Shown here in pieces: positions 1 through 64,000 of a stretch of DNA of 64,000 nucleotides. The DNA is from Sediminibacterium sp. (GTDB taxonomy: Bacteria > Bacteroidota > Bacteroidia > B-17B0 > Aurantibacillaceae): contig JASGCO010000005.1 of NCBI GenBank assembly GCA_030054095.1, positions 124,001 through 188,000 on the forward strand, written 5' to 3'. The notes beneath the pieces were generated by a model that was not told where the DNA came from, ran no database searches, and saw only the letters and a program-made list of their open reading frames with translations. The translations under genes were made by a program, and so were the position numbers. Numbering within the stretch: position 1 is the first letter of the stretch; each line of letters begins with the position of its first letter.

Positions 1-31
1 TTTTTTCTAAAACAACAAAAAACAAAACAAG

Positions 32-865
32 ATGAATGCAATTTTAAATCGCTGGACACCAGCCGAGCTGATGATCCTGCAGGAAGGAACGAACGCTAAA
101 ACCTACAAACTAATCAAGTACACCTTTTTCGATTTGATATTAAAAGATGTGCTACGCCTTGTTCAGGTAGAAAAAGCAATGAACAAGCGCGACCGTCCAA
201 GAATCTACAAATACGTATGCGTCGGCAAACGGTTTTTCAGCTATAATCCCCATATAATTGAAAAACTATTCCTGGATCCTTTCAACAGAAACATGGAATT
301 ACAGGTGCTGTTTGGCAACCTGGTAAAAATGGTGGTAAAGACTTACCGGAACGATGCCTCTTTGCAAACAGATGTTATTTTGAACGGAACACTTAGTTCC
401 TGTTTCGACATGACGACATCCGGGTTTTGGTGGCTCAAACGTTACCATCCCTCTCTTAACACGAAAGGACAGAAACACAAAGAAGAATTAGTGCATGCGC
501 AGGAAGAAACCGGGCGGCAAATACAAAACAGGATTCAAAATAAAGAACCGGAATTGCTAACCCAGATCAAAGATCTAAGCGGCGCATTGTTCCTGTTGCC
601 GGGAATAGATTTTGAAGCGCTTGAAGAACTACTGAACAAACACTTTAACCTCGACCGGCAAACACGCGATGCCTTTTATGTACTGCGAACACTGGAAGAA
701 CAAAACAAAGAGTATGATAGTTCCGGTTGTGGCAGCGGATGTAGTAGTGATAACACAGATGGTGGAGACGGTATAGACAGTGGATGTAGCAGCGATAGCA
801 GTTGTGGAGGCGATGGGGGCAGTGGATGCAGTTCCTGTGGTGGTGGTTGTGGCGGTGGAGATTAA
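32..865 (+). CDS. Hypothetical protein with Gly/Ser/Cys-rich acidic tail (TIGR04222-like?)
   Basis: 277 aa protein of unknown function. Residues 1 to about 228 look globular, mostly helical, without a clear signal peptide or strong membrane segment. The last ~48 residues are almost only Gly, Ser, Asp and Cys, with seven Cys and no Lys or Arg. This layout (folded region plus very low-complexity Gly/Cys tail) recalls TIGR04222-type proteins, but I recognise no diagnostic core motif. The GRDP-like gene follows after 17 nt, so the two are probably co-transcribed. The ATG follows an A-rich stretch, as is common in Bacteroidota. The gene is real; its function is not known. Confidence 0.75.
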   Translation: MNAILNRWTPAELMILQEGTNAKTYKLIKYTFFDLILKDVLRLVQVEKAMNKRDRPRIYKYVCVGKRFFSYNPHIIEKLFLDPFNRNMELQVLFGNLVKMVVKTYRNDASLQTDVILNGTLSSCFDMTTSGFWWLKRYHPSLNTKGQKHKEELVHAQEETGRQIQNRIQNKEPELLTQIKDLSGALFLLPGIDFEALEELLNKHFNLDRQTRDAFYVLRTLEEQNKEYDSSGCGSGCSSDNTDGGDGIDSGCSSDSSCGGDGGSGCSSCGGGCGGGD

Positions 866-882
866 ACATTAAAACACGTTGT

Positions 883-1380
883 ATGATAAACGAAACTGAA
901 TTTTACAATACCGTTATGCAATTTGATCTGGACGATCCGGATGCCACGCATAACTTTACGCAACGACTGGCTAAAGAAAACAATTGGCCCATAGCTTATA
1001 CCCTCCGCGCAGTGTTTGAGTACAAACGATTTATGTTTCTTATCTGCCACACACATCAACAACTCTCACCATCCGAAGCCGTTGATCAGGTGTGGCACTT
1101 ACACCTGCTCTATACCAAATCGTATTGGGAAGACTTTTGCGGAACAGTATTAAAATGCACTATTCACCACATACCCTCACAGGGAGGAAAGCAGGAGAAC
1201 GCAAAGCACAAAACGATGTATAAAAACACACTGGATATTTACCGGCAGGTTTTTAGCCAATCTCCACCCGAGGATATATGGCCGCCGGCAAACGGCAGAA
1301 GACAGCCAGCGGAGTACCGATGGATAGACCGGAAGCAGTTTTTTATCATTCCACGCCCCAACTGGTGGGGTAAAAAATAA
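883..1380 (+). CDS. GRDP-like (DUF1399) domain protein
   Basis: 165 aa. The ATG at 883 is chosen over an upstream in-frame ATG at 802 because the latter would overlap the low-complexity tail of the preceding gene and add a Trp-rich peptide that is a shadow of that repeat. Residues 67-77 read VDQVWHLHLLY, the hallmark of the glycine-rich-domain-protein family (PF07173, DUF1399), preceded by a helix resembling its F-x-F-L segment. The family's biochemical role is unclear to me. In plants the domain is often fused to a Gly-rich region; here the Gly-rich region sits in the neighbouring protein, which suggests the two act together (inference). Confidence 0.7.
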   Translation: MINETEFYNTVMQFDLDDPDATHNFTQRLAKENNWPIAYTLRAVFEYKRFMFLICHTHQQLSPSEAVDQVWHLHLLYTKSYWEDFCGTVLKCTIHHIPSQGGKQENAKHKTMYKNTLDIYRQVFSQSPPEDIWPPANGRRQPAEYRWIDRKQFFIIPRPNWWGKK

Positions 1381-1381
1381 A

Positions 1382-3265
1382 TCAATCCTGAATAACCCTG
1401 AATTCAATTCGCCGGTTTTGAGCATGTTGCTCCTCGCTGCAAATAATCCCGTCTGAGCATTGATTCAGCAGACGTGTTTCCCCAAACCCTTTACTGATTA
1501 TTCGATCTGCATCAACCCCATGTTCCGAAAGGTAAGATTTTGCTGCTTCTGCGCGCGCTTCGCTAAGGCGCAAATTATCTATACTGTTTCCTTTGCTATC
1601 TGTGTGGGCCTGTAACTCAATCTTTATGGCCCGGTTGGCTTTTAAGGCCATCACCACCTTATCTAGCGTTTGCCGGGCAGCGGGTAAAAGATCATATTTC
1701 CCAAAATCAAATTGTATGTTTTCAATAATAGGTGCATTTACTTTTTTATTATTCATTACATCCAGCCACGGGTCATCCAGGAAAACATCTTTTAACGCGC
1801 TCATCTCGGTAGCCAGAGGTTTATATACCAATTTGTTTCCTTTAATAACAGTAATAACTTTTATAAGGTTTTCCTCACTACTGTAAACCAAAACATTATT
1901 AAACACATCCAGATTGTGTTCGCCATTGTCGGCACTCAAAAAAAACCGCTTAAGAAAAGGAAGGTATTTAAATTTAAACGTTCCAAAATCATCTGTTACC
2001 GCACTATCAATAGGTTCGTAACGATCGTTCAGTAAAATAATTTTTAGTTTACCTAGCGGATTATTGATGTTGTCTCCATAAAGTGTTGCCGAAACATTCA
2101 TTTTCATGTCCTCTTCCGACAAAACAATATCGTTGTACAAAGGGTTGTCGCTTGCCGAAAATTTGGCAGAATAACGTTTACCCGCTACAGAATCAAGGGT
2201 TCGCGCAAACTTGTCATCTTTGTTAACCATATCCAGACGCTGTCCGTTTTTTATCTGATCCTGATCTACGCCAACTAGATAATCACTCCCCGGCTTAATG
2301 TTTTCAAACACAAACGCGCCAAAAGAGTTGGTTGTCGCTTTTTTTACAATCGTATTCCGGTAATTACTCAGATAAACCGTTTTGTTCGCGAAAAATTGTT
2401 TCTGTGCTGGGTCAGACAAAATTAACTTTCCACCAACCATTTGCGTGTAAGCATTATCTCCCAGATCAGGTGTAACGGAAAACCGAAGGGTTGAAGCATT
2501 CAGCGGTTTAACCTCCAGTTCTTTCTTTTCAGAACTATAAAGTTTAATCGTTTGTTCCGGATTTTTTGCAGTTTCAGGAAAAACAAGATCAATCCAGACA
2601 GCTTCATTTATCTTAACAGACGGGAATACAAAATGTCCGTAACGATTGGTGCGGGTCTGTTTAATCAACCTGTTGTTTTTATCCAGCAAACGAACCTCTT
2701 TATAAGCAGGATATGATTTTTGAGAACTGCTAAAAGTAAAATAACCGGTCAGTTGAACAGGTACTGCCTGATCTGGAACAGGTTCCACCTTAATGGAAAC
2801 GGGTTCTTTTTTCAAAACAGATTTTAAAAAAAACGTGTTATACACCGAATCATCCACCATCTGACGATTTCCGTTCCAAATAACTTTATGAGAGGCACTC
2901 TTAAAAACGGTTGAATCAATAGCTTCATCGGCTTTAGCAAAAAACGGTAGGTCAACTTCGTAAGTCATCAACATATCCTGTTTTTCCGCGGGAACATTAA
3001 TGGCGTTTACCTCCATAAATTGCGTAATACAGTCTGGATGAGTAAAAACCAAAGTATAATTTTTACCAAAATCCAAACGCGACCTAAAAAGATCCGATGA
3101 TGTTGTATAGGACGAAGATTGCGCTTTGCCCGATTCCATGACCTTTACAGTTACTTTTTTTAAAGGTGAGTTGTTAAGGGTACAATGCCCAATAATCAAT
3201 ATCTGAGCGGAAAGATAACCATTGGCCACCACCAGAAGGATTAAAAAAACAAAGCGGATTAACAC
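1382..3265 (-). CDS. OmpA-family outer membrane/periplasmic protein with carboxypeptidase-regulatory-like repeats
   Basis: 627 aa. An N-terminal signal peptide (MLIRFVFLILLVVANG...SAQ) is followed by several beta-sandwich segments reminiscent of CarboxypepD-reg/SdrD-like domains (GHFVFPSVK, GAFVFENIKPG and GTFKFKYLP mark the ends of three). A C-terminal OmpA-like peptidoglycan-binding domain covers about residues 513-627, with IQFDFGKYDL, the LQAHTDSKG motif and NRRIEF near the end. It probably tethers an outer-membrane or surface assembly to peptidoglycan. Its 3' end lies 2 nt from that of the convergent GRDP-like gene. Similar OmpA proteins sit beside T9SS/PorE-like or gliding genes, but no such neighbour is seen here. 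Confidence 0.88.
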   Translation of the reverse strand: MLIRFVFLILLVVANGYLSAQILIIGHCTLNNSPLKKVTVKVMESGKAQSSSYTTSSDLFRSRLDFGKNYTLVFTHPDCITQFMEVNAINVPAEKQDMLMTYEVDLPFFAKADEAIDSTVFKSASHKVIWNGNRQMVDDSVYNTFFLKSVLKKEPVSIKVEPVPDQAVPVQLTGYFTFSSSQKSYPAYKEVRLLDKNNRLIKQTRTNRYGHFVFPSVKINEAVWIDLVFPETAKNPEQTIKLYSSEKKELEVKPLNASTLRFSVTPDLGDNAYTQMVGGKLILSDPAQKQFFANKTVYLSNYRNTIVKKATTNSFGAFVFENIKPGSDYLVGVDQDQIKNGQRLDMVNKDDKFARTLDSVAGKRYSAKFSASDNPLYNDIVLSEEDMKMNVSATLYGDNINNPLGKLKIILLNDRYEPIDSAVTDDFGTFKFKYLPFLKRFFLSADNGEHNLDVFNNVLVYSSEENLIKVITVIKGNKLVYKPLATEMSALKDVFLDDPWLDVMNNKKVNAPIIENIQFDFGKYDLLPAARQTLDKVVMALKANRAIKIELQAHTDSKGNSIDNLRLSEARAEAAKSYLSEHGVDADRIISKGFGETRLLNQCSDGIICSEEQHAQNRRIEFRVIQD

Positions 3266-3288
3266 ACTTAAATATACAGTTTTTGATG

Positions 3289-4362
3289 TTAAAATGAATA
3301 ATTGTTCTGTGTTTGCAGCAATAAATCACTCAACGTTGAAGGAGTATAGTTCTTAACAGAAAGCGTAATTACCTCGCCACCGTATAATTCCGAAAGTGAT
3401 GTTTTATAGGCAGCTGTTATTTTTTGGAGGTAGTTTTTTTGTATGCCTTTTTCGTACGTTCGCCCTCTTCGGGCAATGTTTTTTTGCAAGTTTATCACAG
3501 GGCTATCAATGAACAAAACAACATCCGGTTTCGGAATTTGTTGCGCCAGAGCATTAAAATGCTTCTTATAAAAGAGGTAATCCTGTTTACGGAGATTGAT
3601 ATGAGCAAACAGCAGGCATTTATATAAACTATAATCGCTTACGGTTAACGTGGGCCTTGTTGAAAAATGCGAGTGTAATTGCTGGAAACGATCAATAAGA
3701 AAACTATACTCTAATGGAAAACCATACAGGTTAGGATTAGTGTAAAAAAGAGGGAGTAACGCGTTTTGTTCGAATTTTTCCGGAACAAAGTCTGCCGCCC
3801 ATTGTTTAGCCAGTGCCTCGGCCAGAGTGCTTTTTCCTGAACCAATATTTCCTTCCACACAAATATATATAGGTTTCGGAATAAACGGCACAACAGATAA
3901 TTCGTCTTTGCACGAACGAAATAAGGAACGTATAGTTTTTCCAAGCACCGGATGCCTCCATCCGGGAGCAATATCCATTAAGGGCTTTAAAACAAACTGG
4001 CGTAAGTGCAATCGGGGATGCGGGAGAATCAATTCAGGGGTGTTAATAATAGCATCGTTGAAAAACAGAAGGTCAATGTCAATAACCCGATCGGTGTTTT
4101 TTTTCTTTCCCCTCACGCGCCCCATATCTGACTCTATTTTCAGCAAAGTGGTTATTAGAGTTGGCGCACTCAGTTTTGTTTCTACAATAAGGCACTGATT
4201 GATGTGATTATTTTTACTATATCCTCCCCAGGGAGCTGTTTCGTAATAGGCCGATGTTTTTAAAATCGGCCCAACTGTTTTACTTATTCTGTTTCTGGCT
4301 TTTTCAAGCTGTAAAACACGGAATCCCAGATTGCCGCCCAAACACAAAACCGCGGTATTCAT
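3289..4362 (-). CDS. folK: Bifunctional HPPK (FolK) - deoxynucleoside kinase fusion
   Basis: 357 aa with two enzymes in one chain. Residues 1 to about 155 are 6-hydroxymethyl-7,8-dihydropterin pyrophosphokinase of the folate pathway: LCLGGNLG start, YYETAPWG, the MGRVRGKK...DIDLLFF motif and LPHPRLHLRQFVLKPL. From about residue 163 a deoxynucleoside kinase follows: P-loop EGNIGSGKST, the DYS substrate motif and an Arg-rich lid (NIARRGRTYEKG). The junction is short and in frame, with no internal start needed. It is divergent from sppA with a 52 nt intergenic region. I believe this fusion recurs in Bacteroidota, but I cannot check it here. Nucleoside specificity (dA/dG versus dC) cannot be read from the sequence. 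Confidence 0.92.
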   Translation of the reverse strand: MNTAVLCLGGNLGFRVLQLEKARNRISKTVGPILKTSAYYETAPWGGYSKNNHINQCLIVETKLSAPTLITTLLKIESDMGRVRGKKKNTDRVIDIDLLFFNDAIINTPELILPHPRLHLRQFVLKPLMDIAPGWRHPVLGKTIRSLFRSCKDELSVVPFIPKPIYICVEGNIGSGKSTLAEALAKQWAADFVPEKFEQNALLPLFYTNPNLYGFPLEYSFLIDRFQQLHSHFSTRPTLTVSDYSLYKCLLFAHINLRKQDYLFYKKHFNALAQQIPKPDVVLFIDSPVINLQKNIARRGRTYEKGIQKNYLQKITAAYKTSLSELYGGEVITLSVKNYTPSTLSDLLLQTQNNYSF

Positions 4363-4414
4363 TAGCCTCTTAATAGAAAAAACGATAATTTTACGCGAAG
4401 ATACAAATTAATCT

Positions 4415-6193
4415 ATGAAACAGTTTTTTGGCGCTTTTTTCGGAAGTATTGTGGGAATGATTATTGCAACACTGATTGCCTTGGTGATAGTGGTAATGGT
4501 AATTACCAGCAGCATCAGTTCTGCCATTAGCCAGTCAAATGTGAAAGAAGAAAACACGAGTATTTATAACAATAGTGTTTTAAAAATCAGCCTTAATGGC
4601 GCAATTGACGAACGGGCGTTAGAAAATCCGCTCGAAGAGTTTGATCTGGGACCATTGTCTCAGCCATCAAATCTGGGATTAAACATGCTTATTAAGTCTA
4701 TAGATGGGGCGCAACAGGACGACCGGATAAAAGGCATTTTTCTCAATATCAAATCGGTTCAAACTGGATACGCCAGCCTTCAGGAACTCAGAAGGGCGCT
4801 GGAAGCATTCCGGCAAAGCGGAAAATTTATTTATGCCTACGCCGAAAATTATGGGCAACCTGAGTACTATCTGGCCTCTGTAGCTACCGATGTGTTTTTA
4901 CACCCACAGGGTATTGTGGAGTGGAAGGGGTTAAGCATGCAGTTGATGTTTTATAAACCAGCGCTCGAAAAGTGGAACGTTGATGTACAGATTTTCCGTC
5001 ATGGTAAATTCAAAAGTGCCATCGAACCTTATATGCTCGATAAGATGAGTGATGCCAATCGTCAGCAGGGAGAAAAATTCCTGAATGGAATATGGAGTAC
5101 CATAGTAACAGATGTTAGCCGTAACCGCAATATACCATCGGATAGTCTTCAGTTTTTTGCAGTCGAAATGACAATAGGCAGCGCGCAAAAGGCCTTCGAT
5201 AAAAAGTTGGTGGATAAACTGCTTTACGATGATGAAGTAAGTGAAGCGTTAAAGAAAAAGCTTGGTATAAAGGAAAATGAAAAAGTAAATATGACTGGCT
5301 TAAGCAATTACTACCATCATATTTCTGAAAAGAGTTTTTCTGAAAAAATAGCTGTTATTTATGCCAATGGCGAAATTGCCGGAGGCTCCGGAAGCGAATC
5401 GGTAATTGGCAGTGATGGCTTAGTAAAAGCGTTACGGGAAGCCCGAAAAGACAAGAACGTTAAGGCGGTGGTACTACGCGTGAATTCGCCGGGAGGAAGC
5501 GCTCTGGCAAGCGATGTAATATGGCGGGAAGCATTACTCTGCAAACAGGAAAAGCCTCTTATTGTAAGTATGGGGAATTATGCAGCCAGTGGCGGGTATT
5601 ATATCAGTTGTCCGGCCTCGCGTATTTTTGCATTGGAAAACACCATTACGGGTTCTATCGGTGTTTACGGAATACTGCCTAATGTGCAAAAGGTATTAGC
5701 CCAACACATTGGTGTAAACATCGATACGGTAAATACCAACAAGCACAGTGATGGCGGTGGGATTTTTAGATCAGCAGATGAGAAAGAACGGCAGGTTATC
5801 CAGGCAGGAATAGAAAATGTGTACCAGACGTTTATTACGAAAGTAGCCGAGGGTCGTCGGACAACACCCGAGCAAATCGACAGTATAGGACAGGGACGTG
5901 TGTGGAGCGGCCGCGACGCGCTGGAAATTGGGCTGGTGGACGAATTGGGCGGATTAAAAGAAGCCCTTGCCGCCGCCGCAAAAATGGCAAAGCTGAAGGA
6001 GTACAGTGTAGTAGAGCTACCACGGATGAAAGACCCTATCAGTAAATTACTCGGACGGAAAGAACAGGAAGCCGAAGAGGCCGCTATTAAAAAGCAATTA
6101 GGTGCTTTTTATGACTATTATAAACACGCGCAAAACCTGATGCAAAGCCGCGACATTCAGGCGCGTTTACCGTATCATCTTTCCATTCACTAA
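4415..6193 (+). CDS. sppA: Signal peptide peptidase SppA, 67K type
   Basis: 592 aa membrane-anchored Ser/Lys protease that degrades cleaved signal peptides. One N-terminal membrane segment (about residues 8-32) is followed by tandem ClpP/crotonase-like domains, giving the long (67K) form. The likely catalytic dyad is Lys200 (GKFKSAIEP) in the first half and Ser392 (NYAASGGYYIS) in the second; ITGSIGVYG follows the Ser as usual. The GT4 glycosyltransferase gene starts 4 nt after the stop, suggesting co-transcription. A TAnnTTTA-like box lies in the short divergent region shared with folK. Confidence 0.95.
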   Translation: MKQFFGAFFGSIVGMIIATLIALVIVVMVITSSISSAISQSNVKEENTSIYNNSVLKISLNGAIDERALENPLEEFDLGPLSQPSNLGLNMLIKSIDGAQQDDRIKGIFLNIKSVQTGYASLQELRRALEAFRQSGKFIYAYAENYGQPEYYLASVATDVFLHPQGIVEWKGLSMQLMFYKPALEKWNVDVQIFRHGKFKSAIEPYMLDKMSDANRQQGEKFLNGIWSTIVTDVSRNRNIPSDSLQFFAVEMTIGSAQKAFDKKLVDKLLYDDEVSEALKKKLGIKENEKVNMTGLSNYYHHISEKSFSEKIAVIYANGEIAGGSGSESVIGSDGLVKALREARKDKNVKAVVLRVNSPGGSALASDVIWREALLCKQEKPLIVSMGNYAASGGYYISCPASRIFALENTITGSIGVYGILPNVQKVLAQHIGVNIDTVNTNKHSDGGGIFRSADEKERQVIQAGIENVYQTFITKVAEGRRTTPEQIDSIGQGRVWSGRDALEIGLVDELGGLKEALAAAAKMAKLKEYSVVELPRMKDPISKLLGRKEQEAEEAAIKKQLGAFYDYYKHAQNLMQSRDIQARLPYHLSIH

Positions 6194-6197
6194 ATAG

Positions 6198-7346
6198 ATG
6201 CGGGTAGCTTTATTAACAGATGGAATTTGGCCTTATGTACTTGGCGGCATGCAAAAGCATTCCTATTACATTTGCCGTTATTTAGCACGGCAAGGCGTTA
6301 AAGTCGATTTATACCACTATAATAATAGCGCGTATGCGGTTGATGCGCTTGAGTTTTTTACAGCAGAGGAGCGGACTAACATAACACCTTATGTCATAAA
6401 TTTTCCAAAGGGAACCGCTTTTCCGGGACATTATATCTATAAAAACTATCAGTATTCACGGCTCATTTTTGAAGCCATGCAACCACATCTTGCACAGTAC
6501 GATTTTATTTACGCAAAGGGGTTTACGCCCTGGTACCTGTTAAAGCAAAAACGAAGCGGTAAATTTTCCTGTGCCCGCGTGGGGGTTAAATTTCATGGTT
6601 ACGAAATGTTTCAGCGTAGCCCCGATTTTAAAACAAAACTGCAGCACCTCCTGTTGTTACGGGCTACGGTACGGCAGATCAGCCGTATGGCAGATGTGGT
6701 GTTTTCTTATGGTGGTAAAATTACCGACATCATTAAGCAAATAGGAGTAGCACCTGAACGAATTGTTGAAATGCCGTCGGGTGTAGAAACAGAGTGGCTG
6801 GTTTCTGAAATCCGCCCTGCACATAAACCTATGCGGTTTTTGTTTTTAGGGCGCTATGAACGACGTAAAGGAGTAGAAGAATTAAACACGGTACTTGGCA
6901 AACTCGTGAAGGAGGAAGGATTAAAATGGGAAATGCATTTTATAGGACCTATTCCAAAAGAAAAACAAGTACCATATACCAACTGCAAATATCATGGTGA
7001 GATACGGGATCGCGGGCAACTCTTAACCCACCTTCGGTCAATGGATGTGTTGGTGTGTCCCAGTTGGAGTGAGGGAATGCCCAATGTTATACTGGAAGCT
7101 ATGGCAAACGGACTGGCCGTTATTTCAACCGATACGGGCGCCACGCGATTACTGGTAGATGCAAAAAACGGCCATCTGCTTCCGGAAGTGAGCATCCCCG
7201 GCCTGGAAACCGTGATGCGTGATTTCCTGAATAAACCGGCAGAAGAAATGGAAGCGATGAAACATGCCTCTGTTTCCAGAATCAAAACTAATTTCCTGTG
7301 GGAAGGATTAATAAAAAACCTGTTGGAAAAACTAAATCTGAAATGA
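6198..7346 (+). CDS. Glycosyltransferase family 4 protein
   Basis: 382 aa, GT-B fold. The N-terminal half begins with the LLTDGIWPYVLGGMQKHSYY acceptor-side motif (the GGM loop). The C-terminal half contains FLFLGRYERRKGVEEL, VLVCPSWSEGMPNVILEAMANG (the donor-binding E-x7-E motif) and VISTDTGATRLLV. It should transfer a sugar from a nucleotide donor in envelope polysaccharide or glycolipid synthesis; donor and acceptor are not predictable. It is 4 nt downstream of sppA, and no other polysaccharide genes are adjacent. Confidence 0.9.
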   Translation: MRVALLTDGIWPYVLGGMQKHSYYICRYLARQGVKVDLYHYNNSAYAVDALEFFTAEERTNITPYVINFPKGTAFPGHYIYKNYQYSRLIFEAMQPHLAQYDFIYAKGFTPWYLLKQKRSGKFSCARVGVKFHGYEMFQRSPDFKTKLQHLLLLRATVRQISRMADVVFSYGGKITDIIKQIGVAPERIVEMPSGVETEWLVSEIRPAHKPMRFLFLGRYERRKGVEELNTVLGKLVKEEGLKWEMHFIGPIPKEKQVPYTNCKYHGEIRDRGQLLTHLRSMDVLVCPSWSEGMPNVILEAMANGLAVISTDTGATRLLVDAKNGHLLPEVSIPGLETVMRDFLNKPAEEMEAMKHASVSRIKTNFLWEGLIKNLLEKLNLK

Positions 7347-7426
7347 TATAGGTATCCGGGTCGGTTTGAATGCAACAATTTGCATCCTTAAATTTTATAC
7401 ATTTAACAGGTTTGACGAAGTAATCC

Positions 7427-9223
7427 ATGAAGGAACAAATTTGTTTTTTAATATTCTCCTTGGTTTTGTTGGTCTCTTTTAGAGCAGAAGCACAACAACG
7501 CGTTAAATCCATCCATCAGGAACAAAGTGAGTTTTACAGTTCACAGAAAGGATTAACAGAAGCGGGATTCGATAGCCTTGGCGGCCGCCAGCCTCAGCCA
7601 GATCTTGTTTCTGTCCGAAGTAATTCACCATGTGTATTAACCAAACGGGTGTTGGGCTGGCACCCATACTGGAACGGAACAACCTACACCAACTACCAAT
7701 GGAACCTGTTAAGCGATCTGGTGTATTTTGATTACAGTGTTTCGCCAACCACAGGCAACAATACCAACACAAGCTTTGCGTGGACAACGGCCAGTGTTGT
7801 AACGGTAGCAAAAAATAATAACACCAACGTTCATATTTGTGTTACGTTGTTTGGTGGCCACAGTTCTTTTTGGGCCAGCAGTTCGGCACAAAATACATTG
7901 ATCAGTAACCTGGTGAACTTATTAAACGCCCGGGGCGGAAATGGCATTAACATTGACTTTGAAGGGATGGGAAGTTCCGATAACGCTCCTTTTGTAGCCT
8001 TTATGACAAACCTCAATAACGCGTTGAATGCGGCAAATCCAAACTATCAGTTAAGCGTTTGTTTGTATGCGGTAGATTGGGGAAACAGCTTCAACATAAC
8101 AGCATTAAATCCCCTGGTTGACTTTTACACCATTATGGGTTACGATTATTATTATGCCGGCAGCACAACAGCCGGACCAACTGCGCCCCTTTATAATTTT
8201 GAAACCAATTACAACTATACGCTGGGGCGCACCATTTCGTATTATATGAAACAAGGCGCTCCGGCCTCTAAACTTTTAATGGGCCTGCCTTATTACGGCA
8301 GGGAATGGGAAGTTAATGGCACATCTGTACCCGCCACCACTACCGGGAATTTTAACGCCAGCCGAACCTTATTGGCAGTAAATAATAATACAACGAATTA
8401 CAACACAACCACTAAATTCTGGGAAGGAAATTGTTATAGCCCCTATTATAAGTATAGTTCCGGTACCAGTACCCGTCAGTGCTGGATAGACGACGTGTAC
8501 AGTCTGGGCCGGAAGTATGATATGGTAAATCAACGGGGATTGGGGGGTATTGGTATATGGGCTTTAGGATATGATGACGGCCTTTCCGGCTACTGGAACC
8601 TGATCAGGGATAAGTTTTCAGACTGTGCGCCCATAGTGTGCTCAGACAGTTTGTTTGATATGGGTGGGCCCACGCGCAATTACTACAACGATGAACGCTA
8701 TCAGTTCACTCTTAGTGCGCCAACAGGTAGTGTTGTTCGATTACAGTTTAAAAGTTTCGGAACAGAATTCGGTTACGATAGTTTGTGGTTGTACAATGGC
8801 GCTAACAGCAATGCGCCGCTCATAGGCAGTTATACAGGAACTAACACTCCCGGAACAGTTACCAGTTCAGGAACAGCATTAACACTAAGATTTAAAAGTG
8901 ATGGTGCAACAGTAAGTTTTGGGTATAAGGCGCTTAAAAGTTGTGTGCCGGTTGTTGTATCACAGATAAAAAAACAGGACACCAACGATGATCTGTCTGT
9001 TTATCCGAACCCGGTTACCGCGGGATCCTTTTTAACTGTTATTGGAAAAGAATCTTACGACAGGATAACGATAAGAGATACAAAGGGATTATTAGTTATG
9101 GACAAAGTCTTTGTGCCGGAGGAACAAATACAATTGCCTACTCTGCCCTCCGGACTCTATCTGGTTTGCCTGATCCGTGCAGATGGAGCGGTTCGTAAAC
9201 CCATTAAACTTCTTGTACATTAG
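7427..9223 (+). CDS. Secreted GH18-like glycosyl hydrolase with CUB-like domain and T9SS sorting signal
   Basis: 598 aa. Signal peptide at residues 1-22, then a GH18 (chitinase/ENGase-like) barrel to about residue 400. The family motif DGxDxDxE appears here as GINIDFE with Asp177 and the catalytic-acid Glu179, but the first Asp is Asn175. MGYDYYYAG and the final GIGIWALGYD strand also fit GH18. A CUB-like beta-sandwich (about residues 405-505, from CSDSLFDMGGP to the Cys after GYKALK) is followed by a T9SS type A C-terminal domain (LSVYPNPVTAG...LPSGLYLVCL). The protein is probably exported to the surface to cleave beta-1,4-GlcNAc-containing glycans. Activity is uncertain because of the Asn substitution, although related spore-cortex and SI-clan GH18 enzymes vary here. 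Confidence 0.88.
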   Translation: MKEQICFLIFSLVLLVSFRAEAQQRVKSIHQEQSEFYSSQKGLTEAGFDSLGGRQPQPDLVSVRSNSPCVLTKRVLGWHPYWNGTTYTNYQWNLLSDLVYFDYSVSPTTGNNTNTSFAWTTASVVTVAKNNNTNVHICVTLFGGHSSFWASSSAQNTLISNLVNLLNARGGNGINIDFEGMGSSDNAPFVAFMTNLNNALNAANPNYQLSVCLYAVDWGNSFNITALNPLVDFYTIMGYDYYYAGSTTAGPTAPLYNFETNYNYTLGRTISYYMKQGAPASKLLMGLPYYGREWEVNGTSVPATTTGNFNASRTLLAVNNNTTNYNTTTKFWEGNCYSPYYKYSSGTSTRQCWIDDVYSLGRKYDMVNQRGLGGIGIWALGYDDGLSGYWNLIRDKFSDCAPIVCSDSLFDMGGPTRNYYNDERYQFTLSAPTGSVVRLQFKSFGTEFGYDSLWLYNGANSNAPLIGSYTGTNTPGTVTSSGTALTLRFKSDGATVSFGYKALKSCVPVVVSQIKKQDTNDDLSVYPNPVTAGSFLTVIGKESYDRITIRDTKGLLVMDKVFVPEEQIQLPTLPSGLYLVCLIRADGAVRKPIKLLVH

Positions 9224-9259
9224 CACTTTTCAAAGCGGTAGTCTTTTGACCACTTGTGA

Positions 9260-9307
9260 ATCAAACGCTACCACTTGTTAAAATGGCTTTTTATTCTGGC
9301 GTTTGAT
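9260..9307 (+). repeat. 9-bp inverted repeat in the leader of the 9347 gene
   Basis: ATCAAACGC at 9260-9268 is perfectly complementary to GCGTTTGAT at 9299-9307, enclosing 30 nt. ACCACTTGT also occurs twice nearby (just before and inside the arm interval). The element lies 40 nt before the ATG at 9347 and could be a 5' UTR stem or an operator. No function can be assigned. Confidence 0.4.
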
Positions 9308-9346
9308 GCGTTTACTTTGAAACAGAAACCATTAAAACAAAAGACT

Positions 9347-11089
9347 ATGAAAGCACTGATTTTTACACCACTCATTTTAGGAAGTGCTATTGCCGGAATG
9401 GCACAAACACCACAAAGCCCATTAAGCACAGCCGAGCAACGTACTTTAGATATTAATCAGGTAGAAGCATTGATTTTGGGAAGAGGCAACCGGCACTGGG
9501 ACATTCTCGGGGGTGGCCAACCCGTTTACAGAGTCCCTAAATCGGGACAGGCTAGTGGTTCGTTTGCGGGAAGCTTGTGGATAGCAGGATTGGATAATAA
9601 CGGACAATTACGCATAGCAGCAAATACCTATCGCCAGAATGGTGCGGATTTTTGGCCGGGGCCCCTAGATACAACCAACGCCTCAGCCTATACTGGTGCG
9701 GCTTACAATAAGATATGGAAAGTAAGTTGCAATGACATCCAAAACTTTGTTACAGCCTATAATAACGGCTCAGTAACTGCAAATACGTATCCTGTGCCGG
9801 CTGATATGCAAAATTACCCAGCTAAAGGAACCGGTAATTTTATGCGGAACATGGCACCTTTCCATGATAAAAATAATGACGGTCAGTACAATGTAATGGA
9901 TGGTGATTACCCGTTGATTCACGGTCATCAGCAAATATTATCGATTTACAATGATAAGGCCGCTCCGCATGGAGAAACAGGTGGGCTGCCAATGGGGCTC
10001 GAAATACACGAATACAGTTACGCGTATGCTGATCCCAATTTACCGGATAGTCTGAAAGCGGTAAACTATACCACCTATTACCGTTACGAAATTTATAACC
10101 GAAGTAATTTTTACTATACGGATGTGTTTATTACCTCATGGAACGATGCAGATTTAGGCGGATATACGAATGACTATATTGGTAGTTACCCGCCCGGCAA
10201 TTTCGCTTATATGTACAATGCTACTAATACTGATCCTAGTGTGGGTGGATCAGTGGGTTATGGTAATTATATTCCTGTAATGTCTCAGGCAATTTTAAAA
10301 ACGAATTGTAGCAGTGATGGAATTGACAATAACCACAATGGCATCATAGACGAAGCGGGAGAGCAATTCATAATGGATAAAGCAACATTTTACAATAATA
10401 ATATCGGGAACTTTAATACAGCTACAACAAATCCAGTCATTGCACAACATTACTATAATTACATGAAGGGAAAGTGGAAAGATAACTCACCTTTTGTATA
10501 TGGCGGAAATGCGTATCCTTCGGCGTCTAACAATGTACCAACAAACTATGTGTTTGACGGCGACCCACAGTTACAGACCGGCTGGACTGAAAGTACGGCT
10601 GCCCATTTGCCCGGCGACCGGCGTTTTTTAATGAGTAGTGGTCCGTTTAATTTTCCTCCGGGAGCTAAACTGGAATGGGGTTTTGCTTTGGTTTGCTCGC
10701 TTGATTCTACAGCAGGAAACACCATCAGTAAATTTAACACTGTTGTAAAGCGCGATGTTCGTAATACTCAACTTTTTGATGAACTAAACCACAATGTGCA
10801 ATGTCAGCCAAGTGTTTTGCCGCTTGGTGTAAAGGAACAGAACAACGATTTAAAGGTGGGATTGTTTCCGAATCCCGGTAGAGATAAACTAACGCTATTG
10901 TTTAATCAAAACATGAACAATGGCTCATTGAAAATGATAAATGTTTTGGGTCAAACGGTAAGAGAAGAAAAGCTAAATGGCGGATACGAAATCAAAATGG
11001 ACACTGAAGAGTTACCTGCGGGTGTTTACACCATAAGTATAGAGCAAAAAGGAAAGACGACAACAACAAAATGGATTAAACAAGAGTAG
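9347..11089 (+). CDS. Secreted T9SS type A sorting-domain protein of unknown function
   Basis: 580 aa from the ATG at 9347. This start gives a proper signal peptide (KALIFTPLILGSAIAGMAQ); an upstream in-frame ATG at 9275 would add 24 residues before it. The mature part contains Asp/Asn-rich loops typical of calcium sites (DKNNDGQYNVMDGDYP; SDGIDNNHNGIIDEAG) and many aromatic residues. The C-terminal ~75 residues are a T9SS sorting domain (VGLFPNPGRDKL...LPAGVYTISI...WIKQE). I do not recognise the central domain. It is likely cell-surface attached or released. A strong terminator follows. Confidence 0.85.
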   Translation: MKALIFTPLILGSAIAGMAQTPQSPLSTAEQRTLDINQVEALILGRGNRHWDILGGGQPVYRVPKSGQASGSFAGSLWIAGLDNNGQLRIAANTYRQNGADFWPGPLDTTNASAYTGAAYNKIWKVSCNDIQNFVTAYNNGSVTANTYPVPADMQNYPAKGTGNFMRNMAPFHDKNNDGQYNVMDGDYPLIHGHQQILSIYNDKAAPHGETGGLPMGLEIHEYSYAYADPNLPDSLKAVNYTTYYRYEIYNRSNFYYTDVFITSWNDADLGGYTNDYIGSYPPGNFAYMYNATNTDPSVGGSVGYGNYIPVMSQAILKTNCSSDGIDNNHNGIIDEAGEQFIMDKATFYNNNIGNFNTATTNPVIAQHYYNYMKGKWKDNSPFVYGGNAYPSASNNVPTNYVFDGDPQLQTGWTESTAAHLPGDRRFLMSSGPFNFPPGAKLEWGFALVCSLDSTAGNTISKFNTVVKRDVRNTQLFDELNHNVQCQPSVLPLGVKEQNNDLKVGLFPNPGRDKLTLLFNQNMNNGSLKMINVLGQTVREEKLNGGYEIKMDTEELPAGVYTISIEQKGKTTTTKWIKQE

Positions 11090-11117
11090 TGTTATAGTAT
11101 AAGTGTTTCTTGTTTAG

Positions 11118-11153
11118 CAGAAAGACCAGCAATTGCCGGTCTTTCTGTTTTTA
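11118..11153 (+). terminator. Rho-independent terminator after the 9347 gene
   Basis: CAGAAAGACC (11118-11127) pairs perfectly with GGTCTTTCTG (11138-11147) around a 10 nt loop, followed by a run of T. It lies 29 nt after the stop codon. Confidence 0.9.
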
Positions 11154-11219
11154 AAAATAGTGCTATTGGCCACACAAATTGAAATTAAATGATAAAAGAA
11201 AGGACATGGAAAAATGCAT

Positions 11220-11227
11220 TATCTTTA
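11220..11227 (+). promoter_or_regulatory. Possible -7 box for the TPR-SpoIIE gene
   Basis: TATCTTTA is one base from the Bacteroidota -7 consensus TAnnTTTG. It sits 9 nt before the ATG at 11237 and inside the longer reading frame that would start at 11189, so it favours the 11237 start. No clear -33 TTG is seen at the usual distance. Confidence 0.35.
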
Positions 11228-11236
11228 AATTTATTC

Positions 11237-13279
11237 ATGTGCCGTTATTTTATAACCATTATCTTCTTTTGGTGCGCGTCAAAAGCGTACACACAGAACC
11301 GTCGTTTCGAAAACTTTCTGCAAAAAGCCGAACAGTGTAAAATAGAAAACTACCTGAAAGCGTATTATTATGCGGATTCAGCAATCACATTGGCAAAGGC
11401 AGTAAACGATAGCACCATGCTGACCCGGGCTTATAACCGTAAAGGAATTGTAGAACAAGTAAATAGCAGATATACTGCGGCAGCAGAATTATTTAAAGTG
11501 GCCGAACAGTATGCCCAGCGCCCGGGCGATGCAAGGCATCTTGCAGCGATATATAACAACATGGGGATTAATTTCGAAAAAGAAGGAAACCTGAAGTCCT
11601 GCATCGAAATGCACAACAAAGCGCTGAACATCCGGCAAAAACTAAAAGAGGAAAAAGATATTGCTGCAAGCTATGAAAACCTGGGGGTGGCATACTTCTC
11701 GCTCGGCGACATAAAAAAAGCGATAGAAAACACACAAAAAGGAATTTCTATTTCAGAAACGCTTAAGGATGATAAAACTCTGGGATTTATGTATAGTAAC
11801 CTTGGCGCCATGTATTTTCAACAATATAACGATAGCCTTGCGCTGGAGAATTATAGGAAGTCGCTTGAAAAGGGAAAGAATCTTAAAAATCCGGATATAC
11901 TTGCCTCAGCCTACCTGAACATTTCTACCTTTTACACCGAACTGGGTAAAATGAAGGAAGCGCGTAGTGCCCTGCGCGAAGCCATTAACAATCCGTATAT
12001 TTTTAAAACAGAACGAAGGGTAGCTCTTTTTCTTAATCTGGCCAATTGTTTTGAAAAGGAAAACCAATCAGACTCCGCTACGTATTATTATTTTCTGGCA
12101 CTTAAAAACGCAGATGACCTGAAGTTGTTGTCCAAACAGGCGGAAGTGTACCGCAACCTGGAAAAATTTTATGAAAAGCAAGGCGATTATAAAAAGGCAC
12201 ATACATTTCTGGATTCTTTTCATTCGATTAAGTCCAGAATACTTAACGAGAAAACGCTGAAAAACATTTCAGAACTTGAAACTATTTACAAAACGGAACG
12301 TCAAGCCCTCGAAATAGTGGCGCTTAATACCGAAAACCGTCAGGAAAAGGAACGCCGGAAAAGCAGAACAAATTTATTATTAGTCAGTCTGATTTGCCTT
12401 TGTTTTGCAGGCACAGCGGCAATAGTATTTTACCGGAGCGTCTTAACAAAACGGAAAGACAATACCATACTTACTGAAAAGAACACCATTATAGCGCGAC
12501 AAAAAGAATTGGTGGAGCAAAAAAACACAGAAATAACCGATAGTATAAAGTACGCCTATCGCTTGCAGAATGCAATTCTCCCGTCAGAACCGCACATGGA
12601 TCAACTCCTGGGAGAATATTTTGTGTATTACAAGCCGAAAGATATTATTGCCGGAGACTTTTACTGGCTGTATCAAAATGGATTACGGATTTATCTGGCA
12701 GTTGCCGACTCTACGGGTCATGGTGTTCCAGGCGCGATGGTGAGTATCGTTTGCAGCAACGCGCTTGATAAGGCTGTGAAGGAATTGAAGATAACGGATC
12801 CCGGAAAAATTTTAGATAAAACACGTGAGTTAATTGCCGATACGTTTTCGAAAAGCGAAGGAGAAATTAAAGATGGTATGGATATCTCCCTGTTATGCTA
12901 TAATAAAGAAGAACAGACCATTTACTGGAGCGGGGCCAATAACAAACTGCTCTACTACCAACACGGTAACTTACACGAATGTCGCCCCGACAAGCAGCCT
13001 GTTGGTTTAACCCATCAGCCCCGACCCTTTACAACGCACAAAATTCTGGTTAGCGGCAACACGGTGTTTTACCTTTTTACAGATGGTTATGCCGATCAGT
13101 TTGGCGGACCGCAGGGAAAAAAATTTAAGCAGCGTCAACTGGAGGAACTGCTCTCCCGCACGGCATTAAAGCCTATTCCCGAACAAAAGGAACTCCTTGA
13201 AAAGACAATACAGAACTGGATGGCAGGGATTGAGCAAATTGACGATATGACGGTTATAGGGTGGAAAATAACCCCCTGA
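11237..13279 (+). CDS. TPR-repeat SpoIIE-type (PP2C) serine phosphatase
   Basis: 680 aa from the ATG at 11237; an in-frame ATG at 11189 would give 696 aa, but the 11237 start leads directly into a signal-like segment (CRYFITIIFFWCASKAYTQ). About seven TPR units (AAIYNNMGINFEKEGN, AASYENLGVAYFSLGD, and others) would be periplasmic. A membrane helix follows at about residues 380-400 (LLLVSLICLCFAGTAAIVF), then a short coiled coil, and a cytoplasmic SpoIIE-like PP2C phosphatase domain (IIAGDFYW, ADSTGHGVPGAMVS, DGMDISLLCY, FTDGYADQFGG, IDDMTVIGW) with the metal-binding Asp residues. It probably senses a periplasmic signal and dephosphorylates an unknown partner. It ends directly against the convergent GNAT gene. 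Confidence 0.9.
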   Translation: MCRYFITIIFFWCASKAYTQNRRFENFLQKAEQCKIENYLKAYYYADSAITLAKAVNDSTMLTRAYNRKGIVEQVNSRYTAAAELFKVAEQYAQRPGDARHLAAIYNNMGINFEKEGNLKSCIEMHNKALNIRQKLKEEKDIAASYENLGVAYFSLGDIKKAIENTQKGISISETLKDDKTLGFMYSNLGAMYFQQYNDSLALENYRKSLEKGKNLKNPDILASAYLNISTFYTELGKMKEARSALREAINNPYIFKTERRVALFLNLANCFEKENQSDSATYYYFLALKNADDLKLLSKQAEVYRNLEKFYEKQGDYKKAHTFLDSFHSIKSRILNEKTLKNISELETIYKTERQALEIVALNTENRQEKERRKSRTNLLLVSLICLCFAGTAAIVFYRSVLTKRKDNTILTEKNTIIARQKELVEQKNTEITDSIKYAYRLQNAILPSEPHMDQLLGEYFVYYKPKDIIAGDFYWLYQNGLRIYLAVADSTGHGVPGAMVSIVCSNALDKAVKELKITDPGKILDKTRELIADTFSKSEGEIKDGMDISLLCYNKEEQTIYWSGANNKLLYYQHGNLHECRPDKQPVGLTHQPRPFTTHKILVSGNTVFYLFTDGYADQFGGPQGKKFKQRQLEELLSRTALKPIPEQKELLEKTIQNWMAGIEQIDDMTVIGWKITP

Positions 13280-13822
13280 TTATATTCCATTGGTCTTTAA
13301 CCAATCCGATTTGCGGATTTCATAGATAAAATTAAGCTTCGGTTGTTCGCCGTAATAAGCAATTTCCTGTTCGCCTGTTTTTATGGCGCCAAGGCGACTT
13401 ATCGCTGTTTGTGAACGAATGTTGAATGCTCCTATGTGAAACTCAACACGGCTTATGTATTGGAAAGCATGATTGAGTAATAGTTTTTTTGCCACAGGAT
13501 TGAATTTACTACCCCAATGGCTGCGTTTTAAAAACGTATAGCCAATTTTAATCACCCCATCGCCCTCGTTAAGGTCATAATAACGTGTGCTGCCAATTAT
13601 TTCATTGGTCAGTCCATCTAATAGGCAGAACGCGCCCCCCGACTCCAGTGCACCTTTAAAAAAATTATGGAACACCTCCCGTTGGTAACGGTCTTTGTTA
13701 GGGTGTTGTTCCCACACCAAAGGATCGGAAGCAACACGATACAGCAATTCAAAATCATTAGCTTCTAACGGACGTAAGGTAACAGTCTCGTTTTTAAGAA
13801 TGGGCTGCAAAAGAAATGGCAT
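13280..13822 (-). CDS. GNAT family N-acetyltransferase (RimJ/RimL-like)
   Basis: 180 aa. The fold reads through in order: TLRPLEANDFELLYRVASDP at the N-terminus, IGSTRYYDLNEGDGVIKIGYTFL in the core, WGSKFNPVAKKLLLNHAF for the acetyl-CoA loop region, and the ISRVEFHIGAFNIRSQTAISRLGAIKTGE segment typical of ribosomal-protein-alanine acetyltransferase relatives. The substrate is unknown. Its stop is directly adjacent to that of the preceding plus-strand phosphatase, with no intergenic space for a terminator. Confidence 0.88.
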   Translation of the reverse strand: MPFLLQPILKNETVTLRPLEANDFELLYRVASDPLVWEQHPNKDRYQREVFHNFFKGALESGGAFCLLDGLTNEIIGSTRYYDLNEGDGVIKIGYTFLKRSHWGSKFNPVAKKLLLNHAFQYISRVEFHIGAFNIRSQTAISRLGAIKTGEQEIAYYGEQPKLNFIYEIRKSDWLKTNGI

Positions 13823-13910
13823 ATCGAAGAAAGTAAACCAAAAATACGGACTTAAACAAACGATTTATGTGTTTTTGTAAAAATTGGCAGGTAAAAGCTA
13901 CTCTAATTGC

Positions 13911-13918
13911 TACATTTG
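13911..13918 (+). promoter_or_regulatory. Predicted -7 promoter box for lgt
   Basis: TACATTTG matches the Bacteroidota TAnnTTTG consensus exactly and ends 14 nt before the lgt ATG, implying a very short leader. The nearest upstream TTG (13884-13886) is 24 nt away, slightly longer than usual. Confidence 0.55.
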
Positions 13919-13932
13919 CATAATCTTTAGTT

Positions 13933-14784
13933 ATGCTCATTACTGCTTTATATATTAACTGGAATCCCGCACCGGAAATGTTTACAATCCCCGGAATTAA
14001 TTGGCCGGTACGCTGGTATGGTTTAATGTGGGCCTTTGCCTTTTTAGCCAGCCATTTTATTATGAACCGTATTTACAAAACGGAGGGGCGTAGCGAAAAG
14101 GCTTTAGATAAATTGACACTCTATATTATTCTGGGAACGGTTCTCGGCGCGCGTCTGGGCCATTGTTTGTTTTATGGTCCGCTCTTCGATGAATACGACG
14201 CTGTAACCGGACAATTGCTTCAGGAAGGGTATTTATCACACCCCTTGAATATGCTTAAGGTATATGAGGGCGGATTAGCGAGTCACGGTGGCGCCATTGG
14301 TATTATTACCGCTATGATTTTATACTGTCGCAAAACCAAAGAGAGCTGGCTGTGGCTATTCGATCGCCTTGTGGTGGTGGTGCCGCTGGCCGGAATGTTT
14401 ATCCGCATCGGTAATCTCATCAACAGCGAAATTATTGGTAAAGTAACTGATGTACCCTGGGCGTTTGTATTTAAGCAAATAGATGATCATCCCCGCCACC
14501 CGGCCCAACTTTATGAAGCCATTTATTGTTTATTTCTCACCCTTTTCATGTACTGGTTCTGGAAAAACAAACGCAGCACCGTAGGCCCGGGCTTTATGTT
14601 TGGCTTGTTTTGTGTACTCTTGTTTGTAGAGCGTTTTCTCGATGAGTTCCTGAAAGAGAATCAGGAAGCGTTTGAGAACAGCCTCACGTTTAACATGGGG
14701 CAAATACTCAGTATTCCCTTTATTGCCGTTGGCATTTATATGATGTGGCGTTCGTATAAACTAAGAAATCAAGAGATAGCTTGA
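13933..14784 (+). CDS. lgt: Prolipoprotein diacylglyceryl transferase Lgt
   Basis: 283 aa integral membrane enzyme that transfers diacylglycerol from phosphatidylglycerol to the lipobox Cys of prolipoproteins, the first step in lipoprotein maturation. Signatures in order: the WPVRWYGLMWAFAF N-terminal segment, LGARLGHCLFYGP, YEGGLASHGGAIG, the RIGNLINSEIIGK signature, HPAQLYEAIY, and ERFLDEFLKENQ near the end. About seven membrane segments are visible. It is monocistronic or followed by the 14856 gene after 71 nt. Confidence 0.96.
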   Translation: MLITALYINWNPAPEMFTIPGINWPVRWYGLMWAFAFLASHFIMNRIYKTEGRSEKALDKLTLYIILGTVLGARLGHCLFYGPLFDEYDAVTGQLLQEGYLSHPLNMLKVYEGGLASHGGAIGIITAMILYCRKTKESWLWLFDRLVVVVPLAGMFIRIGNLINSEIIGKVTDVPWAFVFKQIDDHPRHPAQLYEAIYCLFLTLFMYWFWKNKRSTVGPGFMFGLFCVLLFVERFLDEFLKENQEAFENSLTFNMGQILSIPFIAVGIYMMWRSYKLRNQEIA

Positions 14785-14855
14785 CGTCTTTAAGTAAATT
14801 TAAAGGCACTATTTGAATTTTAACTAAATGAAGTTAAGCAGCTAAATTAGAATGT

Positions 14856-15509
14856 ATGGTTTCCGGTGTAAAGAGTCGTTATATACTATTTTTACCGGTA
14901 TTTGGCAGTATCGTCTTTGTAATACTTTATATCACAGCAACGTTTTATTATCCCGGAGGATCTCAAAAAGACAAAAATACGCTTGGGTTTAGCTGGATAC
15001 ATAATTATTGGTGTAATCTGCTGAATGAAAAAGCGATAAATGGCCAAGCCAATCCGGCTCAACCAATAGCCGCAACGGCAATGTTATTTCTGTGTTTTTC
15101 TTTTTTGGTTTTTTGGATCAGATTGCCCGGACAACTGGCATTAAACAAACAAACTTCACGAACCATACAGTTTTCGGGAACCTTGGCCATGCTTTCTACT
15201 TTGTTGCTTTTTACACCCATTCATCACGATTTAAGTATAAACATTTCCGTGTTTTTTGGACTTATATCAACAACAGGGACTTTGATGGGATTATATCGGC
15301 AGAACTTTTCTTCTCTTTTTTGGATGGGAATAATAAACATAGTTCTTATCGCTGTAAACAACGCATTATATTACAGTAACGATTGGATCCGGTTTTTACC
15401 ACTTACCCAAAAAATAACATTCGTACTATTTATCATTTGGATGTGCGCTATTACCATTAAAACAGAAAGAACGTTTAAGAGGAGGGAAGAAGATATTACA
15501 ATAGAATAA
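14856..15509 (+). CDS. Hypothetical polytopic membrane protein (DUF998-like?)
   Basis: 217 aa with about six hydrophobic segments (around residues 9-28, 68-88, 104-122, 128-146, 152-170 and 180-198). The first loop carries FYYPGGSQ...GFSWIHNYWCNLL, and FTPIHHDLS lies in the middle. The layout of a C-S/T-rich first loop and conserved His in a later loop is loosely like DUF998 membrane proteins, but I cannot confirm the family. The last 14 nt overlap the convergent gene on the other strand. Confidence 0.7.
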   Translation: MVSGVKSRYILFLPVFGSIVFVILYITATFYYPGGSQKDKNTLGFSWIHNYWCNLLNEKAINGQANPAQPIAATAMLFLCFSFLVFWIRLPGQLALNKQTSRTIQFSGTLAMLSTLLLFTPIHHDLSINISVFFGLISTTGTLMGLYRQNFSSLFWMGIINIVLIAVNNALYYSNDWIRFLPLTQKITFVLFIIWMCAITIKTERTFKRREEDITIE

Positions 15510-16077
15510 AAGCCAGTAACGACAGCGTATTAATAAGCGTCATTACCTTCAGAGGATAACTTTTCTGATTCTGATTATAGCAGGTTAAAATAAAAACCAA
15601 TACCAATACAAAAAACGAAAGAAACAAAACAGGCTCAGAGTTTATTACAGAATACCGGTGATCAGACCCCGGTAAACGGCACACAAGATCTCGCTGCAGG
15701 ATAAAATCTTTCCCTATCTCAAACACACTGTTTACTTCCGGCGCTTTGATATAATCGTAGATACGAATATCGTAAGTATTATTGAGCGCGAGGGATGAAA
15801 TTTGCCGGATGCCGTTTTGATAGGTATCGCCATAATGTACCGTACACTGATTAATAGCCAATGTGGAATTATTGGTCACAAAGAAATAAGACAACAGCAA
15901 CTCAAAATAAACAAAAGCCGCAATGATATTAAAGAGATTACAGACCTTATAAATCTGACTGGCCCTGAATAATGCCTGTTGGCGGTTTTCTTTTTCCTGT
16001 TTACGCCAGACAATCTCAGCTACCTGTTCCGGGCTTAGTGGAATGCGGGGTGGCCGTTTGCGTTTAGGCGCCTGCAT
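15496..16077 (-). CDS. Hypothetical membrane protein with two TM segments
   Basis: 193 aa. The N-terminal 45 residues are basic and Pro-rich (APKRKRPPRIPLSPEQVAE), followed by a TM segment (about residues 47-70), an extracytoplasmic region of about 80 residues with two Cys, and C-terminal TM segments (about residues 150-170 and 178-193). Function unknown. It starts 7 nt after the stop of the GT2 gene and is most likely in its operon. The 3' end overlaps the convergent gene by 14 nt. Confidence 0.7.
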   Translation of the reverse strand: MQAPKRKRPPRIPLSPEQVAEIVWRKQEKENRQQALFRASQIYKVCNLFNIIAAFVYFELLLSYFFVTNNSTLAINQCTVHYGDTYQNGIRQISSLALNNTYDIRIYDYIKAPEVNSVFEIGKDFILQRDLVCRLPGSDHRYSVINSEPVLFLSFFVLVLVFILTCYNQNQKSYPLKVMTLINTLSLLAFILL

Positions 16078-16084
16078 AATAAGA

Positions 16085-17050
16085 TCAGGATTTATTCAGG
16101 TTAATACTTTCGTCCATGAGGTATTGATTACGAACCGGGCTGTTTCGCAAAATCAGCTCACCAATAAATCCCGCCAGAAATAACATGCTTCCGAGAATCA
16201 TGCACGTAAGTGAAATGTAAAACGAGGGGCGCTCTGTTATAAGACGAGCGGTTTGGTGCGAAAACACCATAACAAGTTTGTGAATGCCCAAATACGCTGC
16301 AAAACCAAACCCGAGTAAAAACAAGAGGGTACCCAGCAACCCAAAAATGTGCATGGGACGCTTCCCGAACTTAGAAATAAACGTAATAGTTAAAAGATCC
16401 AGAAACCCATTAATAAAACGGTTCCAGCCAAATTTACTGACACCGTATTTCCGGGCCTGGTGTTGAACCACTTTTTCGCCAATATTCGAAAACCCGGCTG
16501 CTTTGGCCATAACCGGAATAAAGCGGTGCATTTCTCCATACACCTCAATGCTTTTCACAACCCGTAACCTATAGGCTTTAAGCCCGCAATTCATGTCGTG
16601 TAAAGGAATGCCACTCATTTTACGGTTGGTCCAGTTATACAATTTTGAGGGCAGGTTCTTGGTAAACGCGTTGTCGTAACGCTTCTTTTTCCAGCCACTC
16701 ACTAAATCAAATCCCTCTTCCGTAATCATGCGGTATAGTTCAGGAATTTCATCCGGAGAGTCCTGCAGGTCAGCATCCATAGTAATAACAACGTTTCCCT
16801 GAGCCGCCTCAAAACCAACGTGTAGCGCGGGCGATTTGCCATAATTACGTCTGAAACGCAGGGCTTTTACGTGAATGTCTTTCGCCGCCAGCGATTGAAT
16901 GACCTCCCAGCTTTTATCCTTACTCCCGTCATCCACAAAAATGATTTCGTAGGAGTAGCCGTTGGCCACCATAACCCTGTTAATCCAGGAATGCAACTCG
17001 GGCAACGACTCCGCCTCGTTAAAAAGAGGGATAACAATTGAAATATCCAT
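16085..17050 (-). CDS. Glycosyltransferase family 2, polyprenyl-phosphate type (GtrB/DPM-like)
   Basis: 321 aa. The GT-A domain starts SIVIPLFNEAESLPEL, has the nucleotide-sugar motifs FVDDGSKD and MDADLQDSPDEIPE, and includes YNWTNRKMSGIPLHDMNCGLK typical of dolichol/undecaprenyl-phosphate glycosyltransferases. Two C-terminal membrane segments (about residues 230-255 and 270-298) anchor it. It probably makes a lipid-linked sugar used for envelope glycosylation. The sugar cannot be predicted. A small membrane protein follows in the same operon. Confidence 0.92.
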   Translation of the reverse strand: MDISIVIPLFNEAESLPELHSWINRVMVANGYSYEIIFVDDGSKDKSWEVIQSLAAKDIHVKALRFRRNYGKSPALHVGFEAAQGNVVITMDADLQDSPDEIPELYRMITEEGFDLVSGWKKKRYDNAFTKNLPSKLYNWTNRKMSGIPLHDMNCGLKAYRLRVVKSIEVYGEMHRFIPVMAKAAGFSNIGEKVVQHQARKYGVSKFGWNRFINGFLDLLTITFISKFGKRPMHIFGLLGTLLFLLGFGFAAYLGIHKLVMVFSHQTARLITERPSFYISLTCMILGSMLFLAGFIGELILRNSPVRNQYLMDESINLNKS

Positions 17051-17122
17051 AAAAACTGCGCTAATAACGCATTTAATTCTCTACAAATTTTGCGAAATTT
17101 CTTTAGTTTTTAAAATAATTGT

Positions 17123-17130
17123 TAATTTTG
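17123..17130 (+). promoter_or_regulatory. -7 box of the SRP RNA gene
   Basis: TAATTTTG matches TAnnTTTG exactly and lies 3 nt before the first paired base of the SRP RNA, so the RNA would start at or next to its terminal helix. No convincing -33 TTG is present at 19-21 nt. Confidence 0.65.
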
Positions 17131-17133
17131 CGC

Positions 17134-17231
17134 GGGGTAAGTCTTTCACGACCAGCTCCTGCTGAATCCCCCAGGCTGGGAACGGAGCAAGGGTAGGTGG
17201 TTGTAGCGGTGCGATGAAAGTAGCTTACCCC
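17134..17231 (+). ncRNA. ffs: Signal recognition particle RNA, small bacterial type (4.5S)
   Basis: About 98 nt. The ends GGGGTAAG (17134-17141) and CTTACCCC (17224-17231) pair as the terminal helix. The apical part carries the conserved SRP core: GCTCCTGCTGAATCCCCCAG on the 5' side, then GGAACGGAGCAAGGGTAGG on the 3' side. This is the form seen in Bacteroidota. A T-run directly after position 17231 gives termination. The RNA binds Ffh and directs co-translational membrane targeting. It lies between a divergent GT2 gene and the fsa-like gene. Confidence 0.93.
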
Positions 17232-17266
17232 TTTTTTATTCATAAAAATCAAAATCAAAATATAAC

Positions 17267-17914
17267 ATGAAGTTTTTTATTGACACGGCCAATCTGGCCC
17301 AGATCAAAGAAGCGCAAGACCTGGGTGTACTGGATGGTGTAACCACTAACCCAAGTTTAATGGCAAAAGAAGGCATTAAAGGCGAAGGCGCCATTTTAAA
17401 GCATTATGTGGACATCTGTAATATTGTTACAGGCGATGTAAGCGCGGAAGTTATTGCTACCGATTTCGACGGCATGGTGCGCGAAGGTGAAGCGTTAGCC
17501 GAATTGCACGAACGCATTGTAGTAAAAATACCCATGATAAAAGAGGGGGTAAAAGCCATTAAATATTTTTCTGAAAAAGGAATTAAAACAAACTGTACAC
17601 TGGTGTTCAGTGCCGGACAAGCTTTATTAGCCGCTAAAGCTGGTGCAACGTATGTGAGCCCGTTTATTGGGCGTTTAGATGATGTAAGTACCGATGGATT
17701 AAAACTCATCGAAGACATTCGCATCATTTACGATAACTTTGGTTACGAAACACAAATTCTGGCAGCCAGCGTACGTCACCCTATGCACATTATAGAATGC
17801 GCTAAAATCGGTGCCGATGTAGCAACTTGTCCTTTAAGCGCTATTACAGCATTGTTAAAACACCCTTTAACCGATTCGGGCCTGGCTCAGTTTTTGGCCG
17901 ACGCCAAAAAATAG
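17267..17914 (+). CDS. fsa: Fructose-6-phosphate aldolase / transaldolase-like protein
   Basis: 215 aa, the short transaldolase family (Fsa/TalC). It begins [16 protein letters not shown], has [13 protein letters not shown], the Schiff-base Lys87 in [38 protein letters not shown], and [11 protein letters not shown]. Members either cleave fructose-6-phosphate or act as true transaldolases of the pentose-phosphate pathway; most Bacteroidota copies are annotated as transaldolase, so the exact reaction is open. rpe lies 6 kb away. Confidence 0.93.
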
Positions 17915-17935
17915 AATCTTTAATCTATAACAAAG

Positions 17936-17959
17936 AGCGGCTTACGGGCCGCTTTTTTG
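17936..17959 (+). terminator. Rho-independent terminator after fsa
   Basis: AGCGGC (17936-17941) pairs with GCCGCT (17948-17953) around a 6 nt loop, followed by six T. Confidence 0.9.
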
Positions 17960-18227
17960 TTGCCTAAAATGGCGGCATAAATAACGATGGAACAGGATGG
18001 GGCCGTTTTTTTCCCGCCCGAGGCCTTTACTAAAAAACCACGCCTTCCGCTATAGCTTGCTGGTTCGTTGCGGCATCGCATCAGCATGCGGGGGCTTACG
18101 TTGCTCGCCGCCGCTGCTGTGCGCTCACACGCAACAACCTGCGCAAGGCTGCCGCTTCAGTCGTTCGTCCGGATAACGCGAAGCGTAAAATTAAAACGAA
18201 GAGAAATAACAACCGCAAATCATCAAC
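17960..18227. other. Noncoding interval with GC-rich island (18001-18190)
   Basis: No reading frame of convincing length is found on either strand. By hand count 89 of 140 bases (64%) in 18041-18180 are G or C, far above the surroundings. The segment contains many GC-containing near-repeats and ends at about 18190, where composition returns to AT-rich. It could be a dispersed intergenic repeat, a structured RNA, or a decayed insert; I cannot tell which. It lies between the fsa terminator and the stop of the convergent M28 peptidase gene. Confidence 0.6.
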
Positions 18228-19379
18228 CTATAGTTGGGCGGTAAACAAAAGTAACAGTTTCATTACATCCACATAATCGGTTAAAGGAAGTGTTTTTTCA
18301 ACATCCATCACATCGTGATAGGCGCTGATACCACCCATGGTATAAATAAAAAAGCTGGGCACTCCCTTTTCGGTAAACCAGTAATGGTCACTGTTGGCAG
18401 CTTTACCTCTTGGCTTAATGTATTTTACCAGTTTTTCAGCCTCGTTTATTTTTTTAAGACGTTCAAACGCTGCTTTAAATTCGGTCGCGTTTACAACCGT
18501 AATGCCATCATCGCCGGTGCCAATCAGATCCAGATTAATCAGGAACTTTATTTTTTTCAAGTCAATAGGACTGTTCTCTACAAAAAATTTGGATCCAAGT
18601 AATCCCGCCTCTTCTCCGGCAAAAAACAGAAACACAACTGAATAACGCGGGGGCGAACTTGTATAATGCCGCATCAGATCCAGCAATCCGGCTATTCCCG
18701 CGCCATTATCGTTGGCTCCCGGGAAAAAGGTTTTATTGCCCATTCCCCCCAAATGATCGTAATGCGCAGTAAACACAAGCATAGAATCCGGCTGTTCAGA
18801 TCCTTTAATGATTGCGCCAATATTTTTACTGACAAAATCAGCGTTTAATGTTTGGGTAATTTTCCATTCCAAAGTAACTGGCTCCGGAGATAAAAGCGAA
18901 CGGTTAATATCGAGCATAACATTACCGCCCGAAACGGTATGTCCAACGGAATAGGTGAGCTTTTTAGGCGCTTTTACCGTAACCTGAACCGAATTTGTAT
19001 AACCGGTTAAAGTAACACTATCTTTCCGGGTGAGGGTACATTTTCCTTTGCCTCCCGAGGAAACAGGATCTAAAATGTAATCAAGACCCGGTTTAAGGGT
19101 TTTACCATTCCATTTTACCTCACACGTTTTCGGAAATGTGTTTACCGGATGATGAAACGCCTGTGTAAAGCCAGCTTCAAAAAGCGCTTGCGCCTTAGTT
19201 TTACGGATTTCAGAAACAATAAATGCCTCGGCGCGTTGCAAGCCCTTATTAACATAACCCCTTCCGTAACAAATAGGAGAACATAAAAATTTTAAGCACT
19301 GCCTTACATAAGCGGTATCCTGTGCCCGGATCACACTTGCAAAAACGCTAAAAGCAAAAATGAGATGACGCAACCACAT
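18228..19379 (-). CDS. Secreted M28-family zinc aminopeptidase
   Basis: 383 aa. Signal peptide at residues 1-19. The two-zinc site reads in order: AHYDHLG (His and Asp near residue 205), PGANDNGAG (bridging Asp), FAGEEAGLLGS (Glu-Glu), NLDLIGTG (Asp) and YHDVMD (His near the end), so all metal ligands are present. About 180 residues precede the peptidase core and may form a small inserted domain. It probably trims exported peptides in the periplasm or outside. It starts 5 nt after the stop of the 19385 gene and shares its operon. Confidence 0.92.
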   Translation of the reverse strand: MWLRHLIFAFSVFASVIRAQDTAYVRQCLKFLCSPICYGRGYVNKGLQRAEAFIVSEIRKTKAQALFEAGFTQAFHHPVNTFPKTCEVKWNGKTLKPGLDYILDPVSSGGKGKCTLTRKDSVTLTGYTNSVQVTVKAPKKLTYSVGHTVSGGNVMLDINRSLLSPEPVTLEWKITQTLNADFVSKNIGAIIKGSEQPDSMLVFTAHYDHLGGMGNKTFFPGANDNGAGIAGLLDLMRHYTSSPPRYSVVFLFFAGEEAGLLGSKFFVENSPIDLKKIKFLINLDLIGTGDDGITVVNATEFKAAFERLKKINEAEKLVKYIKPRGKAANSDHYWFTEKGVPSFFIYTMGGISAYHDVMDVEKTLPLTDYVDVMKLLLLFTAQL

Positions 19380-19384
19380 TGTGT

Positions 19385-20026
19385 TTAAAATCTGGTTTTG
19401 GCCAGAAAAAACAGCCGTTTAACTACATCCTGCTGATCGTCCCAGCCATAAATGTTTTTAAGACTATTAAGATATTGTTCCGATTCGCTCCAGGAGCCTA
19501 TAGTGTTTAATTGCTCAACGGCAATGGTGTACTCTAGCTGGTTTTGTTTAAACAAATCATTAATAAAGCGGAACTTGTCATTCAGTGGAATCTCCATTTT
19601 TTTTGGCGTGTTATTTTGAACAGGTTGCGCAGGAGGCACAGGTGTTGGCGGAACAGGTGGAACGGTTTGTTTTAGTTCCGTTTGCTCAACAACGGGCGCT
19701 ACATTAATCGAAGGAGAAACAACTTCCTCTTTTGCCGTTTCGGTTTGAAGCTCAACCGGAGGCAAAACAGGCTCCGGTTTTTCCTTTTGAACGGGCATTT
19801 CTTTTTCACTTACTTTACTATGGAGATCAAAGAAAGGAGCCAGTTCTTTTTGTGTTTTATTATGCTTATACACTGCCAATTGTTCCTGCAAGGTGTACAG
19901 TTGCTGCTGCAGGGTTTCGCAGTCATCAACCGAAGGTTGCACGCGCGGCTCCATAAATACCTCCAGCGAAAGCGTCATTTGACTGATACTTTCCCTAAGC
20001 CGCTGCAGTTGTCTTTCCGTTGTCAT
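19385..20026 (-). CDS. Hypothetical coiled-coil and Pro-rich protein
   Basis: 213 aa, no signal peptide or membrane segment. Residues 1 to about 70 are helical with heptad-like Leu/Gln pattern (LQRLRESISQM...CETLQQQLYTLQEQLAVY). Residues 80-145 are Pro/Val/Glu-rich and probably disordered (VPPVPPTPVPPAQPVQ). The last 65 form a compact helical unit (LNDKFRFINDLFKQNQLEYTI...WDDQQDVVKRLFFL) that I have seen in many Bacteroidota hypothetical proteins. Function unknown. It precedes the M28 peptidase in a two-gene operon. Confidence 0.75.
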   Translation of the reverse strand: MTTERQLQRLRESISQMTLSLEVFMEPRVQPSVDDCETLQQQLYTLQEQLAVYKHNKTQKELAPFFDLHSKVSEKEMPVQKEKPEPVLPPVELQTETAKEEVVSPSINVAPVVEQTELKQTVPPVPPTPVPPAQPVQNNTPKKMEIPLNDKFRFINDLFKQNQLEYTIAVEQLNTIGSWSESEQYLNSLKNIYGWDDQQDVVKRLFFLAKTRF

Positions 20027-20118
20027 ATCTACTGTGGATAATTTACTAACTAAAAGTAATTGTCTTTTGTGGTACTTAATTTATTTTTAGAGCCTGATTT
20101 GTTAACGCCTTTTAAACA

Positions 20119-20694
20119 ATGTTTTTAGAAAATAATACAAGTGAACGCAGGCGCGGCTGGATAGAAGTGATTTGCGGAAGTATGTTTTCCGGAAAAACAG
20201 AAGAGCTGATCAGGCGTTTAAAAAGGGCACAATTTGCCAAACAAAAAGTCGAAATTTTTAAACCAACGGTGGATGTGCGCTACGATGAAGAAAAAGTCGT
20301 TAGCCATCAGGGAAACGCGATTATGAGCACGCCTGTTCCTTCCAGTTCAAACATTTTGTTGCTCGCTAATGATGTGGATGTAGTGGGTATTGATGAAGCA
20401 CAATTCTTCGATGAAGAATTGCCTTCTGTTTGTAACGCGCTGGCCGAGCGGGGCATACGCGTTATTGTAGCTGGCCTTGATATGGATTATACCGGAAAGC
20501 CATTTGGTCCTATTCCGGCGCTTATGGCCTGTGCCGAGTTTGTTACCAAAGTTCAGGCCGTCTGTATGCGTTGTGGCCATTTAGCCTACGTATCGCACCG
20601 TAAAACAAAAAGCACCGATCTGGTGCTTTTAGGAGAAACGGATAGTTATGAGCCCCTTTGCCGCGTCTGTTTTAACGAAGCCGGGGCTCAATAA
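20119..20694 (+). CDS. tdk: Thymidine kinase
   Basis: 191 aa type II thymidine kinase of the dTTP salvage pathway. P-loop [25 protein letters not shown] (Walker B/catalytic Glu), the lasso region [15 protein letters not shown] and CRVC, which together supply the four Cys of the structural zinc site. Length is usual for the family. It is monocistronic, converging on the metalloprotease gene with 7 nt between. Confidence 0.96.
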
Positions 20695-20701
20695 ATCCAT
20701 C

Positions 20702-22963
20702 TTAATCTTTAATAAGGCGAACAGTAGATGTGCGTCCGTTATTCGAAATACCGATGAAGTAAACGCCCTGAGCGTAGTGTTCAAGCGAGAGGCGTTTTTC
20801 CAAATTGTAAGAAGAGGTTAATTTTTCCTCAAAAAGAACTTTACCAAGCACATCTTTTACCGTTAGTAATGAACTTTCGCCTGCATTTAACGTGTTGGCT
20901 TTTATGATAACCTCGTTATGGGCTGGATTTGGTGAAACAGTTAAGCCCAAAGGATTATTACTACTTGTTTCGCTTAATCCGGCAAGTACATCAATGGTAA
21001 ACGCGAAATTGTTGACATCGTAGAAAATATTTCCAACACTCTCTACCTTAACACGACAGGTTGTTACATTGCTGGCAACCACCGGCAAAGTAATCATTTC
21101 ACTTCCATCGTTAGGTGTATTGTTTACTAAAACAGAATAGGTGGTGCCATTGTTTAAGGATATGTAAATATTAACAAGACTACAGCTAATGGGCGCTGCT
21201 GTTGTGCCGCCTACGGCCCAGGTAACCATTTGACTGGTTCCGCTTCCGTAAATAATCCCTGCCGAATTCTGACTGGTTACAGAGAAAGGGCCGCCGGCCG
21301 CATTAACGGTTACGTTATTAATGGCGTAACACACACCGCCACCATTGGCTTTATTATCGCGGGCAGTAAGACGGAAACGAAGGGTTTGTGCAGTAGAAGG
21401 CAGGTATTCTCCTTTTGTGCCGGTATAATTAGCAGAGTTTACAACCGTTTGATTGGGAAATAAACGCGAAGGTGATGAAACGGGGGCGTAACTTCTGAAA
21501 AACGGTTTGCTTCCTGAATTCCAGTTTCCGCCAGCGCTGCCCGCGTCAAATTCTTCCCATTGGTACACCAGAGGATCGTTGTTGGGATCGGTAGCGCTGC
21601 CGGTTAAAATAAACGGCGTAGAAGGCGGAATAACATAACTGGCAGAACCAGTAACGGAAGGAGGTTGATTTCCGGTTGGAATAAGAGTGGCGCAACTATT
21701 ACCGTTACCGGAATTACTGAAATTGACAATCTCATCATAGCTTACGGCGTGAAAGTAGGCAATACTATTTGGTGCCAAATCGTTAGTAGTACCGCAAATA
21801 CCGGCATATCCCATAATTGTTATACCGCTGCCGGGTTCCATAGAAGTGGCAGCGTTACGGTTCCCGTTACAACTACCCGAAAGAGCATTAAACGTATGAT
21901 TACCGCCAAACTGATGGCCTACTTCGTGTGCAACATAATCAATATCGTAAGGATCTCCTACCGGATTCGGACTACCCGTAATACCACTGGCTTTCTGACT
22001 ATTGCTGCAAACAACTCCCAAACCGGCTAATCCACCGCCTCCGGTACTAAACGTATGTCCAATATCAAAATTGGCAGAACCAATAGTGTTAGTAATTACT
22101 GTCTGTGATTCATTAATAAGTGTACCAGCGTTATTATTTCCTGTAAACGGGTCGGTAGAAGCGTTTGTAAATGTTACGAGCGTTTGTGTGTTAACAAGCA
22201 CCAAACGAATCGCTACTTCTGTTTCGTAAACACCAGAAACACGGTTAATGCTTGTAACTATTTTAGCTAATGTTTGCGGTACGGTTGGTGTAGCGGAACC
22301 AGTAGCGGCCACAGCATATTCACCTGTACACGCCACGGCAAGCCGATAACGGCGGAGGTTATTTCCCACGCACACTGCCGGTGGAGCGCTGCTTAGTCTT
22401 TCGTTTAGTTTTTTTTTAGAATCGTTTTCAATTACACCCACTTCCGGTAAAACATCAGCCGGATTTTTTTTAAAGTCTGCCGTATAATAGGTTATGTAAT
22501 CTGTTGTATTTTGAAGACAGTATGGATCAATAAAAAAATCGCCGTTTATACTACGAATCATACCATGAAGACCAAACTCATTCCAATCTAGTTTTCCATT
22601 AGCATACACGTCATCAATACCTTTAAGACTATAGGTTTTCATATCAGGGTATTGAGCGGCTAATCCGGATTCCATAATGGGGCTTTCTACCACTCTGAAA
22701 CGCTGAATCTGACCGTTAGGAGCCGGCAAACTGATTATACAGGAACTATTACTGATATTGGTTACGGTTTCATTTGGCGCACTTGCCAATTCTGAGCGAA
22801 TGTCGTTAACATCCAGATGAAAGGTTAAATATTTCTGTGGAATAATTTGACGTTTCCCTTTTGTTTCGATGGCTTTTTCGCCTATGGGACTCCAGGTTTT
22901 ATTCTGCTGAGCGAGCATAAAAACAGAGGCACCCATTAAAAAAAGTGTAAGTGTTTTTTTCAT
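20702..22963 (-). CDS. Secreted reprolysin-like zinc metalloprotease with T9SS sorting domain
   Basis: 753 aa. Signal peptide at residues 1-19, then a propeptide-like region of about 180 residues. The catalytic domain carries VAHEVGHQFGGNH (zinc site HExxHxxGxxH, about residues 345-355) and the Met-turn IMGYAGIC, so it is a metzincin. A fibronectin/Ig-like region follows (PPSVTGSASYVIPPSTPFILTG...), then the C-terminal type A T9SS domain (LGLTVSPNPAHNEV...YAQGVYFIGISNNG...LIKD). It should be exported across the outer membrane and cut extracellular proteins. Confidence 0.92.
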   Translation of the reverse strand: MKKTLTLFLMGASVFMLAQQNKTWSPIGEKAIETKGKRQIIPQKYLTFHLDVNDIRSELASAPNETVTNISNSSCIISLPAPNGQIQRFRVVESPIMESGLAAQYPDMKTYSLKGIDDVYANGKLDWNEFGLHGMIRSINGDFFIDPYCLQNTTDYITYYTADFKKNPADVLPEVGVIENDSKKKLNERLSSAPPAVCVGNNLRRYRLAVACTGEYAVAATGSATPTVPQTLAKIVTSINRVSGVYETEVAIRLVLVNTQTLVTFTNASTDPFTGNNNAGTLINESQTVITNTIGSANFDIGHTFSTGGGGLAGLGVVCSNSQKASGITGSPNPVGDPYDIDYVAHEVGHQFGGNHTFNALSGSCNGNRNAATSMEPGSGITIMGYAGICGTTNDLAPNSIAYFHAVSYDEIVNFSNSGNGNSCATLIPTGNQPPSVTGSASYVIPPSTPFILTGSATDPNNDPLVYQWEEFDAGSAGGNWNSGSKPFFRSYAPVSSPSRLFPNQTVVNSANYTGTKGEYLPSTAQTLRFRLTARDNKANGGGVCYAINNVTVNAAGGPFSVTSQNSAGIIYGSGTSQMVTWAVGGTTAAPISCSLVNIYISLNNGTTYSVLVNNTPNDGSEMITLPVVASNVTTCRVKVESVGNIFYDVNNFAFTIDVLAGLSETSSNNPLGLTVSPNPAHNEVIIKANTLNAGESSLLTVKDVLGKVLFEEKLTSSYNLEKRLSLEHYAQGVYFIGISNNGRTSTVRLIKD

Positions 22964-23104
22964 GGATTTTATATAATTTGGCTAATGTACAGTTTTGAAA
23001 AAGAGAAAGCAAAGCACTAAATTTTAGATTTGATGTTCATTCAAAGACATTTTTAATGAACTATAGGAATCCAAAAGAGAGAGCTTAACGTTAAAAATAG
23101 ACGA

Positions 23105-23308
23105 CCCTATTTTTAAAAAGAGATAGGGGGTGATCTGAACGGGAATGGATATCAGCCAAAGCTGTTTGGCGCTAACGACTATGGTGAAACATGGTAAAAC
23201 AAATCAAAGAGAGCTTATTTTATCAATAAATCAATGCATTAATCAATTTTAGTTAGTTTTAGTTAGTTGTTGTTTAGAGGCAAATTACAACGTGGCCCTA
23301 TCTCTTTT
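23105..23308. repeat. Inverted repeats in a 552 bp AT-rich intergenic region (22964-23515)
   Basis: AAAAGAGATAGGG at 23116-23128 is perfectly complementary to CCCTATCTCTTTT at 23296-23308. The left arm can also pair locally with CCCTAT at 23105-23110, so two foldings compete. The string AGAGAGCTTA also occurs twice in the interval. No convincing coding frame is seen in 22964-23460. The region could be a small structured RNA or the remnant of a MITE-like element; I cannot choose. Confidence 0.45.
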
Positions 23309-23468
23309 AAACGGAGCCCAATTAATAAAACAAATTATCTAATTGTATGGATAATGAGTATTTAAACAACGCCTCCCAGTAACCATATTCTAAACAACAA
23401 GCCAAATGACATGAACGGTTGCGAATAAATTAAGAGAAGGAAAGAAACGAATGATTTTAAGTTTAAGA

Positions 23469-23499
23469 TTGTTTTATTAATCTATTTGATTTAATTTTG
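23469..23499 (+). promoter_or_regulatory. Predicted promoter of the 23516 lipoprotein gene
   Basis: TTG at 23469-23471, 20 nt spacer, and TAATTTTG at 23492-23499, an exact TAnnTTTG. Transcription would start about 10 nt before the ATG. Confidence 0.65.
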
Positions 23500-23515
23500 A
23501 CCTTTAATCTGTTTT

Positions 23516-24109
23516 ATGAAAAGAAACATTAATCTTTTTATTATTCTTGCAGCAGTTGCTGTATCTATTGTATCCTGCTCAACGGATAAGGAAACAACAC
23601 CTGTCGCTAAAACAATCAACATCATTCTAAACGGTGAAGACTCTGTCTCGTCCGTAAAGGGACTGACGGTGATAAACTTTGCTTCATGTGTGGCAGACTC
23701 CCTGAAAGCAGGAAACCGTTACTCAAAAATTGACTCAGTTTACCAATATGGCCTTGGAATTTATTACCCCCTTCCCGATTCTTTGATTGGAAAAAAACTT
23801 GAGTTAAAGATTAAAGCAAAAGTTCTTGGAACAGAGTCGCAAAATGGTGTTTTTGTGGCAAGTTTAGAAAAAAACCAACCAACCAAAACGAGTTTGTACT
23901 ATGGATCAATTGACTATGGTTTGCAAATGAACGGTAAGGTTAAACAATGGATAGATGTTGCTGGCGATCTTGTTATTGAAGCCGACAATAATATTGAGAA
24001 TGGAGCAGTATTGGTCGTTTATCCATGGATGGCATTAGGGAAAGGGCAGACGTGGATAGATGATTTGAATATATCCATAGTTGTTACAGAAAGTACAGAG
24101 GAAGAATAA
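23516..24109 (+). CDS. Hypothetical lipoprotein
   Basis: 197 aa. A lipobox signal (IVSC, Cys at about residue 21) marks it as a lipoprotein. The mature part is beta-rich (LELKIKAKVLGT..., QWIDVAGDLVIEAD) with a final WIDDLNISIVV strand and an acidic tail, resembling a jelly-roll or carbohydrate-binding fold, but no family is recognised. It has its own predicted promoter and long AT-rich upstream region, and rpe starts 21 nt after its stop. Confidence 0.75.
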   Translation: MKRNINLFIILAAVAVSIVSCSTDKETTPVAKTINIILNGEDSVSSVKGLTVINFASCVADSLKAGNRYSKIDSVYQYGLGIYYPLPDSLIGKKLELKIKAKVLGTESQNGVFVASLEKNQPTKTSLYYGSIDYGLQMNGKVKQWIDVAGDLVIEADNNIENGAVLVVYPWMALGKGQTWIDDLNISIVVTESTEEE

Positions 24110-24130
24110 CCAAGAATAAAGCAGACGATA

Positions 24131-24781
24131 ATGTCACATTTAGTAGCACCATCCGTTTTGTCTGCCGATTTTGGTAATCTGCAACGCGATATTGAAATGA
24201 TAAACCACAGTTCTGCTGACTGGTTTCATGTGGATATAATGGATGGCGTTTTTGTTCCAAATATTTCATTTGGCTTCCCGGTTTTAAAAAGTTTGCAGAA
24301 ACACGCTAAAAAACCTTTGGATGTGCACCTTATGATTGTTGATCCGGATCGGTATATTCGGGCCTTTAAAGAAGCCGGAGCGGCGGTATTAACCGTTCAC
24401 TTGGAGGCATGTACACACTTGCACAGAACAATACAAAACATAAAACAGCAAGGCATGATGGCAGGAGTGGCATTAAACCCACACACCTCAGTAAATTTGC
24501 TTACAGATGTGTTGCCTGACCTCGACTTGGTGTGTTTGATGAGTGTTAACCCTGGATTTGGGGGACAGAAATTTATTGAAAACACATATCGCAAAGTAGA
24601 ACAGTTGCACGCCATGAAAAAGGAAATGGGCTCAAAAGCACTTATAGAAATTGATGGCGGCGTAGATTTTAATAATTATACTAAACTGGTAGAATGCGGT
24701 GCAAATGTACTGGTTGCCGGAAACACGGTTTTTGGCGCAAGCGATCCCTCAGCCGCAATAACCATACTTAAAAACAGGTAA
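24131..24781 (+). CDS. rpe: Ribulose-phosphate 3-epimerase
   Basis: 216 aa TIM barrel that interconverts ribulose-5-phosphate and xylulose-5-phosphate. All signatures are present: APSVLSADFGNL, WFHVDIMDGVFVPNISFG, LDVHLMIVDPDRY, CLMSVNPGFGGQKF and ALIEIDGGVDFNN, ending with the VLVAGNTVFG phosphate-binding loop. Metal ligands (His, Asp, His, Asp) are in these motifs. It follows the lipoprotein gene closely. Confidence 0.97.
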   Translation: MSHLVAPSVLSADFGNLQRDIEMINHSSADWFHVDIMDGVFVPNISFGFPVLKSLQKHAKKPLDVHLMIVDPDRYIRAFKEAGAAVLTVHLEACTHLHRTIQNIKQQGMMAGVALNPHTSVNLLTDVLPDLDLVCLMSVNPGFGGQKFIENTYRKVEQLHAMKKEMGSKALIEIDGGVDFNNYTKLVECGANVLVAGNTVFGASDPSAAITILKNR

Positions 24782-24839
24782 AAGGTAGTTTAGTTCTTTT
24801 TAACGTTCCGTTCTGATCATGCTTTAGTAATTTAAGGCA

Positions 24840-25259
24840 ATGAAAAGAATAGTATATCTTTTATTGCTTTTGGCATCTGCCAAATTAAATGCGCAGGATG
24901 TTCCCTGGAAACCTTCAGAAGTAATGCAAACTCAGGCATTAGCCGACAAGGTAAAAAGTAAGAAAACGGAAAATTTAGTAATACTGAATGTTGGTCCAAT
25001 GGAAAACATTCAGGGAGCTATTCGTATTGGAGCCGTTAATTATCCGGAAGGAGAACAAAATTTACGGACAAAAACAAACGCAATAGCCAGATCAAAAACA
25101 ATGGTTATTTATTGTGGATGCTGCTCGTACGCCAATTGCCCTAATATACGTCCGGCATATAAATTATTGAAAGAAGCGGGTTTTAAACAGGTATGGGTGC
25201 TTAATCTGCCGGAGGGAATTAAGCCTGATTGGACGGCTAAAGGATACCCGACAGAATAA
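24840..25259 (+). CDS. Exported rhodanese-like protein
   Basis: 139 aa. Signal peptide at residues 1-18 (LLLLLASAKLNAQ), then a single rhodanese-like domain. The active loop reads VIYCGCCSYANCPNIRPAY, with Cys clustered at the place of the catalytic Cys; the form C-P-N-x-R-P-A-Y is a recognisable rhodanese subfamily. It lacks the usual DVR/E sequence at the start but keeps ILNVGPMENIQGAIRIGAVNYPEG. Probably a periplasmic sulfur-transfer or redox protein; partner unknown. Confidence 0.82.
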   Translation: MKRIVYLLLLLASAKLNAQDVPWKPSEVMQTQALADKVKSKKTENLVILNVGPMENIQGAIRIGAVNYPEGEQNLRTKTNAIARSKTMVIYCGCCSYANCPNIRPAYKLLKEAGFKQVWVLNLPEGIKPDWTAKGYPTE

Positions 25260-25445
25260 TTTAAACACCTTTTATTTACATGTTGTATGCCTTGTTGTCA
25301 AAAGAATTGTATTTTTAAACTGTAAACAAAGTAATTAATGCGACCAGTAAACAGTTCTGGGTACCTTATCTAAAAGAGATTATGTGTACGGTTAAGGCGC
25401 TTAAATGACTTATAAATAGGTTAAACAAAACGCAGGAAATTTAAA

Positions 25446-26477
25446 ATGGCAGATACAATCGTTGTTACAGGAGCGGCCGGGTACATAGGATCTCATACAC
25501 TGATAGAATTATTGAAAGAGGGGAAGTACACTGTTTTGGCTATTGATAATTACAGCAATTCAAAAGCAGAAACCTACAACCGGGTAAGGCAAATAACCGG
25601 AAAGGAGTTTGAAACGGCAAACATAGACTTATGTAATTATGAGGCGCTTTTAAAAAGCACGGCGCATTTGGATAAAATAGCCGGGATTATTCATTTTGCG
25701 GCATATAAATCGGTGCCTGAAAGCGTAGCAAAGCCACTGTTATATTATCACAATAATCTGGAAACACTAACAAACGTTTTAAGATTATGCGAGGAAAAGG
25801 CAATCCGTCGCTTCATTTTTTCTTCGTCGTGTTCGGTGTATGGAAACACGTCCGATTTACCGGTAACAGAAACAACGCCAGTACAAAAGGCAGAGTCACC
25901 ATATGCGCATACAAAGCAAATCGGAGAAGACATTGTAAACGCATTTGCCTTGGCAAATTCTGGATTTAATGCCGTGTTGTTGCGGTATTTTAATCCGGTT
26001 GGAGCACACCCTACTGGATTGATCGGAGAACTTCCTCAAAACCGGCCAAACAATCTGGTGCCCATTATTACGCAGACGGCTGTTGGGAAAAACCAACTCA
26101 CTGTATTCGGAAACGATTATTCAACCCGCGACGGATCTTGTATAAGAGACTATATTCATGTGTGCGACATTGCTGATGCCCATACACGCGCACTGGATTA
26201 TCTTGCGGAAGAAAAGAATAATATGCCGGTTTCATTATTCAACTTAGGAACAGGACATGGTGTTTCTGTTCTGGAAGCCATAAGAGCATTTGAAAAGGTG
26301 AGTGGCGCATCGCTGCCCTATCATATAGGTCCCCGGCGTGCAGGCGATGTGGAGGCGATATACGCCGATAACCGGTTAGCGCGTACGGAATTGGACTGGA
26401 CCCCCCAATACACCATTGATGATATGATGCGAACGGCGTGGAAATGGCAACAAACCATTGAAAAAGAAAGCGCCTGA
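25446..26477 (+). CDS. galE: UDP-glucose 4-epimerase
   Basis: 343 aa short-chain dehydrogenase/reductase. NAD-binding TGAAGYIGSHT at the N-terminus, SSSCSVYGN, the catalytic Tyr-x3-Lys in SPYAHTKQIGED, LRYFNPVGAHPTGLIGE, and GTGHGVSVLEAI. It interconverts UDP-glucose and UDP-galactose for envelope glycans and galactose use. No gal operon is adjacent. A 186 bp interval precedes it with no recognised features. Confidence 0.96.
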   Translation: MADTIVVTGAAGYIGSHTLIELLKEGKYTVLAIDNYSNSKAETYNRVRQITGKEFETANIDLCNYEALLKSTAHLDKIAGIIHFAAYKSVPESVAKPLLYYHNNLETLTNVLRLCEEKAIRRFIFSSSCSVYGNTSDLPVTETTPVQKAESPYAHTKQIGEDIVNAFALANSGFNAVLLRYFNPVGAHPTGLIGELPQNRPNNLVPIITQTAVGKNQLTVFGNDYSTRDGSCIRDYIHVCDIADAHTRALDYLAEEKNNMPVSLFNLGTGHGVSVLEAIRAFEKVSGASLPYHIGPRRAGDVEAIYADNRLARTELDWTPQYTIDDMMRTAWKWQQTIEKESA

Positions 26478-26551
26478 CGTCAGAAAGTAATGATGGTTTT
26501 TTAACCAGACTTTAAGAATCAGCACAAATAGTAATCTTTAAAATTAATGAG

Positions 26552-29179
26552 ATGGAGCAGAGATTTAAATTCAAAAGCCTTAACGTTTACAGTAACAACG
26601 AGTGGATGGCCAATTCGGGCAAACGTTATCGTACCGTTTTCGACGCGGCGGAAGTAGATTATATCCGGTGCGAATTGGCTATTTACAACAAATGGTTCGA
26701 TGAACAGGACTGGAACGCCAAAGTAAATCTCAAAGCAATTAATCTGGCTGACAACAAAGAAATTTGTAATCTTGATACCAGCATCAATGTAAAGAAGGAA
26801 GATAATATTTTTTATATAAGGGATGGTTGGGGAAATGCCACACAGGGATCATTCTGGAAGAAGGGAAATTATAAATGGCAGGCTTATATAGACGATGTGA
26901 TGGTAGGCGAACAAACCTATTACATTAATGATGTTGGTTTAGTAAGCAATACCAACAACCCTTATTTAAAATTGGATTACATTAAACTGTATAGCAGCGA
27001 CATAGATGGATGGAAGGATGAAAGCAGAAAGTACCTCAACCAATTTAGCAAAGAAAAGACAAAATACGTATGGTCTGAAATTCAGTTTAAAAACCTTAGT
27101 AATTTAGAATATCATTACGAATTTTATCTCAACTATTATGACGACTCGGGACAACCTAAAGCAACAATTGTCCAAAAAGGATTTGTTGAAGCAGGAAAAA
27201 TCAACCAGTCGTTTGTGTTTGAACGGGGATGGGGAAATGAGGCAGGGGGAACGTGGCGGGATGATAAATACACCCTTGAGATTGTATTTAACGACGTATT
27301 AATAGGCGCCGTTAGTTTTAATTGTGGACAAGAAGATGCAGAAGGAGAAACGCCGTTATTACTCGCCCTGGAGCAAACATGGGGAACCGCAGCAAACGCC
27401 ACTGTATCTGACGAGAACAAGCCTGATGCAAAGCCAGATAAAACACTCGAAGAATTATTAGAAGAACTCGATGCGCTTATCGGGCTGGAAAGTGTAAAAA
27501 AATCAGTCAGAGAAAATATTACGTATTTAAAATTCACTAAACTCCGTAAAGAAAAAGGGTATAATGACTCTGATAAGCTATCGCTTCATAGTATTTTCAC
27601 CGGCAATCCCGGAACAGGGAAAACAACAGTTGTAAAAATGCTTGGGAAAATATACCAACGTATGGGTTTACTCACTAAAGGCCATGTGGTAGAAGTAGAT
27701 CGCTCTGCTTTGGTAGGAGAGTACATTGGTCAAACGGCACCGAAAACCAAAAAAGCAATTGATAGCGCAAGGGGAGGTATTTTATTTATTGATGAAGCGT
27801 ATGCTCTGGCGCGTAGTGACGATGACTCTAAAGACTTTGGTAAAGAAGTGATAGAGATTCTTCTTAAAGAAATGAGTGATGGTCCTGGCGATATTGCTAT
27901 TATTGGCGCCGGATACCCAAAGGAAATGCAAACCTTTGTAGAAAGCAATCCGGGGTTAAAATCCCGGTTCACGCAATATTTTCATTTTGACGATTATTTG
28001 CCGGAAGAATTGTACGATATAGCTCTGTTTGCTTCAAAGAAAGTAGAAGTTACGTTTAGTCAGGAAGCAGACAGCTATTTAAAAGAACAGTTAACGGAAG
28101 CATATCGCCGCCGCGATGAGCACTTTGGAAATGCACGCTTTGTGAATGGCGTTGTGGAAGAAGCTAAAATGAACATGGGACTTCGCCTGATGAAGTCGGA
28201 GAATATGGAAAGCCTGGGACACGAGGAATTATCAACGATTCAGTTAGATGACCTGCAAACAATTTTCCTGGCGGATCAGAAGAAAAAACTGAACCTGAAA
28301 ATTAATGAAAAGCAGCTTCAGGCAGCTATGGCTGAGTTGAATGAAATGAGTGGGATGGAAAAGATAAAACAAGACATTAACGAACTGGTAAAACTCATTC
28401 GCTTCTATAACGAAACCGGAAAGGATGTGGTGTCGCGCTTTTCACTCCATGCTGTTTTTACCGGAAATCCCGGAACAGGGAAAACAACGCTGGCAAGAAT
28501 TATTGCCAAAATATACAAAGCGCTTGGGGTATTAGAAAGAGGACATGTAGTGGAGGTGGATCGCGAGGGGTTGGTAGCAGGATATGTAGGCCAAACCGCC
28601 ATTAAAACAGCCGAAAAAATTGAAGAAGCAATGGGCGGCATTTTGTTTATTGACGAGGCGTATGCTTTAGCCAATACAGATTCTTCGCATGGGTTTGGGC
28701 AGGAGGCTATTCAGGTCATCTTAAAACGGATGGAAGATCAGCGGGGAAAATTTGGGGTTATTGTTGCCGGTTACCCGCACAACATGCATGAATTTATTGA
28801 AAGCAATCCGGGGTTTAAATCACGCTTCGATAAAGCGTTTCATTTTGAAGACTATAACCCGGATCAATTGATGGAAATTGCCATTAACCTGCTTAAAAAG
28901 GAACAACTCTCTCCAACACCTGAAGCAGAGCAGCACCTTAAACAGTACCTTACGGTAATGTATGATACCCGTGATAAATTCTTTGGAAATGCGCGCTCTG
29001 TAAGGCAAATGGTAGGAGACGTTGTAATGAAGCAGAATTTGCGGTTGGCGGCAATGCCTTCTCACGAACGTACGCCCCGTCATCTGGCGGAGTTAACATT
29101 TGATGATGTAAAACACCTTAAGGCAGAAAAAGAGAGCGTTAAGCAGAGCTTGGGCTTTCGTTTTGGAGGAAACGGTTAA
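26552..29179 (+). CDS. Tandem AAA+ ATPase (CbbX/SpoVK type) with duplicated N-terminal beta domains
   Basis: 875 aa, cytoplasmic. Residues 1 to about 270 hold two copies of a roughly 110-residue domain, recognised by the matched strings RDGWGNATQGSFWKKGNYKW and ERGWGNEAGGTWRDDKYTLE. Two AAA+ modules follow: P-loop GNPGTGKTT near residues 351 and 638, each with a GGILFIDEAYAL Walker B motif and a NPGLKSRF or NPGFKSRF second-region Arg. A helical segment lies between. The two modules are close to each other in protein and even in DNA around the P-loop. CbbX/SpoVK relatives remodel protein complexes; the client here is unknown. It stands alone, with no operon partners. Confidence 0.9.
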   Translation: MEQRFKFKSLNVYSNNEWMANSGKRYRTVFDAAEVDYIRCELAIYNKWFDEQDWNAKVNLKAINLADNKEICNLDTSINVKKEDNIFYIRDGWGNATQGSFWKKGNYKWQAYIDDVMVGEQTYYINDVGLVSNTNNPYLKLDYIKLYSSDIDGWKDESRKYLNQFSKEKTKYVWSEIQFKNLSNLEYHYEFYLNYYDDSGQPKATIVQKGFVEAGKINQSFVFERGWGNEAGGTWRDDKYTLEIVFNDVLIGAVSFNCGQEDAEGETPLLLALEQTWGTAANATVSDENKPDAKPDKTLEELLEELDALIGLESVKKSVRENITYLKFTKLRKEKGYNDSDKLSLHSIFTGNPGTGKTTVVKMLGKIYQRMGLLTKGHVVEVDRSALVGEYIGQTAPKTKKAIDSARGGILFIDEAYALARSDDDSKDFGKEVIEILLKEMSDGPGDIAIIGAGYPKEMQTFVESNPGLKSRFTQYFHFDDYLPEELYDIALFASKKVEVTFSQEADSYLKEQLTEAYRRRDEHFGNARFVNGVVEEAKMNMGLRLMKSENMESLGHEELSTIQLDDLQTIFLADQKKKLNLKINEKQLQAAMAELNEMSGMEKIKQDINELVKLIRFYNETGKDVVSRFSLHAVFTGNPGTGKTTLARIIAKIYKALGVLERGHVVEVDREGLVAGYVGQTAIKTAEKIEEAMGGILFIDEAYALANTDSSHGFGQEAIQVILKRMEDQRGKFGVIVAGYPHNMHEFIESNPGFKSRFDKAFHFEDYNPDQLMEIAINLLKKEQLSPTPEAEQHLKQYLTVMYDTRDKFFGNARSVRQMVGDVVMKQNLRLAAMPSHERTPRHLAELTFDDVKHLKAEKESVKQSLGFRFGGNG

Positions 29180-29251
29180 ATTTTTACCACAAACAGTTGT
29201 AAAACGTTTATAGCGTAGTGCACGCCACTAAATGTAAAAAGGAGGTGTAGA

Positions 29252-29347
29252 ATGCCGCAAAGTATTGACGGATTGTTTACTTATGTGCAGGAAAATGAGA
29301 CTAATGTCTGTGGGTTACCGGAGAATGAAATCACCTTAAAAGCGTAA
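29252..29347 (+). CDS. MicroORF of 31 codons with a strong Shine-Dalgarno sequence
   Basis: Complete 31-codon frame beginning MPQSIDGLFTYVQENETNVC and ending at TAA, 9 nt before the nadD ATG. GGAGGTG lies at 29241-29247, 4 nt before the ATG, as part of AGGAGG at 29240-29245; an unusually strong Shine-Dalgarno match for a Bacteroidota genome, where most genes lack one. It could encode a small protein or act as a leader for nadD. The frame could also be chance, since no homolog is known to me. Confidence 0.45.
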   Translation: MPQSIDGLFTYVQENETNVCGLPENEITLKA

Positions 29348-29356
29348 ATTTATACC

Positions 29357-29932
29357 ATGCATATTGGCTTATTTTTCGGCTCGTTTAATCCGGTTCATAT
29401 CGGGCACATGGCTCTGGCCAATTATATGCTGAGTTTTACCGACATGGATCAGGTCTGGCTTGTAGTGAGTCCGCATAACCCACTAAAGCAGAAAAAAGAT
29501 CTTCTTCACCAGAACGATCGTTTGCACCTGGTTGAACTGGCTATTGACGGTCACCCAAAAATCCGGTCAAGTAACATCGAGTTTGGGTTGCCCCAGCCAT
29601 CGTACACGGTAAACACACTGGCGTATCTAAAGGAAAAATTCCCGCAACACACGTTTAGTATTATAATGGGGCAGGATAACCTTCAAACTCTTCATAAATG
29701 GAAAAACGCAGAAACGCTGCTTAATAATCATTGTATTTATGTTTACCCGCGCCCGGGGTCGGGAAAGGGGCAATACGACCAACACCCACATGTGCATCTG
29801 ACAGAGGCCCCCCTCATTGAGATTTCCGCAACATTTATCCGTACGGCAATTAAGGAAAAGAAAGATGTTTCATTTTTTATGTCACCAAAAGTATGGCAAT
29901 ACATAGATGAAATGAATTTTTATAGAAAGTGA
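29357..29932 (+). CDS. nadD: Nicotinate-nucleotide adenylyltransferase
   Basis: 191 aa. The nucleotidyltransferase signature GLFFGSFNPVHIGHMALA lies at the N-terminus (HIGH motif) and the ISATFIRTAI motif (SxTxxR) near residue 159. GQDNLQTLHKWKN is the substrate-binding segment. It adenylates nicotinate mononucleotide to deamido-NAD in NAD synthesis. Only 9 nt separate it from the microORF. Confidence 0.96.
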   Translation: MHIGLFFGSFNPVHIGHMALANYMLSFTDMDQVWLVVSPHNPLKQKKDLLHQNDRLHLVELAIDGHPKIRSSNIEFGLPQPSYTVNTLAYLKEKFPQHTFSIIMGQDNLQTLHKWKNAETLLNNHCIYVYPRPGSGKGQYDQHPHVHLTEAPLIEISATFIRTAIKEKKDVSFFMSPKVWQYIDEMNFYRK

Positions 29933-29947
29933 CACGGGATGTCAGTG

Positions 29948-31009
29948 CTATGGAGTGAAGACAAACTCAAAAGCACTTTTTACAGACTTACCATTTTGAA
30001 TAGCGGTTCTAAACCCACCTAAAGCAGAAATGGTTTTTTTAAGACTTTCTGTAAGATCTTTATCGGTAATAACAGGGCTTAAAATGGTAACAGACTGAAC
30101 GGTGTTGTTTTCATTTAGTGCAACAAGTACTTTTAGCTCTTTAGTGGTAAGCGGCTCTAAACTTTTGTCGTTCTTAAAAAGACGCCGTAAATCCTCGGCA
30201 AGGGCTTGTTGTCCGTTCAGATAATAAGCAGCACTAAACGAGGCGGCACCCGTTTCGGTTATGGCCTGTGAAACAGTAGTTGTGTGAGTCCGTTCGCGTT
30301 TTTTTTCAGAATCGTTTTTAGAAAGAGTTGCACCGGGCGCCTCTGTAATTTTTTCTTTATAAGCAGCAGCTCCGCCCTTACTTGCTGTTTTCTCGCCGTC
30401 AATACTAACTGGTTTAGCAATATCGGCTAGAGTGGAGGTTTCTGCTTGTTCCTCAGGTAAAACCTCAGCTCTTGTCACAGCTTCATCGGCTGTATGTAGA
30501 GAAGTTTTTGTTGGGGCGGCAAGTGATTTTCTGTCTGATTGGAGTTCTGGCTTTTTAGGAATCTCCGGTTTTATAGATGATTCAGAAGGCATGCGTTCTT
30601 TTCTTTCGCTGATTGTCATCTCTGGCACACTGGGTTGTGCACCTGTTTCCGGAAGAGTGGAGCTAATCGGATTAACAGAAGGGATAACGGCCACCTGTTT
30701 TGTTTGTGTGCTTTCCTGAAGCAAACTATAAAAAACAACGCTGAGTGCGGCAATAAGAATCACTCCCGCTGCTGCCAGCCAGTAGGTTTGTGGTTTTTTC
30801 CGTTCCGAAGGGGATTTTCGTTCCAGTCGCCTGAACATACGGGTTTGTGCCCTTGACACCAAGGCCCTTGCACTATCTTCGTTGCCCATGCTGGCAAATC
30901 CTTCTAAGGCTTCCTGTTCAAAAGGGTCTAAAACCTCCTGATTTTTTTCATCATGAAGGAGGGCAAGTAGCTCATCTATGTTTTTTATGTTATTGTGCTC
31001 TTTGCTCAT
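29948..31009 (-). CDS. Putative anti-sigma factor-like membrane protein with TonB-like C-terminus
   Basis: 353 aa. An N-terminal cytoplasmic part (DELLALLHDEKNQEVLDPFEQEALEGF, about residues 10-75) leads to one TM segment (WLAAAGVILIAALSVVFYSL, about residues 77-96). A long Ser/Thr/Glu/Lys-rich linker follows, then a compact C-terminal domain with ELKVLVALNENNTVQSVTIL, resembling TonB/TolA C-terminal folds. It starts inside the 3' end of the ECF sigma gene (20 nt overlap). It most likely holds that sigma factor at the membrane, though its N-terminus is not a recognised zinc-type anti-sigma domain. Confidence 0.7.
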   Translation of the reverse strand: MSKEHNNIKNIDELLALLHDEKNQEVLDPFEQEALEGFASMGNEDSARALVSRAQTRMFRRLERKSPSERKKPQTYWLAAAGVILIAALSVVFYSLLQESTQTKQVAVIPSVNPISSTLPETGAQPSVPEMTISERKERMPSESSIKPEIPKKPELQSDRKSLAAPTKTSLHTADEAVTRAEVLPEEQAETSTLADIAKPVSIDGEKTASKGGAAAYKEKITEAPGATLSKNDSEKKRERTHTTTVSQAITETGAASFSAAYYLNGQQALAEDLRRLFKNDKSLEPLTTKELKVLVALNENNTVQSVTILSPVITDKDLTESLKKTISALGGFRTAIQNGKSVKSAFEFVFTP

Positions 31010-31580
31010 TTTGCAAGGCCTCCATTTTAAGTTTTAAATTTCTTTTCCCATTCTGGATAAAACTTTTTACTTCATTTGCCGAATACCCAGTCAAAACCTG
31101 TATTTCAGCATAACTCTTGTTTTCTTTATAAAAAAGGTTTACACACACACGTTGTTCTTCGTTAAGATAGGCAATAGCCTGATCCAGAATACTCAACATC
31201 TTTTCCTTTTCTTCATGTAGATGCAAATCCTCATCGGTTTCCATAACCTGTTGTTGACTATGGTATAAATCATTTTGTTTTTTTTGCAGGGATTGGTCTT
31301 TCCTGAGTTTCATCAGGCAATGATTTTTACTATAGGTATAAAGCCAGCTTTTGAAATAATCTATGCGGTGCTTTTTTAGATCCGTCATAAGACACTCAAA
31401 AATATGCATGGTCATATCTTCTGACTCGTCTTTATTTTTAAAGTATTTATAACATAAACCCAGCACCAAATGACCATATCGCGAATACAATACGCCAATA
31501 AAAACGGTATCCTGATTTTCTAAAAAATTGTTAATCAGTTCGGCGTCGGAATAATTATTGTATTTGCTGTTATAAAGCAT
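30990..31580 (-). CDS. ECF-type RNA polymerase sigma factor (sigma-70 family)
   Basis: 196 aa. Region 2 is seen in DTVFIGVLYSRYGHLVLGLCYKYFKNKDESEDMTMHIFECL with the DEsED core, ending with FKSWLYTYSKNHCLMKLR. Region 4 follows as a weakly conserved HTH: AYLNEEQRVCVNLFYKENKSYAEIQVLTGYSANEVKSF. Its target promoters are unknown. It overlaps the anti-sigma-like gene by 20 nt and is probably autoregulated with it. No classical TAnnTTTG box is found directly upstream. Confidence 0.9.
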   Translation of the reverse strand: MLYNSKYNNYSDAELINNFLENQDTVFIGVLYSRYGHLVLGLCYKYFKNKDESEDMTMHIFECLMTDLKKHRIDYFKSWLYTYSKNHCLMKLRKDQSLQKKQNDLYHSQQQVMETDEDLHLHEEKEKMLSILDQAIAYLNEEQRVCVNLFYKENKSYAEIQVLTGYSANEVKSFIQNGKRNLKLKMEALQNEQRAQ

Positions 31581-31663
31581 GTATTATGACAGAAAGAACT
31601 TTTCCTTTTAGAAAATACCAGTTCCGGTAACTCCTGTCTAATATACGTCAAAATAAAAGAAAA

Positions 31664-31693
31664 TTGGCGGTTTCACTGAAAAATATATCTTTG
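31664..31693 (+). promoter_or_regulatory. Predicted promoter of the YfiR-TPR-SpoIIE operon
   Basis: TTG at 31664-31666, 19 nt spacer, and TATCTTTG at 31686-31693, an exact TAnnTTTG. The first gene starts with TTG at 31725. Confidence 0.72.
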
Positions 31694-31724
31694 TAAACCC
31701 CGTAGGAATAAAATGTAGCACGGC

Positions 31725-32258
31725 TTGGTTAAAAAGGCGACATATTGGGTTGGATTGTTCTTTATCCTTTACTTTTCGTTTGGGTTTCAGCAACCCAGTA
31801 ACTATGATATTAACGCCAAAGTAAAGGCGGTATATCTGTATAACTTTACACGCTATTTTGAATGGCCCGATAAATTAAAAACTGGTAACTTCATTATACA
31901 AGTAGTTGGGAAAAATGACGCGCTGATCAGCGAGTTAAGTATATTGGCCGGTAAAAAGAAAGTCGGGAATCAGTCCATAGAAATAAAAAATACTGACTCG
32001 TATAATGCTCAAATGACATCGAACATGGTTTTTTTGTTGCAGGAAAGCAGTAAATCCTTAAAGGAAATCAGCGGAAAAATTAAAGGTAAGGGAACGTTAC
32101 TGGTTTGCGAAAATCAGGGGAGTACCAAACAAGGCGCCAGCATTAATTTTGTAATTGTAGATAATAAGCAAAAGTTCGAGTACAGTAAAACCAATGCCAT
32201 TAAGTCGGGCCTTAAAACAAGTGACGATTTTCAGGCATTGGCGATAGCTACAGATTAA
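31725..32258 (+). CDS. YfiR family (DUF4154) exported protein
   Basis: 177 aa with a TTG start giving MVKKATYW and a signal peptide (GLFFILYFSFGFQQ). The core matches DUF4154/YfiR: AKVKAVYLYNFTRYFEWPDK, FIIQVVGKND, VFLLQESS, GKGTLLVCENQG and SINFVIVDNKQKFEYS, with the family's Y-N-F and W-P positions. In Pseudomonas, periplasmic YfiR represses the diguanylate cyclase YfiN. Here no cyclase is adjacent; the downstream neighbours are a TPR protein and a HAMP-SpoIIE phosphatase, suggesting YfiR gates that enzyme instead (inference). Confidence 0.87.
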   Translation: MVKKATYWVGLFFILYFSFGFQQPSNYDINAKVKAVYLYNFTRYFEWPDKLKTGNFIIQVVGKNDALISELSILAGKKKVGNQSIEIKNTDSYNAQMTSNMVFLLQESSKSLKEISGKIKGKGTLLVCENQGSTKQGASINFVIVDNKQKFEYSKTNAIKSGLKTSDDFQALAIATD

Positions 32259-32275
32259 TTGTAAATTTGATATAA

Positions 32276-33187
32276 TTGAATAAAAAACAAAATATTGCAC
32301 GTCTTTTCCTGATAAGCTTTTTGCTTATTGGAAGCATCAGCGTGGCCCAGATAAAATTATATAATAGAGCAGTAGAATTGTATCAAACGAAACGCTTTTC
32401 AGAAGCACGTCAGGCTATTGACAGTGTGGTGATCCATCCGGAAACAGCTAACGATCCGGCGGCGTGGATACAAAGGGGGTTTATTTATTACGAGTTGTAT
32501 AAAGCAAACGACAGAGCGAAAGGGTTAAACACTATGATAGATTACAAACTGGAATCGGCGCTGCGCGATAGTTCTATCCGGTCAGTTTTTAAAGGCTACG
32601 CGCTAAATCCCGACGCGGACTTGAAGGCCAATGGATCTAAACTTATTACTAATTATATAAACGCTTACTACCGTATGGCAAATTTGTATCTGGTTGACAG
32701 CGTTAATGCCTCAAAAAGTCAGACGGCTTTTGATAAACACCTCGAACTGTGGAAACAAAGTGACCCTTCGGCAGATGTAAAAGGCCGGCAAATAGAGTAC
32801 TATAAAGCAGTAGGGAGCTACTTTACTGAGCTAGTTAACCGGAATACTACTGATAATGCAGCACAGGAGCAAGCTAAATCTGCGTTGCTGAAGACACTTG
32901 AATTGGATCCCGAAAATCTTTCGGCAAATATTAATCTTGGAGTACTATACTGTAATCAAGCCATTTACCTTATCCAGAATTCGGATGTACCTGATCTTAA
33001 AGAGTTGGATCTGGTTCAGGAAAACGCGGCTAAATTATTTAAGCAGGCGTTGCCTTTTCTGCAAAAGGCTTATGCTGTTGCTCCAAAGAATAAGACGGTT
33101 CTAAGCGGACTTCACCAGGTACACAGAGGATTATACGAATTTGAAAAATCGGAAATGTACCGCAAACTTTTAGAGGCGATAAAATAA
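32276..33187 (+). CDS. Exported TPR-like protein
   Basis: 303 aa with a TTG start and signal peptide (IARLFLISFLLIGSISVAQ). It contains TPR-like helices such as LYNRAVELYQTKRFSEARQA and SANINLGVLYCNQAIYL, and a repeat-like end KLFKQALPFLQKAYAVAPKN. It lies 17 nt after the YfiR gene and 7 nt before the SpoIIE phosphatase gene, so all three are one operon. It is likely periplasmic and may scaffold YfiR with the phosphatase sensor domain; this is inferred from order alone. Confidence 0.78.
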   Translation: MNKKQNIARLFLISFLLIGSISVAQIKLYNRAVELYQTKRFSEARQAIDSVVIHPETANDPAAWIQRGFIYYELYKANDRAKGLNTMIDYKLESALRDSSIRSVFKGYALNPDADLKANGSKLITNYINAYYRMANLYLVDSVNASKSQTAFDKHLELWKQSDPSADVKGRQIEYYKAVGSYFTELVNRNTTDNAAQEQAKSALLKTLELDPENLSANINLGVLYCNQAIYLIQNSDVPDLKELDLVQENAAKLFKQALPFLQKAYAVAPKNKTVLSGLHQVHRGLYEFEKSEMYRKLLEAIK

Positions 33188-33194
33188 AAAAGGA

Positions 33195-34979
33195 ATGGGA
33201 TTTAAACTAACGATAGGACGAAGAATGGGGCTAGGTTTTGGAACCATTATTGTACTAACGGTAGTGGCATTTCTTATAACGGTTAAAACCCTTCGTAAGA
33301 GCAAAGAAAACACAGACAAAGTGGTTGAGCAGGTAGCCCCCAGTATAGGTGAACTTAAAGAATTTAATTTCCTCTTACAACGTTCGCAAACCCTTATTTC
33401 CAAATGGTACCTCAACAAAAGTTTTAATGATCTGGATTTTCGTGAAGAACTGAAACGGCTCATTGCCAAGGATTATCCCGATAAAAAAGTTGTTTTACTG
33501 GGATTGGCTAAAAGCTGGAAACCTGAAGAGTTAAAGCAGTTGCAGGGCATTTGCCTGAATGTTGATTCGCTTTTTGGTATTTACCAAAACGATATTATGA
33601 ATAAGTTGAATTCTGATTCGGCGTATAAGGATGCCAGTTTGTATATGATGGCAATTATTCCTTACGAAGATTCGGAAACGTTTATAAAAGATATATATAA
33701 AAGCCTTAATGGACTTATTAAAGTAAAACAGGATGAAGCAAATGAGGTAAAACTAACCATGTTTAAATCGTTTGATTTCCTGGATTGGTTTGTGAAACTT
33801 ATAGGAATTACGCTGGTAATTGGAGGGATGATTGTGGCAACTTACACAGTGCGAAGTATTGTTGGACCAGTAAGCCAGCTGAAGGGAATGCTGAGGGCGA
33901 TGAGCCTGGGGGTTCTTCCCAAGACAAGAATTGAAAAACGAAGCGACGAAATCGGCGAAATGGCAACGGCACTGGAAGGTCTTGTTTCTTCAATGGAACG
34001 AACTACGCAATTTGCTAACACCACCGGGGCTGGCAATTTTGATGCGGAATTTAAACCCCTTAGTGAACACGATACATTAGGTTTGGCCTTGTTAAAAATG
34101 CGTAACGACCTGGCAGAAAACGAGCGTTTGCTTGAACAAAAAGTGAAAGAGCGAACAGAAGAGGTTGTGCTTCAGAAAACAGAAATTGAAACCAAGAATG
34201 GTGAATTGGAGATACTTTACAAACAAGTAACAGATAGTATTCACTATGCAAAACGAATTCAGGAGGCCATATTACCGGCAGAGCAAACGATTCATAATGC
34301 ACTTAAAAACGCTTTTGTGCTTTATAAGCCCAAGGATATAGTAAGTGGAGATTTCTACTGGATTGCTAAAAAAGGCCCTTATACTTTTTTTGCAACAATA
34401 GACTGTACGGGGCATGGTGTTCCTGGTGCGTTTATGAGTTTAGTAGGACACAATATTTTAAAAGACATCATAGATAACACTGATGCGTTAGAGCCCCATG
34501 AAATAATGAACCGTTTAAGAGAAGGCGTGATTGCGACATTGCATGCCAGTGGCAGTGAAGGAACGGCTAAAGACGGAATGGACATGACGCTGTGCAGGGT
34601 TGATTTTAAGACCATGGAGCTAAAGTATGCGGCTGCGTTTAATCCGTTGTACATTGTTCGTAAAGGAGAGTTGTTACAATATGAAGCAGATAAATTTCCG
34701 ATTGGAATGTTTATAGGAGAATACAAGAGTTTTCAAAGTTATTCGGTTCAATTGGAGAAGGACGATATCCTCTTTATTTTCAGCGATGGTTATGCCGACC
34801 AGTTTGGCGGACCGAAAGGAAAAAAATTCATGGTTGGAAACTTCAGAAGGCTTTTACAGGACCTGGCAACCAACAAACCATTTCATCAGCTTAAATCTGA
34901 GTTGGAACAACAGTTAATTAACTGGCAACAGGGGCATGAGCAGGTGGATGACATCTTGATTATGGGAGTGCGGGTTTAA
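33195..34979 (+). CDS. HAMP-domain SpoIIE-type PP2C phosphatase
   Basis: 594 aa. One TM segment near residues 10-30, a periplasmic helical region (about residues 35-190, rather like a 4-helix MCP sensor), a second TM (about residues 196-215), HAMP (RSIVGPVSQLKGMLRAMSLG..RSDEIGEMATALEGL), a coiled coil, then the PP2C domain (IVSGDFYW, IDCTGHGVPGAFMSLVG, DGMDMTLCRVD, FSDGYADQFGGPKG, QVDDILIMGVRV) with metal-binding Asp residues intact. It should dephosphorylate an unknown partner in response to periplasmic input, probably through YfiR and the TPR protein. Confidence 0.92.
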   Translation: MGFKLTIGRRMGLGFGTIIVLTVVAFLITVKTLRKSKENTDKVVEQVAPSIGELKEFNFLLQRSQTLISKWYLNKSFNDLDFREELKRLIAKDYPDKKVVLLGLAKSWKPEELKQLQGICLNVDSLFGIYQNDIMNKLNSDSAYKDASLYMMAIIPYEDSETFIKDIYKSLNGLIKVKQDEANEVKLTMFKSFDFLDWFVKLIGITLVIGGMIVATYTVRSIVGPVSQLKGMLRAMSLGVLPKTRIEKRSDEIGEMATALEGLVSSMERTTQFANTTGAGNFDAEFKPLSEHDTLGLALLKMRNDLAENERLLEQKVKERTEEVVLQKTEIETKNGELEILYKQVTDSIHYAKRIQEAILPAEQTIHNALKNAFVLYKPKDIVSGDFYWIAKKGPYTFFATIDCTGHGVPGAFMSLVGHNILKDIIDNTDALEPHEIMNRLREGVIATLHASGSEGTAKDGMDMTLCRVDFKTMELKYAAAFNPLYIVRKGELLQYEADKFPIGMFIGEYKSFQSYSVQLEKDDILFIFSDGYADQFGGPKGKKFMVGNFRRLLQDLATNKPFHQLKSELEQQLINWQQGHEQVDDILIMGVRV

Positions 34980-35045
34980 CCTCATAAAACAAGAGGAACA
35001 CCTAATTTTAACTAGAAAATGCATTTAAAAAGGTAGTTTCGTAAT

Positions 35046-36077
35046 GTGTTTACCCGGAAAAATAATTTTTGGATTCATTTAATAGGTTCTGCCGTATTTC
35101 TGTTTTCCGTATTTCTGTTCTCTCCTGACTGGCCCAACATCCGGCGTATGGCTCAGAATCCGGTTGGCTTTGGAGAAATTGTGTTTCAGGTAGAAATGTT
35201 AGTGGTGTTTTACCTTAATTATTACCTGTTGATTGACAGTTTGTATTTTAAACGGCGGTACTTTATTTACATTATTTTACTGGTAAGTATTTTTCTGTTT
35301 TTATATGGAGTGGATGCCATATTGTTGCATTTTAAAAGATCGCATGGGCACACTATCCCCAATCATGCACATTTTCCGGGAGTTCGTCCGAAAATTTTTA
35401 TGTTGTTACTCAACAAAAAATTGAACCTTTACATACTGGTAATTATTGTTGCCTTACTTATTAAAATAAAACAGAGGTTCAGCATTATACAAGCGCAGAA
35501 CATTAGTAACGAGTTATCATTTCTTAAGGCTCAGATTAACCCCCACTTTTTCTTTAATACGCTTAATAGCATTTATGCCCTTAGTTTGCAGAAATCAGAC
35601 GAAACCCCCCAGGCGATTGTTAAATTATCGGGCATGATGCGGTATGTAATTAAAGAAACAGGAAGTGAGAAGGTGAGTATTAGCGATGAATTGAATTATT
35701 TAATGGATTATATCGAACTTCAAAAATTAAGAATAACACCTAACGTTACATTAGAAGTGACGATAACCGGACAGCAGGAAAAATTCAGAATAGCGCCATT
35801 GATATTAATTCCTTTCGTAGAGAATGCGTTTAAGTATGGGTTGAGTACAGAAGAAGCGGCAAGTATTTTCATTCTCATCACTATTTCTAACGAAGGAGAA
35901 CTTCACATGGTTGTTAGGAATCGCAAAGTGCAGTTAACGGACGAATCGGGCCAGCAGACTCAACTAGGGTTGATAAATGTTAAAAAAAGGTTACTTTTAC
36001 TTTACCCCGGAAGGCATAAACTATATACCAACAACTTAACTCAGGAATTCAGTGTTGACCTGACCCTTCAACTATAA
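35046..36077 (+). CDS. LytS-type sensor histidine kinase
   Basis: 343 aa with a GTG start. Four N-terminal TM segments cover residues 9 to about 142. The His_kinase domain (PF06580) contains FLKAQINPHFFFNTLNSIYAL with the phospho-acceptor His, and the ATPase N-box PLILIPFVENAFKYGL; GLINVKKRLLLLYP closes it. It lies 66 nt after the phosphatase gene and overlaps the response regulator by one base (TAATG), so the pair is translationally coupled. Confidence 0.92.
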   Translation: MFTRKNNFWIHLIGSAVFLFSVFLFSPDWPNIRRMAQNPVGFGEIVFQVEMLVVFYLNYYLLIDSLYFKRRYFIYIILLVSIFLFLYGVDAILLHFKRSHGHTIPNHAHFPGVRPKIFMLLLNKKLNLYILVIIVALLIKIKQRFSIIQAQNISNELSFLKAQINPHFFFNTLNSIYALSLQKSDETPQAIVKLSGMMRYVIKETGSEKVSISDELNYLMDYIELQKLRITPNVTLEVTITGQQEKFRIAPLILIPFVENAFKYGLSTEEAASIFILITISNEGELHMVVRNRKVQLTDESGQQTQLGLINVKKRLLLLYPGRHKLYTNNLTQEFSVDLTLQL

Positions 36078-36772
36078 TGATTAAAGCAATAGCCATAGAC
36101 GATGAACCCCTGGCCCTTCAGGTAATTGATGCGTTTTGCAAAAAATCGGGAATGGTTACCTTACAAAAAGGATTTACAACACCCAAAGAAGGACTGCAGT
36201 TTTGCCTTCAGTCGCCGCCAGAGCTTCTGTTTCTGGACATTCACATGCCAGATTTAAGTGGTCTGGAACTAATCAAGAACATACCATCCAAAGTTGCGGT
36301 TGTTTTTACAACCGCGTTTGACCGCTATGCTCTGGACGGGTATAATTTAAATGCTATTGATTATTTGTTAAAACCATTTTCGTACGACCGGTTCATGCAG
36401 TCATTGCAAAAGGTTAAGGTTTATGTTGGAGGAGTAATGCTCCCGGACCCTTTCCTGTTTATAAGAGCCGACTATTCACAAATAAAAGTGAACATTAATG
36501 ATATAGAATACATAGAGGGATTGGATGATTACGTAAAAATACACATACAGGGTGCCAAGACCATAGTAGCACGTTACACATTAAAATACTTTACAGAACA
36601 TCTTCCCCCAGAGCGTTTCCTCCGGATTCACCGCTCATACATTATTCCTGTAAAGCGCATCACTCAAATCAAGACCAAAACAGTGTTTCTGGGGGCGGTT
36701 GAATTACCCGTGGGAAGCAGCTATGAATCCCAGCTAAACATCCTGAAAAGAGCTATCCAATTAAATCCATAA
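36077..36772 (+). CDS. LytTR-family response regulator
   Basis: 231 aa. The receiver domain carries AIDDEPLALQVIDAF, LLFLDIHMPDLSGLEL with the phospho-acceptor Asp, VVFTTAFDRYALDGYNLNAIDYLLKPFS with the conserved Lys. The C-terminal LytTR DNA-binding domain has INDIEYIEGLDDYVKIH and FLRIHRSYIIPVKRI. It is the partner of the preceding kinase. The eight-gene CotH-VTC operon begins 99 nt later and is a natural target, though no binding site was identified. Confidence 0.94.
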   Translation: MIKAIAIDDEPLALQVIDAFCKKSGMVTLQKGFTTPKEGLQFCLQSPPELLFLDIHMPDLSGLELIKNIPSKVAVVFTTAFDRYALDGYNLNAIDYLLKPFSYDRFMQSLQKVKVYVGGVMLPDPFLFIRADYSQIKVNINDIEYIEGLDDYVKIHIQGAKTIVARYTLKYFTEHLPPERFLRIHRSYIIPVKRITQIKTKTVFLGAVELPVGSSYESQLNILKRAIQLNP

Positions 36773-36871
36773 GCTTTTTGTTATTGACCTCGTTTTTTTA
36801 TAGGTTTACCGAAAGAATAATTTACATTGTAGTAATTAATTTACATTTACTTAAACATTAATTGACTCAGA

Positions 36872-38557
36872 ATGAGGAAAAATTTATTTGCTGCCCTTTT
36901 ATGGTTTGGTTTAATCGTAATAGAGTTACGCGCACAGCAATGGAACGGATTAACATACTATAGCAATTCCGGTTCTACCATTGGCCGCCTTATTGACACG
37001 AACAGTACCGTAGTCAAAACATTTAATTTTACTGGTGGCACCGGCTACTCCACTCATTTAATGCCCGGTGGATACGTGTACCGTACGGTTCAAAACGCAG
37101 GAAATGTATTAACCGGAGGAGGAATGACCGGAAGAATCCAAAAATGGGATTATAATAACACCCTGTTGTGGGATTATACCTACTCATCCAGCACCTATTG
37201 CCTGCATCACGATCACTGTCCTTTACCAAACGGCAATGTCCTTGTAATTAGTTACGACGTTAAAACAGCCACGGAAGTCTCAAATGCCGGGGGCAATTTT
37301 GCGGGGACTATGTGGGCAGAGAAAATTATGGAACTTAAACCCGTTGGAACCAATTCTGCTCAGGTGGTATGGGAATGGAAGGTGTGGGACCATCTAGTGC
37401 AGAATGTGAATGCCGCGAAGGCCAACTATCAGCCATCTATTGTCAACAATCCACAATTGCTAAATATCAATTTTCAGGCGCAAAAGGACTGGATGCACAT
37501 GAATGGTATTGATTATAATCCTGTTTTAGATCAGATTGTGGTAAGTTCGCATAATCTTAACGAATGGTATATTATTGACCACAGTACAACAACGGCAGAA
37601 GCTGCCTCGCACACCGGCGGACTTGCCGGAAAGGGAGGCGATTTTCTATACCGTTGGGGCAATCCGGCAGCGTATGGTGCAAGTGGCTCAACAATACTTA
37701 ATGTAACCCATGATGCGCACTGGATTCCTGAAGGGAGTCCGGATGCAGGATTTTTGGCGGGGATTAATAATAAAGGGCAAACCAGTCCTGCTACTAAAAC
37801 AACAGTAGATAGAATTCCACCGCCTCGTGTAGATTATAATTACACTATTACTCCGGGTAGTGCGTTTACACCGGCTATTTATTCCTCGCGGCACACTTCT
37901 ACCGGTTATACCAGTAACATGGGGTGTAGTAACCAGTTTCCCAATGGAAACCAAATGGTTTGTCTGGCCATGGTAGGATCTATCTACGAAATAGATCCGG
38001 CTGGAAGTATAATCTGGTCATTCAGTACGGGAGGAGCGACTCCTCAGGCACACCGTTATACCACCTGCTACCTGAATAACCCCGCGCCCGCTCAGCCAAC
38101 AATTTCTTTGATTAGTGGCGCGTTGGTTTCTACGCCAGCAAGTAGTTATCAGTGGTACATGAATGGCAATCTAATTGCCGGAGCAACAAATCAAACTTTT
38201 ACACCTTCACAATATGGGGTATATGTTGTAAAAACAACAGATGCCAACGGTTGTGTTTTTGCCCACTCCACCTCCTTTGTGTACTCTGCAACAACGGCTA
38301 TTAAAACAAATGGGAATAGCTCATCAACAGTTAATGTATATCCAAATCCGGGAACCGGATTATTTGTACTGGATTTAAACGGCATTTCAGAAAATGCATT
38401 TACCGTTTCGGTGTACGATGTAAATGGCAAACGTATTTTAGAAGAGAAAGACGCGAAAACCATCGATCTTACGGCATATAATGCCGGCATATACACCATT
38501 CACATACAAACCGCCTCTTTACAGAACATTTATAAAAAAGTTAGTTTAATTAAGTAA
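36872..38557 (+). CDS. Secreted arylsulfotransferase-like (ASST) protein with T9SS sorting domain
   Basis: 561 aa. Signal peptide at residues 1-22, then a beta-propeller with the ASST hallmark HHDHCPLPNGNVLVISYD, DWMHMNGIDYNPVLDQIVVSSHNLNEWYIID and FPNGNQMVCLAMVGSIYEIDPAGSIIWSF, each a propeller blade end. An Ig-like part with YQWYMNGNLIAGAT follows and then a T9SS type A domain (VNVYPNPGTGLFVLDL...YNAGIYTIHI). ASST enzymes transfer sulfate between phenolic compounds, but many Bacteroidota homologs may not be catalytic. First gene of the packed operon ending at 44896. Confidence 0.87.
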   Translation: MRKNLFAALLWFGLIVIELRAQQWNGLTYYSNSGSTIGRLIDTNSTVVKTFNFTGGTGYSTHLMPGGYVYRTVQNAGNVLTGGGMTGRIQKWDYNNTLLWDYTYSSSTYCLHHDHCPLPNGNVLVISYDVKTATEVSNAGGNFAGTMWAEKIMELKPVGTNSAQVVWEWKVWDHLVQNVNAAKANYQPSIVNNPQLLNINFQAQKDWMHMNGIDYNPVLDQIVVSSHNLNEWYIIDHSTTTAEAASHTGGLAGKGGDFLYRWGNPAAYGASGSTILNVTHDAHWIPEGSPDAGFLAGINNKGQTSPATKTTVDRIPPPRVDYNYTITPGSAFTPAIYSSRHTSTGYTSNMGCSNQFPNGNQMVCLAMVGSIYEIDPAGSIIWSFSTGGATPQAHRYTTCYLNNPAPAQPTISLISGALVSTPASSYQWYMNGNLIAGATNQTFTPSQYGVYVVKTTDANGCVFAHSTSFVYSATTAIKTNGNSSSTVNVYPNPGTGLFVLDLNGISENAFTVSVYDVNGKRILEEKDAKTIDLTAYNAGIYTIHIQTASLQNIYKKVSLIK

Positions 38558-38566
38558 CGCAAAAAG

Positions 38567-39574
38567 ATGAAAAAAGTAATAGCATTAGCTCTGGCAGGAT
38601 TATTCTCAGTATCCTTACACGCTAAAAAAGTTAAGTTTGCGGTTGATCTGACCGGAGCCACAATTAGTCCAAATGGAGTGCATATAATCGGCGATTTTCA
38701 AACCATTGCTGGTTTCGGAACAAATTGGGATCCGGGAACAACAACATTGACTCAGGAAGGAACGTCTTCCATATACAGCATCATTGTAACTATTCCCGCT
38801 TTTCAAAAATACGAGTACAAGTTTGTTAATGGGAATCAAACGTATGAAGCGGAGTTTGTGCCGGATGAATCCCGCGTGGATGGCGTATCGAACGATAACC
38901 GCTGGTTGTATGTTGATTCTCTTGCTAATGATACCACTTTTGTGGGAGCTATTGTATTTGGAGCGAATGCGCCGTCCGGGAAGACACTGATCCGTTATAA
39001 AGTAGATATGACCAATGCTGGTACAATCCCATCGCAGGGTGTACACGTTGGAACCGGCTACCAGAACCCGGCGTTTAACCCAGCAACGATCAGAATGTGT
39101 AATCTGTTAGGAGATAATGTCTATCAAATTATTAATTATGTAAACAGTACCGGATTAGTAACATTTCAGTTTTATAAAGGCAATACCGCAGGAGCCGCTG
39201 AAACGGTTCCGGGGTCTTGCGCTGTTAATGGTCGCCGGCAAATCAACCTTACAAAAGATAGCGTACTTACAGCATATTGCTTTTCAGGGTGTGTAGCTTG
39301 TTCACAAGTTGGAATTAAAGAAACGTTGGCAAATGTACTTGGTGTAAATACCTATCCTAATCCGGCAGATAAAGAACTTATTGTTCGAACCGAAATTCAG
39401 GATGGTTGGTATTTCCAGTTATTTGACGCGGCAGGTAAAGCAGTGATAACTGGTAAACAGCACTCTGTAAAAATGGTTGTCCCAGTTGATCATCTTGGAA
39501 CCGGCATCTATCATTTACGAATCAGCACGCCTTCCGGACAGAGTGCAACACGACCTGTAGTTATTGCGCATTAA
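38567..39574 (+). CDS. Secreted protein with two E-set/CBM-like repeats and T9SS sorting domain
   Basis: 335 aa. Signal peptide at residues 1-19. Two similar beta-sandwich units are seen, starting KVKFAVDLTGATISPNGVHI and IRYKVDMTNAGTIPSQGVHV; the first contains KYEYKFVNGNQTYE, as in starch-binding/glycogen-binding E-set folds. The C-terminus is a T9SS domain (NTYPNPADKELIV...LGTGIYHLRI). It is 9 nt after the ASST gene and overlaps the CotH gene by one base. Possibly a surface carbohydrate-binding or scaffold partner; function unknown. Confidence 0.8.
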   Translation: MKKVIALALAGLFSVSLHAKKVKFAVDLTGATISPNGVHIIGDFQTIAGFGTNWDPGTTTLTQEGTSSIYSIIVTIPAFQKYEYKFVNGNQTYEAEFVPDESRVDGVSNDNRWLYVDSLANDTTFVGAIVFGANAPSGKTLIRYKVDMTNAGTIPSQGVHVGTGYQNPAFNPATIRMCNLLGDNVYQIINYVNSTGLVTFQFYKGNTAGAAETVPGSCAVNGRRQINLTKDSVLTAYCFSGCVACSQVGIKETLANVLGVNTYPNPADKELIVRTEIQDGWYFQLFDAAGKAVITGKQHSVKMVVPVDHLGTGIYHLRISTPSGQSATRPVVIAH

Positions 39575-41844
39575 TGGTAAAACAGTTTTTATCCGGTTTA
39601 TTATTCATTATAGCGCTGCCTGTAGTAAGGGCCCAGCATTTTTATGATCCGGCAACGATACAGAAGATAGAGTTGCGTTTTGCGGCCTCCAATTGGGATT
39701 ACATGCTCGATACCGCCAAGCTGGGTGCAGAAGGCTATGTAATGGCCTCCTGGGTAAAGATAAACGGGAACAGGATAGACAGCGTGGGGGTTAAATACAA
39801 AGGCAACAGTTCTTATGATTCCACGCGGCTTAAAAACCCTATCCACATTGAACTGGATGCCTATGCCGATACCAAGAATTATCAGGGATATAAAGATCTC
39901 AAACTTAGTAACTGCTATCAGGATCCGTCTATGATAAGGGAAGTATTAGCCTATAATTTACTTTCCAATTATATGGATGCGCCTCAGGCTAATTTTGCAC
40001 AGGTCTATATTAATGGGGTTTATATGGGCGTTTACACAAATGTAGAGTCCATTAACAAAACATTTTGCAGTGAACACTTTTATGGTAACAATGGAACATT
40101 TATTAAGGGAAACCCGCAGGTGGTGCCAACAACCGCTACAAAATGTAATCTTTTAAAGTTAAACGGCGACAGCAGCAGTTACTTTAACTTCTATGAAATA
40201 AAGTCAGATTACGGCTGGAAGCAGTTGGAAATTCTTTGTGATTCTATAACCAATAAACCCTCCTCCGTTCCAGTTATGATGGATCTGGACAGAGTGTTGT
40301 GGATGCTGGCTTTTAACAACGCGGTAATTAATCTGGATAGTTACAGCGGAGCGTTCTGCCAGAATTATTACTTATACCGCGATGGAACCGGGCGCTACAA
40401 CCCTGTTGTCTGGGATCTGAATATGAGTTTTGGAGGATTCCCTTTTTTGGGAAGTTCTAACACCAGTCTGGCCGCGTTGACAATTTCAAACATGCAAAAT
40501 CTGACACCCAACATTCATAGTACAGATAATTACTGGCCACTGATAAAGGCAATATATGCCAATCCGTTATATAAGCGGATGTACATTGCCCATTTGCGAA
40601 CAATTATCAAAGATCACTTTACAAGCGGATCATATATAACGGCCTATAACACATATAAAGCACTTATAGACACGGCCGTACAAAGTGATACACGTAAGTT
40701 TTTCAGCTATACCCAATTTCAGAATGCGCTTACAGCCAATTATTCTGTAGGAAGTTATTCTGTCCCGGGAATTCAGACTTTAATGCAAGCCCGCAGCAAT
40801 TACCTTCAAACAACAGCAGAGTTTACAGCTGCGTCTCCAACAATTGGACTTACGGGCATAAGTAATGGAACACCTCTTATGAATGCCACTGTTTCGTTCA
40901 CATCTATGGTTAACAATGCTACATCTGTTGAGCTAAGATACAGATACAGAGCGTCTGAAAAATTCGAAGCAGTTACCATGTACGACGATGGGTTGCATGG
41001 AGACGGCGTTTCGGGAGATAATATATATGGCACAACATTTACGTTGAAAAACAACAAAATACAATATTATGTTTTTGCCGATAACGCCAGCGCCTCCCGC
41101 TTTTCACCAGAGGGAGCCGAACATGTCTTTTTTGAATACAACGCTATTCCTGCTCCACAAGCAGGACAACTTGTTATTAATGAGTTTTTGGCGGATAATA
41201 AGAGCGATGTTCGTAACGAATACCATTTATTTGAAGACTGGATAGAGCTGTTTAACAACAGTAATTCTACACTGGATCTTAGCGGGCTATATCTCAGTAA
41301 CTCTTCAGGCACAAAAGCAAAGTACAGTTTTCCAAACGGAACAAGTATTGCGCCTTATGGTTTTTTAACCGTTTGGGCAGATGACATTAACCTCCCCAAC
41401 GCAACGCAATTGCACGCGCCATTCAAAATAGATAAAGCCGGAGACGAACTGGTGTTAAGCAATGGCTTGCGAATCGTTTACGATCAGGTTGTTTTTCAGG
41501 CACAGTCTGAGGATAAATCGTTCGGGCGTTGCCCGGATGGAACAGGGGCATTTAAAATATTTACTTACCCATCTTTTGGCATGAGTAATTGCGTGGTGGG
41601 ATTAGATGAACAGCAGGAAGCAATGAAACAATGGGTAGAAGTGTATCCGAATCCATCCACGGATTATTTAATTATCCGGACACACAAGAAAGAGCATCTG
41701 GTATTAACGGATCTGTTAGGCAAACCGGTTCTTGAATGGAATGTAAGCGGAACAGAACAATTCAATCTGTCAGGCCTTAAAGCGGGAATATATTTACTTC
41801 GTTCGGATTACGGTACACAAAAACTAATTATTACAGCACATTAA
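39574..41844 (+). CDS. CotH kinase family protein with lamin-tail domain and T9SS sorting domain
   Basis: 756 aa. Signal peptide at residues 1-20. The CotH domain spans about residues 25-400: the NWDYMLDTAKLG start, VGVKYKGNSSYD, KNYQGYKDLKLSN, MIREVLAYNLLSNYMDAPQ, and a later NPVVWDLNMSFGGF carrying a likely metal-binding Asp. Next an Ig-like segment, a lamin-tail domain (about residues 530-650, LVINEFLADN...LTVWADD), and a T9SS type A tail (VYPNPSTDYLII...LKAGIYLLRS). CotH proteins are atypical secreted kinases in Bacillus and fungi-interacting bacteria; here it would act outside the outer membrane. Translationally coupled to the gene before. Confidence 0.9.
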   Translation: MVKQFLSGLLFIIALPVVRAQHFYDPATIQKIELRFAASNWDYMLDTAKLGAEGYVMASWVKINGNRIDSVGVKYKGNSSYDSTRLKNPIHIELDAYADTKNYQGYKDLKLSNCYQDPSMIREVLAYNLLSNYMDAPQANFAQVYINGVYMGVYTNVESINKTFCSEHFYGNNGTFIKGNPQVVPTTATKCNLLKLNGDSSSYFNFYEIKSDYGWKQLEILCDSITNKPSSVPVMMDLDRVLWMLAFNNAVINLDSYSGAFCQNYYLYRDGTGRYNPVVWDLNMSFGGFPFLGSSNTSLAALTISNMQNLTPNIHSTDNYWPLIKAIYANPLYKRMYIAHLRTIIKDHFTSGSYITAYNTYKALIDTAVQSDTRKFFSYTQFQNALTANYSVGSYSVPGIQTLMQARSNYLQTTAEFTAASPTIGLTGISNGTPLMNATVSFTSMVNNATSVELRYRYRASEKFEAVTMYDDGLHGDGVSGDNIYGTTFTLKNNKIQYYVFADNASASRFSPEGAEHVFFEYNAIPAPQAGQLVINEFLADNKSDVRNEYHLFEDWIELFNNSNSTLDLSGLYLSNSSGTKAKYSFPNGTSIAPYGFLTVWADDINLPNATQLHAPFKIDKAGDELVLSNGLRIVYDQVVFQAQSEDKSFGRCPDGTGAFKIFTYPSFGMSNCVVGLDEQQEAMKQWVEVYPNPSTDYLIIRTHKKEHLVLTDLLGKPVLEWNVSGTEQFNLSGLKAGIYLLRSDYGTQKLIITAH

Positions 41845-41855
41845 AACAGAACAGT

Positions 41856-42269
41856 ATGATTAAAAAGTATTATTTACGCTCATTCATTTTGACAGGTATG
41901 ATGGGGATACTATTCTTTTACGGATGTAAAAAAGCACCGGGAGAAGGTGGTAAAACAACACTGAAGGGGAAAATATGGGTGGAGGACTGGAACAGCGGAT
42001 TCACCGTAAAAAATGGGGAGTATGCTGGGACCGATGAGGATGTGTTTATCATTTATGGCGACAATGTTAGTTATAATGACAAAACAAGAGCCAACTATAA
42101 TGGAGAATTTGAATTTAAATACCTGCGTAAAGGCAAGTATAAAATTTATGTATATTCAAAGGATAAAAGCCTGCAATCGGCTTCGGGTGACGTTGCGATT
42201 GTAAAAGAAGTAGAACTTAGCGGGAAAAAGCAAACGACGGCGTTAGAACAAATAGTAATTTATAAGTAA
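41856..42269 (+). CDS. Small lipoprotein with SpaA/carboxypeptidase-reg-like fold
   Basis: 137 aa. Signal peptide with lipobox FFYGC (Cys near residue 24). The mature part has one beta-sandwich: KTTLKGKIWVEDW, VFIIYGDNVSY, NYNGEFEFKYLRKGKYKIYVYSKD, typical of prealbumin-like carboxypeptidase-regulatory domains. It would be an outer- or inner-membrane lipoprotein anchoring part of the CotH system. 11 nt after the CotH gene, 1 nt before the next gene. Confidence 0.82.
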   Translation: MIKKYYLRSFILTGMMGILFFYGCKKAPGEGGKTTLKGKIWVEDWNSGFTVKNGEYAGTDEDVFIIYGDNVSYNDKTRANYNGEFEFKYLRKGKYKIYVYSKDKSLQSASGDVAIVKEVELSGKKQTTALEQIVIYK

Positions 42270-42270
42270 A

Positions 42271-42786
42271 ATGAATAAGAGTGTATTATGTGGTTTTTTT
42301 ATCCTTTTCGCGGGGATGATTTTTTCGCAGAAAAAGAAGGAGATAAAAAAGCACGGCATTAAGGCCATTACCGTTACAGAAGTGAAGATCAGCAATGTGA
42401 GTGAAGCGGCAACAGAAGACGCGGTTACAGCTAAAGCCATTATGGATGAAAAAAATATTTATGATAAGGAAGGACGTTTGGCGGAACATTATAAATACGG
42501 TAAAGACGGGGCACTGAAGGCGATTGTACGCTATAAATATAATGCGGAAGATGATGTGATTGAGGAAGCGGAGTACGATGACAAAAATAGCTTGAAAGAG
42601 AAACAAACGGTTAAATATAATAAGTTAGGCGAAAAAACAGAGGAACTGATAACGGACAAGGACGGAAAGCAAGTTAAAAGACACACGTATAGTTACGATG
42701 CGTCGGGACTCAAAACCGAGCGGAAAACGTATGATGCCAATAACGCGCTGGTTTTAACGAAAAAATACACCTACGCATACAAATAG
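42271..42786 (+). CDS. Exported YD/RHS-like repeat protein
   Basis: 171 aa. Signal peptide at residues 1-20. The remainder is a series of about 20-residue repeats around YDKEGRLAEHYKYGKDGALK, YDDKNSLKEKQTVKYNKLGE and YDASGLKTERKTYDANN, rich in Lys/Glu/Tyr, like short RHS or MORN-type repeats. No enzymatic motif. It sits between the lipoprotein and VTC genes: 1 nt after the former and overlapping the latter (TAGTG). Confidence 0.75.
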   Translation: MNKSVLCGFFILFAGMIFSQKKKEIKKHGIKAITVTEVKISNVSEAATEDAVTAKAIMDEKNIYDKEGRLAEHYKYGKDGALKAIVRYKYNAEDDVIEEAEYDDKNSLKEKQTVKYNKLGEKTEELITDKDGKQVKRHTYSYDASGLKTERKTYDANNALVLTKKYTYAYK

Positions 42787-43556
42787 TGCAGCAATTGCAA
42801 CATATACTCGCGTTGTTTGACCCCATTTCGTTAAAGGAAATGGACGGGGTAAAACTTATGAACCGCACGGACACAAAGTTTACATTTCATGTTTCAAAAT
42901 TGCCGGCGTTGCTTGATGCTATCCGGGGATCTTATTTTTGTTTGGCTGTTGGCGGAATAACAACCAGCAGATACAGTACGGTATATTACGATACGGATGA
43001 GTTGAGTTTATATCAGCAACATCATAATGGGGTTCTTAACCGCTATAAAATCCGTCACAGAACGTATGTTGATTCGGGGCAAACGTTTTTGGAGGTGAAG
43101 TTTAAAAGTAATAAAGAACGAACCATTAAAACACGAATAAAGAGTCCATTGGAAACAAACGGATTCGGTAGAGTAGCATTGCAGTTTCTGGAAGAGGAAT
43201 TACCCTTTGACCCAAAGAATTTACGGCCATCTGTATGGGTAAATTATACACGCGTAACATTGGTTAGTAAGACCAGCGCGGAACGACTAACCATAGATGT
43301 TAACCTTGAATTACGAAATGGAGAGCGCATGGTTCATTTGGGAAATCTGGTCATAGCAGAAGTAAAACAGGAAAGCAGGAAAGCATCCGTGTTTATTCAG
43401 GAGGTTAAACGTTGCGGAATAAGAGAGGGCGCAATCAGTAAATACTGTTTTGCCATCGCGCTTACCCGCGATGCGGTAAAACGGAATAATTTTAAACAGA
43501 AAATTAAAACCATTAAAGAGATAATTCATGATACACCTGTTACAAATCAGCGCTGA
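42786..43556 (+). CDS. Polyphosphate polymerase (VTC) domain protein
   Basis: 256 aa with a GTG start overlapping the previous TAG. It is a stand-alone VTC domain (PF09359): MNRTDTKFTFHVSKL, TVYYDTDELSLYQQHHNG, NRYKIRHRTYVDSGQTFLEVKFKSNKERTIKTR, VWVNYTRVTLVS, ERLTIDVNLEL, LVIAEVKQES. These strands supply the basic and acidic residues of the tunnel that in yeast Vtc4 binds nucleotide and growing polyphosphate. No signal peptide, so it is cytoplasmic. It overlaps the DUF4956 membrane protein gene by 29 nt, arguing for a complex. Confidence 0.9.
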   Translation: MQQLQHILALFDPISLKEMDGVKLMNRTDTKFTFHVSKLPALLDAIRGSYFCLAVGGITTSRYSTVYYDTDELSLYQQHHNGVLNRYKIRHRTYVDSGQTFLEVKFKSNKERTIKTRIKSPLETNGFGRVALQFLEEELPFDPKNLRPSVWVNYTRVTLVSKTSAERLTIDVNLELRNGERMVHLGNLVIAEVKQESRKASVFIQEVKRCGIREGAISKYCFAIALTRDAVKRNNFKQKIKTIKEIIHDTPVTNQR

Positions 43557-44223
43557 AATGGCTGCCGATAGTGCGAGTCAGGAAGCGGCCGCCCTTGTTG
43601 CAAAGGCTGAGACTGCGGAACTGATGAAAATGCTTCAAAAATTTTCATTCAGATTGCTGATAGACATTCTGTCCACATTCCTGCTTATCCGCATGGTTTA
43701 TTACCGTATTTACAAACGCAGCGATCTTTTTTTTACGTTCTTCATCTTTAATGTTGTTATTTTTCTGATCAGTTTTCTGCTGAATAAAGTTGAATTGAGT
43801 ATGGGGGCCGCCTTTGGTTTATTTGCAGTATTCAGCATGTTACGCTACAGAACAGAAGATATAAGCATTAAAGATATGACCTATCTTTTTCTGGTAATTG
43901 CAATAGGGTTAATTGCAGCAGTAACCAAGATAAAGGATACCGTAGATGCTTATGAATATGTATTTCTGGGGCTCATTAATCTTGTTATTATTGTTGTGGC
44001 CTGGGTGTTTGAGGGAAGTTTCTTTTTCAGAAAGGAAGCGGTTCAGTTAGTGATGTATGAGAATATTGCGCTTATTAAGCCTGAACGTCAGGCAGAACTG
44101 ATTCAGGATTTAAAAAGCCGGACAGGATTAAACATCCACCGTGTTAGCATTGGCAAACTGGATTTTCTGAAGGATGCCGCTCAGATTAAGATATACTATT
44201 ACGAGACAGAAGCGAATGCGTAA
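43528..44223 (+). CDS. DUF4956 membrane protein
   Basis: 231 aa. Four TM segments at about residues 45-150 (LLIDILSTFLLIRMVYYRIY, FFTFFIFNVVIFLISFLL, MGAAFGLFAVFSMLRYRTEDI, DMTYLFLVIAIGLIAAV, plus a last one at about 145-160), then a cytoplasmic ferredoxin-like C-terminus (LIQDLKSRTGLNIHRVSIGKLDFL). The MGAAFGLFAVFSMLRYRT box is characteristic of DUF4956. From my knowledge of such clusters, DUF4956 is recurrently beside VTC-domain genes. It overlaps VTC by 29 nt and DUF2490 by 8 nt. Confidence 0.9.
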   Translation: MIHLLQISAEMAADSASQEAAALVAKAETAELMKMLQKFSFRLLIDILSTFLLIRMVYYRIYKRSDLFFTFFIFNVVIFLISFLLNKVELSMGAAFGLFAVFSMLRYRTEDISIKDMTYLFLVIAIGLIAAVTKIKDTVDAYEYVFLGLINLVIIVVAWVFEGSFFFRKEAVQLVMYENIALIKPERQAELIQDLKSRTGLNIHRVSIGKLDFLKDAAQIKIYYYETEANA

Positions 44224-44896
44224 ACAGTCAATCATTATACTGCTGTTGGTTATTGCTTTCTATAGTAAGACAATTGCTCAGGACATTGATGATGACGCCG
44301 CATTGTGGATGACCTTAAACGCGGAAAAGACACTAAATGAAAAGTTAAGTATTCATGTGGGACAGCAGTTGCGAATGAACAATAATTTTGCAGATGCCGG
44401 ACAATTTACAACAACAGTTGGCGGACAATATAAAGTTAGAAAAGGAATAAGGGTATCAGCTGATTACGCTTTCCGTCAGCGCCGCCGTCTGGATGCGTCT
44501 TATAGCTTACGCCATCAGTTTTTTATTTCCGTCTTCCTGAGGAAGAAAATAAACCGGTTTACAATTGTGTATCGTAACCGGACACAGGCTCAGTATAATG
44601 ATTGGCTAACGAGTGAAAACGGGGCTGCTCCACGACTATATAACAGGAATAAATTAACCATTAAGCGGGAATTGAATAAAAAGTGGGAAGTGTATCTGGC
44701 GGGAGAACTTAACCTTCCCATTAGACAACCACAACGCCTTAGTATAGACAGAAGCCGTCTTTTTACGGGAATGATTTATACTTTTTCTCGCCGCTTAGAT
44801 CTGGAAGCTTATTTTATGTTGCAACGGCGTTATACATACACAGACAAGGCCCGACGTGATTTTGTGTATGGCCTTACGCTCAATTATTCTTTTTAA
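44216..44896 (+). CDS. DUF2490 outer-membrane beta-barrel protein
   Basis: 226 aa from the ATG at 44216, which gives a signal peptide (SIIILLLVIAFYSKTIAQ); a longer frame from 44174 would bury it. The mature part is alternating beta strands: KLSIHVGQQLRMNNNF, RKGIRVSADYAFRQRR, RFTIVYRNRTQAQYND, YNRNKLTIKRELNKKWEVYLAGELN, ending in Phe (TLNYSF), as expected for an outer-membrane barrel. A second DUF2490 protein is at 54907. Last gene of the operon. Confidence 0.85.
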   Translation: MRKQSIIILLLVIAFYSKTIAQDIDDDAALWMTLNAEKTLNEKLSIHVGQQLRMNNNFADAGQFTTTVGGQYKVRKGIRVSADYAFRQRRRLDASYSLRHQFFISVFLRKKINRFTIVYRNRTQAQYNDWLTSENGAAPRLYNRNKLTIKRELNKKWEVYLAGELNLPIRQPQRLSIDRSRLFTGMIYTFSRRLDLEAYFMLQRRYTYTDKARRDFVYGLTLNYSF

Positions 44897-45290
44897 TTCT
44901 CATTTTTTCTTCAGTGCCAATGTAATCTGGGTTAAACCTAACAAACAAATTAATCCATACAAGGCGTGATTTGCGGAACACCCAGGGGGATAGGAAAAGA
45001 ATCAGTAAAGAGTAACAAATCAGAAAGGGGAGCACATTCAACCCTGCCCAAACCACCAGTATCAGGAACAGCCCAATGCCAATACCAACAGATAGACCAT
45101 AACTAACGTACATGGCGCCGTAGTAGAAGCCCACTTCTCTAACAAAATCTTCCTGACAATAACTACAATGGCTGTGTATTTTGTCAAAGTGTTTAAGCCG
45201 GTAAGGGTTACCGTCAATAAAGAAGGATCCTTTATGACAGCATGGACACTTATTAAAAAGAATGGAGTATAAACGAGTAGCTTTAAACAT
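44880..45290 (-). CDS. DUF983 membrane protein
   Basis: 136 aa from the ATG at 45290 (a start at 45308 would add six residues). NKCPCCHKGSFF and HSHCSYCQEDF are two CxxC-type pairs, probably a metal site, followed by the DUF983 core FVREVGFYYGAMYVSYGLSV and two further TM segments. Function unknown. It overlaps the convergent DUF2490 gene by 17 nt. Confidence 0.88.
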   Translation of the reverse strand: MFKATRLYSILFNKCPCCHKGSFFIDGNPYRLKHFDKIHSHCSYCQEDFVREVGFYYGAMYVSYGLSVGIGIGLFLILVVWAGLNVLPFLICYSLLILFLSPWVFRKSRLVWINLFVRFNPDYIGTEEKMRIKKNN

Positions 45291-45352
45291 GTCTAAAGTT
45301 AAGTGCATTTAAAGAGATAATAAAAACATGAACATAAAACAGTTCCATGTAA

Positions 45353-45381
45353 TAAAAAGGCCCGGTTAATAACCAGACCTT
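45353..45381 (-). terminator. Terminator after the YbjN-like gene
   Basis: On the minus strand AAGGTCTGGTT and AACCGGGCCTT form an 11 bp stem (two G-U pairs) with a 3 nt loop, followed by TTTTT. Confidence 0.85.
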
Positions 45382-45407
45382 GCAGATAGTTGTTTGTTCA
45401 TTTAAAA

Positions 45408-45866
45408 TTAACCCGCTCGTCCACCCGAAGTAGTGTCAGTTTTAGGATCCCAACTACCTTTAAATTTAAAGTCCAGTTTGCTCCAGTACTCGCTGCTATA
45501 AGCCGCTACACGATCAATGGCACGGTCAATTTCTCCCTGATCAATTCCTGCCGCTTCCCGCAAGTGTAAAACATAAAACCAATTATCTTTTTTACAGATG
45601 GAAGTATTGTAAAGGTTATAGTTGATTTCAAGAAGATCCAGGAAAAATTGCTCCCGGTTTCTGTCGGGCATGGCCATTAATGGGCTCATTACCTGAAAAT
45701 ACCAGCGATCAGGAGTTGTTTCAAAATTAAATACATCCAGCCAAACAGTGGCGTCTTTAATTTTTAAAGACCATTGTCCTTTTTTTTGCCCGCGGCAGGC
45801 TGCAGGATCGACCTTTAGACCGCTGATACTTGTTTCTACAAGGCTTGCAATTTCATCAAACGTCAT
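45408..45866 (-). CDS. YbjN-like protein
   Basis: 152 aa, cytoplasmic. Its arrangement (alpha helix, beta sheet WSLKIKDATVWLDVF, WYFQVMSPLMAMP, FFLDLLEINYNLYNTSICKKDNWFYVLHLREA, then a helix with EIDRAIDRVAAYSSEYWSKL) matches the YbjN/type III secretion chaperone-like fold. YbjN-type proteins are linked to stress responses in enterobacteria; role here unknown. It has its own terminator and a 105 bp upstream interval. Confidence 0.75.
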   Translation of the reverse strand: MTFDEIASLVETSISGLKVDPAACRGQKKGQWSLKIKDATVWLDVFNFETTPDRWYFQVMSPLMAMPDRNREQFFLDLLEINYNLYNTSICKKDNWFYVLHLREAAGIDQGEIDRAIDRVAAYSSEYWSKLDFKFKGSWDPKTDTTSGGRAG

Positions 45867-45971
45867 GACATTAAGATTTAATTAATAATAGATTAGTAAC
45901 TAAATTAGTAATTATTCAATAAATAGCAACGAATCTGACAAGTATTTGCAGCAATGATTTTTAACAGTAAA

Positions 45972-46154
45972 TCAGTATTTGAAGCGATCGTACCAAGCAC
46001 GTTTAAAGGCTAAAATTGAATTGGCTCTTTTCCATTTATACTTCCTCAAAAGAATGCCCGTAGCTTTGGCTATACCGATGATTTTTTCCTTGTCTAAACA
46101 AAAAATAGCACCATGTAATTTGCATCTTTTGGATCCGGAATTCGTGTCAGACAT
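45972..46154 (-). CDS. Small basic protein, translationally coupled to kynA
   Basis: 60 aa, rich in Lys/Arg with three Cys/His positions near the N-terminus (KRCKLHGAIFCLDKEK). Its ATG overlaps the kynA stop (8 nt overlap, ATGTCTGA), supporting real translation. No family recognised. It may be an accessory of the globin-kynA operon. Confidence 0.6.
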   Translation of the reverse strand: MSDTNSGSKRCKLHGAIFCLDKEKIIGIAKATGILLRKYKWKRANSILAFKRAWYDRFKY

Positions 46155-47079
46155 CTGAAAAAGGCATGTGTTCTTTATCTCCCCAATGAAGAATTTCTTC
46201 TTCTGACCAAAGACCCGGGAAAAATTTGCGTTGTTGGAATTGAGGGTGCAGATATTTTTTCCATTCCGATCCGCCGGTAGCGGCCTGATTTTCCCCTTTT
46301 TTATCCAGATAGTGCTTTGCCGTATTCAGGTGAACTAATGGCCAACTTATATTGTACAAGTAGTCAAATGTTTTAAGTGCCTGTATCAATTCCTGTGACG
46401 GCTTCTCTAGTTTCATGAAGCACTCTTCCAGTGTTTTACCTTTTACAGAGGTGGCTATACCTATAAACCTGTCCAGGTATTTTTCCTCAAATTGTTTTAA
46501 GGTGAGGGTTTTGGCTCCGGTTTTCCGGTTAGTCCCTGCGTCTTTCCAGTATATATGATTAAAGTAATCAGATGTGTCTGAGTTTTCGGGAAGGAGTGGC
46601 TTGCCTTCCAGGTTCACAAGATTTTCTAATCGTGTACAGTAGAGCTCTATATATCTGAATTGTGCGCTTTGAAATCCACTGGCTGGCGCAAGGCTAACCC
46701 TAAATGTATTGTAATCATCGTAATCCATCCCGTCGCGCATTACATCAAAGGAGTTAATAAGCATATTGGTATAACGTATTAGCCGGGAGACTTTATTCAT
46801 TAGGAAGGTATCAGTAACCGTTGTGCTAAATACAATTTGCTTGACTTCGTGTAACATTAGTTTGAGAAACAGTTCCGTGATCTGGTGGTACATGATAAAG
46901 ACCTCCTCGTCTTTAAAATCGGTACGCGGTTTCTGAAGACTCAGTAAGGTTTCCACCTCAATGTAATCCCAGTAATTCAGTGGTTTAGCATGTAGCAAAC
47001 CGTTCATATACGTATCCGGATTTTCGCCAAGTGCGTGGTATTTGGCTTCCAGTTTCTGAAGAATTGTTTTATTTTCCAT
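46147..47079 (-). CDS. kynA: Tryptophan 2,3-dioxygenase
   Basis: 310 aa heme enzyme that opens the indole ring of tryptophan to N-formylkynurenine. Signatures: NYWDYIEVETLLSLQKPRTDFKDEEVFIMYHQITELFLKLMLHEV, SFDVMRDGMDYDDYNTFRVSLAPASGFQSAQFRYIELY, and the C-terminal heme-ligand region WPLVHLNTAKHYL with GGSEWKKYL. No kynureninase or formamidase is adjacent. It is inside an operon with a truncated globin, which may protect it from nitric oxide; NO is a known inhibitor of heme dioxygenases. Confidence 0.96.
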   Translation of the reverse strand: MENKTILQKLEAKYHALGENPDTYMNGLLHAKPLNYWDYIEVETLLSLQKPRTDFKDEEVFIMYHQITELFLKLMLHEVKQIVFSTTVTDTFLMNKVSRLIRYTNMLINSFDVMRDGMDYDDYNTFRVSLAPASGFQSAQFRYIELYCTRLENLVNLEGKPLLPENSDTSDYFNHIYWKDAGTNRKTGAKTLTLKQFEEKYLDRFIGIATSVKGKTLEECFMKLEKPSQELIQALKTFDYLYNISWPLVHLNTAKHYLDKKGENQAATGGSEWKKYLHPQFQQRKFFPGLWSEEEILHWGDKEHMPFSDV

Positions 47080-47080
47080 A

Positions 47081-47518
47081 TCAGGGGTTAAATAGTGTTA
47101 TTCCATATAAAAAGAGACACGCAGATTTAATGACTTCGCCTGACACATAGTAAATGTGAACGAAGGAGTCTGGCAGCGTTTCGCCTCGTATTAGTTTAGT
47201 GGCTCTTTCATCCAATATCGGGAGGAGCCATACAGTTTGTAAGATTAAAATGGAGAAGGTAATCCATAATAGTACGGTAAGCGCCCCCTGCCATAGAGAA
47301 GTATGTTTAAAAAGACAAAGAACAATAATGGTGGCAAATACCCACTCAACGGTGTTTAAAGCATTAAATACTTTTCGGCCTATGCTAACGCCAACGGCTA
47401 GGGTTATACCAGGTGCCCTGAATTTAATCCACGCCTCCATGAAACTAATGGCGCAAACAAATCCAAGCCATAAAAAAACAGCTACCAATACACCCGGGAG
47501 TTTTACAGAGTAACTCAT
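47081..47518 (-). CDS. Hypothetical four-TM membrane protein
   Basis: 145 aa with TM segments at about residues 8-28, 53-72, 78-98 and 122-142. A charged loop RATKLIRGETLPDSF lies before the last segment. Unknown family. It overlaps the globin gene by 4 nt at its start and precedes kynA by 1 nt, so it is transcribed with both. It may transport or sense something linked to heme or NO, but this is a guess from context. Confidence 0.75.
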   Translation of the reverse strand: MSYSVKLPGVLVAVFLWLGFVCAISFMEAWIKFRAPGITLAVGVSIGRKVFNALNTVEWVFATIIVLCLFKHTSLWQGALTVLLWITFSILILQTVWLLPILDERATKLIRGETLPDSFVHIYYVSGEVIKSACLFLYGITLFNP

Positions 47519-47910
47519 CCTGGGAAATTTTCAGGTTTGTTTTTAAAATAGTCTATTTTATGTCTGAACATTTCCGCCATCTTAGAAGCTCGCCAAATAG
47601 CTTCATTAGCTTTTTCGCCCTCAAACAATTCCGCTACGGTATCTTTGAAAAGGGTTAACCATCGATCAAAATGGGAAGAATCTACTGGTAAACGGGCGTG
47701 AGGAGCAAAGGGACTTCCGTGGTAGCTATGAACGTTAAGTAAAACGGTTTCCCAGAAACAATACATTTTTTCCAGATGTTCGGGCCAGCGCCCCTGTATT
47801 TTAGTATTGAAAATATTGCCTAATAAAGAATCTGTTTTAACTTTTCCATAAAACGTATCTACCAGCAGGATGATGTCTTCGCGGGTACTTATATCTTTTA
47901 GGGAGCACAT
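47515..47910 (-). CDS. Group III truncated hemoglobin
   Basis: 131 aa. It matches truncated globins of the P group: the N-terminal STREDIILLVDTFYGKV, the B-E region LGNIFNTKIQGRWPEHLEKMYCFWETVLLN, and HARLPVDSSHFDRWLTLFKDTVAELF where the proximal His lies in DSSHFDRW. The likely role is nitric oxide binding or detoxification. Operon between two membrane proteins; the Rrf2 regulator lies upstream. Confidence 0.9.
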   Translation of the reverse strand: MCSLKDISTREDIILLVDTFYGKVKTDSLLGNIFNTKIQGRWPEHLEKMYCFWETVLLNVHSYHGSPFAPHARLPVDSSHFDRWLTLFKDTVAELFEGEKANEAIWRASKMAEMFRHKIDYFKNKPENFPG

Positions 47911-47911
47911 G

Positions 47912-48244
47912 TTATAAATTCAAAATAAGCAAGATGGTGTTAACAGCAATACTACCATAAAAAGCCAACAGGCACCATTTTGCATGAGCCTGAGCAATAA
48001 ACATAGAGTTGCTGGCCATGGTTACAGCTGCGCAACCCACTAACATCAGGTCATTGCCTTTGTTTTGCAAAATATACATACAGGCCGCCGCGCCAAGACA
48101 ACTTTGTAGGGTCAGGTAAATAGTCATCCAGCCAAAACGGGCCGCTTCAAATTTTTCAGCCTGTCGGTTAAACCATCCGTCTAATGTAAAAGGCGCTTTT
48201 GCAGCAGCGGGTTTAATTTTTAAAGAGTGATCTGATGTCTTCAT
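47912..48244 (-). CDS. Hypothetical small membrane protein
   Basis: 110 aa with three hydrophobic segments (about residues 42-58, 68-84 and 90-108) after a basic N-terminus. It is the first gene of the globin-kynA operon, 1 nt before the globin gene. No known family. The sequence YILQNKGNDLMLVGCAAVTMASNSMFIAQAHAKW is conserved-looking but not recognised. Confidence 0.72.
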   Translation of the reverse strand: MKTSDHSLKIKPAAAKAPFTLDGWFNRQAEKFEAARFGWMTIYLTLQSCLGAAACMYILQNKGNDLMLVGCAAVTMASNSMFIAQAHAKWCLLAFYGSIAVNTILLILNL

Positions 48245-48263
48245 GGAGTTTAATTAATATATT

Positions 48264-48280
48264 AAGATCTTTTTATCCTT
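48264..48280. promoter_or_regulatory. Candidate Rrf2 operator before the globin operon
   Basis: AAGATCTTTTTATCCTT on the plus strand (AAGGATAAAAAGATCTT on the minus strand) shares AAGGATAA and a TCyTT end with the palindrome in front of rrf2 (48765-48782). It lies about 20 nt before the 48244 start codon. Confidence 0.4.
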
Positions 48281-48297
48281 TATTATTTTAAATTTTT

Positions 48298-48732
48298 TTA
48301 TCGCTGCAAAAAGGTTAAACCCTTTCCTAATCCCGAAGCCAATTCTGTCACAGTGGTTTTTTCCAGCATGTTCTTTAGTTCTTCCCGAATAGCTTTAAAT
48401 TTATGGTGCACGGGACATGGTTTTCGTTCAGAACAATCTTTTAACCCAAGCCCACAGCCTTTATAAATGCGGTCGCCGTCTATCGCATAAACAATTTGAC
48501 TTAAACGGAGGTGTTGTAATTTCTTTTTCTCAATGCTGAACCCCCCTGATGGACCTTTAACCGAATCAATGAGCTGATCTTTACTGAGCTGCTGAAGTAT
48601 TTTAGCGGTGAAAGCTTCTGGCGAATCTATGGCGCCCGCAATATCTTTAAGGCTTACACGTTGCCCTGATTCCGATTTAACAGCGATGTAAATCGAAGCA
48701 CGAATAGCATATTCACAGGCTTTAGAGAACAT
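48298..48732 (-). CDS. Rrf2-family transcriptional regulator with three Cys (NsrR/IscR-like)
   Basis: 144 aa winged-helix regulator. The N-terminus is MFSKACEYAIRASIYIA, the recognition region SPEAFTAKILQQLSKDQLIDSVKGPSGGFSI. Cys93, Cys100 and Cys106 (C-x6-C-x5-C) resemble the Fe-S ligands of NsrR and IscR, so it likely senses NO or iron-sulfur state. It lies 53 nt before an operon containing a truncated globin, consistent with nitrosative-stress control, and its own promoter overlaps a palindrome. Confidence 0.9.
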   Translation of the reverse strand: MFSKACEYAIRASIYIAVKSESGQRVSLKDIAGAIDSPEAFTAKILQQLSKDQLIDSVKGPSGGFSIEKKKLQHLRLSQIVYAIDGDRIYKGCGLGLKDCSERKPCPVHHKFKAIREELKNMLEKTTVTELASGLGKGLTFLQR

Positions 48733-48742
48733 AAAACTGGCG

Positions 48743-48773
48743 CAAAGCTATGTAAAAAGAATTAAAGGACAAA
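48743..48773 (-). promoter_or_regulatory. Predicted promoter of the Rrf2 gene
   Basis: On the minus strand TTTTG (about 48773-48770) is followed after 19 nt by TAGCTTTG (48750-48743), an exact TAnnTTTG. The start would be about 4 nt before the ATG, so the transcript would be nearly leaderless. Confidence 0.75.
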
Positions 48774-48782
48774 ATTATCCTT
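48765..48782. promoter_or_regulatory. Near-palindrome over the rrf2 -33 box
   Basis: AAGGACAAAATTATCCTT: seven of nine positions are symmetric, and it covers the TTTTG -33 element. This fits autorepression by Rrf2. A related sequence precedes the globin operon. Confidence 0.5.
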
Positions 48783-49306
48783 TATTTTTTATTGAGCAGG
48801 GCTACAATTTCTTCATGTTGTTGAAGAAGAGCGTAGTCAAGGGCGGTTTTACCAAACCTGTCTTTTTGTGCTGTGTGGATATTGTACTTTAATAGGAGAC
48901 GGACGATATTGGCGTGTCCGAAGGTGGCCGCAAAAAACAGGGCATTAGCCCCATTGTAATTAGTGGTATTGGGATTGGCTCCTTTTTCGAGAAGCAAAGC
49001 AACTGTTTTCTCATATCCCCTGAAACACGCTCCCATTAAGGCGGTATTACCGGATGGGTCAGTTTGTTCCGGATTGGTTTTATGTAAAAGTAGGAAAGAG
49101 ACAACATCGTAGCTATTGTGGTAAGCAGCCAGTGTTAGCAAGGAATGACCCATGGAAGATACGGTATCTGTCCGGCCACCGTTGGCGACATAAATGGTAA
49201 CGGCATTAAGTTCATTGCTTCTGGCGGCGTCAAATATATTCTGGGTCTGAGCACGCGCCGCAGCTAGCGAAAGACAGAAAAGTAAAAAGAACAATGAGTG
49301 TTTCAT
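48782..49306 (-). CDS. Exported ankyrin-repeat protein next to catalase
   Basis: 174 aa with a signal peptide (SLFFLLFCLSLAAARAQ). About four ankyrin repeats: NAVTIYVANGGRTDTVSSMGHSLLTLAAYHNS, DVVSFLLLHKTNPEQTDPSGNTALMGACFRGY, KTVALLLEKGANPNTTNYNGANALFFAATFGH, NIVRLLLKYNIHTAQKDRFGKTALDYAL. Ankyrin proteins encoded beside catalase genes occur in Pseudomonas (AnkB) and Campylobacter, where they aid catalase activity, partly via heme. It follows katA after 53 nt, with a terminator-like hairpin between. Confidence 0.88.
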   Translation of the reverse strand: MKHSLFFLLFCLSLAAARAQTQNIFDAARSNELNAVTIYVANGGRTDTVSSMGHSLLTLAAYHNSYDVVSFLLLHKTNPEQTDPSGNTALMGACFRGYEKTVALLLEKGANPNTTNYNGANALFFAATFGHANIVRLLLKYNIHTAQKDRFGKTALDYALLQQHEEIVALLNKK

Positions 49307-49316
49307 ATATCAAACG

Positions 49317-49342
49317 AATTAAAACCGGGCGCTTAGGCCCGG
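49317..49342 (-). terminator. Terminator between katA and the ankyrin gene
   Basis: On the minus strand CCGGGC and GCCCGG form a 6 bp stem with a 6 nt loop, followed by TTTTAATT. It would partly separate katA from the ankyrin gene. Confidence 0.7.
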
Positions 49343-49359
49343 CTGATGGTACTACTGTT

Positions 49360-50886
49360 TTATTTTTTTGGCATCATGTATTTTTCCACGTCTTCACGCG
49401 AAATACTCAGAGCTTTTGACAGGCGGATGCCGAGGTCACGGTCGGCCATATAAAAGTACCCAACCATGATGCTCTTAACTTCTTTGCTTTCTACAGCGCC
49501 TAAATCGCCACTTAAGTTTTTAACCAGATTGGATTTGTTTGTCTCATCCAAACTCCGGTAAAATTCACCGGCTTGTTGAAAATTGTTTTGTTTGGTGATT
49601 TTAGTTTGAGCGAGACTTACATCTCCGTAACGGGCAGCGGAATGCTTTTCTTTTTCACGTTCGGGTTTATCTTCTGTGCGCGAGGGTTGATAATTTACAT
49701 TGGAGCGCGTCCCTTTGTTGCTAAAAGATCCGTCCTGATTATTAGAGTTGGTTTTTGTGAGTGGAGCGTTTACAGGTAACTGCTGAAAGTTGGCACCAAT
49801 GCGATACCGGTGTGTATCAAAATACGAGAATAACCGCCCTTGTAGTAATTTATCTTCCGAAGGTTCAATGCCGGGAACAAGGCTGGCGGGAGAAAAGGCG
49901 GATTGTTCGGTGTATTCGAAAAAATTGTCGGGAATTTTATTCAGCGTCATGGTTCCTACCAATGTTAGAGGAGCATCTTTTTCGTTCCATATTTTTGTTG
50001 CATCCAGTGGATAATAATCCAGTTTCTCAAAATCGGATGCTTTCAACATTTGTACATATAAATCCCACTTAGGAAAATTTCCCTTTTTTATAGTATTGTA
50101 AAGATCTACAGTAGCATGCTGAAAATCACTACCCTGTATTTTGGCGGCTTCTTCCACGCTCAAATTCCGTTCGCCCTGTAACGATTTCCACGTATATTTT
50201 ACATAAACGACTTCATTCTTAGCATTAATCCATTTGAACGCGTGTACGCTGGAGCCATTCATTTCGCGATAGCTGGCAGGTATGCCATAGTCGGAATAAA
50301 CCCGCGTAAGCATGTGTGTAGCTTCCGGAATATGTGAAAAAAAGTCGAAGAACCGGTTAGGATCCTGCTTATTTGTTATTGGCGATGGTTTTAAAGAATG
50401 CACCATGTCCGGAAACTTTATAGCGTCGCGGATAAAAAAGACAGGAAGGTTGTTCCCAACAATGTCGTAATTCCCTTCTTCGGTATAAAATTTTGTGGCA
50501 AAGCCCCTTGGGTCTCTAAGTGTTTCGGGAGAGCCTTGTCCGTGTACAACCGTTGAAAAGCGCACAAAAACAGGTGTTTGCTTCCCTGCGCGGTTAAACA
50601 AGGCCGCTTTCGTGAAGGCAGACATATCCGCCTTGCACTCGAAAACGCCATGAACGCCTGCGCCCCGCGCATGAACAACCCGTTCCGGAATACGCTCGCG
50701 GTCAAAAGCGGCCAGTTTTTCAACGAGGTGGATGTCTTCCAGCAAAACGGGCCCCTCATTGCCAATGGTTAGTGAGTTCTGATTATCGCCTACCGGCGCG
50801 CCATTATTTGTGGTTAATGGTTTTTGAGCGAATGTTATCTGAAGCGAAAACAGAAGCCCGGTTAAAGTTAAAGATGTAGCTTTCAT
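49360..50886 (-). CDS. katA: Exported catalase (monofunctional, heme)
   Basis: 508 aa small-subunit catalase with a signal peptide (TLTGLLFSLQITFAQ), so it acts in the periplasm. The catalytic His lies in RVVHARGAGVHGVFE; the catalytic Asn region is YDIVGNNLPVFFIRD; the proximal heme Tyr is in LFSYFDTHRYRIG. All essential residues are present. The Bacteroidota -7 box TAAGTTTG lies at 50972-50979 and the OxyR operator directly upstream of it, so peroxide induction is likely. Transcribed away from oxyR. Confidence 0.95.
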   Translation of the reverse strand: MKATSLTLTGLLFSLQITFAQKPLTTNNGAPVGDNQNSLTIGNEGPVLLEDIHLVEKLAAFDRERIPERVVHARGAGVHGVFECKADMSAFTKAALFNRAGKQTPVFVRFSTVVHGQGSPETLRDPRGFATKFYTEEGNYDIVGNNLPVFFIRDAIKFPDMVHSLKPSPITNKQDPNRFFDFFSHIPEATHMLTRVYSDYGIPASYREMNGSSVHAFKWINAKNEVVYVKYTWKSLQGERNLSVEEAAKIQGSDFQHATVDLYNTIKKGNFPKWDLYVQMLKASDFEKLDYYPLDATKIWNEKDAPLTLVGTMTLNKIPDNFFEYTEQSAFSPASLVPGIEPSEDKLLQGRLFSYFDTHRYRIGANFQQLPVNAPLTKTNSNNQDGSFSNKGTRSNVNYQPSRTEDKPEREKEKHSAARYGDVSLAQTKITKQNNFQQAGEFYRSLDETNKSNLVKNLSGDLGAVESKEVKSIMVGYFYMADRDLGIRLSKALSISREDVEKYMMPKK

Positions 50887-50971
50887 ATACTGTTAAATTA
50901 AACGTGCGGTTTTTAGTTTCTGTTTAACTGATGGCGGCTCTGCGCAGCAACTCCGTTAAACAAGTGCATTG

Positions 50972-50979
50972 CAAACTTA
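50972..50979 (-). promoter_or_regulatory. -7 box of katA
   Basis: Plus-strand CAAACTTA is TAAGTTTG on the minus strand, exact TAnnTTTG. No TTG lies at the usual -33 position; instead the OxyR operator starts 24 nt upstream, as at activator-dependent promoters. The leader would be about 80 nt. Confidence 0.7.
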
Positions 50980-51002
50980 TGCTAAAGCCGTTAATAGATA
51001 TA

Positions 51003-51039
51003 ACTGAAAATAACTATCTTTATAATAGATACTATCTAT
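51003..51039. promoter_or_regulatory. OxyR operator between katA and oxyR
   Basis: 51025-51039 reads ATAGATACTATCTAT, a full match to the OxyR half-site ATAGntnnnanCTAT and a perfect 7-bp palindrome. Exactly 7 nt upstream lies a second, partial half-site (51003-51017) that keeps the anCTAT side. Spacing and orientation follow the classical 37-bp OxyR site. TATCTTTA at 51015-51022, a possible oxyR -7 box, lies inside it, so OxyR would repress its own gene while activating katA. Confidence 0.85.
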
Positions 51040-51043
51040 TGAA

Positions 51044-51982
51044 ATGAACATACAACAACTGGAATATATTATAGCGGTGGATCGGCTGAAAAACTTTACA
51101 AAAGCGGCCACCGCCTGCCATGTTACGCAGGCAACGTTAAGCGCCATGATTAAGAAGCTGGAAGAAGAACTGAATGTGGTTATCTTCGACCGGAAAACGT
51201 CGCCAGTGATTACGACGGATATTGGGCAGGTTGTGCTTGATCAGGCCCGGAAGGTGGTTTTACACGCTCACTTGTTACATGAAAAGGTTAAAACGGAACA
51301 CACGGTAATTGAAGGACAAATACGTCTGGGTATTATTCCCACTGTTGCTAATGCGTTACTACCCCGTATCATTAAGCCCCTGTTTAAACATTATCCCAAA
51401 TTACATATTGAAGTAACGGAACTGACTACGGAAAACATCATTAAACAATTAAAAGAAGGAACGCTGGATATGGGCATTCTGGCAACACCCTTGCAGCATA
51501 AAGAGATAGAGGAGGATATCCTTTTTTATGAAATGCTGATGGTTTATGGAAAAGTGGGAAAGAACAAAAAATACATTTTACCGGAGGAAGTCAGAGAACA
51601 TAAAATCTGGTTGTTGGAAGAGGGGCATTGCCTGCGGAATCAGTTTGAAAAATTATGTTCATTAAAAAAGAAAACTGTTTTACCGGGTAACTTGCGTTTT
51701 GAAGCGAACTCTTTTGAAACACTTTTAAATATGGTGGATGAGTTTGGCGGGCTTACACTAATCCCGGAGTTGTACTACCAAACTTTGCCACCGGCCCGTA
51801 AACGGCAAATCCGGTTTTTCGAAAACGCTATACCCGTTAGAGAAGTGAGCCTTGTGTACTACAGAGAGTTTGCTAAAAAACGTGTAACAGAAGCAATCGC
51901 TGCATGTATTAAAGAGATTATTTGCCCTACATTATTATCTGCTAAGTACAAAAACAAGGACATGGTGATTGCCAGTCCATGA
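51044..51982 (+). CDS. oxyR: Hydrogen peroxide-sensing LysR regulator OxyR
   Basis: 312 aa LysR-family regulator. HTH at the N-terminus (NFTKAATACHVTQATLSAMIKKLEEEL). Effector domain has EGHCLRNQFEKLC with Cys196 and Cys205, nine residues apart like the redox pair C199/C208 of E. coli OxyR. The ATG begins 5 nt after the operator. Divergent from katA, as in many bacteria. The last ~12 residues are a species-specific tail. Confidence 0.95.
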   Translation: MNIQQLEYIIAVDRLKNFTKAATACHVTQATLSAMIKKLEEELNVVIFDRKTSPVITTDIGQVVLDQARKVVLHAHLLHEKVKTEHTVIEGQIRLGIIPTVANALLPRIIKPLFKHYPKLHIEVTELTTENIIKQLKEGTLDMGILATPLQHKEIEEDILFYEMLMVYGKVGKNKKYILPEEVREHKIWLLEEGHCLRNQFEKLCSLKKKTVLPGNLRFEANSFETLLNMVDEFGGLTLIPELYYQTLPPARKRQIRFFENAIPVREVSLVYYREFAKKRVTEAIAACIKEIICPTLLSAKYKNKDMVIASP

Positions 51983-52015
51983 TGGAATAGAGGATTCGCG
52001 TGCGCGGATGTGTGG

Positions 52016-52615
52016 TTACGCCAAAACGCTTAAAGTTGGAATAAAGCCTCCCTGAAATGTGCCGGGAACCGGTATCAGATTGTCGCCTTTTACATCACAC
52101 CCTTCTAATCCCGAAAAGGCATTATACCAAGTCTTCGTAAAGGCCGGATCAATTTGGGCCAGTTCTATCAGTAAATGAAAACCGCCCCTTGTTTTTAACA
52201 GATGAATGCAATTTGGATTTAAAGCCATTTTTACTTTTTCAAGAGTGGTTTCCATATCCACATGGTCAAAGTCAAAATCAAAGAAACGTTTGGCCGACGC
52301 GCATTTTTGTAATTCTGACAACACCTCCTGATGCGGGTTATGGCCATTATAAGGTTGCGTTACCAGTTCCGCAAAACGGATTAAGGCGTTTTTAGTGGCC
52401 TTTTGCATATCCCTTGGATTGGGGTTAATATACAGGGCCAGCGCTTCCTGAGGCACAGCATTACCTTTTTGCTGATAACTTCCCAACGTGCATTCCAGTT
52501 GTTTTATTTTCTGAAGCAGGTATTCTTTTGTTTGAGCTTCGTTGTTAACCGTGATGATGATGATTTTATTCTTATCGTGTCGAACCGTCACGTTTTGGCC
52601 GCGGACAAAACCCAT
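52016..52615 (-). CDS. Stand-alone primase/primpol-like (AEP-like) domain protein
   Basis: 199 aa. Not assigned to a named family by me, but the motif order resembles the archaeo-eukaryotic primase fold: an acidic FFDFDFDHVD (Asp113, 115, 117), KTRGGFHLLIEL with His147, and GDNLIPVPGTFQGG with Asp178 and a PGT loop. The N-terminal half has coiled-coil character (EYLLQKIKQLECTLGSYQQK) and ALYINPNPRDMQKA. No helicase or replication neighbours. It is monocistronic, close to the oxyR stop. A catalytic role is inferred only from motifs. Confidence 0.55.
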   Translation of the reverse strand: MGFVRGQNVTVRHDKNKIIIITVNNEAQTKEYLLQKIKQLECTLGSYQQKGNAVPQEALALYINPNPRDMQKATKNALIRFAELVTQPYNGHNPHQEVLSELQKCASAKRFFDFDFDHVDMETTLEKVKMALNPNCIHLLKTRGGFHLLIELAQIDPAFTKTWYNAFSGLEGCDVKGDNLIPVPGTFQGGFIPTLSVLA

Positions 52616-52880
52616 ATCACGAAGCTATTTGCCACAAAGTCGGATTTCGGGAAAGATAACTTGTCCGCAGTAGGAGCGTGGAATGTACTTTTGGTAAACC
52701 TTTAACTGTCTTTGACCTGATTGTTGAAATTTTTTTCTTGCTCTACGATAATATTTCCTTGCTACAAAATTACAATAAGTAGCATTTTTGTGCGAACAAT
52801 ACCGCCTGAAAATACAGTTTGTTGTCGTTCGGAAGTGATGTTCAAATGTTTAAAATTTTAGGGAATGCAGGATAAGTTAA

Positions 52881-52888
52881 TAAATTTG
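52881..52888 (+). promoter_or_regulatory. -7 box of the 6S-like RNA candidate
   Basis: TAAATTTG matches TAnnTTTG exactly, a few nt before the RNA candidate. It is not followed by any protein-coding start. Confidence 0.6.
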
Positions 52889-52892
52889 CGTT

Positions 52893-53001
52893 GTGCCGAG
52901 AGTAAACCTCAGTAGAATTAAGGCGGCTGTCTTGGTTGGGAAGAACAAAAGTAGCAAGGACCGAGTTTCCCACTTAGATAAAGCGGAATCCTCTTTGTCC
53001 T
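52893..53001 (+). ncRNA. 6S-like (6S-Flavo type) RNA candidate
   Basis: About 110 nt, noncoding, with its own consensus promoter. The sequence GTGCCGAGAGTAAACCTCAG at the 5' end, the central TTGGGAAGAACAAAAG segment and TTTCCCACTTAG to CCTCTTTG at the 3' end recall the 6S-Flavo RNA of Bacteroidota as I remember it; I cannot verify this by search. GAGAG/CTCTT close the molecule, TGGGAA (52937-52942) pairs with TTCCCA (52967-52972), leaving a large internal bubble as in 6S RNAs that bind RNA polymerase. The 3' end is estimated. No clear T-run follows. The rest of the 52616-53104 interval shows nothing further. Confidence 0.5.
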
Positions 53002-53104
53002 GTTAGTGTAGGAATGATGTACAATCGTCTATTGAACGCTTTACGAAATCTCGAAGTTTTTGAAAGTAGATATTCGGGAGTTGTTGGTATCTATATGGAA
53101 ATGA

Positions 53105-54793
53105 CTATTCCTTATAAAAGACTTTGTAGCCCCCAATGCCCACTTCAAAATTTTGGCGTGTCGGCATTTCCTCCCTTTTCATTCGATTCTCCGGTGTGAA
53201 TGTTTTTAGCTTTACAAACATTTCCCTGATTGGGTCGTCAAATTTAGTTTCAATTCGTGCTTGCGACTCGATTATTTGATGCCATGACCCCCAAGCCACT
53301 CTTTCGTCTGTTTTAATCCCTGTAAAATGAATATCATTTCTCGAAATGACAAACACGCAAACTTCTGAAATCTCTTTGGCTTCAGGGAAGTATTTTGTGA
53401 TTTGTAAGGAGTTTAAAATTGTTTTTGTGTCATTGTTCGAAAACCAAAACTCCATTTTTTCAATCCACTCATTAGCTTTTGGAAATAGGTTTGAAATTCG
53501 ACTGAATCGCTCCTTCATTGAGTGTCCGAAGGGATCTTGCCATTTTAATTGAAATATCCCTAAAGTTTTAGTTTCCTTATCATAAGCTACAGCGTCAATG
53601 TCTGTCCGCATTCCATTATATAAGAGATTAATTTCCTTTGGAATTTTGATGATTCGGTCATGAGGAAAAAAAAGAAAAAGTTCTTTCCTAAATCGATTTT
53701 CTCGATTATTAACAGCAAAATCATAATCCTTCTTATATTTCCGTTTTAGTTCAGCATTCAAAAATCTAAATGGATTCCCAAGGCAACCTGCTATTGAACG
53801 AATTAATTGATTTTCGGAAATCTGAAAATACATTGGAGGGGCTGGAGCCGGAATGTCCAAGTAGTACTCATAATTCTCTTTACTCAACGTAACACATGAA
53901 ATCATTTGTTCTATAACCTCATCAGTCACTCCGAAATAGTTTGAATAAATCTTTATAGTGACATCTTTAAAATACATGTAGGAAAGAATATTATGCATGT
54001 CAACCTCTGAATTCATCTTAGTAAGTTCAATGCAAGCATCTGTATGCATAATTGCAACCCCGCAAATAATTTCTATTAAATCAATATATTTCCAATACTC
54101 AATCCCTCCAAATGTGTCTTTTGTGTCAAAGTCATCATAACTCTGAATCCTTAAAATATGATGATGACCTTTTTCATTGTAATACTCATCTATTTCTTCG
54201 GTTGTAGCGTAGCTAATGAATTTGCCATAAGGGTTTTTGATTATTTCCCTCAACTTTAGTTTTATTTCGCTTTCTGTAAGTGGGTTTTTTGTCTTCTTGT
54301 CCTTTATTATCCTATTAACAATTTCCTCTCTGAAAAAATCAATACTTTTTCTTTCGAAGTATGCATGACCAATTTGTTCGGTTGGATATTTTATTTCAAA
54401 TTCATTTTTCGCGACATTGATGAAACTTAGTAAACCTGCTTTTTCATAGTCTAAAAGTTGTCGGCAAAATGCCAATTTACCAGAATGCAATATTACAGAG
54501 TCAGCCCAATCGTAGTCTCGTTGTTGTGTTTGAATAAATTGATGTGGAATATTGTAATTATGATCATGAAGAAAAAGCTTCATGAGAGGAGCCCAACCAA
54601 AATTGAAAAACTCACGACTTTCATTCACTTGTTCTTCATTCAGGTGTTTACTATTCCAGAAGAATATGCTTACAACATCAAGTCGTCTGATTAGAATTTG
54701 GATTGCATAATAACTGTCAAGATGAAATGTTTCTCTTAATTTCTTATAGTCGCTTTGAATGGCCGGGTTTAATATTTGGGACGTAGCTGTCAA
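53105..54793 (-). CDS. AT-rich hypothetical protein with PD-(D/E)XK-like C-terminal motif
   Basis: 562 aa, no signal peptide. The start is a TTG, since no early ATG exists, and is uncertain. Residues 1 to about 380 are unknown, helical, with many aromatic residues. Around residues 395-418 MRTDIDAVAY...LGIFQLKW gives Asp400, Gln415 and Lys417, the D..QxK form of a PD-(D/E)XK nuclease core. By hand count only 35 of 120 bases (29%) are G/C in 54241-54360, well below the neighbours, which suggests horizontal transfer. It could be a defence or DNA-processing protein, but no partner is adjacent. Confidence 0.6.
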   Translation of the reverse strand: MTATSQILNPAIQSDYKKLRETFHLDSYYAIQILIRRLDVVSIFFWNSKHLNEEQVNESREFFNFGWAPLMKLFLHDHNYNIPHQFIQTQQRDYDWADSVILHSGKLAFCRQLLDYEKAGLLSFINVAKNEFEIKYPTEQIGHAYFERKSIDFFREEIVNRIIKDKKTKNPLTESEIKLKLREIIKNPYGKFISYATTEEIDEYYNEKGHHHILRIQSYDDFDTKDTFGGIEYWKYIDLIEIICGVAIMHTDACIELTKMNSEVDMHNILSYMYFKDVTIKIYSNYFGVTDEVIEQMISCVTLSKENYEYYLDIPAPAPPMYFQISENQLIRSIAGCLGNPFRFLNAELKRKYKKDYDFAVNNRENRFRKELFLFFPHDRIIKIPKEINLLYNGMRTDIDAVAYDKETKTLGIFQLKWQDPFGHSMKERFSRISNLFPKANEWIEKMEFWFSNNDTKTILNSLQITKYFPEAKEISEVCVFVISRNDIHFTGIKTDERVAWGSWHQIIESQARIETKFDDPIREMFVKLKTFTPENRMKREEMPTRQNFEVGIGGYKVFYKE

Positions 54794-54798
54794 AAGTA
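54791..54798 (-). promoter_or_regulatory. Possible -7 box overlapping the TTG start of the 53105-54793 gene
   Basis: The plus-strand CAAAAGTA is TACTTTTG (TAnnTTTG) on the minus strand. It includes the proposed TTG start, so the true start may lie further inside the gene or the match is chance. Confidence 0.3.
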
Positions 54799-54906
54799 AG
54801 TGTTTTTTGCCTGAGGGGTTTTCGGTCTAATGTTGCTGTTAACTTTATAGTTCATAATTCGTGTTGGCTTTCGCTATTCAAATCTATACTTTTATCTTTA
54901 TAAATT

Positions 54907-55629
54907 ATGCATCGAAATGCTCGGATAATTCCCTTGACGCAACTGGTGACCTTAGTTTTAATAACTTGTTTTTCCCTATCCTACGGGCAAAAGAGTAATG
55001 TGGGTAATTGGTGGATGTATTTTGGAAATGCCACGCTTAAAAACCGGTTTAACTGGCATCACGAAGTACAATACCGTAATTACAATATGATAGGCGATTT
55101 AGAGCAGTTGTTGGTGCGAACGGGCCTCGGCTATAATCTGACAGAAACTAACGCCAATGTTTTGGCTGGTTACGGTTACATTCGTTCACAACGCTATATT
55201 AAACCCGATAGCAGCGTGTTTACAAACGAGCACCGTACGTTTCAGCAATTCATCATGCGTCAGCATTTTGGAAGAGTGACAATACAGCACCGTTACCGCG
55301 TAGAACAACGCTTTTTAACAAACGCTACCCGCTGGCGGCTCCGGTATTTTCTGGCTATACAAATCCCGCTGAATAAACCGAAAGTAGAAAAAGCAGCAGT
55401 TTATCTTTCTTTATATAACGAAGTATTTCTTCACGCCGACGTTCCCGTTTTTGACCGTAACCGTGTTTTTGGGGCCCTGGGGTATATGTTTACCAAATCC
55501 TTGCGCTGTGAGCTGGGATATATGACACAGATTCTGGAAAAAACGTCCCGCCCTCAGTTTCAGGTGGCGCTTTATAATACATTTCCTTTTTCATTAAAAT
55601 CAAAAGAAGAACATGAGCAAAAAAACTGA
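54907..55629 (+). CDS. DUF2490 outer-membrane protein
   Basis: 240 aa. Signal peptide at residues 1-27 (ending CFSLSYGQ). Beta strands WWMYFGNATLKNRFNWHHEVQYRNYN, VLAGYGYIRSQRYI, FIMRQHFGRVTIQHRYRVEQRF and RWRLRYFLAIQIPL fit the DUF2490 barrel, related to the 44216 protein but with distinct sequence. Its last 17 nt overlap the AlkD-like gene start. Confidence 0.82.
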   Translation: MHRNARIIPLTQLVTLVLITCFSLSYGQKSNVGNWWMYFGNATLKNRFNWHHEVQYRNYNMIGDLEQLLVRTGLGYNLTETNANVLAGYGYIRSQRYIKPDSSVFTNEHRTFQQFIMRQHFGRVTIQHRYRVEQRFLTNATRWRLRYFLAIQIPLNKPKVEKAAVYLSLYNEVFLHADVPVFDRNRVFGALGYMFTKSLRCELGYMTQILEKTSRPQFQVALYNTFPFSLKSKEEHEQKN

Positions 55630-56422
55630 CACTGCCACAAAGCGGAAAGGGGCTGCCCGCCTGGCAGATATTCCGCCGGATATATTGGCGCAACTGAATA
55701 AGGGACAAATTGAAACGGCCAACCTGATGGAATGGCTGGCTATTGATCCGGTGCAACTGCTTAAGCATGTAGTTAAGAAAGCAGGAAAAGAAAACTATGT
55801 GTCTGGCGCTATAAACAAGCTGGAAGAACTTAAAAAGCCCAGCACGTTGCAAAAGCACGAAACCATTGGCCGCTTTTTTTATGAGGCCAGCCGGCAGCAA
55901 AATGATAATGACCTGTTACCATTTTTACTGAATCACCCTGCCGATGCGGTACGTTGTTGGGCCTGTTATTACATTGGTGCCATGAAGGGAAACGTTGCTA
56001 CTGTTATCAAAGCTATTGAACCACTGGCAGCTGATTCGCATTTTGGTGTAAGGGAAGTGGCCTGGTTTGCCGTGCGTCCTGCTGTAGCTAAGGATCTTGA
56101 GAAAGGATTAAATGTATTGGCAAAGTGGAGCCTTCATAAAGATGAGAACCTGCGCCGGTTTGCCAGCGAATGCACCCGCCCGCGAGGGGTGTGGTGTCGG
56201 CATATTGACGCGTTAAAAGAAAATCCCGGAAAAGCAATAGCCCTACTTGAACCATTAAAGGCCGACTCGTCCAAGTATGTACGTGATAGTGTGGGGAACT
56301 GGTTGAACGATGCCGCTAAAACAAAACCCGACTGGGTAAAAACCATTTGTAAACGCTGGGAAAAAGAAAGTCCCGGAAAAGAAACCGAATACATCATAAA
56401 AAAGGCGTTACGAAGTTTGTAA
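55613..56422 (+). CDS. AlkD-like HEAT-repeat DNA alkylation repair family protein
   Basis: 269 aa. After a basic N-terminal extension of about 35 residues, helical HEAT pairs follow: LLPFLLNHPADAVRCWACYYIG, DSHFGVREVAWFAVRP, LNVLAKWSLHKDENLRRFASECTRPRGVWCRHI, the last being characteristic of the DNA alkylation repair (AlkD/AlkC) superfamily. Whether it has glycosylase activity is not clear. Its start overlaps the DUF2490 gene by 17 nt. Confidence 0.82.
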   Translation: MSKKTDTATKRKGAARLADIPPDILAQLNKGQIETANLMEWLAIDPVQLLKHVVKKAGKENYVSGAINKLEELKKPSTLQKHETIGRFFYEASRQQNDNDLLPFLLNHPADAVRCWACYYIGAMKGNVATVIKAIEPLAADSHFGVREVAWFAVRPAVAKDLEKGLNVLAKWSLHKDENLRRFASECTRPRGVWCRHIDALKENPGKAIALLEPLKADSSKYVRDSVGNWLNDAAKTKPDWVKTICKRWEKESPGKETEYIIKKALRSL

Positions 56423-56658
56423 ACGTGACAGAGGCAGTCATCCATTTTTTGTAAGGGAGGAACTATTTTTTCTGTATATCTGTAACTAAATACGTGATTC
56501 CCTTGCTTTTCCTTTGCAGACTTTGCGCCTTTGCACATGCATTATCCCCTCGAACCAATTATAAGAGAATAACGAACAACCAGTATCAAGTAGAAATGGT
56601 TACCCGCTGATAAAACTCATTCCTCTTTTGTTTTTTTAAACCATCCTGGTATCTTTTG

Positions 56659-56666
56659 TATTTTTG
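56659..56666 (+). promoter_or_regulatory. -7 box of the sterol desaturase gene
   Basis: TATTTTTG matches TAnnTTTG exactly and lies 8 nt before the ATG, so the transcript would be nearly leaderless. Confidence 0.55.
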
Positions 56667-56674
56667 CATCCGTT

Positions 56675-57583
56675 ATGACTAACGAAATCAGAGAAGTATA
56701 TCTGGTACTCATTACGGTACCTATCTATGCCATTGTAATTGGTGCCGAACTGGCTTACAGTTATTTTGGCCATAAAAAACTGTACACTACAAAAGGCGTT
56801 CTGGCCAACCTTTACCTTACCCTGCTTAACATGGGGCTCGATGTATTGGTAAGAGGCGTTTGCCTGTTGGTATTAAACTATTTTTACAGGTTCCGGTTAA
56901 TAGATACCTGGCCAAATGCCATTGCCTACTGGACGGTTTTGGTTCTGGCGGAAGATTTTATGTATTACTGGCTGCACCGTGTGGATCATTACTGCCGTTT
57001 CTTTTGGGCAGTACACGTTACACACCATAGCAGCGAAGAGTTTAATTTAACCGTAGGTTTCCGTTCGTCGGTGTTTCAGCCATTGTACCGCTTTATGTAT
57101 TTTATTCCCCTCAGCTTTATGGGATTTAAAGGCATTGACATTATGTTTGTTTATAGCGCTACCCAAATTTTTGGCATTCTGGTACATACCCAAACCGTTC
57201 GTAAACTGGGCATTCTCGAATACATTCTGGTTACGCCCTCGCACCACCGGGTACATCACGGCAGCAATGTGCGCTACCTCGATAAAAATATGGGCATGAT
57301 GCTCATTATCTGGGATAAACTCTTTGGCACTTTTCAAAAGGAAGAAGACAACGATCCGGTGCGTTATGGTTTAACCACCAATATTAAAACGTATCATCCT
57401 TTAAAAATGGTGTTTCACGAATGGCAGAATATCGTTTCCGATGTTTCTAAAAAAGGGCGCACGTTAAAGGATAAATTCATGTATATGTTTGGGCCTCCCG
57501 GCTGGAGTCACGACGGGAGCACCAAAACCAGCGCGCAGTTACGCAAAGAACTTCAGTCGCAGGGTAATTCTTCAAAATCCTGA
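56675..57583 (+). CDS. Sterol desaturase / fatty acid hydroxylase family protein
   Basis: 302 aa membrane di-iron enzyme with about four TM segments. Three His boxes: HRVDH in DFMYYWLHRVDHY, HVTHH (HVTHHSSEEFNLTVGFR), and HHRVHH (TPSHHRVHHGSN). It hydroxylates or desaturates a lipid; the substrate is unknown. The one-base overlap with the helicase gene (TGATG) couples the two, although the functions look unrelated. Confidence 0.92.
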   Translation: MTNEIREVYLVLITVPIYAIVIGAELAYSYFGHKKLYTTKGVLANLYLTLLNMGLDVLVRGVCLLVLNYFYRFRLIDTWPNAIAYWTVLVLAEDFMYYWLHRVDHYCRFFWAVHVTHHSSEEFNLTVGFRSSVFQPLYRFMYFIPLSFMGFKGIDIMFVYSATQIFGILVHTQTVRKLGILEYILVTPSHHRVHHGSNVRYLDKNMGMMLIIWDKLFGTFQKEEDNDPVRYGLTTNIKTYHPLKMVFHEWQNIVSDVSKKGRTLKDKFMYMFGPPGWSHDGSTKTSAQLRKELQSQGNSSKS

Positions 57584-59508
57584 TGGAAGCCAATAGTCGT
57601 TTACTGCAACTTAAAAAAAACCTCCTCATTGAGCGGGAGGAAGATTATTTTCAATACCGTGAATTGTTTCTGAAAGCGGGAATAGACCAGCGCAGGAAAA
57701 ACGGACTTACCTGGTATCCCGTCAAAATCAACAGCGAAGAATTAGGGTATGCCGATTTATTGCAGATCGAAGTAGAACGGACCTCGCACACCGATACAGC
57801 TCACCAGTTCAGTGCCGGAAAAAACATCAGTTTGTTTTCCAATCAACCTGATCAGGAAACCAGAGAAATTAATGGCACCATTCGCGCCGCGTATAAAAAC
57901 AAGCTTAAAATTATATTACATACGGATGAGTTACCCGATTGGTGTTACGATGGTAAACTCGGTATTAATGTTCAGTTCGATGATAACAGTTACACCGAGA
58001 TGCAAAAAGCGCTCGATGAAGTAATAGCCGCTAAAGGCAACAGAGTGGCAGAATTAAGGGATATACTGGAAGGAAAAATTCCTTTTACGTTTGAAAAACA
58101 GGATGAGACTTTACTGGTACCGCAGCTGAACCGTTCTCAAAATGAGGCCATCCGGAAAGCCCTATCAGCAAACGATGTGGCGGTTATTCACGGTCCGCCG
58201 GGAACCGGTAAAACCACCACTCTGGTAAGCGCCATTCGCGTTTGCCTGCAATCCGAATCGCAGGTACTGGTTTGCGCGCCCACCAACACCGCGGTAGATT
58301 TGCTGGCGGAACGGTTAGGAGCCCTCGGCATCAGTGTATTGCGCTTGGGTCATCCCGCGCGCATTTCAGAAGATCTTATTGGCACTTCACTCGATGGACG
58401 CATACAGGGTCACAAAAACTATTACGAAATAAAAAATCTGCGGAAAAACGCGGAAGAGTATTTTAAAATGGCGGGGAAATACAAACGGGTATTTGGCAAG
58501 GAAGATGCCAAACAACGCGCCGCGTTTTATACCGAAGCCCGTAATTGCCTGAAAGAAGCCCGGCAAATAGAAGATTTTATTGTCGAAGATTTGTTTGCCT
58601 CGGCGCAGGTTATTTGTTGTACACCGGTTACCTCCACCAGCAAACACCTTAGCCGAAAAACCTTTGGTACGTTATTTTTCGACGAAGCTTCGCAGGCACT
58701 GGAGCCCATGGTATGGATTCCTTTAGTAAAATGCCGTCGCCTTATTCTTTGTGGCGATCATCATCAGTTGCCACCTGTGGTAAAAAGCATGGAGGCACAA
58801 AAAGGGGGATTAGGAAAAACCCTGTTAGACCGTTGCATTCGTTTTGAAGGGGCTGTTAGTTTGTTGAGTCGTCAGTACCGCATGAATATGCCGATTATGG
58901 CATTCAGCAACGGATTTTTCTACAACAATGAGCTGGAAGCCGATGGGTCGGTAAAGGACAACACACTTACTGAAGAAAAGGATGCCGGGTTTTATAATAC
59001 ACCCGTGGAGTTTATAGATACGGCTGGTTGCGGATTTGAGGAAGCTCAGAATCCTGAAACCCTGAGTAGTTACAATACCGGTGAGGGGCAGGTGCTGTAC
59101 CGCCATTTGCAGGATGTGCTGCAATGGTACACGTCGCTCGATTATACAACGCCTGTTAGTATAGGTATTATTTCGCCGTACAAAGAGCAGATTGGCTGGC
59201 TGCGCGAAAATCAGGATGCCTTTTCATTGCCAACCGAAAAAGTATCGGAACTCCGGATTCGCACCATTGATGGTTTTCAGGGCGAGGAGTGCGACATTAT
59301 TTATATTTCTCTGGTGCGCAGTAACGCGGATATGGAAATCGGATTTTTAAGTGATATCCGGCGCATGAATGTAGCCATTACCCGTGCGCGCCGCAAATTG
59401 GTGGTTATTGGCGATAGCGCTACCATCGGGCAACACCCGTTTTACAAAGCGTTTATTGATTATTGCGAAACCAATGGTTTTTACCGTAGCGCCTGGGAGT
59501 TTCAGTAA
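57583..59508 (+). CDS. SF1 DNA/RNA helicase of the DNA2/NAM7 (IGHMBP2-like) family
   Basis: 641 aa. Motif I IHGPPGTGKTTTL near residues 200-213, motif II FFDEASQALEP, motif III LCGDHHQLPPVV, motif IV SLLSRQYRMN, motif V TIDGFQGEECDIIYISLVRSN, motif VI RRMNVAITRARRKLVVIGD. The N-terminal part is the SMUBP-2 type 1B domain. Coupled to the desaturase; the 3' end overlaps the convergent zinc-ribbon gene by 7 nt. Confidence 0.93.
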   Translation: MEANSRLLQLKKNLLIEREEDYFQYRELFLKAGIDQRRKNGLTWYPVKINSEELGYADLLQIEVERTSHTDTAHQFSAGKNISLFSNQPDQETREINGTIRAAYKNKLKIILHTDELPDWCYDGKLGINVQFDDNSYTEMQKALDEVIAAKGNRVAELRDILEGKIPFTFEKQDETLLVPQLNRSQNEAIRKALSANDVAVIHGPPGTGKTTTLVSAIRVCLQSESQVLVCAPTNTAVDLLAERLGALGISVLRLGHPARISEDLIGTSLDGRIQGHKNYYEIKNLRKNAEEYFKMAGKYKRVFGKEDAKQRAAFYTEARNCLKEARQIEDFIVEDLFASAQVICCTPVTSTSKHLSRKTFGTLFFDEASQALEPMVWIPLVKCRRLILCGDHHQLPPVVKSMEAQKGGLGKTLLDRCIRFEGAVSLLSRQYRMNMPIMAFSNGFFYNNELEADGSVKDNTLTEEKDAGFYNTPVEFIDTAGCGFEEAQNPETLSSYNTGEGQVLYRHLQDVLQWYTSLDYTTPVSIGIISPYKEQIGWLRENQDAFSLPTEKVSELRIRTIDGFQGEECDIIYISLVRSNADMEIGFLSDIRRMNVAITRARRKLVVIGDSATIGQHPFYKAFIDYCETNGFYRSAWEFQ

Positions 59509-59798
59509 ACGACTTCATCTGGCCAGTTGAAATTAAAACTGTTGCAAACCGGACAAACGCCAGCTTCTGTTTCAAGTGTAGTGTACGAGCAGTTATGACA
59601 ATGTCCGTGAACCTTATTGATATGATCTACAACACATTTTGCGTCTTTCAGGTCTGACACGCTAGTATCTTTTATCAGTTTAATGGCCATAAACGTTTGA
59701 TTAGATCGCACAGCTAGTAATACGGCTCTTTTTGTTTCTGTGGTTAGAAGCGGCAGAGGAATAATGCTTTGGCATTTGGCGCAATAGGGGAGAGGCAT
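59502..59798 (-). CDS. Hypothetical small zinc-ribbon protein
   Basis: 98 aa from the ATG at 59798 (an upstream ATG at 59834 would add 12 residues). CAKC (near the start) and the second set CHNC plus CPVC give two Cys pairs typical of zinc ribbons, separated by about 65 residues with KLIKDTSVSDLKDAKCVVDHINKVHGHCHNC. Function unknown. Confidence 0.7.
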   Translation of the reverse strand: MPLPYCAKCQSIIPLPLLTTETKRAVLLAVRSNQTFMAIKLIKDTSVSDLKDAKCVVDHINKVHGHCHNCSYTTLETEAGVCPVCNSFNFNWPDEVVY

Positions 59799-59980
59799 TC
59801 TTGTGCTAAAGTACAACTTTATGGTTAGTAACATTTATACCGTGTCTTATTTTGTAAAGGATTTTCATAAATGACGCCATCAGGCGCTCTTTTCTACTTC
59901 TTGTGATTTATAAACAACGCAACGTTTTTAAAGTCACCTTTTTTCTTACTTTTAATCCCATTAACAAGTAAAATAAACAC

Positions 59981-62239
59981 ATGAATAAAAATTACCTCAA
60001 TTATTTTTTAGTATGGGTATTGCTGTCAGGTTTTTTTAACCTGAAGGCACAGCTAATTCCAAGTTACTCCTTCTCTTCGTCAATCGGTTCGTATCCGGCT
60101 ATTACGGGTGGAACCGTTTTGGGAAATAATACCAACGACGACGATATATTTGATAATGTCCCCATTGGATTTAATTTTAATTACGGTGGAACTAATTTTA
60201 ACGAGTTGTCGGTTTGTGCTAATGGCTTTATTAAGTTTGGGGTTTTATTAAATTCCAGTACATATAATCCTATAAGCGATAATTTTGGAGATGATACCAT
60301 TGTGGCGGCTTTAGGTGCTGATATTGCCTCCAACGCGGGCGGTTCATTACGTTACCGTACCAATGGAACTGCACCCAACCGGGTGTTTATCGTTCAATGG
60401 AGGGACTATTCTTCTTATTCTAACAGTGATACACTTAATTTCCAGATTCGTTTGTTTGAAACAAGCAACCGGATTGAAGTGCATTACGGGTATTTTTACG
60501 TTGATGTAAATAATCTGTATGAAGTGGGCTTACGTGGCATTCTTGCCAATAGTGAATACAATAACCGATCGGTGCAAAGTGCTGTTAATACCTGGTCAAC
60601 ATCTGTAGCCGGAACAGTAAGCACAGACAACTGTGAACTGGATCCGGGGACACCGCAATTTGCGCCAGTTAGTGGCCAGCGGTACGTTTGGTCACCACCA
60701 CCACCATGTTCGGGAACACCTAATGCCGGCGCGGCTTCAGGACCAACGCTGGCCTGTGTGGGTCAAACGGTAAATCTGAATTTGTCGGGGGCAACACTGG
60801 CAAGTGGTTTAAGCTATCAGTGGCAGTCTTCACCAAATGGCGTAACCTGGACCTCGGTACCTTCTGCAACCATGATGGCCTATAATCCTACGTTTACGGC
60901 CAGCATTTACTACAGGTGCATTGTAGCCTGTGGATCAAACAGTGCCACATCAACACCTATCCAGATACTACCACAAACAGCAAATGTATATGCCAGTGTT
61001 CCATTACTTGAAAACTTTGATAATACCTGGCAAAACCGATGTGATTTAAGAAATGTTCCGGTTAGTGCCAATTGGAGTAGTTTTCCGACAACCGGCGATA
61101 ATTCCTGGAGGAGACAGGATGATGGCATTTCGGCTAACTGGGCCAGCTCTGCCGGAATAAACGCTCCTTTGGCAGGTGTTGGCTGCGCTGATTTTAACAC
61201 ATACGACGCAGCAGCAGGAACTACCGGAGATCTGGACCTTTATGTGAATATGGGAACAAGCAGCAATTATCAATTGTCGTTTTACCATATCAATCCAACG
61301 GGCGATGATTCCCTTTTTGTGTATTTATCTACTAATGGTGGCGCTACGTTTACACTAAACTCAACATTTGCCTCTGGTGATTATAGTGCGGTGGATCTTA
61401 ACTGGAACAAGAAAACAATTGCTTTAGGCGCTGTAAACTCTTCTTCCTGTATTGTCCGTTTTCATGCCATTTCAGATTTTGGAGCAGATGACATATCGTT
61501 AGATAGCCTGCAACTTCAAACAATTGGGTGTGTACCCCCTTCTGTTACGGTGGCTGCTTCGCAGGCAACGGTTTGTAATGGCACCGCCGTTACATTTACC
61601 GCGGCAGGCGCAACAACCTATACATGGAGTACGGCAGCTACCACAAGTACTATTTCTGTAACCCCTTCGGTATCTACGGTATATACGGTTACGGGCGAAA
61701 GCACACCGGGTTGTACCGGAACGAAAACCGTTGCTGTAACAGTTAATCAAGGTCCCGCCATTTCTGTTTCCGTAGCACCTTCCATATCCATTTGTCCCGG
61801 AGGATCGGCTATTTTAACGGCATCGGGCGCCATTAACTATACCTGGACATCGGCCGGAAATCAAACTACTTCAGCTATATCGGTTACTCCCGCTATTTCA
61901 ACGGTTTACAACGTTGTGGGCACTAACAGCCTTGGTTGCTCTACGAATACAAATGTTACCGTGCTCGTAATCATTTGTACCAATGTTCAATCACAAGTAA
62001 TGGCAACGAACCCTGTCAATATTTACCCAAATCCAAGCCGTGGAGAGTTTACGATTGAACTTATAAATGGAGAAACAAAAGAAATTGAAGTGCTTGATTT
62101 TACCGGAAGGGTAATATTGAAAAACCGAACGGATAAAGACGCCATTGATGTCAATATTAAGGACCTTGCTAACGGATTATATTATGTGAAAGTGCATTCT
62201 GCAAACGCAACGGATATATTTAAAATAATAAAGCAATAA
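59981..62239 (+). CDS. Large secreted T9SS type A sorting-domain protein with Ig-like modules
   Basis: 752 aa. Signal peptide at residues 1-23. An N-terminal beta-sandwich (YPAITGGTVLGNNTNDDDIFDNVPIGFNFNYGG...) typical of Bacteroidota surface proteins comes first. Then Ig-like domain PTLACVGQTVNLNLSGA..YQWQSSPNG, a lectin-like or MAM-like segment (VPLLENFDNTWQN...ISLDSLQLQ), two Ig-like repeats (VTVAASQATVCNGTAVTFTAAG and ISVSVAPSISICPGGSAILTASG), and the T9SS domain (VNIYPNPSRGEFTI...LANGLYYVKV). Probably an adhesin. Followed by a strong terminator. Confidence 0.87.
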   Translation: MNKNYLNYFLVWVLLSGFFNLKAQLIPSYSFSSSIGSYPAITGGTVLGNNTNDDDIFDNVPIGFNFNYGGTNFNELSVCANGFIKFGVLLNSSTYNPISDNFGDDTIVAALGADIASNAGGSLRYRTNGTAPNRVFIVQWRDYSSYSNSDTLNFQIRLFETSNRIEVHYGYFYVDVNNLYEVGLRGILANSEYNNRSVQSAVNTWSTSVAGTVSTDNCELDPGTPQFAPVSGQRYVWSPPPPCSGTPNAGAASGPTLACVGQTVNLNLSGATLASGLSYQWQSSPNGVTWTSVPSATMMAYNPTFTASIYYRCIVACGSNSATSTPIQILPQTANVYASVPLLENFDNTWQNRCDLRNVPVSANWSSFPTTGDNSWRRQDDGISANWASSAGINAPLAGVGCADFNTYDAAAGTTGDLDLYVNMGTSSNYQLSFYHINPTGDDSLFVYLSTNGGATFTLNSTFASGDYSAVDLNWNKKTIALGAVNSSSCIVRFHAISDFGADDISLDSLQLQTIGCVPPSVTVAASQATVCNGTAVTFTAAGATTYTWSTAATTSTISVTPSVSTVYTVTGESTPGCTGTKTVAVTVNQGPAISVSVAPSISICPGGSAILTASGAINYTWTSAGNQTTSAISVTPAISTVYNVVGTNSLGCSTNTNVTVLVIICTNVQSQVMATNPVNIYPNPSRGEFTIELINGETKEIEVLDFTGRVILKNRTDKDAIDVNIKDLANGLYYVKVHSANATDIFKIIKQ

Positions 62240-62263
62240 GAATGTTGTCATAATACGATACGA

Positions 62264-62290
62264 GCCCACTCAGAAACGAGTGGGCTTTTT
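62264..62290 (+). terminator. Terminator after the 59981 gene
   Basis: GCCCACTC (62264-62271) pairs with GAGTGGGC (62278-62285) around 6 nt, followed by a T-run. Confidence 0.92.
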
Positions 62291-62333
62291 AGTACCCTTG
62301 ATATTGGTAGAGAAGAACCGTGGAGTAAATACA

Positions 62334-63011
62334 TTATTGATTGCGAGAAAGCTTTTCTACTAAGTGATCCAGTTGTCCGGTGTTTCTTAATGCCGGGCCA
62401 TGTCCGAAGCAAATGAGTTTCGGTTTCAGTTGTGCCAGTTTGATAACCGATTGGATAGCCTCCTCTTTATTGGTTGTAAACACATTGGGAGGCAAAGCTA
62501 ATCCGGGGAGTGTCGTAAAAAAATTGATGTTAACCAACGCGTCACCGGCAATCAGCACCCGATCCTTTTCCCTGAAAAGAGAAATGTGTCCTTTGGCGTG
62601 ACCAGGGGTTTCAATAACGGTAAAACCAGCCACATCATCACCCTCCTTTACCAACGCTGATACTTTGTGACCCGGCCCGGCCCAGAAACGTTGCTGTAAA
62701 CGTGCCACAAGATGTTGTGGATTGGGGTATTCGCCGGTTACTTTTCCGCTTTCGGCATTCACCAGTTCTGGTGCGGAAGTAATTAATGGGATGTTGAACG
62801 TTTTGCAAATTGTGGCACTGCTGCCCTGATGATCTGCATGCGCGTGTGTAAGCAAGTGTGCGTTGATTTTGGTAGCTTGCAAGGCTTTCAGAATTTTGTT
62901 TGCGGAAGAGCGGATTCCGGCATCCACCAGCACATCTTTGATTACGTAACAATTAATCAGTTCCCTTGGAAACACTGGTATTTGGTAAACACCTTTAGCA
63001 ATTTCTTTCAT
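62334..63011 (-). CDS. MBL-fold metallo-hydrolase
   Basis: 225 aa. HLLTHAHADHQGSS is the zinc-binding HxHxDH motif, TPGHAKGHISLF the second-metal His, and LIAGDALV the bridging Asp, with the last His in LICFGHGPALRN. This is a glyoxalase-II/hydrolase-like protein; substrate unknown. It precedes nothing on its strand in the window; the Crp gene lies 60 nt upstream. Confidence 0.9.
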   Translation of the reverse strand: MKEIAKGVYQIPVFPRELINCYVIKDVLVDAGIRSSANKILKALQATKINAHLLTHAHADHQGSSATICKTFNIPLITSAPELVNAESGKVTGEYPNPQHLVARLQQRFWAGPGHKVSALVKEGDDVAGFTVIETPGHAKGHISLFREKDRVLIAGDALVNINFFTTLPGLALPPNVFTTNKEEAIQSVIKLAQLKPKLICFGHGPALRNTGQLDHLVEKLSRNQ

Positions 63012-63071
63012 AAGTAGATAAAACAGACTACAAAGATGGGCGGAAACAAAGGTTTAATGGCTTGACAAATA

Positions 63072-63647
63072 TCAAGAAATACTTTTCCGGATGCGACTGA
63101 GTGTTTCGGGGGCAATTCCCAAAAACGAAGCAATGTACACCAGAGGTGTTCGTTGCACTATTTTCGGAGGACTGCTTTTAAGAAAATGTTCGTATTTTTC
63201 TTTCGCGCTTAATGCCTGAAGTTTTAAGGTACGCTCGGCAATACACAGGTAATTTTGTTCTGCCAGAATTCTGCCGGCACTCTGCCAGTTTGGAATTTGC
63301 TGATACAACTCCTGCATGTGTGTGTACGACACAGAAAGTGTTTCGGTGGCCTCGATGCACTGCACTGCCTCGGAGGATTTGCTTTGTGTAATTAAACTGG
63401 CACAGGCGGTAATAAACCCATCATCCGTAGTCAGATAGGTTGTTATTTCTTCTCCATCCCGGTAATAAAACGTTCTTACTAAACCCTCGCAAATAAAATG
63501 AATATCGGTGGCAATGGTGTTTTCCTTCAGTATAAAATCTTTAGCGCTGAAACGATTGGGCTTAAATTTTGAAAGAATCTGTTCTATCTCTTCCGGCCGG
63601 AAGGGCGCAATGTTCTGAATCTGGTATTTTAAACGTTCGATGGACAC
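63072..63647 (-). CDS. Crp/Fnr-family transcriptional regulator
   Basis: 191 aa with a GTG start. Cyclic-nucleotide-binding-like beta barrel (KDFILKENTIATDIHFICEGLVRTFYYRDGEEITTYL) and C-terminal HTH (PLVYIASFLGIAPETLSRIRK). It lacks the Cys cluster of FNR, so it does not look like an oxygen sensor. Possibly regulates the MBL gene 60 nt downstream. Similar Bacteroidota proteins are numerous and mostly uncharacterised. Confidence 0.9.
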   Translation of the reverse strand: MSIERLKYQIQNIAPFRPEEIEQILSKFKPNRFSAKDFILKENTIATDIHFICEGLVRTFYYRDGEEITTYLTTDDGFITACASLITQSKSSEAVQCIEATETLSVSYTHMQELYQQIPNWQSAGRILAEQNYLCIAERTLKLQALSAKEKYEHFLKSSPPKIVQRTPLVYIASFLGIAPETLSRIRKSIS

Positions 63648-63670
63648 GTTAATGAAAAAGGTGGGGAATC

Positions 63671-63698
63671 AAAAACGCAGGTTATGACAACCTGCGTT
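63671..63698 (-). terminator. Terminator after kdsD
   Basis: AACGCAGGTT (63674-63683) pairs with AACCTGCGTT (63689-63698) in a 10 bp stem with a 5 nt loop. On the minus strand it ends in a T-run, matching the end of the kdsD-like gene. Confidence 0.85.
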
Positions 63699-63727
63699 TA
63701 TAAAACTCTGTAAAGCACAAGTGTTAC

Positions 63728-64000
63728 TTACGATTTAAGATCCTGAATATCCAGCATACCTACAGGTTTACCGTTATCGGTTACCACAATGGTATCTACA
63801 TTTGTTTTCTTAAACAGAACATTCGCGTCGTTCAGTAATACGTTACCATCAACACTAATAGGGTCGCGGTATTCCAGATCACTTAGTTTTGCATTAAGCA
63901 CATCACGGCCTTTATCTACCAATAATTTGCGTAAACCGCCATCGGTAAATACACCGCGGATGCTGCCATCTTTCCGTGTAACAGTAATGGCTCCAAAGCC
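63728..64000 (-). CDS. kdsD: Arabinose-5-phosphate isomerase (KpsF/GutQ family), C-terminal part
   Basis: Only the last 90 residues are inside the window; the gene continues past position 64000. The piece is a CBS-domain pair remnant: GFGAITVTRKDGSIRGVFTDGGLRKLL and DTIVVTDNGKPVGMLDIQDL, as at the C-terminus of KdsD, which converts ribulose-5-phosphate to arabinose-5-phosphate for Kdo synthesis. The SIS domain would lie outside. Another CBS-domain protein is possible but less likely. Confidence 0.82.
   Translation of the reverse strand, partial: GFGAITVTRKDGSIRGVFTDGGLRKLLVDKGRDVLNAKLSDLEYRDPISVDGNVLLNDANVLFKKTNVDTIVVTDNGKPVGMLDIQDLKS

Follow-up and report, generated by a model that had tools for sequence, protein, structure and literature searches.

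In Gram-positive Pel clusters, CotH-PPP(VTC)-DUF4956-DUF4832 have been described as accessory genes, with their function left open (PMC7112168). VTC and CotH also occur together in C. perfringens NELoc-2, and there too the function was left open (PMC2879425). On annotated plasmids, the adjacent order is CotH-VTC-DUF4956 in Pseudobutyrivibrio and VTC-DUF4956-CotH in Planococcus; CotH lies near DUF4956 in unannotated records of Enterococcus and of the actinomycete Nonomuraea. Adjacent DUF4956 and DUF2490 genes of B. thetaiotaomicron (BT3498-BT3499) are included in a transcriptome table with their expression under iron conditions (PMC10434189). DUF4956 and DUF2490 are seldom mentioned in the literature searched, in which no biochemistry of bacterial VTC-DUF4956 was found.

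The stretch of DNA analysed here (the window; 64,000 nucleotides from Sediminibacterium sp.) carries eight same-strand genes at 36872-44896 (+), in the order ASST-like, E-set, CotH with a lamin tail domain (LTD), lipoprotein, YD-like, VTC, DUF4956 and DUF2490. When the ORFs were assigned to families with Pfam and NCBIfam models, all eight genes listed in an earlier note on this DNA were found in the order it gave, the E-set and YD calls being weak matches. Like the Gram-positive Pel-linked module, the window holds CotH, VTC and DUF4956 in one surface-related cluster. It differs in belonging to a diderm and in adding three proteins that T9SS would deliver, together with a lipoprotein and a barrel of the outer membrane; CotH and VTC are separated by two small genes. 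DUF4832, a diguanylate cyclase and pelDEADAFG gave no Pfam match among the eight genes and the two immediate upstream genes. Because the CotH-VTC-DUF4956 combination is already known from the Pel clusters, the locus is a new variant and not a new association, namely the diderm, T9SS-linked variant of a known, uncharacterised one.

The junctions measure, in gene order, +9, -1, +11, +1, -1, -29 and -8 nt, the last value being that for a DUF2490 start at ATG 44216. The first in-frame ATG of DUF2490 is at 44174, from which the junction would be -50 nt. A start at 44216, with an 8 nt overlap with DUF4956, is most likely, and with it the gaps of 1-11 nt and overlaps of 1-29 nt described previously agree with the measured ones. 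The VTC start codon is GTG, and the VTC/DUF4956 overlap is conserved in 96/115 loci (median -23 nt). This spacing suggests that the eight genes may be co-translated. Since the downstream neighbour at 44880-45308 lies on the opposite strand, the eight-gene run ends at DUF2490.

We tentatively read this locus, at somewhat short of an even chance, as a trans-envelope phosphate-polymer module, in which VTC would make the polymer, DUF4956 and DUF2490 would export it, and the CotH and ASST-like proteins would use it at the surface. ATP is scarce outside cells, and such a module would supply phosphoryl groups there.

Putative polymerase and membrane partner

The VTC gene (42786..43556, +) encodes a 256 aa domain of the triphosphate-tunnel, polyphosphate-polymerase type (PF09359, 3.2e-27; 96.1 bits against a cut-off of 23). 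As a single sequence it found no match in the PDB and a profile search was required, which matched yeast Vtc4 (3g3q) at 1.4e-15. Residues R90, R92, K105, E192 and K219, all invariant in 33 homologues, align with Vtc4 R264, R266, K281, E426 and K458 (numbering of the 8i6v chain, E426 and K458 being counted with two line-start letters added by hand). Mutation of R264, R266 and E426 in Vtc4 impairs the yeast enzyme (PMC9911596). Judged by these conserved catalytic residues, the cytoplasmic VTC would convert ATP to polyphosphate. The same genome also contains PPK1, together with only one VTC and one DUF4956. An apparent N-terminal fusion of VTC in locus L074 (778 aa) was rejected: the genome is GC-rich, and the ORF had been drawn too long.

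The eukaryotic VTC complex, for which a coupling of synthesis to translocation has been proposed (PMC9911596), has the same polymerase catalytic residues, and a similar coupling is conceivable here. It contains SPX and DUF202 domains, and neither was found in the VTC-DUF4956 pair: in Pfam, the 256 aa protein matches VTC only, with no SPX domain on the polymerase subunit, and the membrane partner matches DUF4956 only, with no DUF202-type subunit. That partner is encoded as a protein of its own, and no relation between it and Vtc1 was detected. If polyphosphate is exported in the way we propose, the locus would be a bacterial counterpart of the eukaryotic complex, working across two membranes.

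DUF4956 (43528..44223, +; 231 aa; PF16316, 7.3e-51) is an inner-membrane protein with a small soluble C-terminal domain. Its AlphaFold model (pLDDT 86.7) consists of five helices followed by a beta-alpha-beta-beta unit, so that a membrane bundle plus a small soluble domain is predicted; Y58 and R106 are invariant in 51 homologues. A fold search against the PDB returned no convincing match, including no solved transporter. The weak matches were to ferredoxin-like, ACT-like or dodecin-like folds for the C-terminal domain and to RND/channel helices (Z 5.6 or less), and because they are weak and mixed, no fold name is claimed. Probably co-translated with VTC, DUF4956 would provide an inner-membrane path coupling synthesis to translocation, like the membrane part of the eukaryotic complex; the basis for this step is the near-obligate pairing with VTC and the predicted topology.

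Predicted outer-membrane barrel, exporter-type neighbours and possible upstream regulators

The two small genes between CotH and VTC encode a lipoprotein and a YD-like protein. The lipoprotein (41856..42269, +; 137 aa) resembles a carboxypeptidase-regulatory/fn3-like sandwich, with weak fn3_3, Y_Y_Y and SdrD_B matches and an N-terminal FFYGC lipobox-like motif. The secreted YD-like repeat protein (42271..42786, +; 171 aa; YD_repeat_2x, 1.5e-5) is usually found immediately before VTC. Among the 128 DUF4956 loci described below, homologues of the lipoprotein are in the gene run of 57, and the YD-like protein in that of 74. To go by their signals, the two would act in the periplasm or at the outer membrane.

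DUF2490 (44216..44896, +; PF10677, 1.2e-20) was modelled by AlphaFold as a barrel (pLDDT 91.7) with 11 strands resolved by DSSP. The closest solved folds are the acidic-sugar porins KdgM, VhGalP and NanC (Z 15.7-16.0). Against KdgM (4fqe), the model gave Z 16.0 and rmsd 2.3 over 155 aligned residues at ~11% identity, a likeness of fold only. KdgM and NanC are oligo-anion porins with a 12-strand barrel, and DUF2490 resembles them in its mostly basic conserved strand positions (ten basic and two acidic in DUF2490); yet sequence identity to them is 9-11%, and Pfam assigns DUF2490 instead. Autotransporter barrels match the model almost equally (Z 15.8 to 14), and therefore the function of DUF2490 does not follow from its fold. 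An unlinked DUF2490 at 54907 of the window is similarly basic, so DUF2490 proteins in general may have basic barrels. The protein has been classified as a family of its own, TC 1.B.81, with function not established (PMC4827864).

In the module reading, the basic DUF2490 barrel would be the outer-membrane exit, a role that HlyD/TolC-type parts would take in some other lineages. Beside VTC-DUF4956 or DUF4956 in other Bacteroidota lineages, HlyD-type genes exceed the Pfam cut-off in loci L077, L079 and L083, and TolC-type genes in L083 and L171. The HlyD/TolC matches are marginal in L085 and below cut-off in L076 and L082; loci L080 and L081 gave none in Pfam. These exporter-type neighbours elsewhere support the export reading. 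The module reading gives candidate functions for both DUF4956 and DUF2490.

Upstream of the operon, at a gap of 99 nt, lies a LytS-type histidine kinase (35046-36077, +; His_kinase, 1.1e-25) with a LytTR regulator (36077-36772, +; LytTR, 3.2e-18). Such pairs occur within ten genes of DUF4956 in 22/137 loci. Because the genome contains 33 LytTR genes, chance linkage is likely, and the pair is a possible, suggestive-only candidate regulator of the operon. A regulatory alternative would have VTC bind or turn over ATP or polyphosphate and DUF4956 sense or gate, so that the surface module is controlled and nothing is exported. The recurrence of these pairs nearby and the weak resemblance of the DUF4956 C-terminal domain to small folds of the ferredoxin-like, ACT-like or dodecin-like kind speak for it. 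However, every tested polymerase residue is kept in VTC, and a reading without export does not readily explain the porin and exporter-type partners; we regard this alternative as improbable.

Secreted proteins and a possible phosphoryl donor

Three products carry T9SS type A tails above cut-off in Pfam and NCBIfam, in agreement with the three T9SS signals reported before. The first is the ASST-like protein (36872..38557, +; 561 aa; PF05935, 7.9e-13, 48.6 bits against a cut-off of 24.2; PF14269, 1e-6; Por_Secre_tail, 8.8e-12; TIGR04183), in which H112/H113, H209 and H280 are invariant across 11 homologues. Its profile matched only T9SS tails in the PDB, with no solved ASST onto which the catalytic His/Arg of the E. 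coli enzyme could be mapped. The second is the E-set/starch-binding-like protein (38567..39574, +; 335 aa; Por_Secre_tail, 2.1e-7; TIGR04183, 4.5e-10), with Pfam matches to X25, SusF_N, CBM48 and CBM20 that are all below cut-off.

This resemblance to starch-binding domains bears on another alternative, that the polymer is a phosphate-bearing glycan and not polyphosphate, with VTC supplying its phosphoryl groups. Gram-positive homologues accompany Pel or other glycosyltransferases (PMC7112168), as such a role would suggest. None of the eight genes, however, is a glycosyltransferase by Pfam, and this alternative seems to us distinctly improbable.

The third tailed product (39574..41844, +; 756 aa) combines a CotH kinase domain (5e-45; 154.8 bits against a Pfam cut-off of 23.8) with choice_anch_X (choice-of-anchor X), LTD (2.7e-17) and Por_Secre_tail. 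Its profile matches the solved CotH 5jd9 at 1.8e-41, and G77, S80, E158, D255 and D281 are invariant among homologues. D255 and D281 align with the matching Asp pair of 5jd9 and correspond to B. subtilis D228/D251, numbers assigned by the motif and the 23-residue spacing of the 5jd9 pair and not by direct alignment. The B. subtilis variants D228Q and D251A are inactive (PMC7821199). With both catalytic Asp kept, the window CotH is a putative kinase of the same family as the spore CotH. Unlike the latter, it has T9SS and lamin-tail domains and a genetic tie to VTC-DUF4956.

T9SS would carry the three tailed products (ASST-like, E-set and CotH) to the cell surface, as suggested by their signals and by the SprA found in the genome (SprA_N, 4e-162). 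T9SS tails are only slightly enriched near DUF4956 compared with farther genes of the same loci (p 0.036), and this enrichment was therefore not used as main evidence. Once at the surface, CotH, and perhaps the ASST-like enzyme, would use the exported polymer as donor or would act on the same surface target. The spore CotH uses ATP in vitro, and the source of that ATP was called unanswered (PMC7821199). A narrower proposal is that trans-envelope polyphosphate secretion (by VTC-DUF4956-DUF2490, or with HlyD/TolC elsewhere) feeds extracellular CotH, perhaps also the ASST-like protein, in place of ATP. We consider it unlikely. The module reading as such offers a candidate answer to how secreted kinase-like proteins could obtain a phosphate donor, a question open even for the spore CotH (PMC7821199).

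Co-occurrence and separable sub-modules

A survey of 87 genomes from the same order found DUF4956 in 68, VTC in 57 and CotH in 80, and VTC adjoins DUF4956 at 61 of the 74 DUF4956 places. Five VTCs in these genomes without a listed DUF4956 neighbour were in fragmented assemblies, mostly at contig ends. Among 247 Bacteroidota genomes, VTC is present in 43, every one of which has DUF4956 (43/43); CotH is present in 42/43 of them versus 96/247 overall (Fisher p 1.8e-19). Thus CotH, VTC and DUF4956 co-occur beyond chance in Bacteroidota, which the earlier note had made the test of its proposal. Because common ancestry inflates this p value, physical linkage weighs more: at least 14 of 47 VTC places have a same-strand CotH no more than 10 kb away. 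VTC loci without CotH exist, and one of the 43 VTC genomes has no CotH at all.

The window was merged with 40 order-level, 20 phylum-level and 80 named-genome-record loci into 128 non-identical DUF4956 loci, a set that is not random, being found via DUF4956 and in part picked for nearby CotH. In the same-strand run with DUF4956, VTC occurs in 116 of the loci, DUF2490 in 84, CotH in 59 and ASST in 22. ASST, CotH, lipoprotein, VTC, DUF4956 and DUF2490 share one gene run in 20/128. With VTC and DUF4956 together in 116 loci and the near-full set in 20, the arrangement is far beyond chance. The version with T9SS, ASST and DUF2490, unfamiliar to the author of the earlier note, is not unique to the window and recurs across Bacteroidota loci.

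The tightness of the genome-level CotH-VTC link also bears on a further alternative. VTC-DUF4956 might export polyphosphate as an end product, for surface display or release, with a part in adhesion, matrix or metal binding. CotH would then take its phosphate from ATP or a different donor to modify proteins or glycans of the surface, and the two would have a common role with no donor-acceptor reaction. In its favour, CotH is ATP-dependent in vitro (PMC7821199), some VTC loci have a T9SS-tailed repeat protein in place of CotH and others are without CotH, and the Bacillota trio sits in exopolysaccharide clusters (PMC7112168). The link (42/43), however, is tighter than two merely related functions need, and extracellular ATP is scarce. 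This alternative is doubtful, although it keeps a real chance.

The module reading fits the Vtc4-equal catalytic residues, the CotH-VTC-DUF4956 co-occurrence, the predicted pore and the exporter-type neighbours. Against it stand the possibly DUF2490-wide basicity, the almost equal match of autotransporter barrels, the lack of a convincing transporter match for DUF4956, a second module lacking VTC, VTC loci without CotH, the presence of PPK1 and the fact that ATP is the only donor CotH is known to use. Of the envelope-spanning polyphosphate or phosphoryl assembly envisaged earlier, the general idea agrees with the same four lines of support, but a single fixed complex does not, since the sub-modules separate. 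Polyphosphate synthesis, export and surface phosphorylation by the locus are plausible, not established.

The eight genes behave as separable sub-modules and not as one fixed complex: YD-VTC-DUF4956, lipoprotein-DUF2490 and a secreted set, which consists of ASST-E-set-CotH in some loci and in others of CotH of other types or of a repeat protein of 550 residues with a T9SS tail. That these three units separate and recombine would suit an operon of convenience, in which unrelated surface genes are held together by common regulation. Such an explanation is highly improbable, however, as the same genes rejoin in many genera of more than one class, CotH-VTC-DUF4956 recurs in Bacillota and DUF4956-CotH in the actinomycete.

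The second module in the window's genome comprises a repeat protein, CotH, lipoprotein, DUF2490 and LytTR/kinase with no adjoining VTC. These parts can therefore function independently of VTC, or else draw jointly on what it makes. Because the genome has two surface sets but a single VTC and a single DUF4956, one VTC-DUF4956 supply pair might serve both.

Tandem CotH copies and neighbours of VTC-DUF4956

CotH was found in tandem adjoining VTC-DUF4956 at three of the compared loci, with three copies in L037, two in L038 and three in L065, which suggests diversification of substrates. At another locus (L058), the VTC-DUF4956-DUF2490 run is adjoined at 3378-6140 by an HTTM-like integral membrane protein and a cupin/JmjC-like protein, both judged by eye.

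The VTC-DUF4956 pair was also present in L152, a record titled Candidatus Methanoperedens nitroreducens, and CotH was not found in the genome of that record. L147 and L169, whose record titles name Alphaproteobacteria and Bifidobacterium breve, contain Bacteroidota-like T9SS operons; both are probably mis-binned or mislabelled MAG contigs.

Regulator pair upstream of the operon

A histidine kinase and a LytTR regulator are encoded at 35046-36772, immediately 5' of the eight-gene operon. At 22 of the 137 loci, a comparable kinase/LytTR pair is found no more than 10 genes away from DUF4956. As the window's own genome harbors 33 LytTR genes, this proximity could be due to chance.

DUF4956, CotH and DUF2490 apart from VTC

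Two loci, L066 (which also contains YD) and L067, retain DUF4956 where VTC was not seen. Thus, DUF4956 may have a VTC-independent role.

On contig 29 of the window's own genome (L180), positions 4434-14584 hold a second CotH module without VTC, consisting of a T9SS-tailed repeat protein (557 aa), a CotH protein with LTD (1148 aa), a lipoprotein, DUF2490, LytTR and a kinase. A further DUF2490 protein, unlinked to VTC, is located inside the window at 54907-55629.
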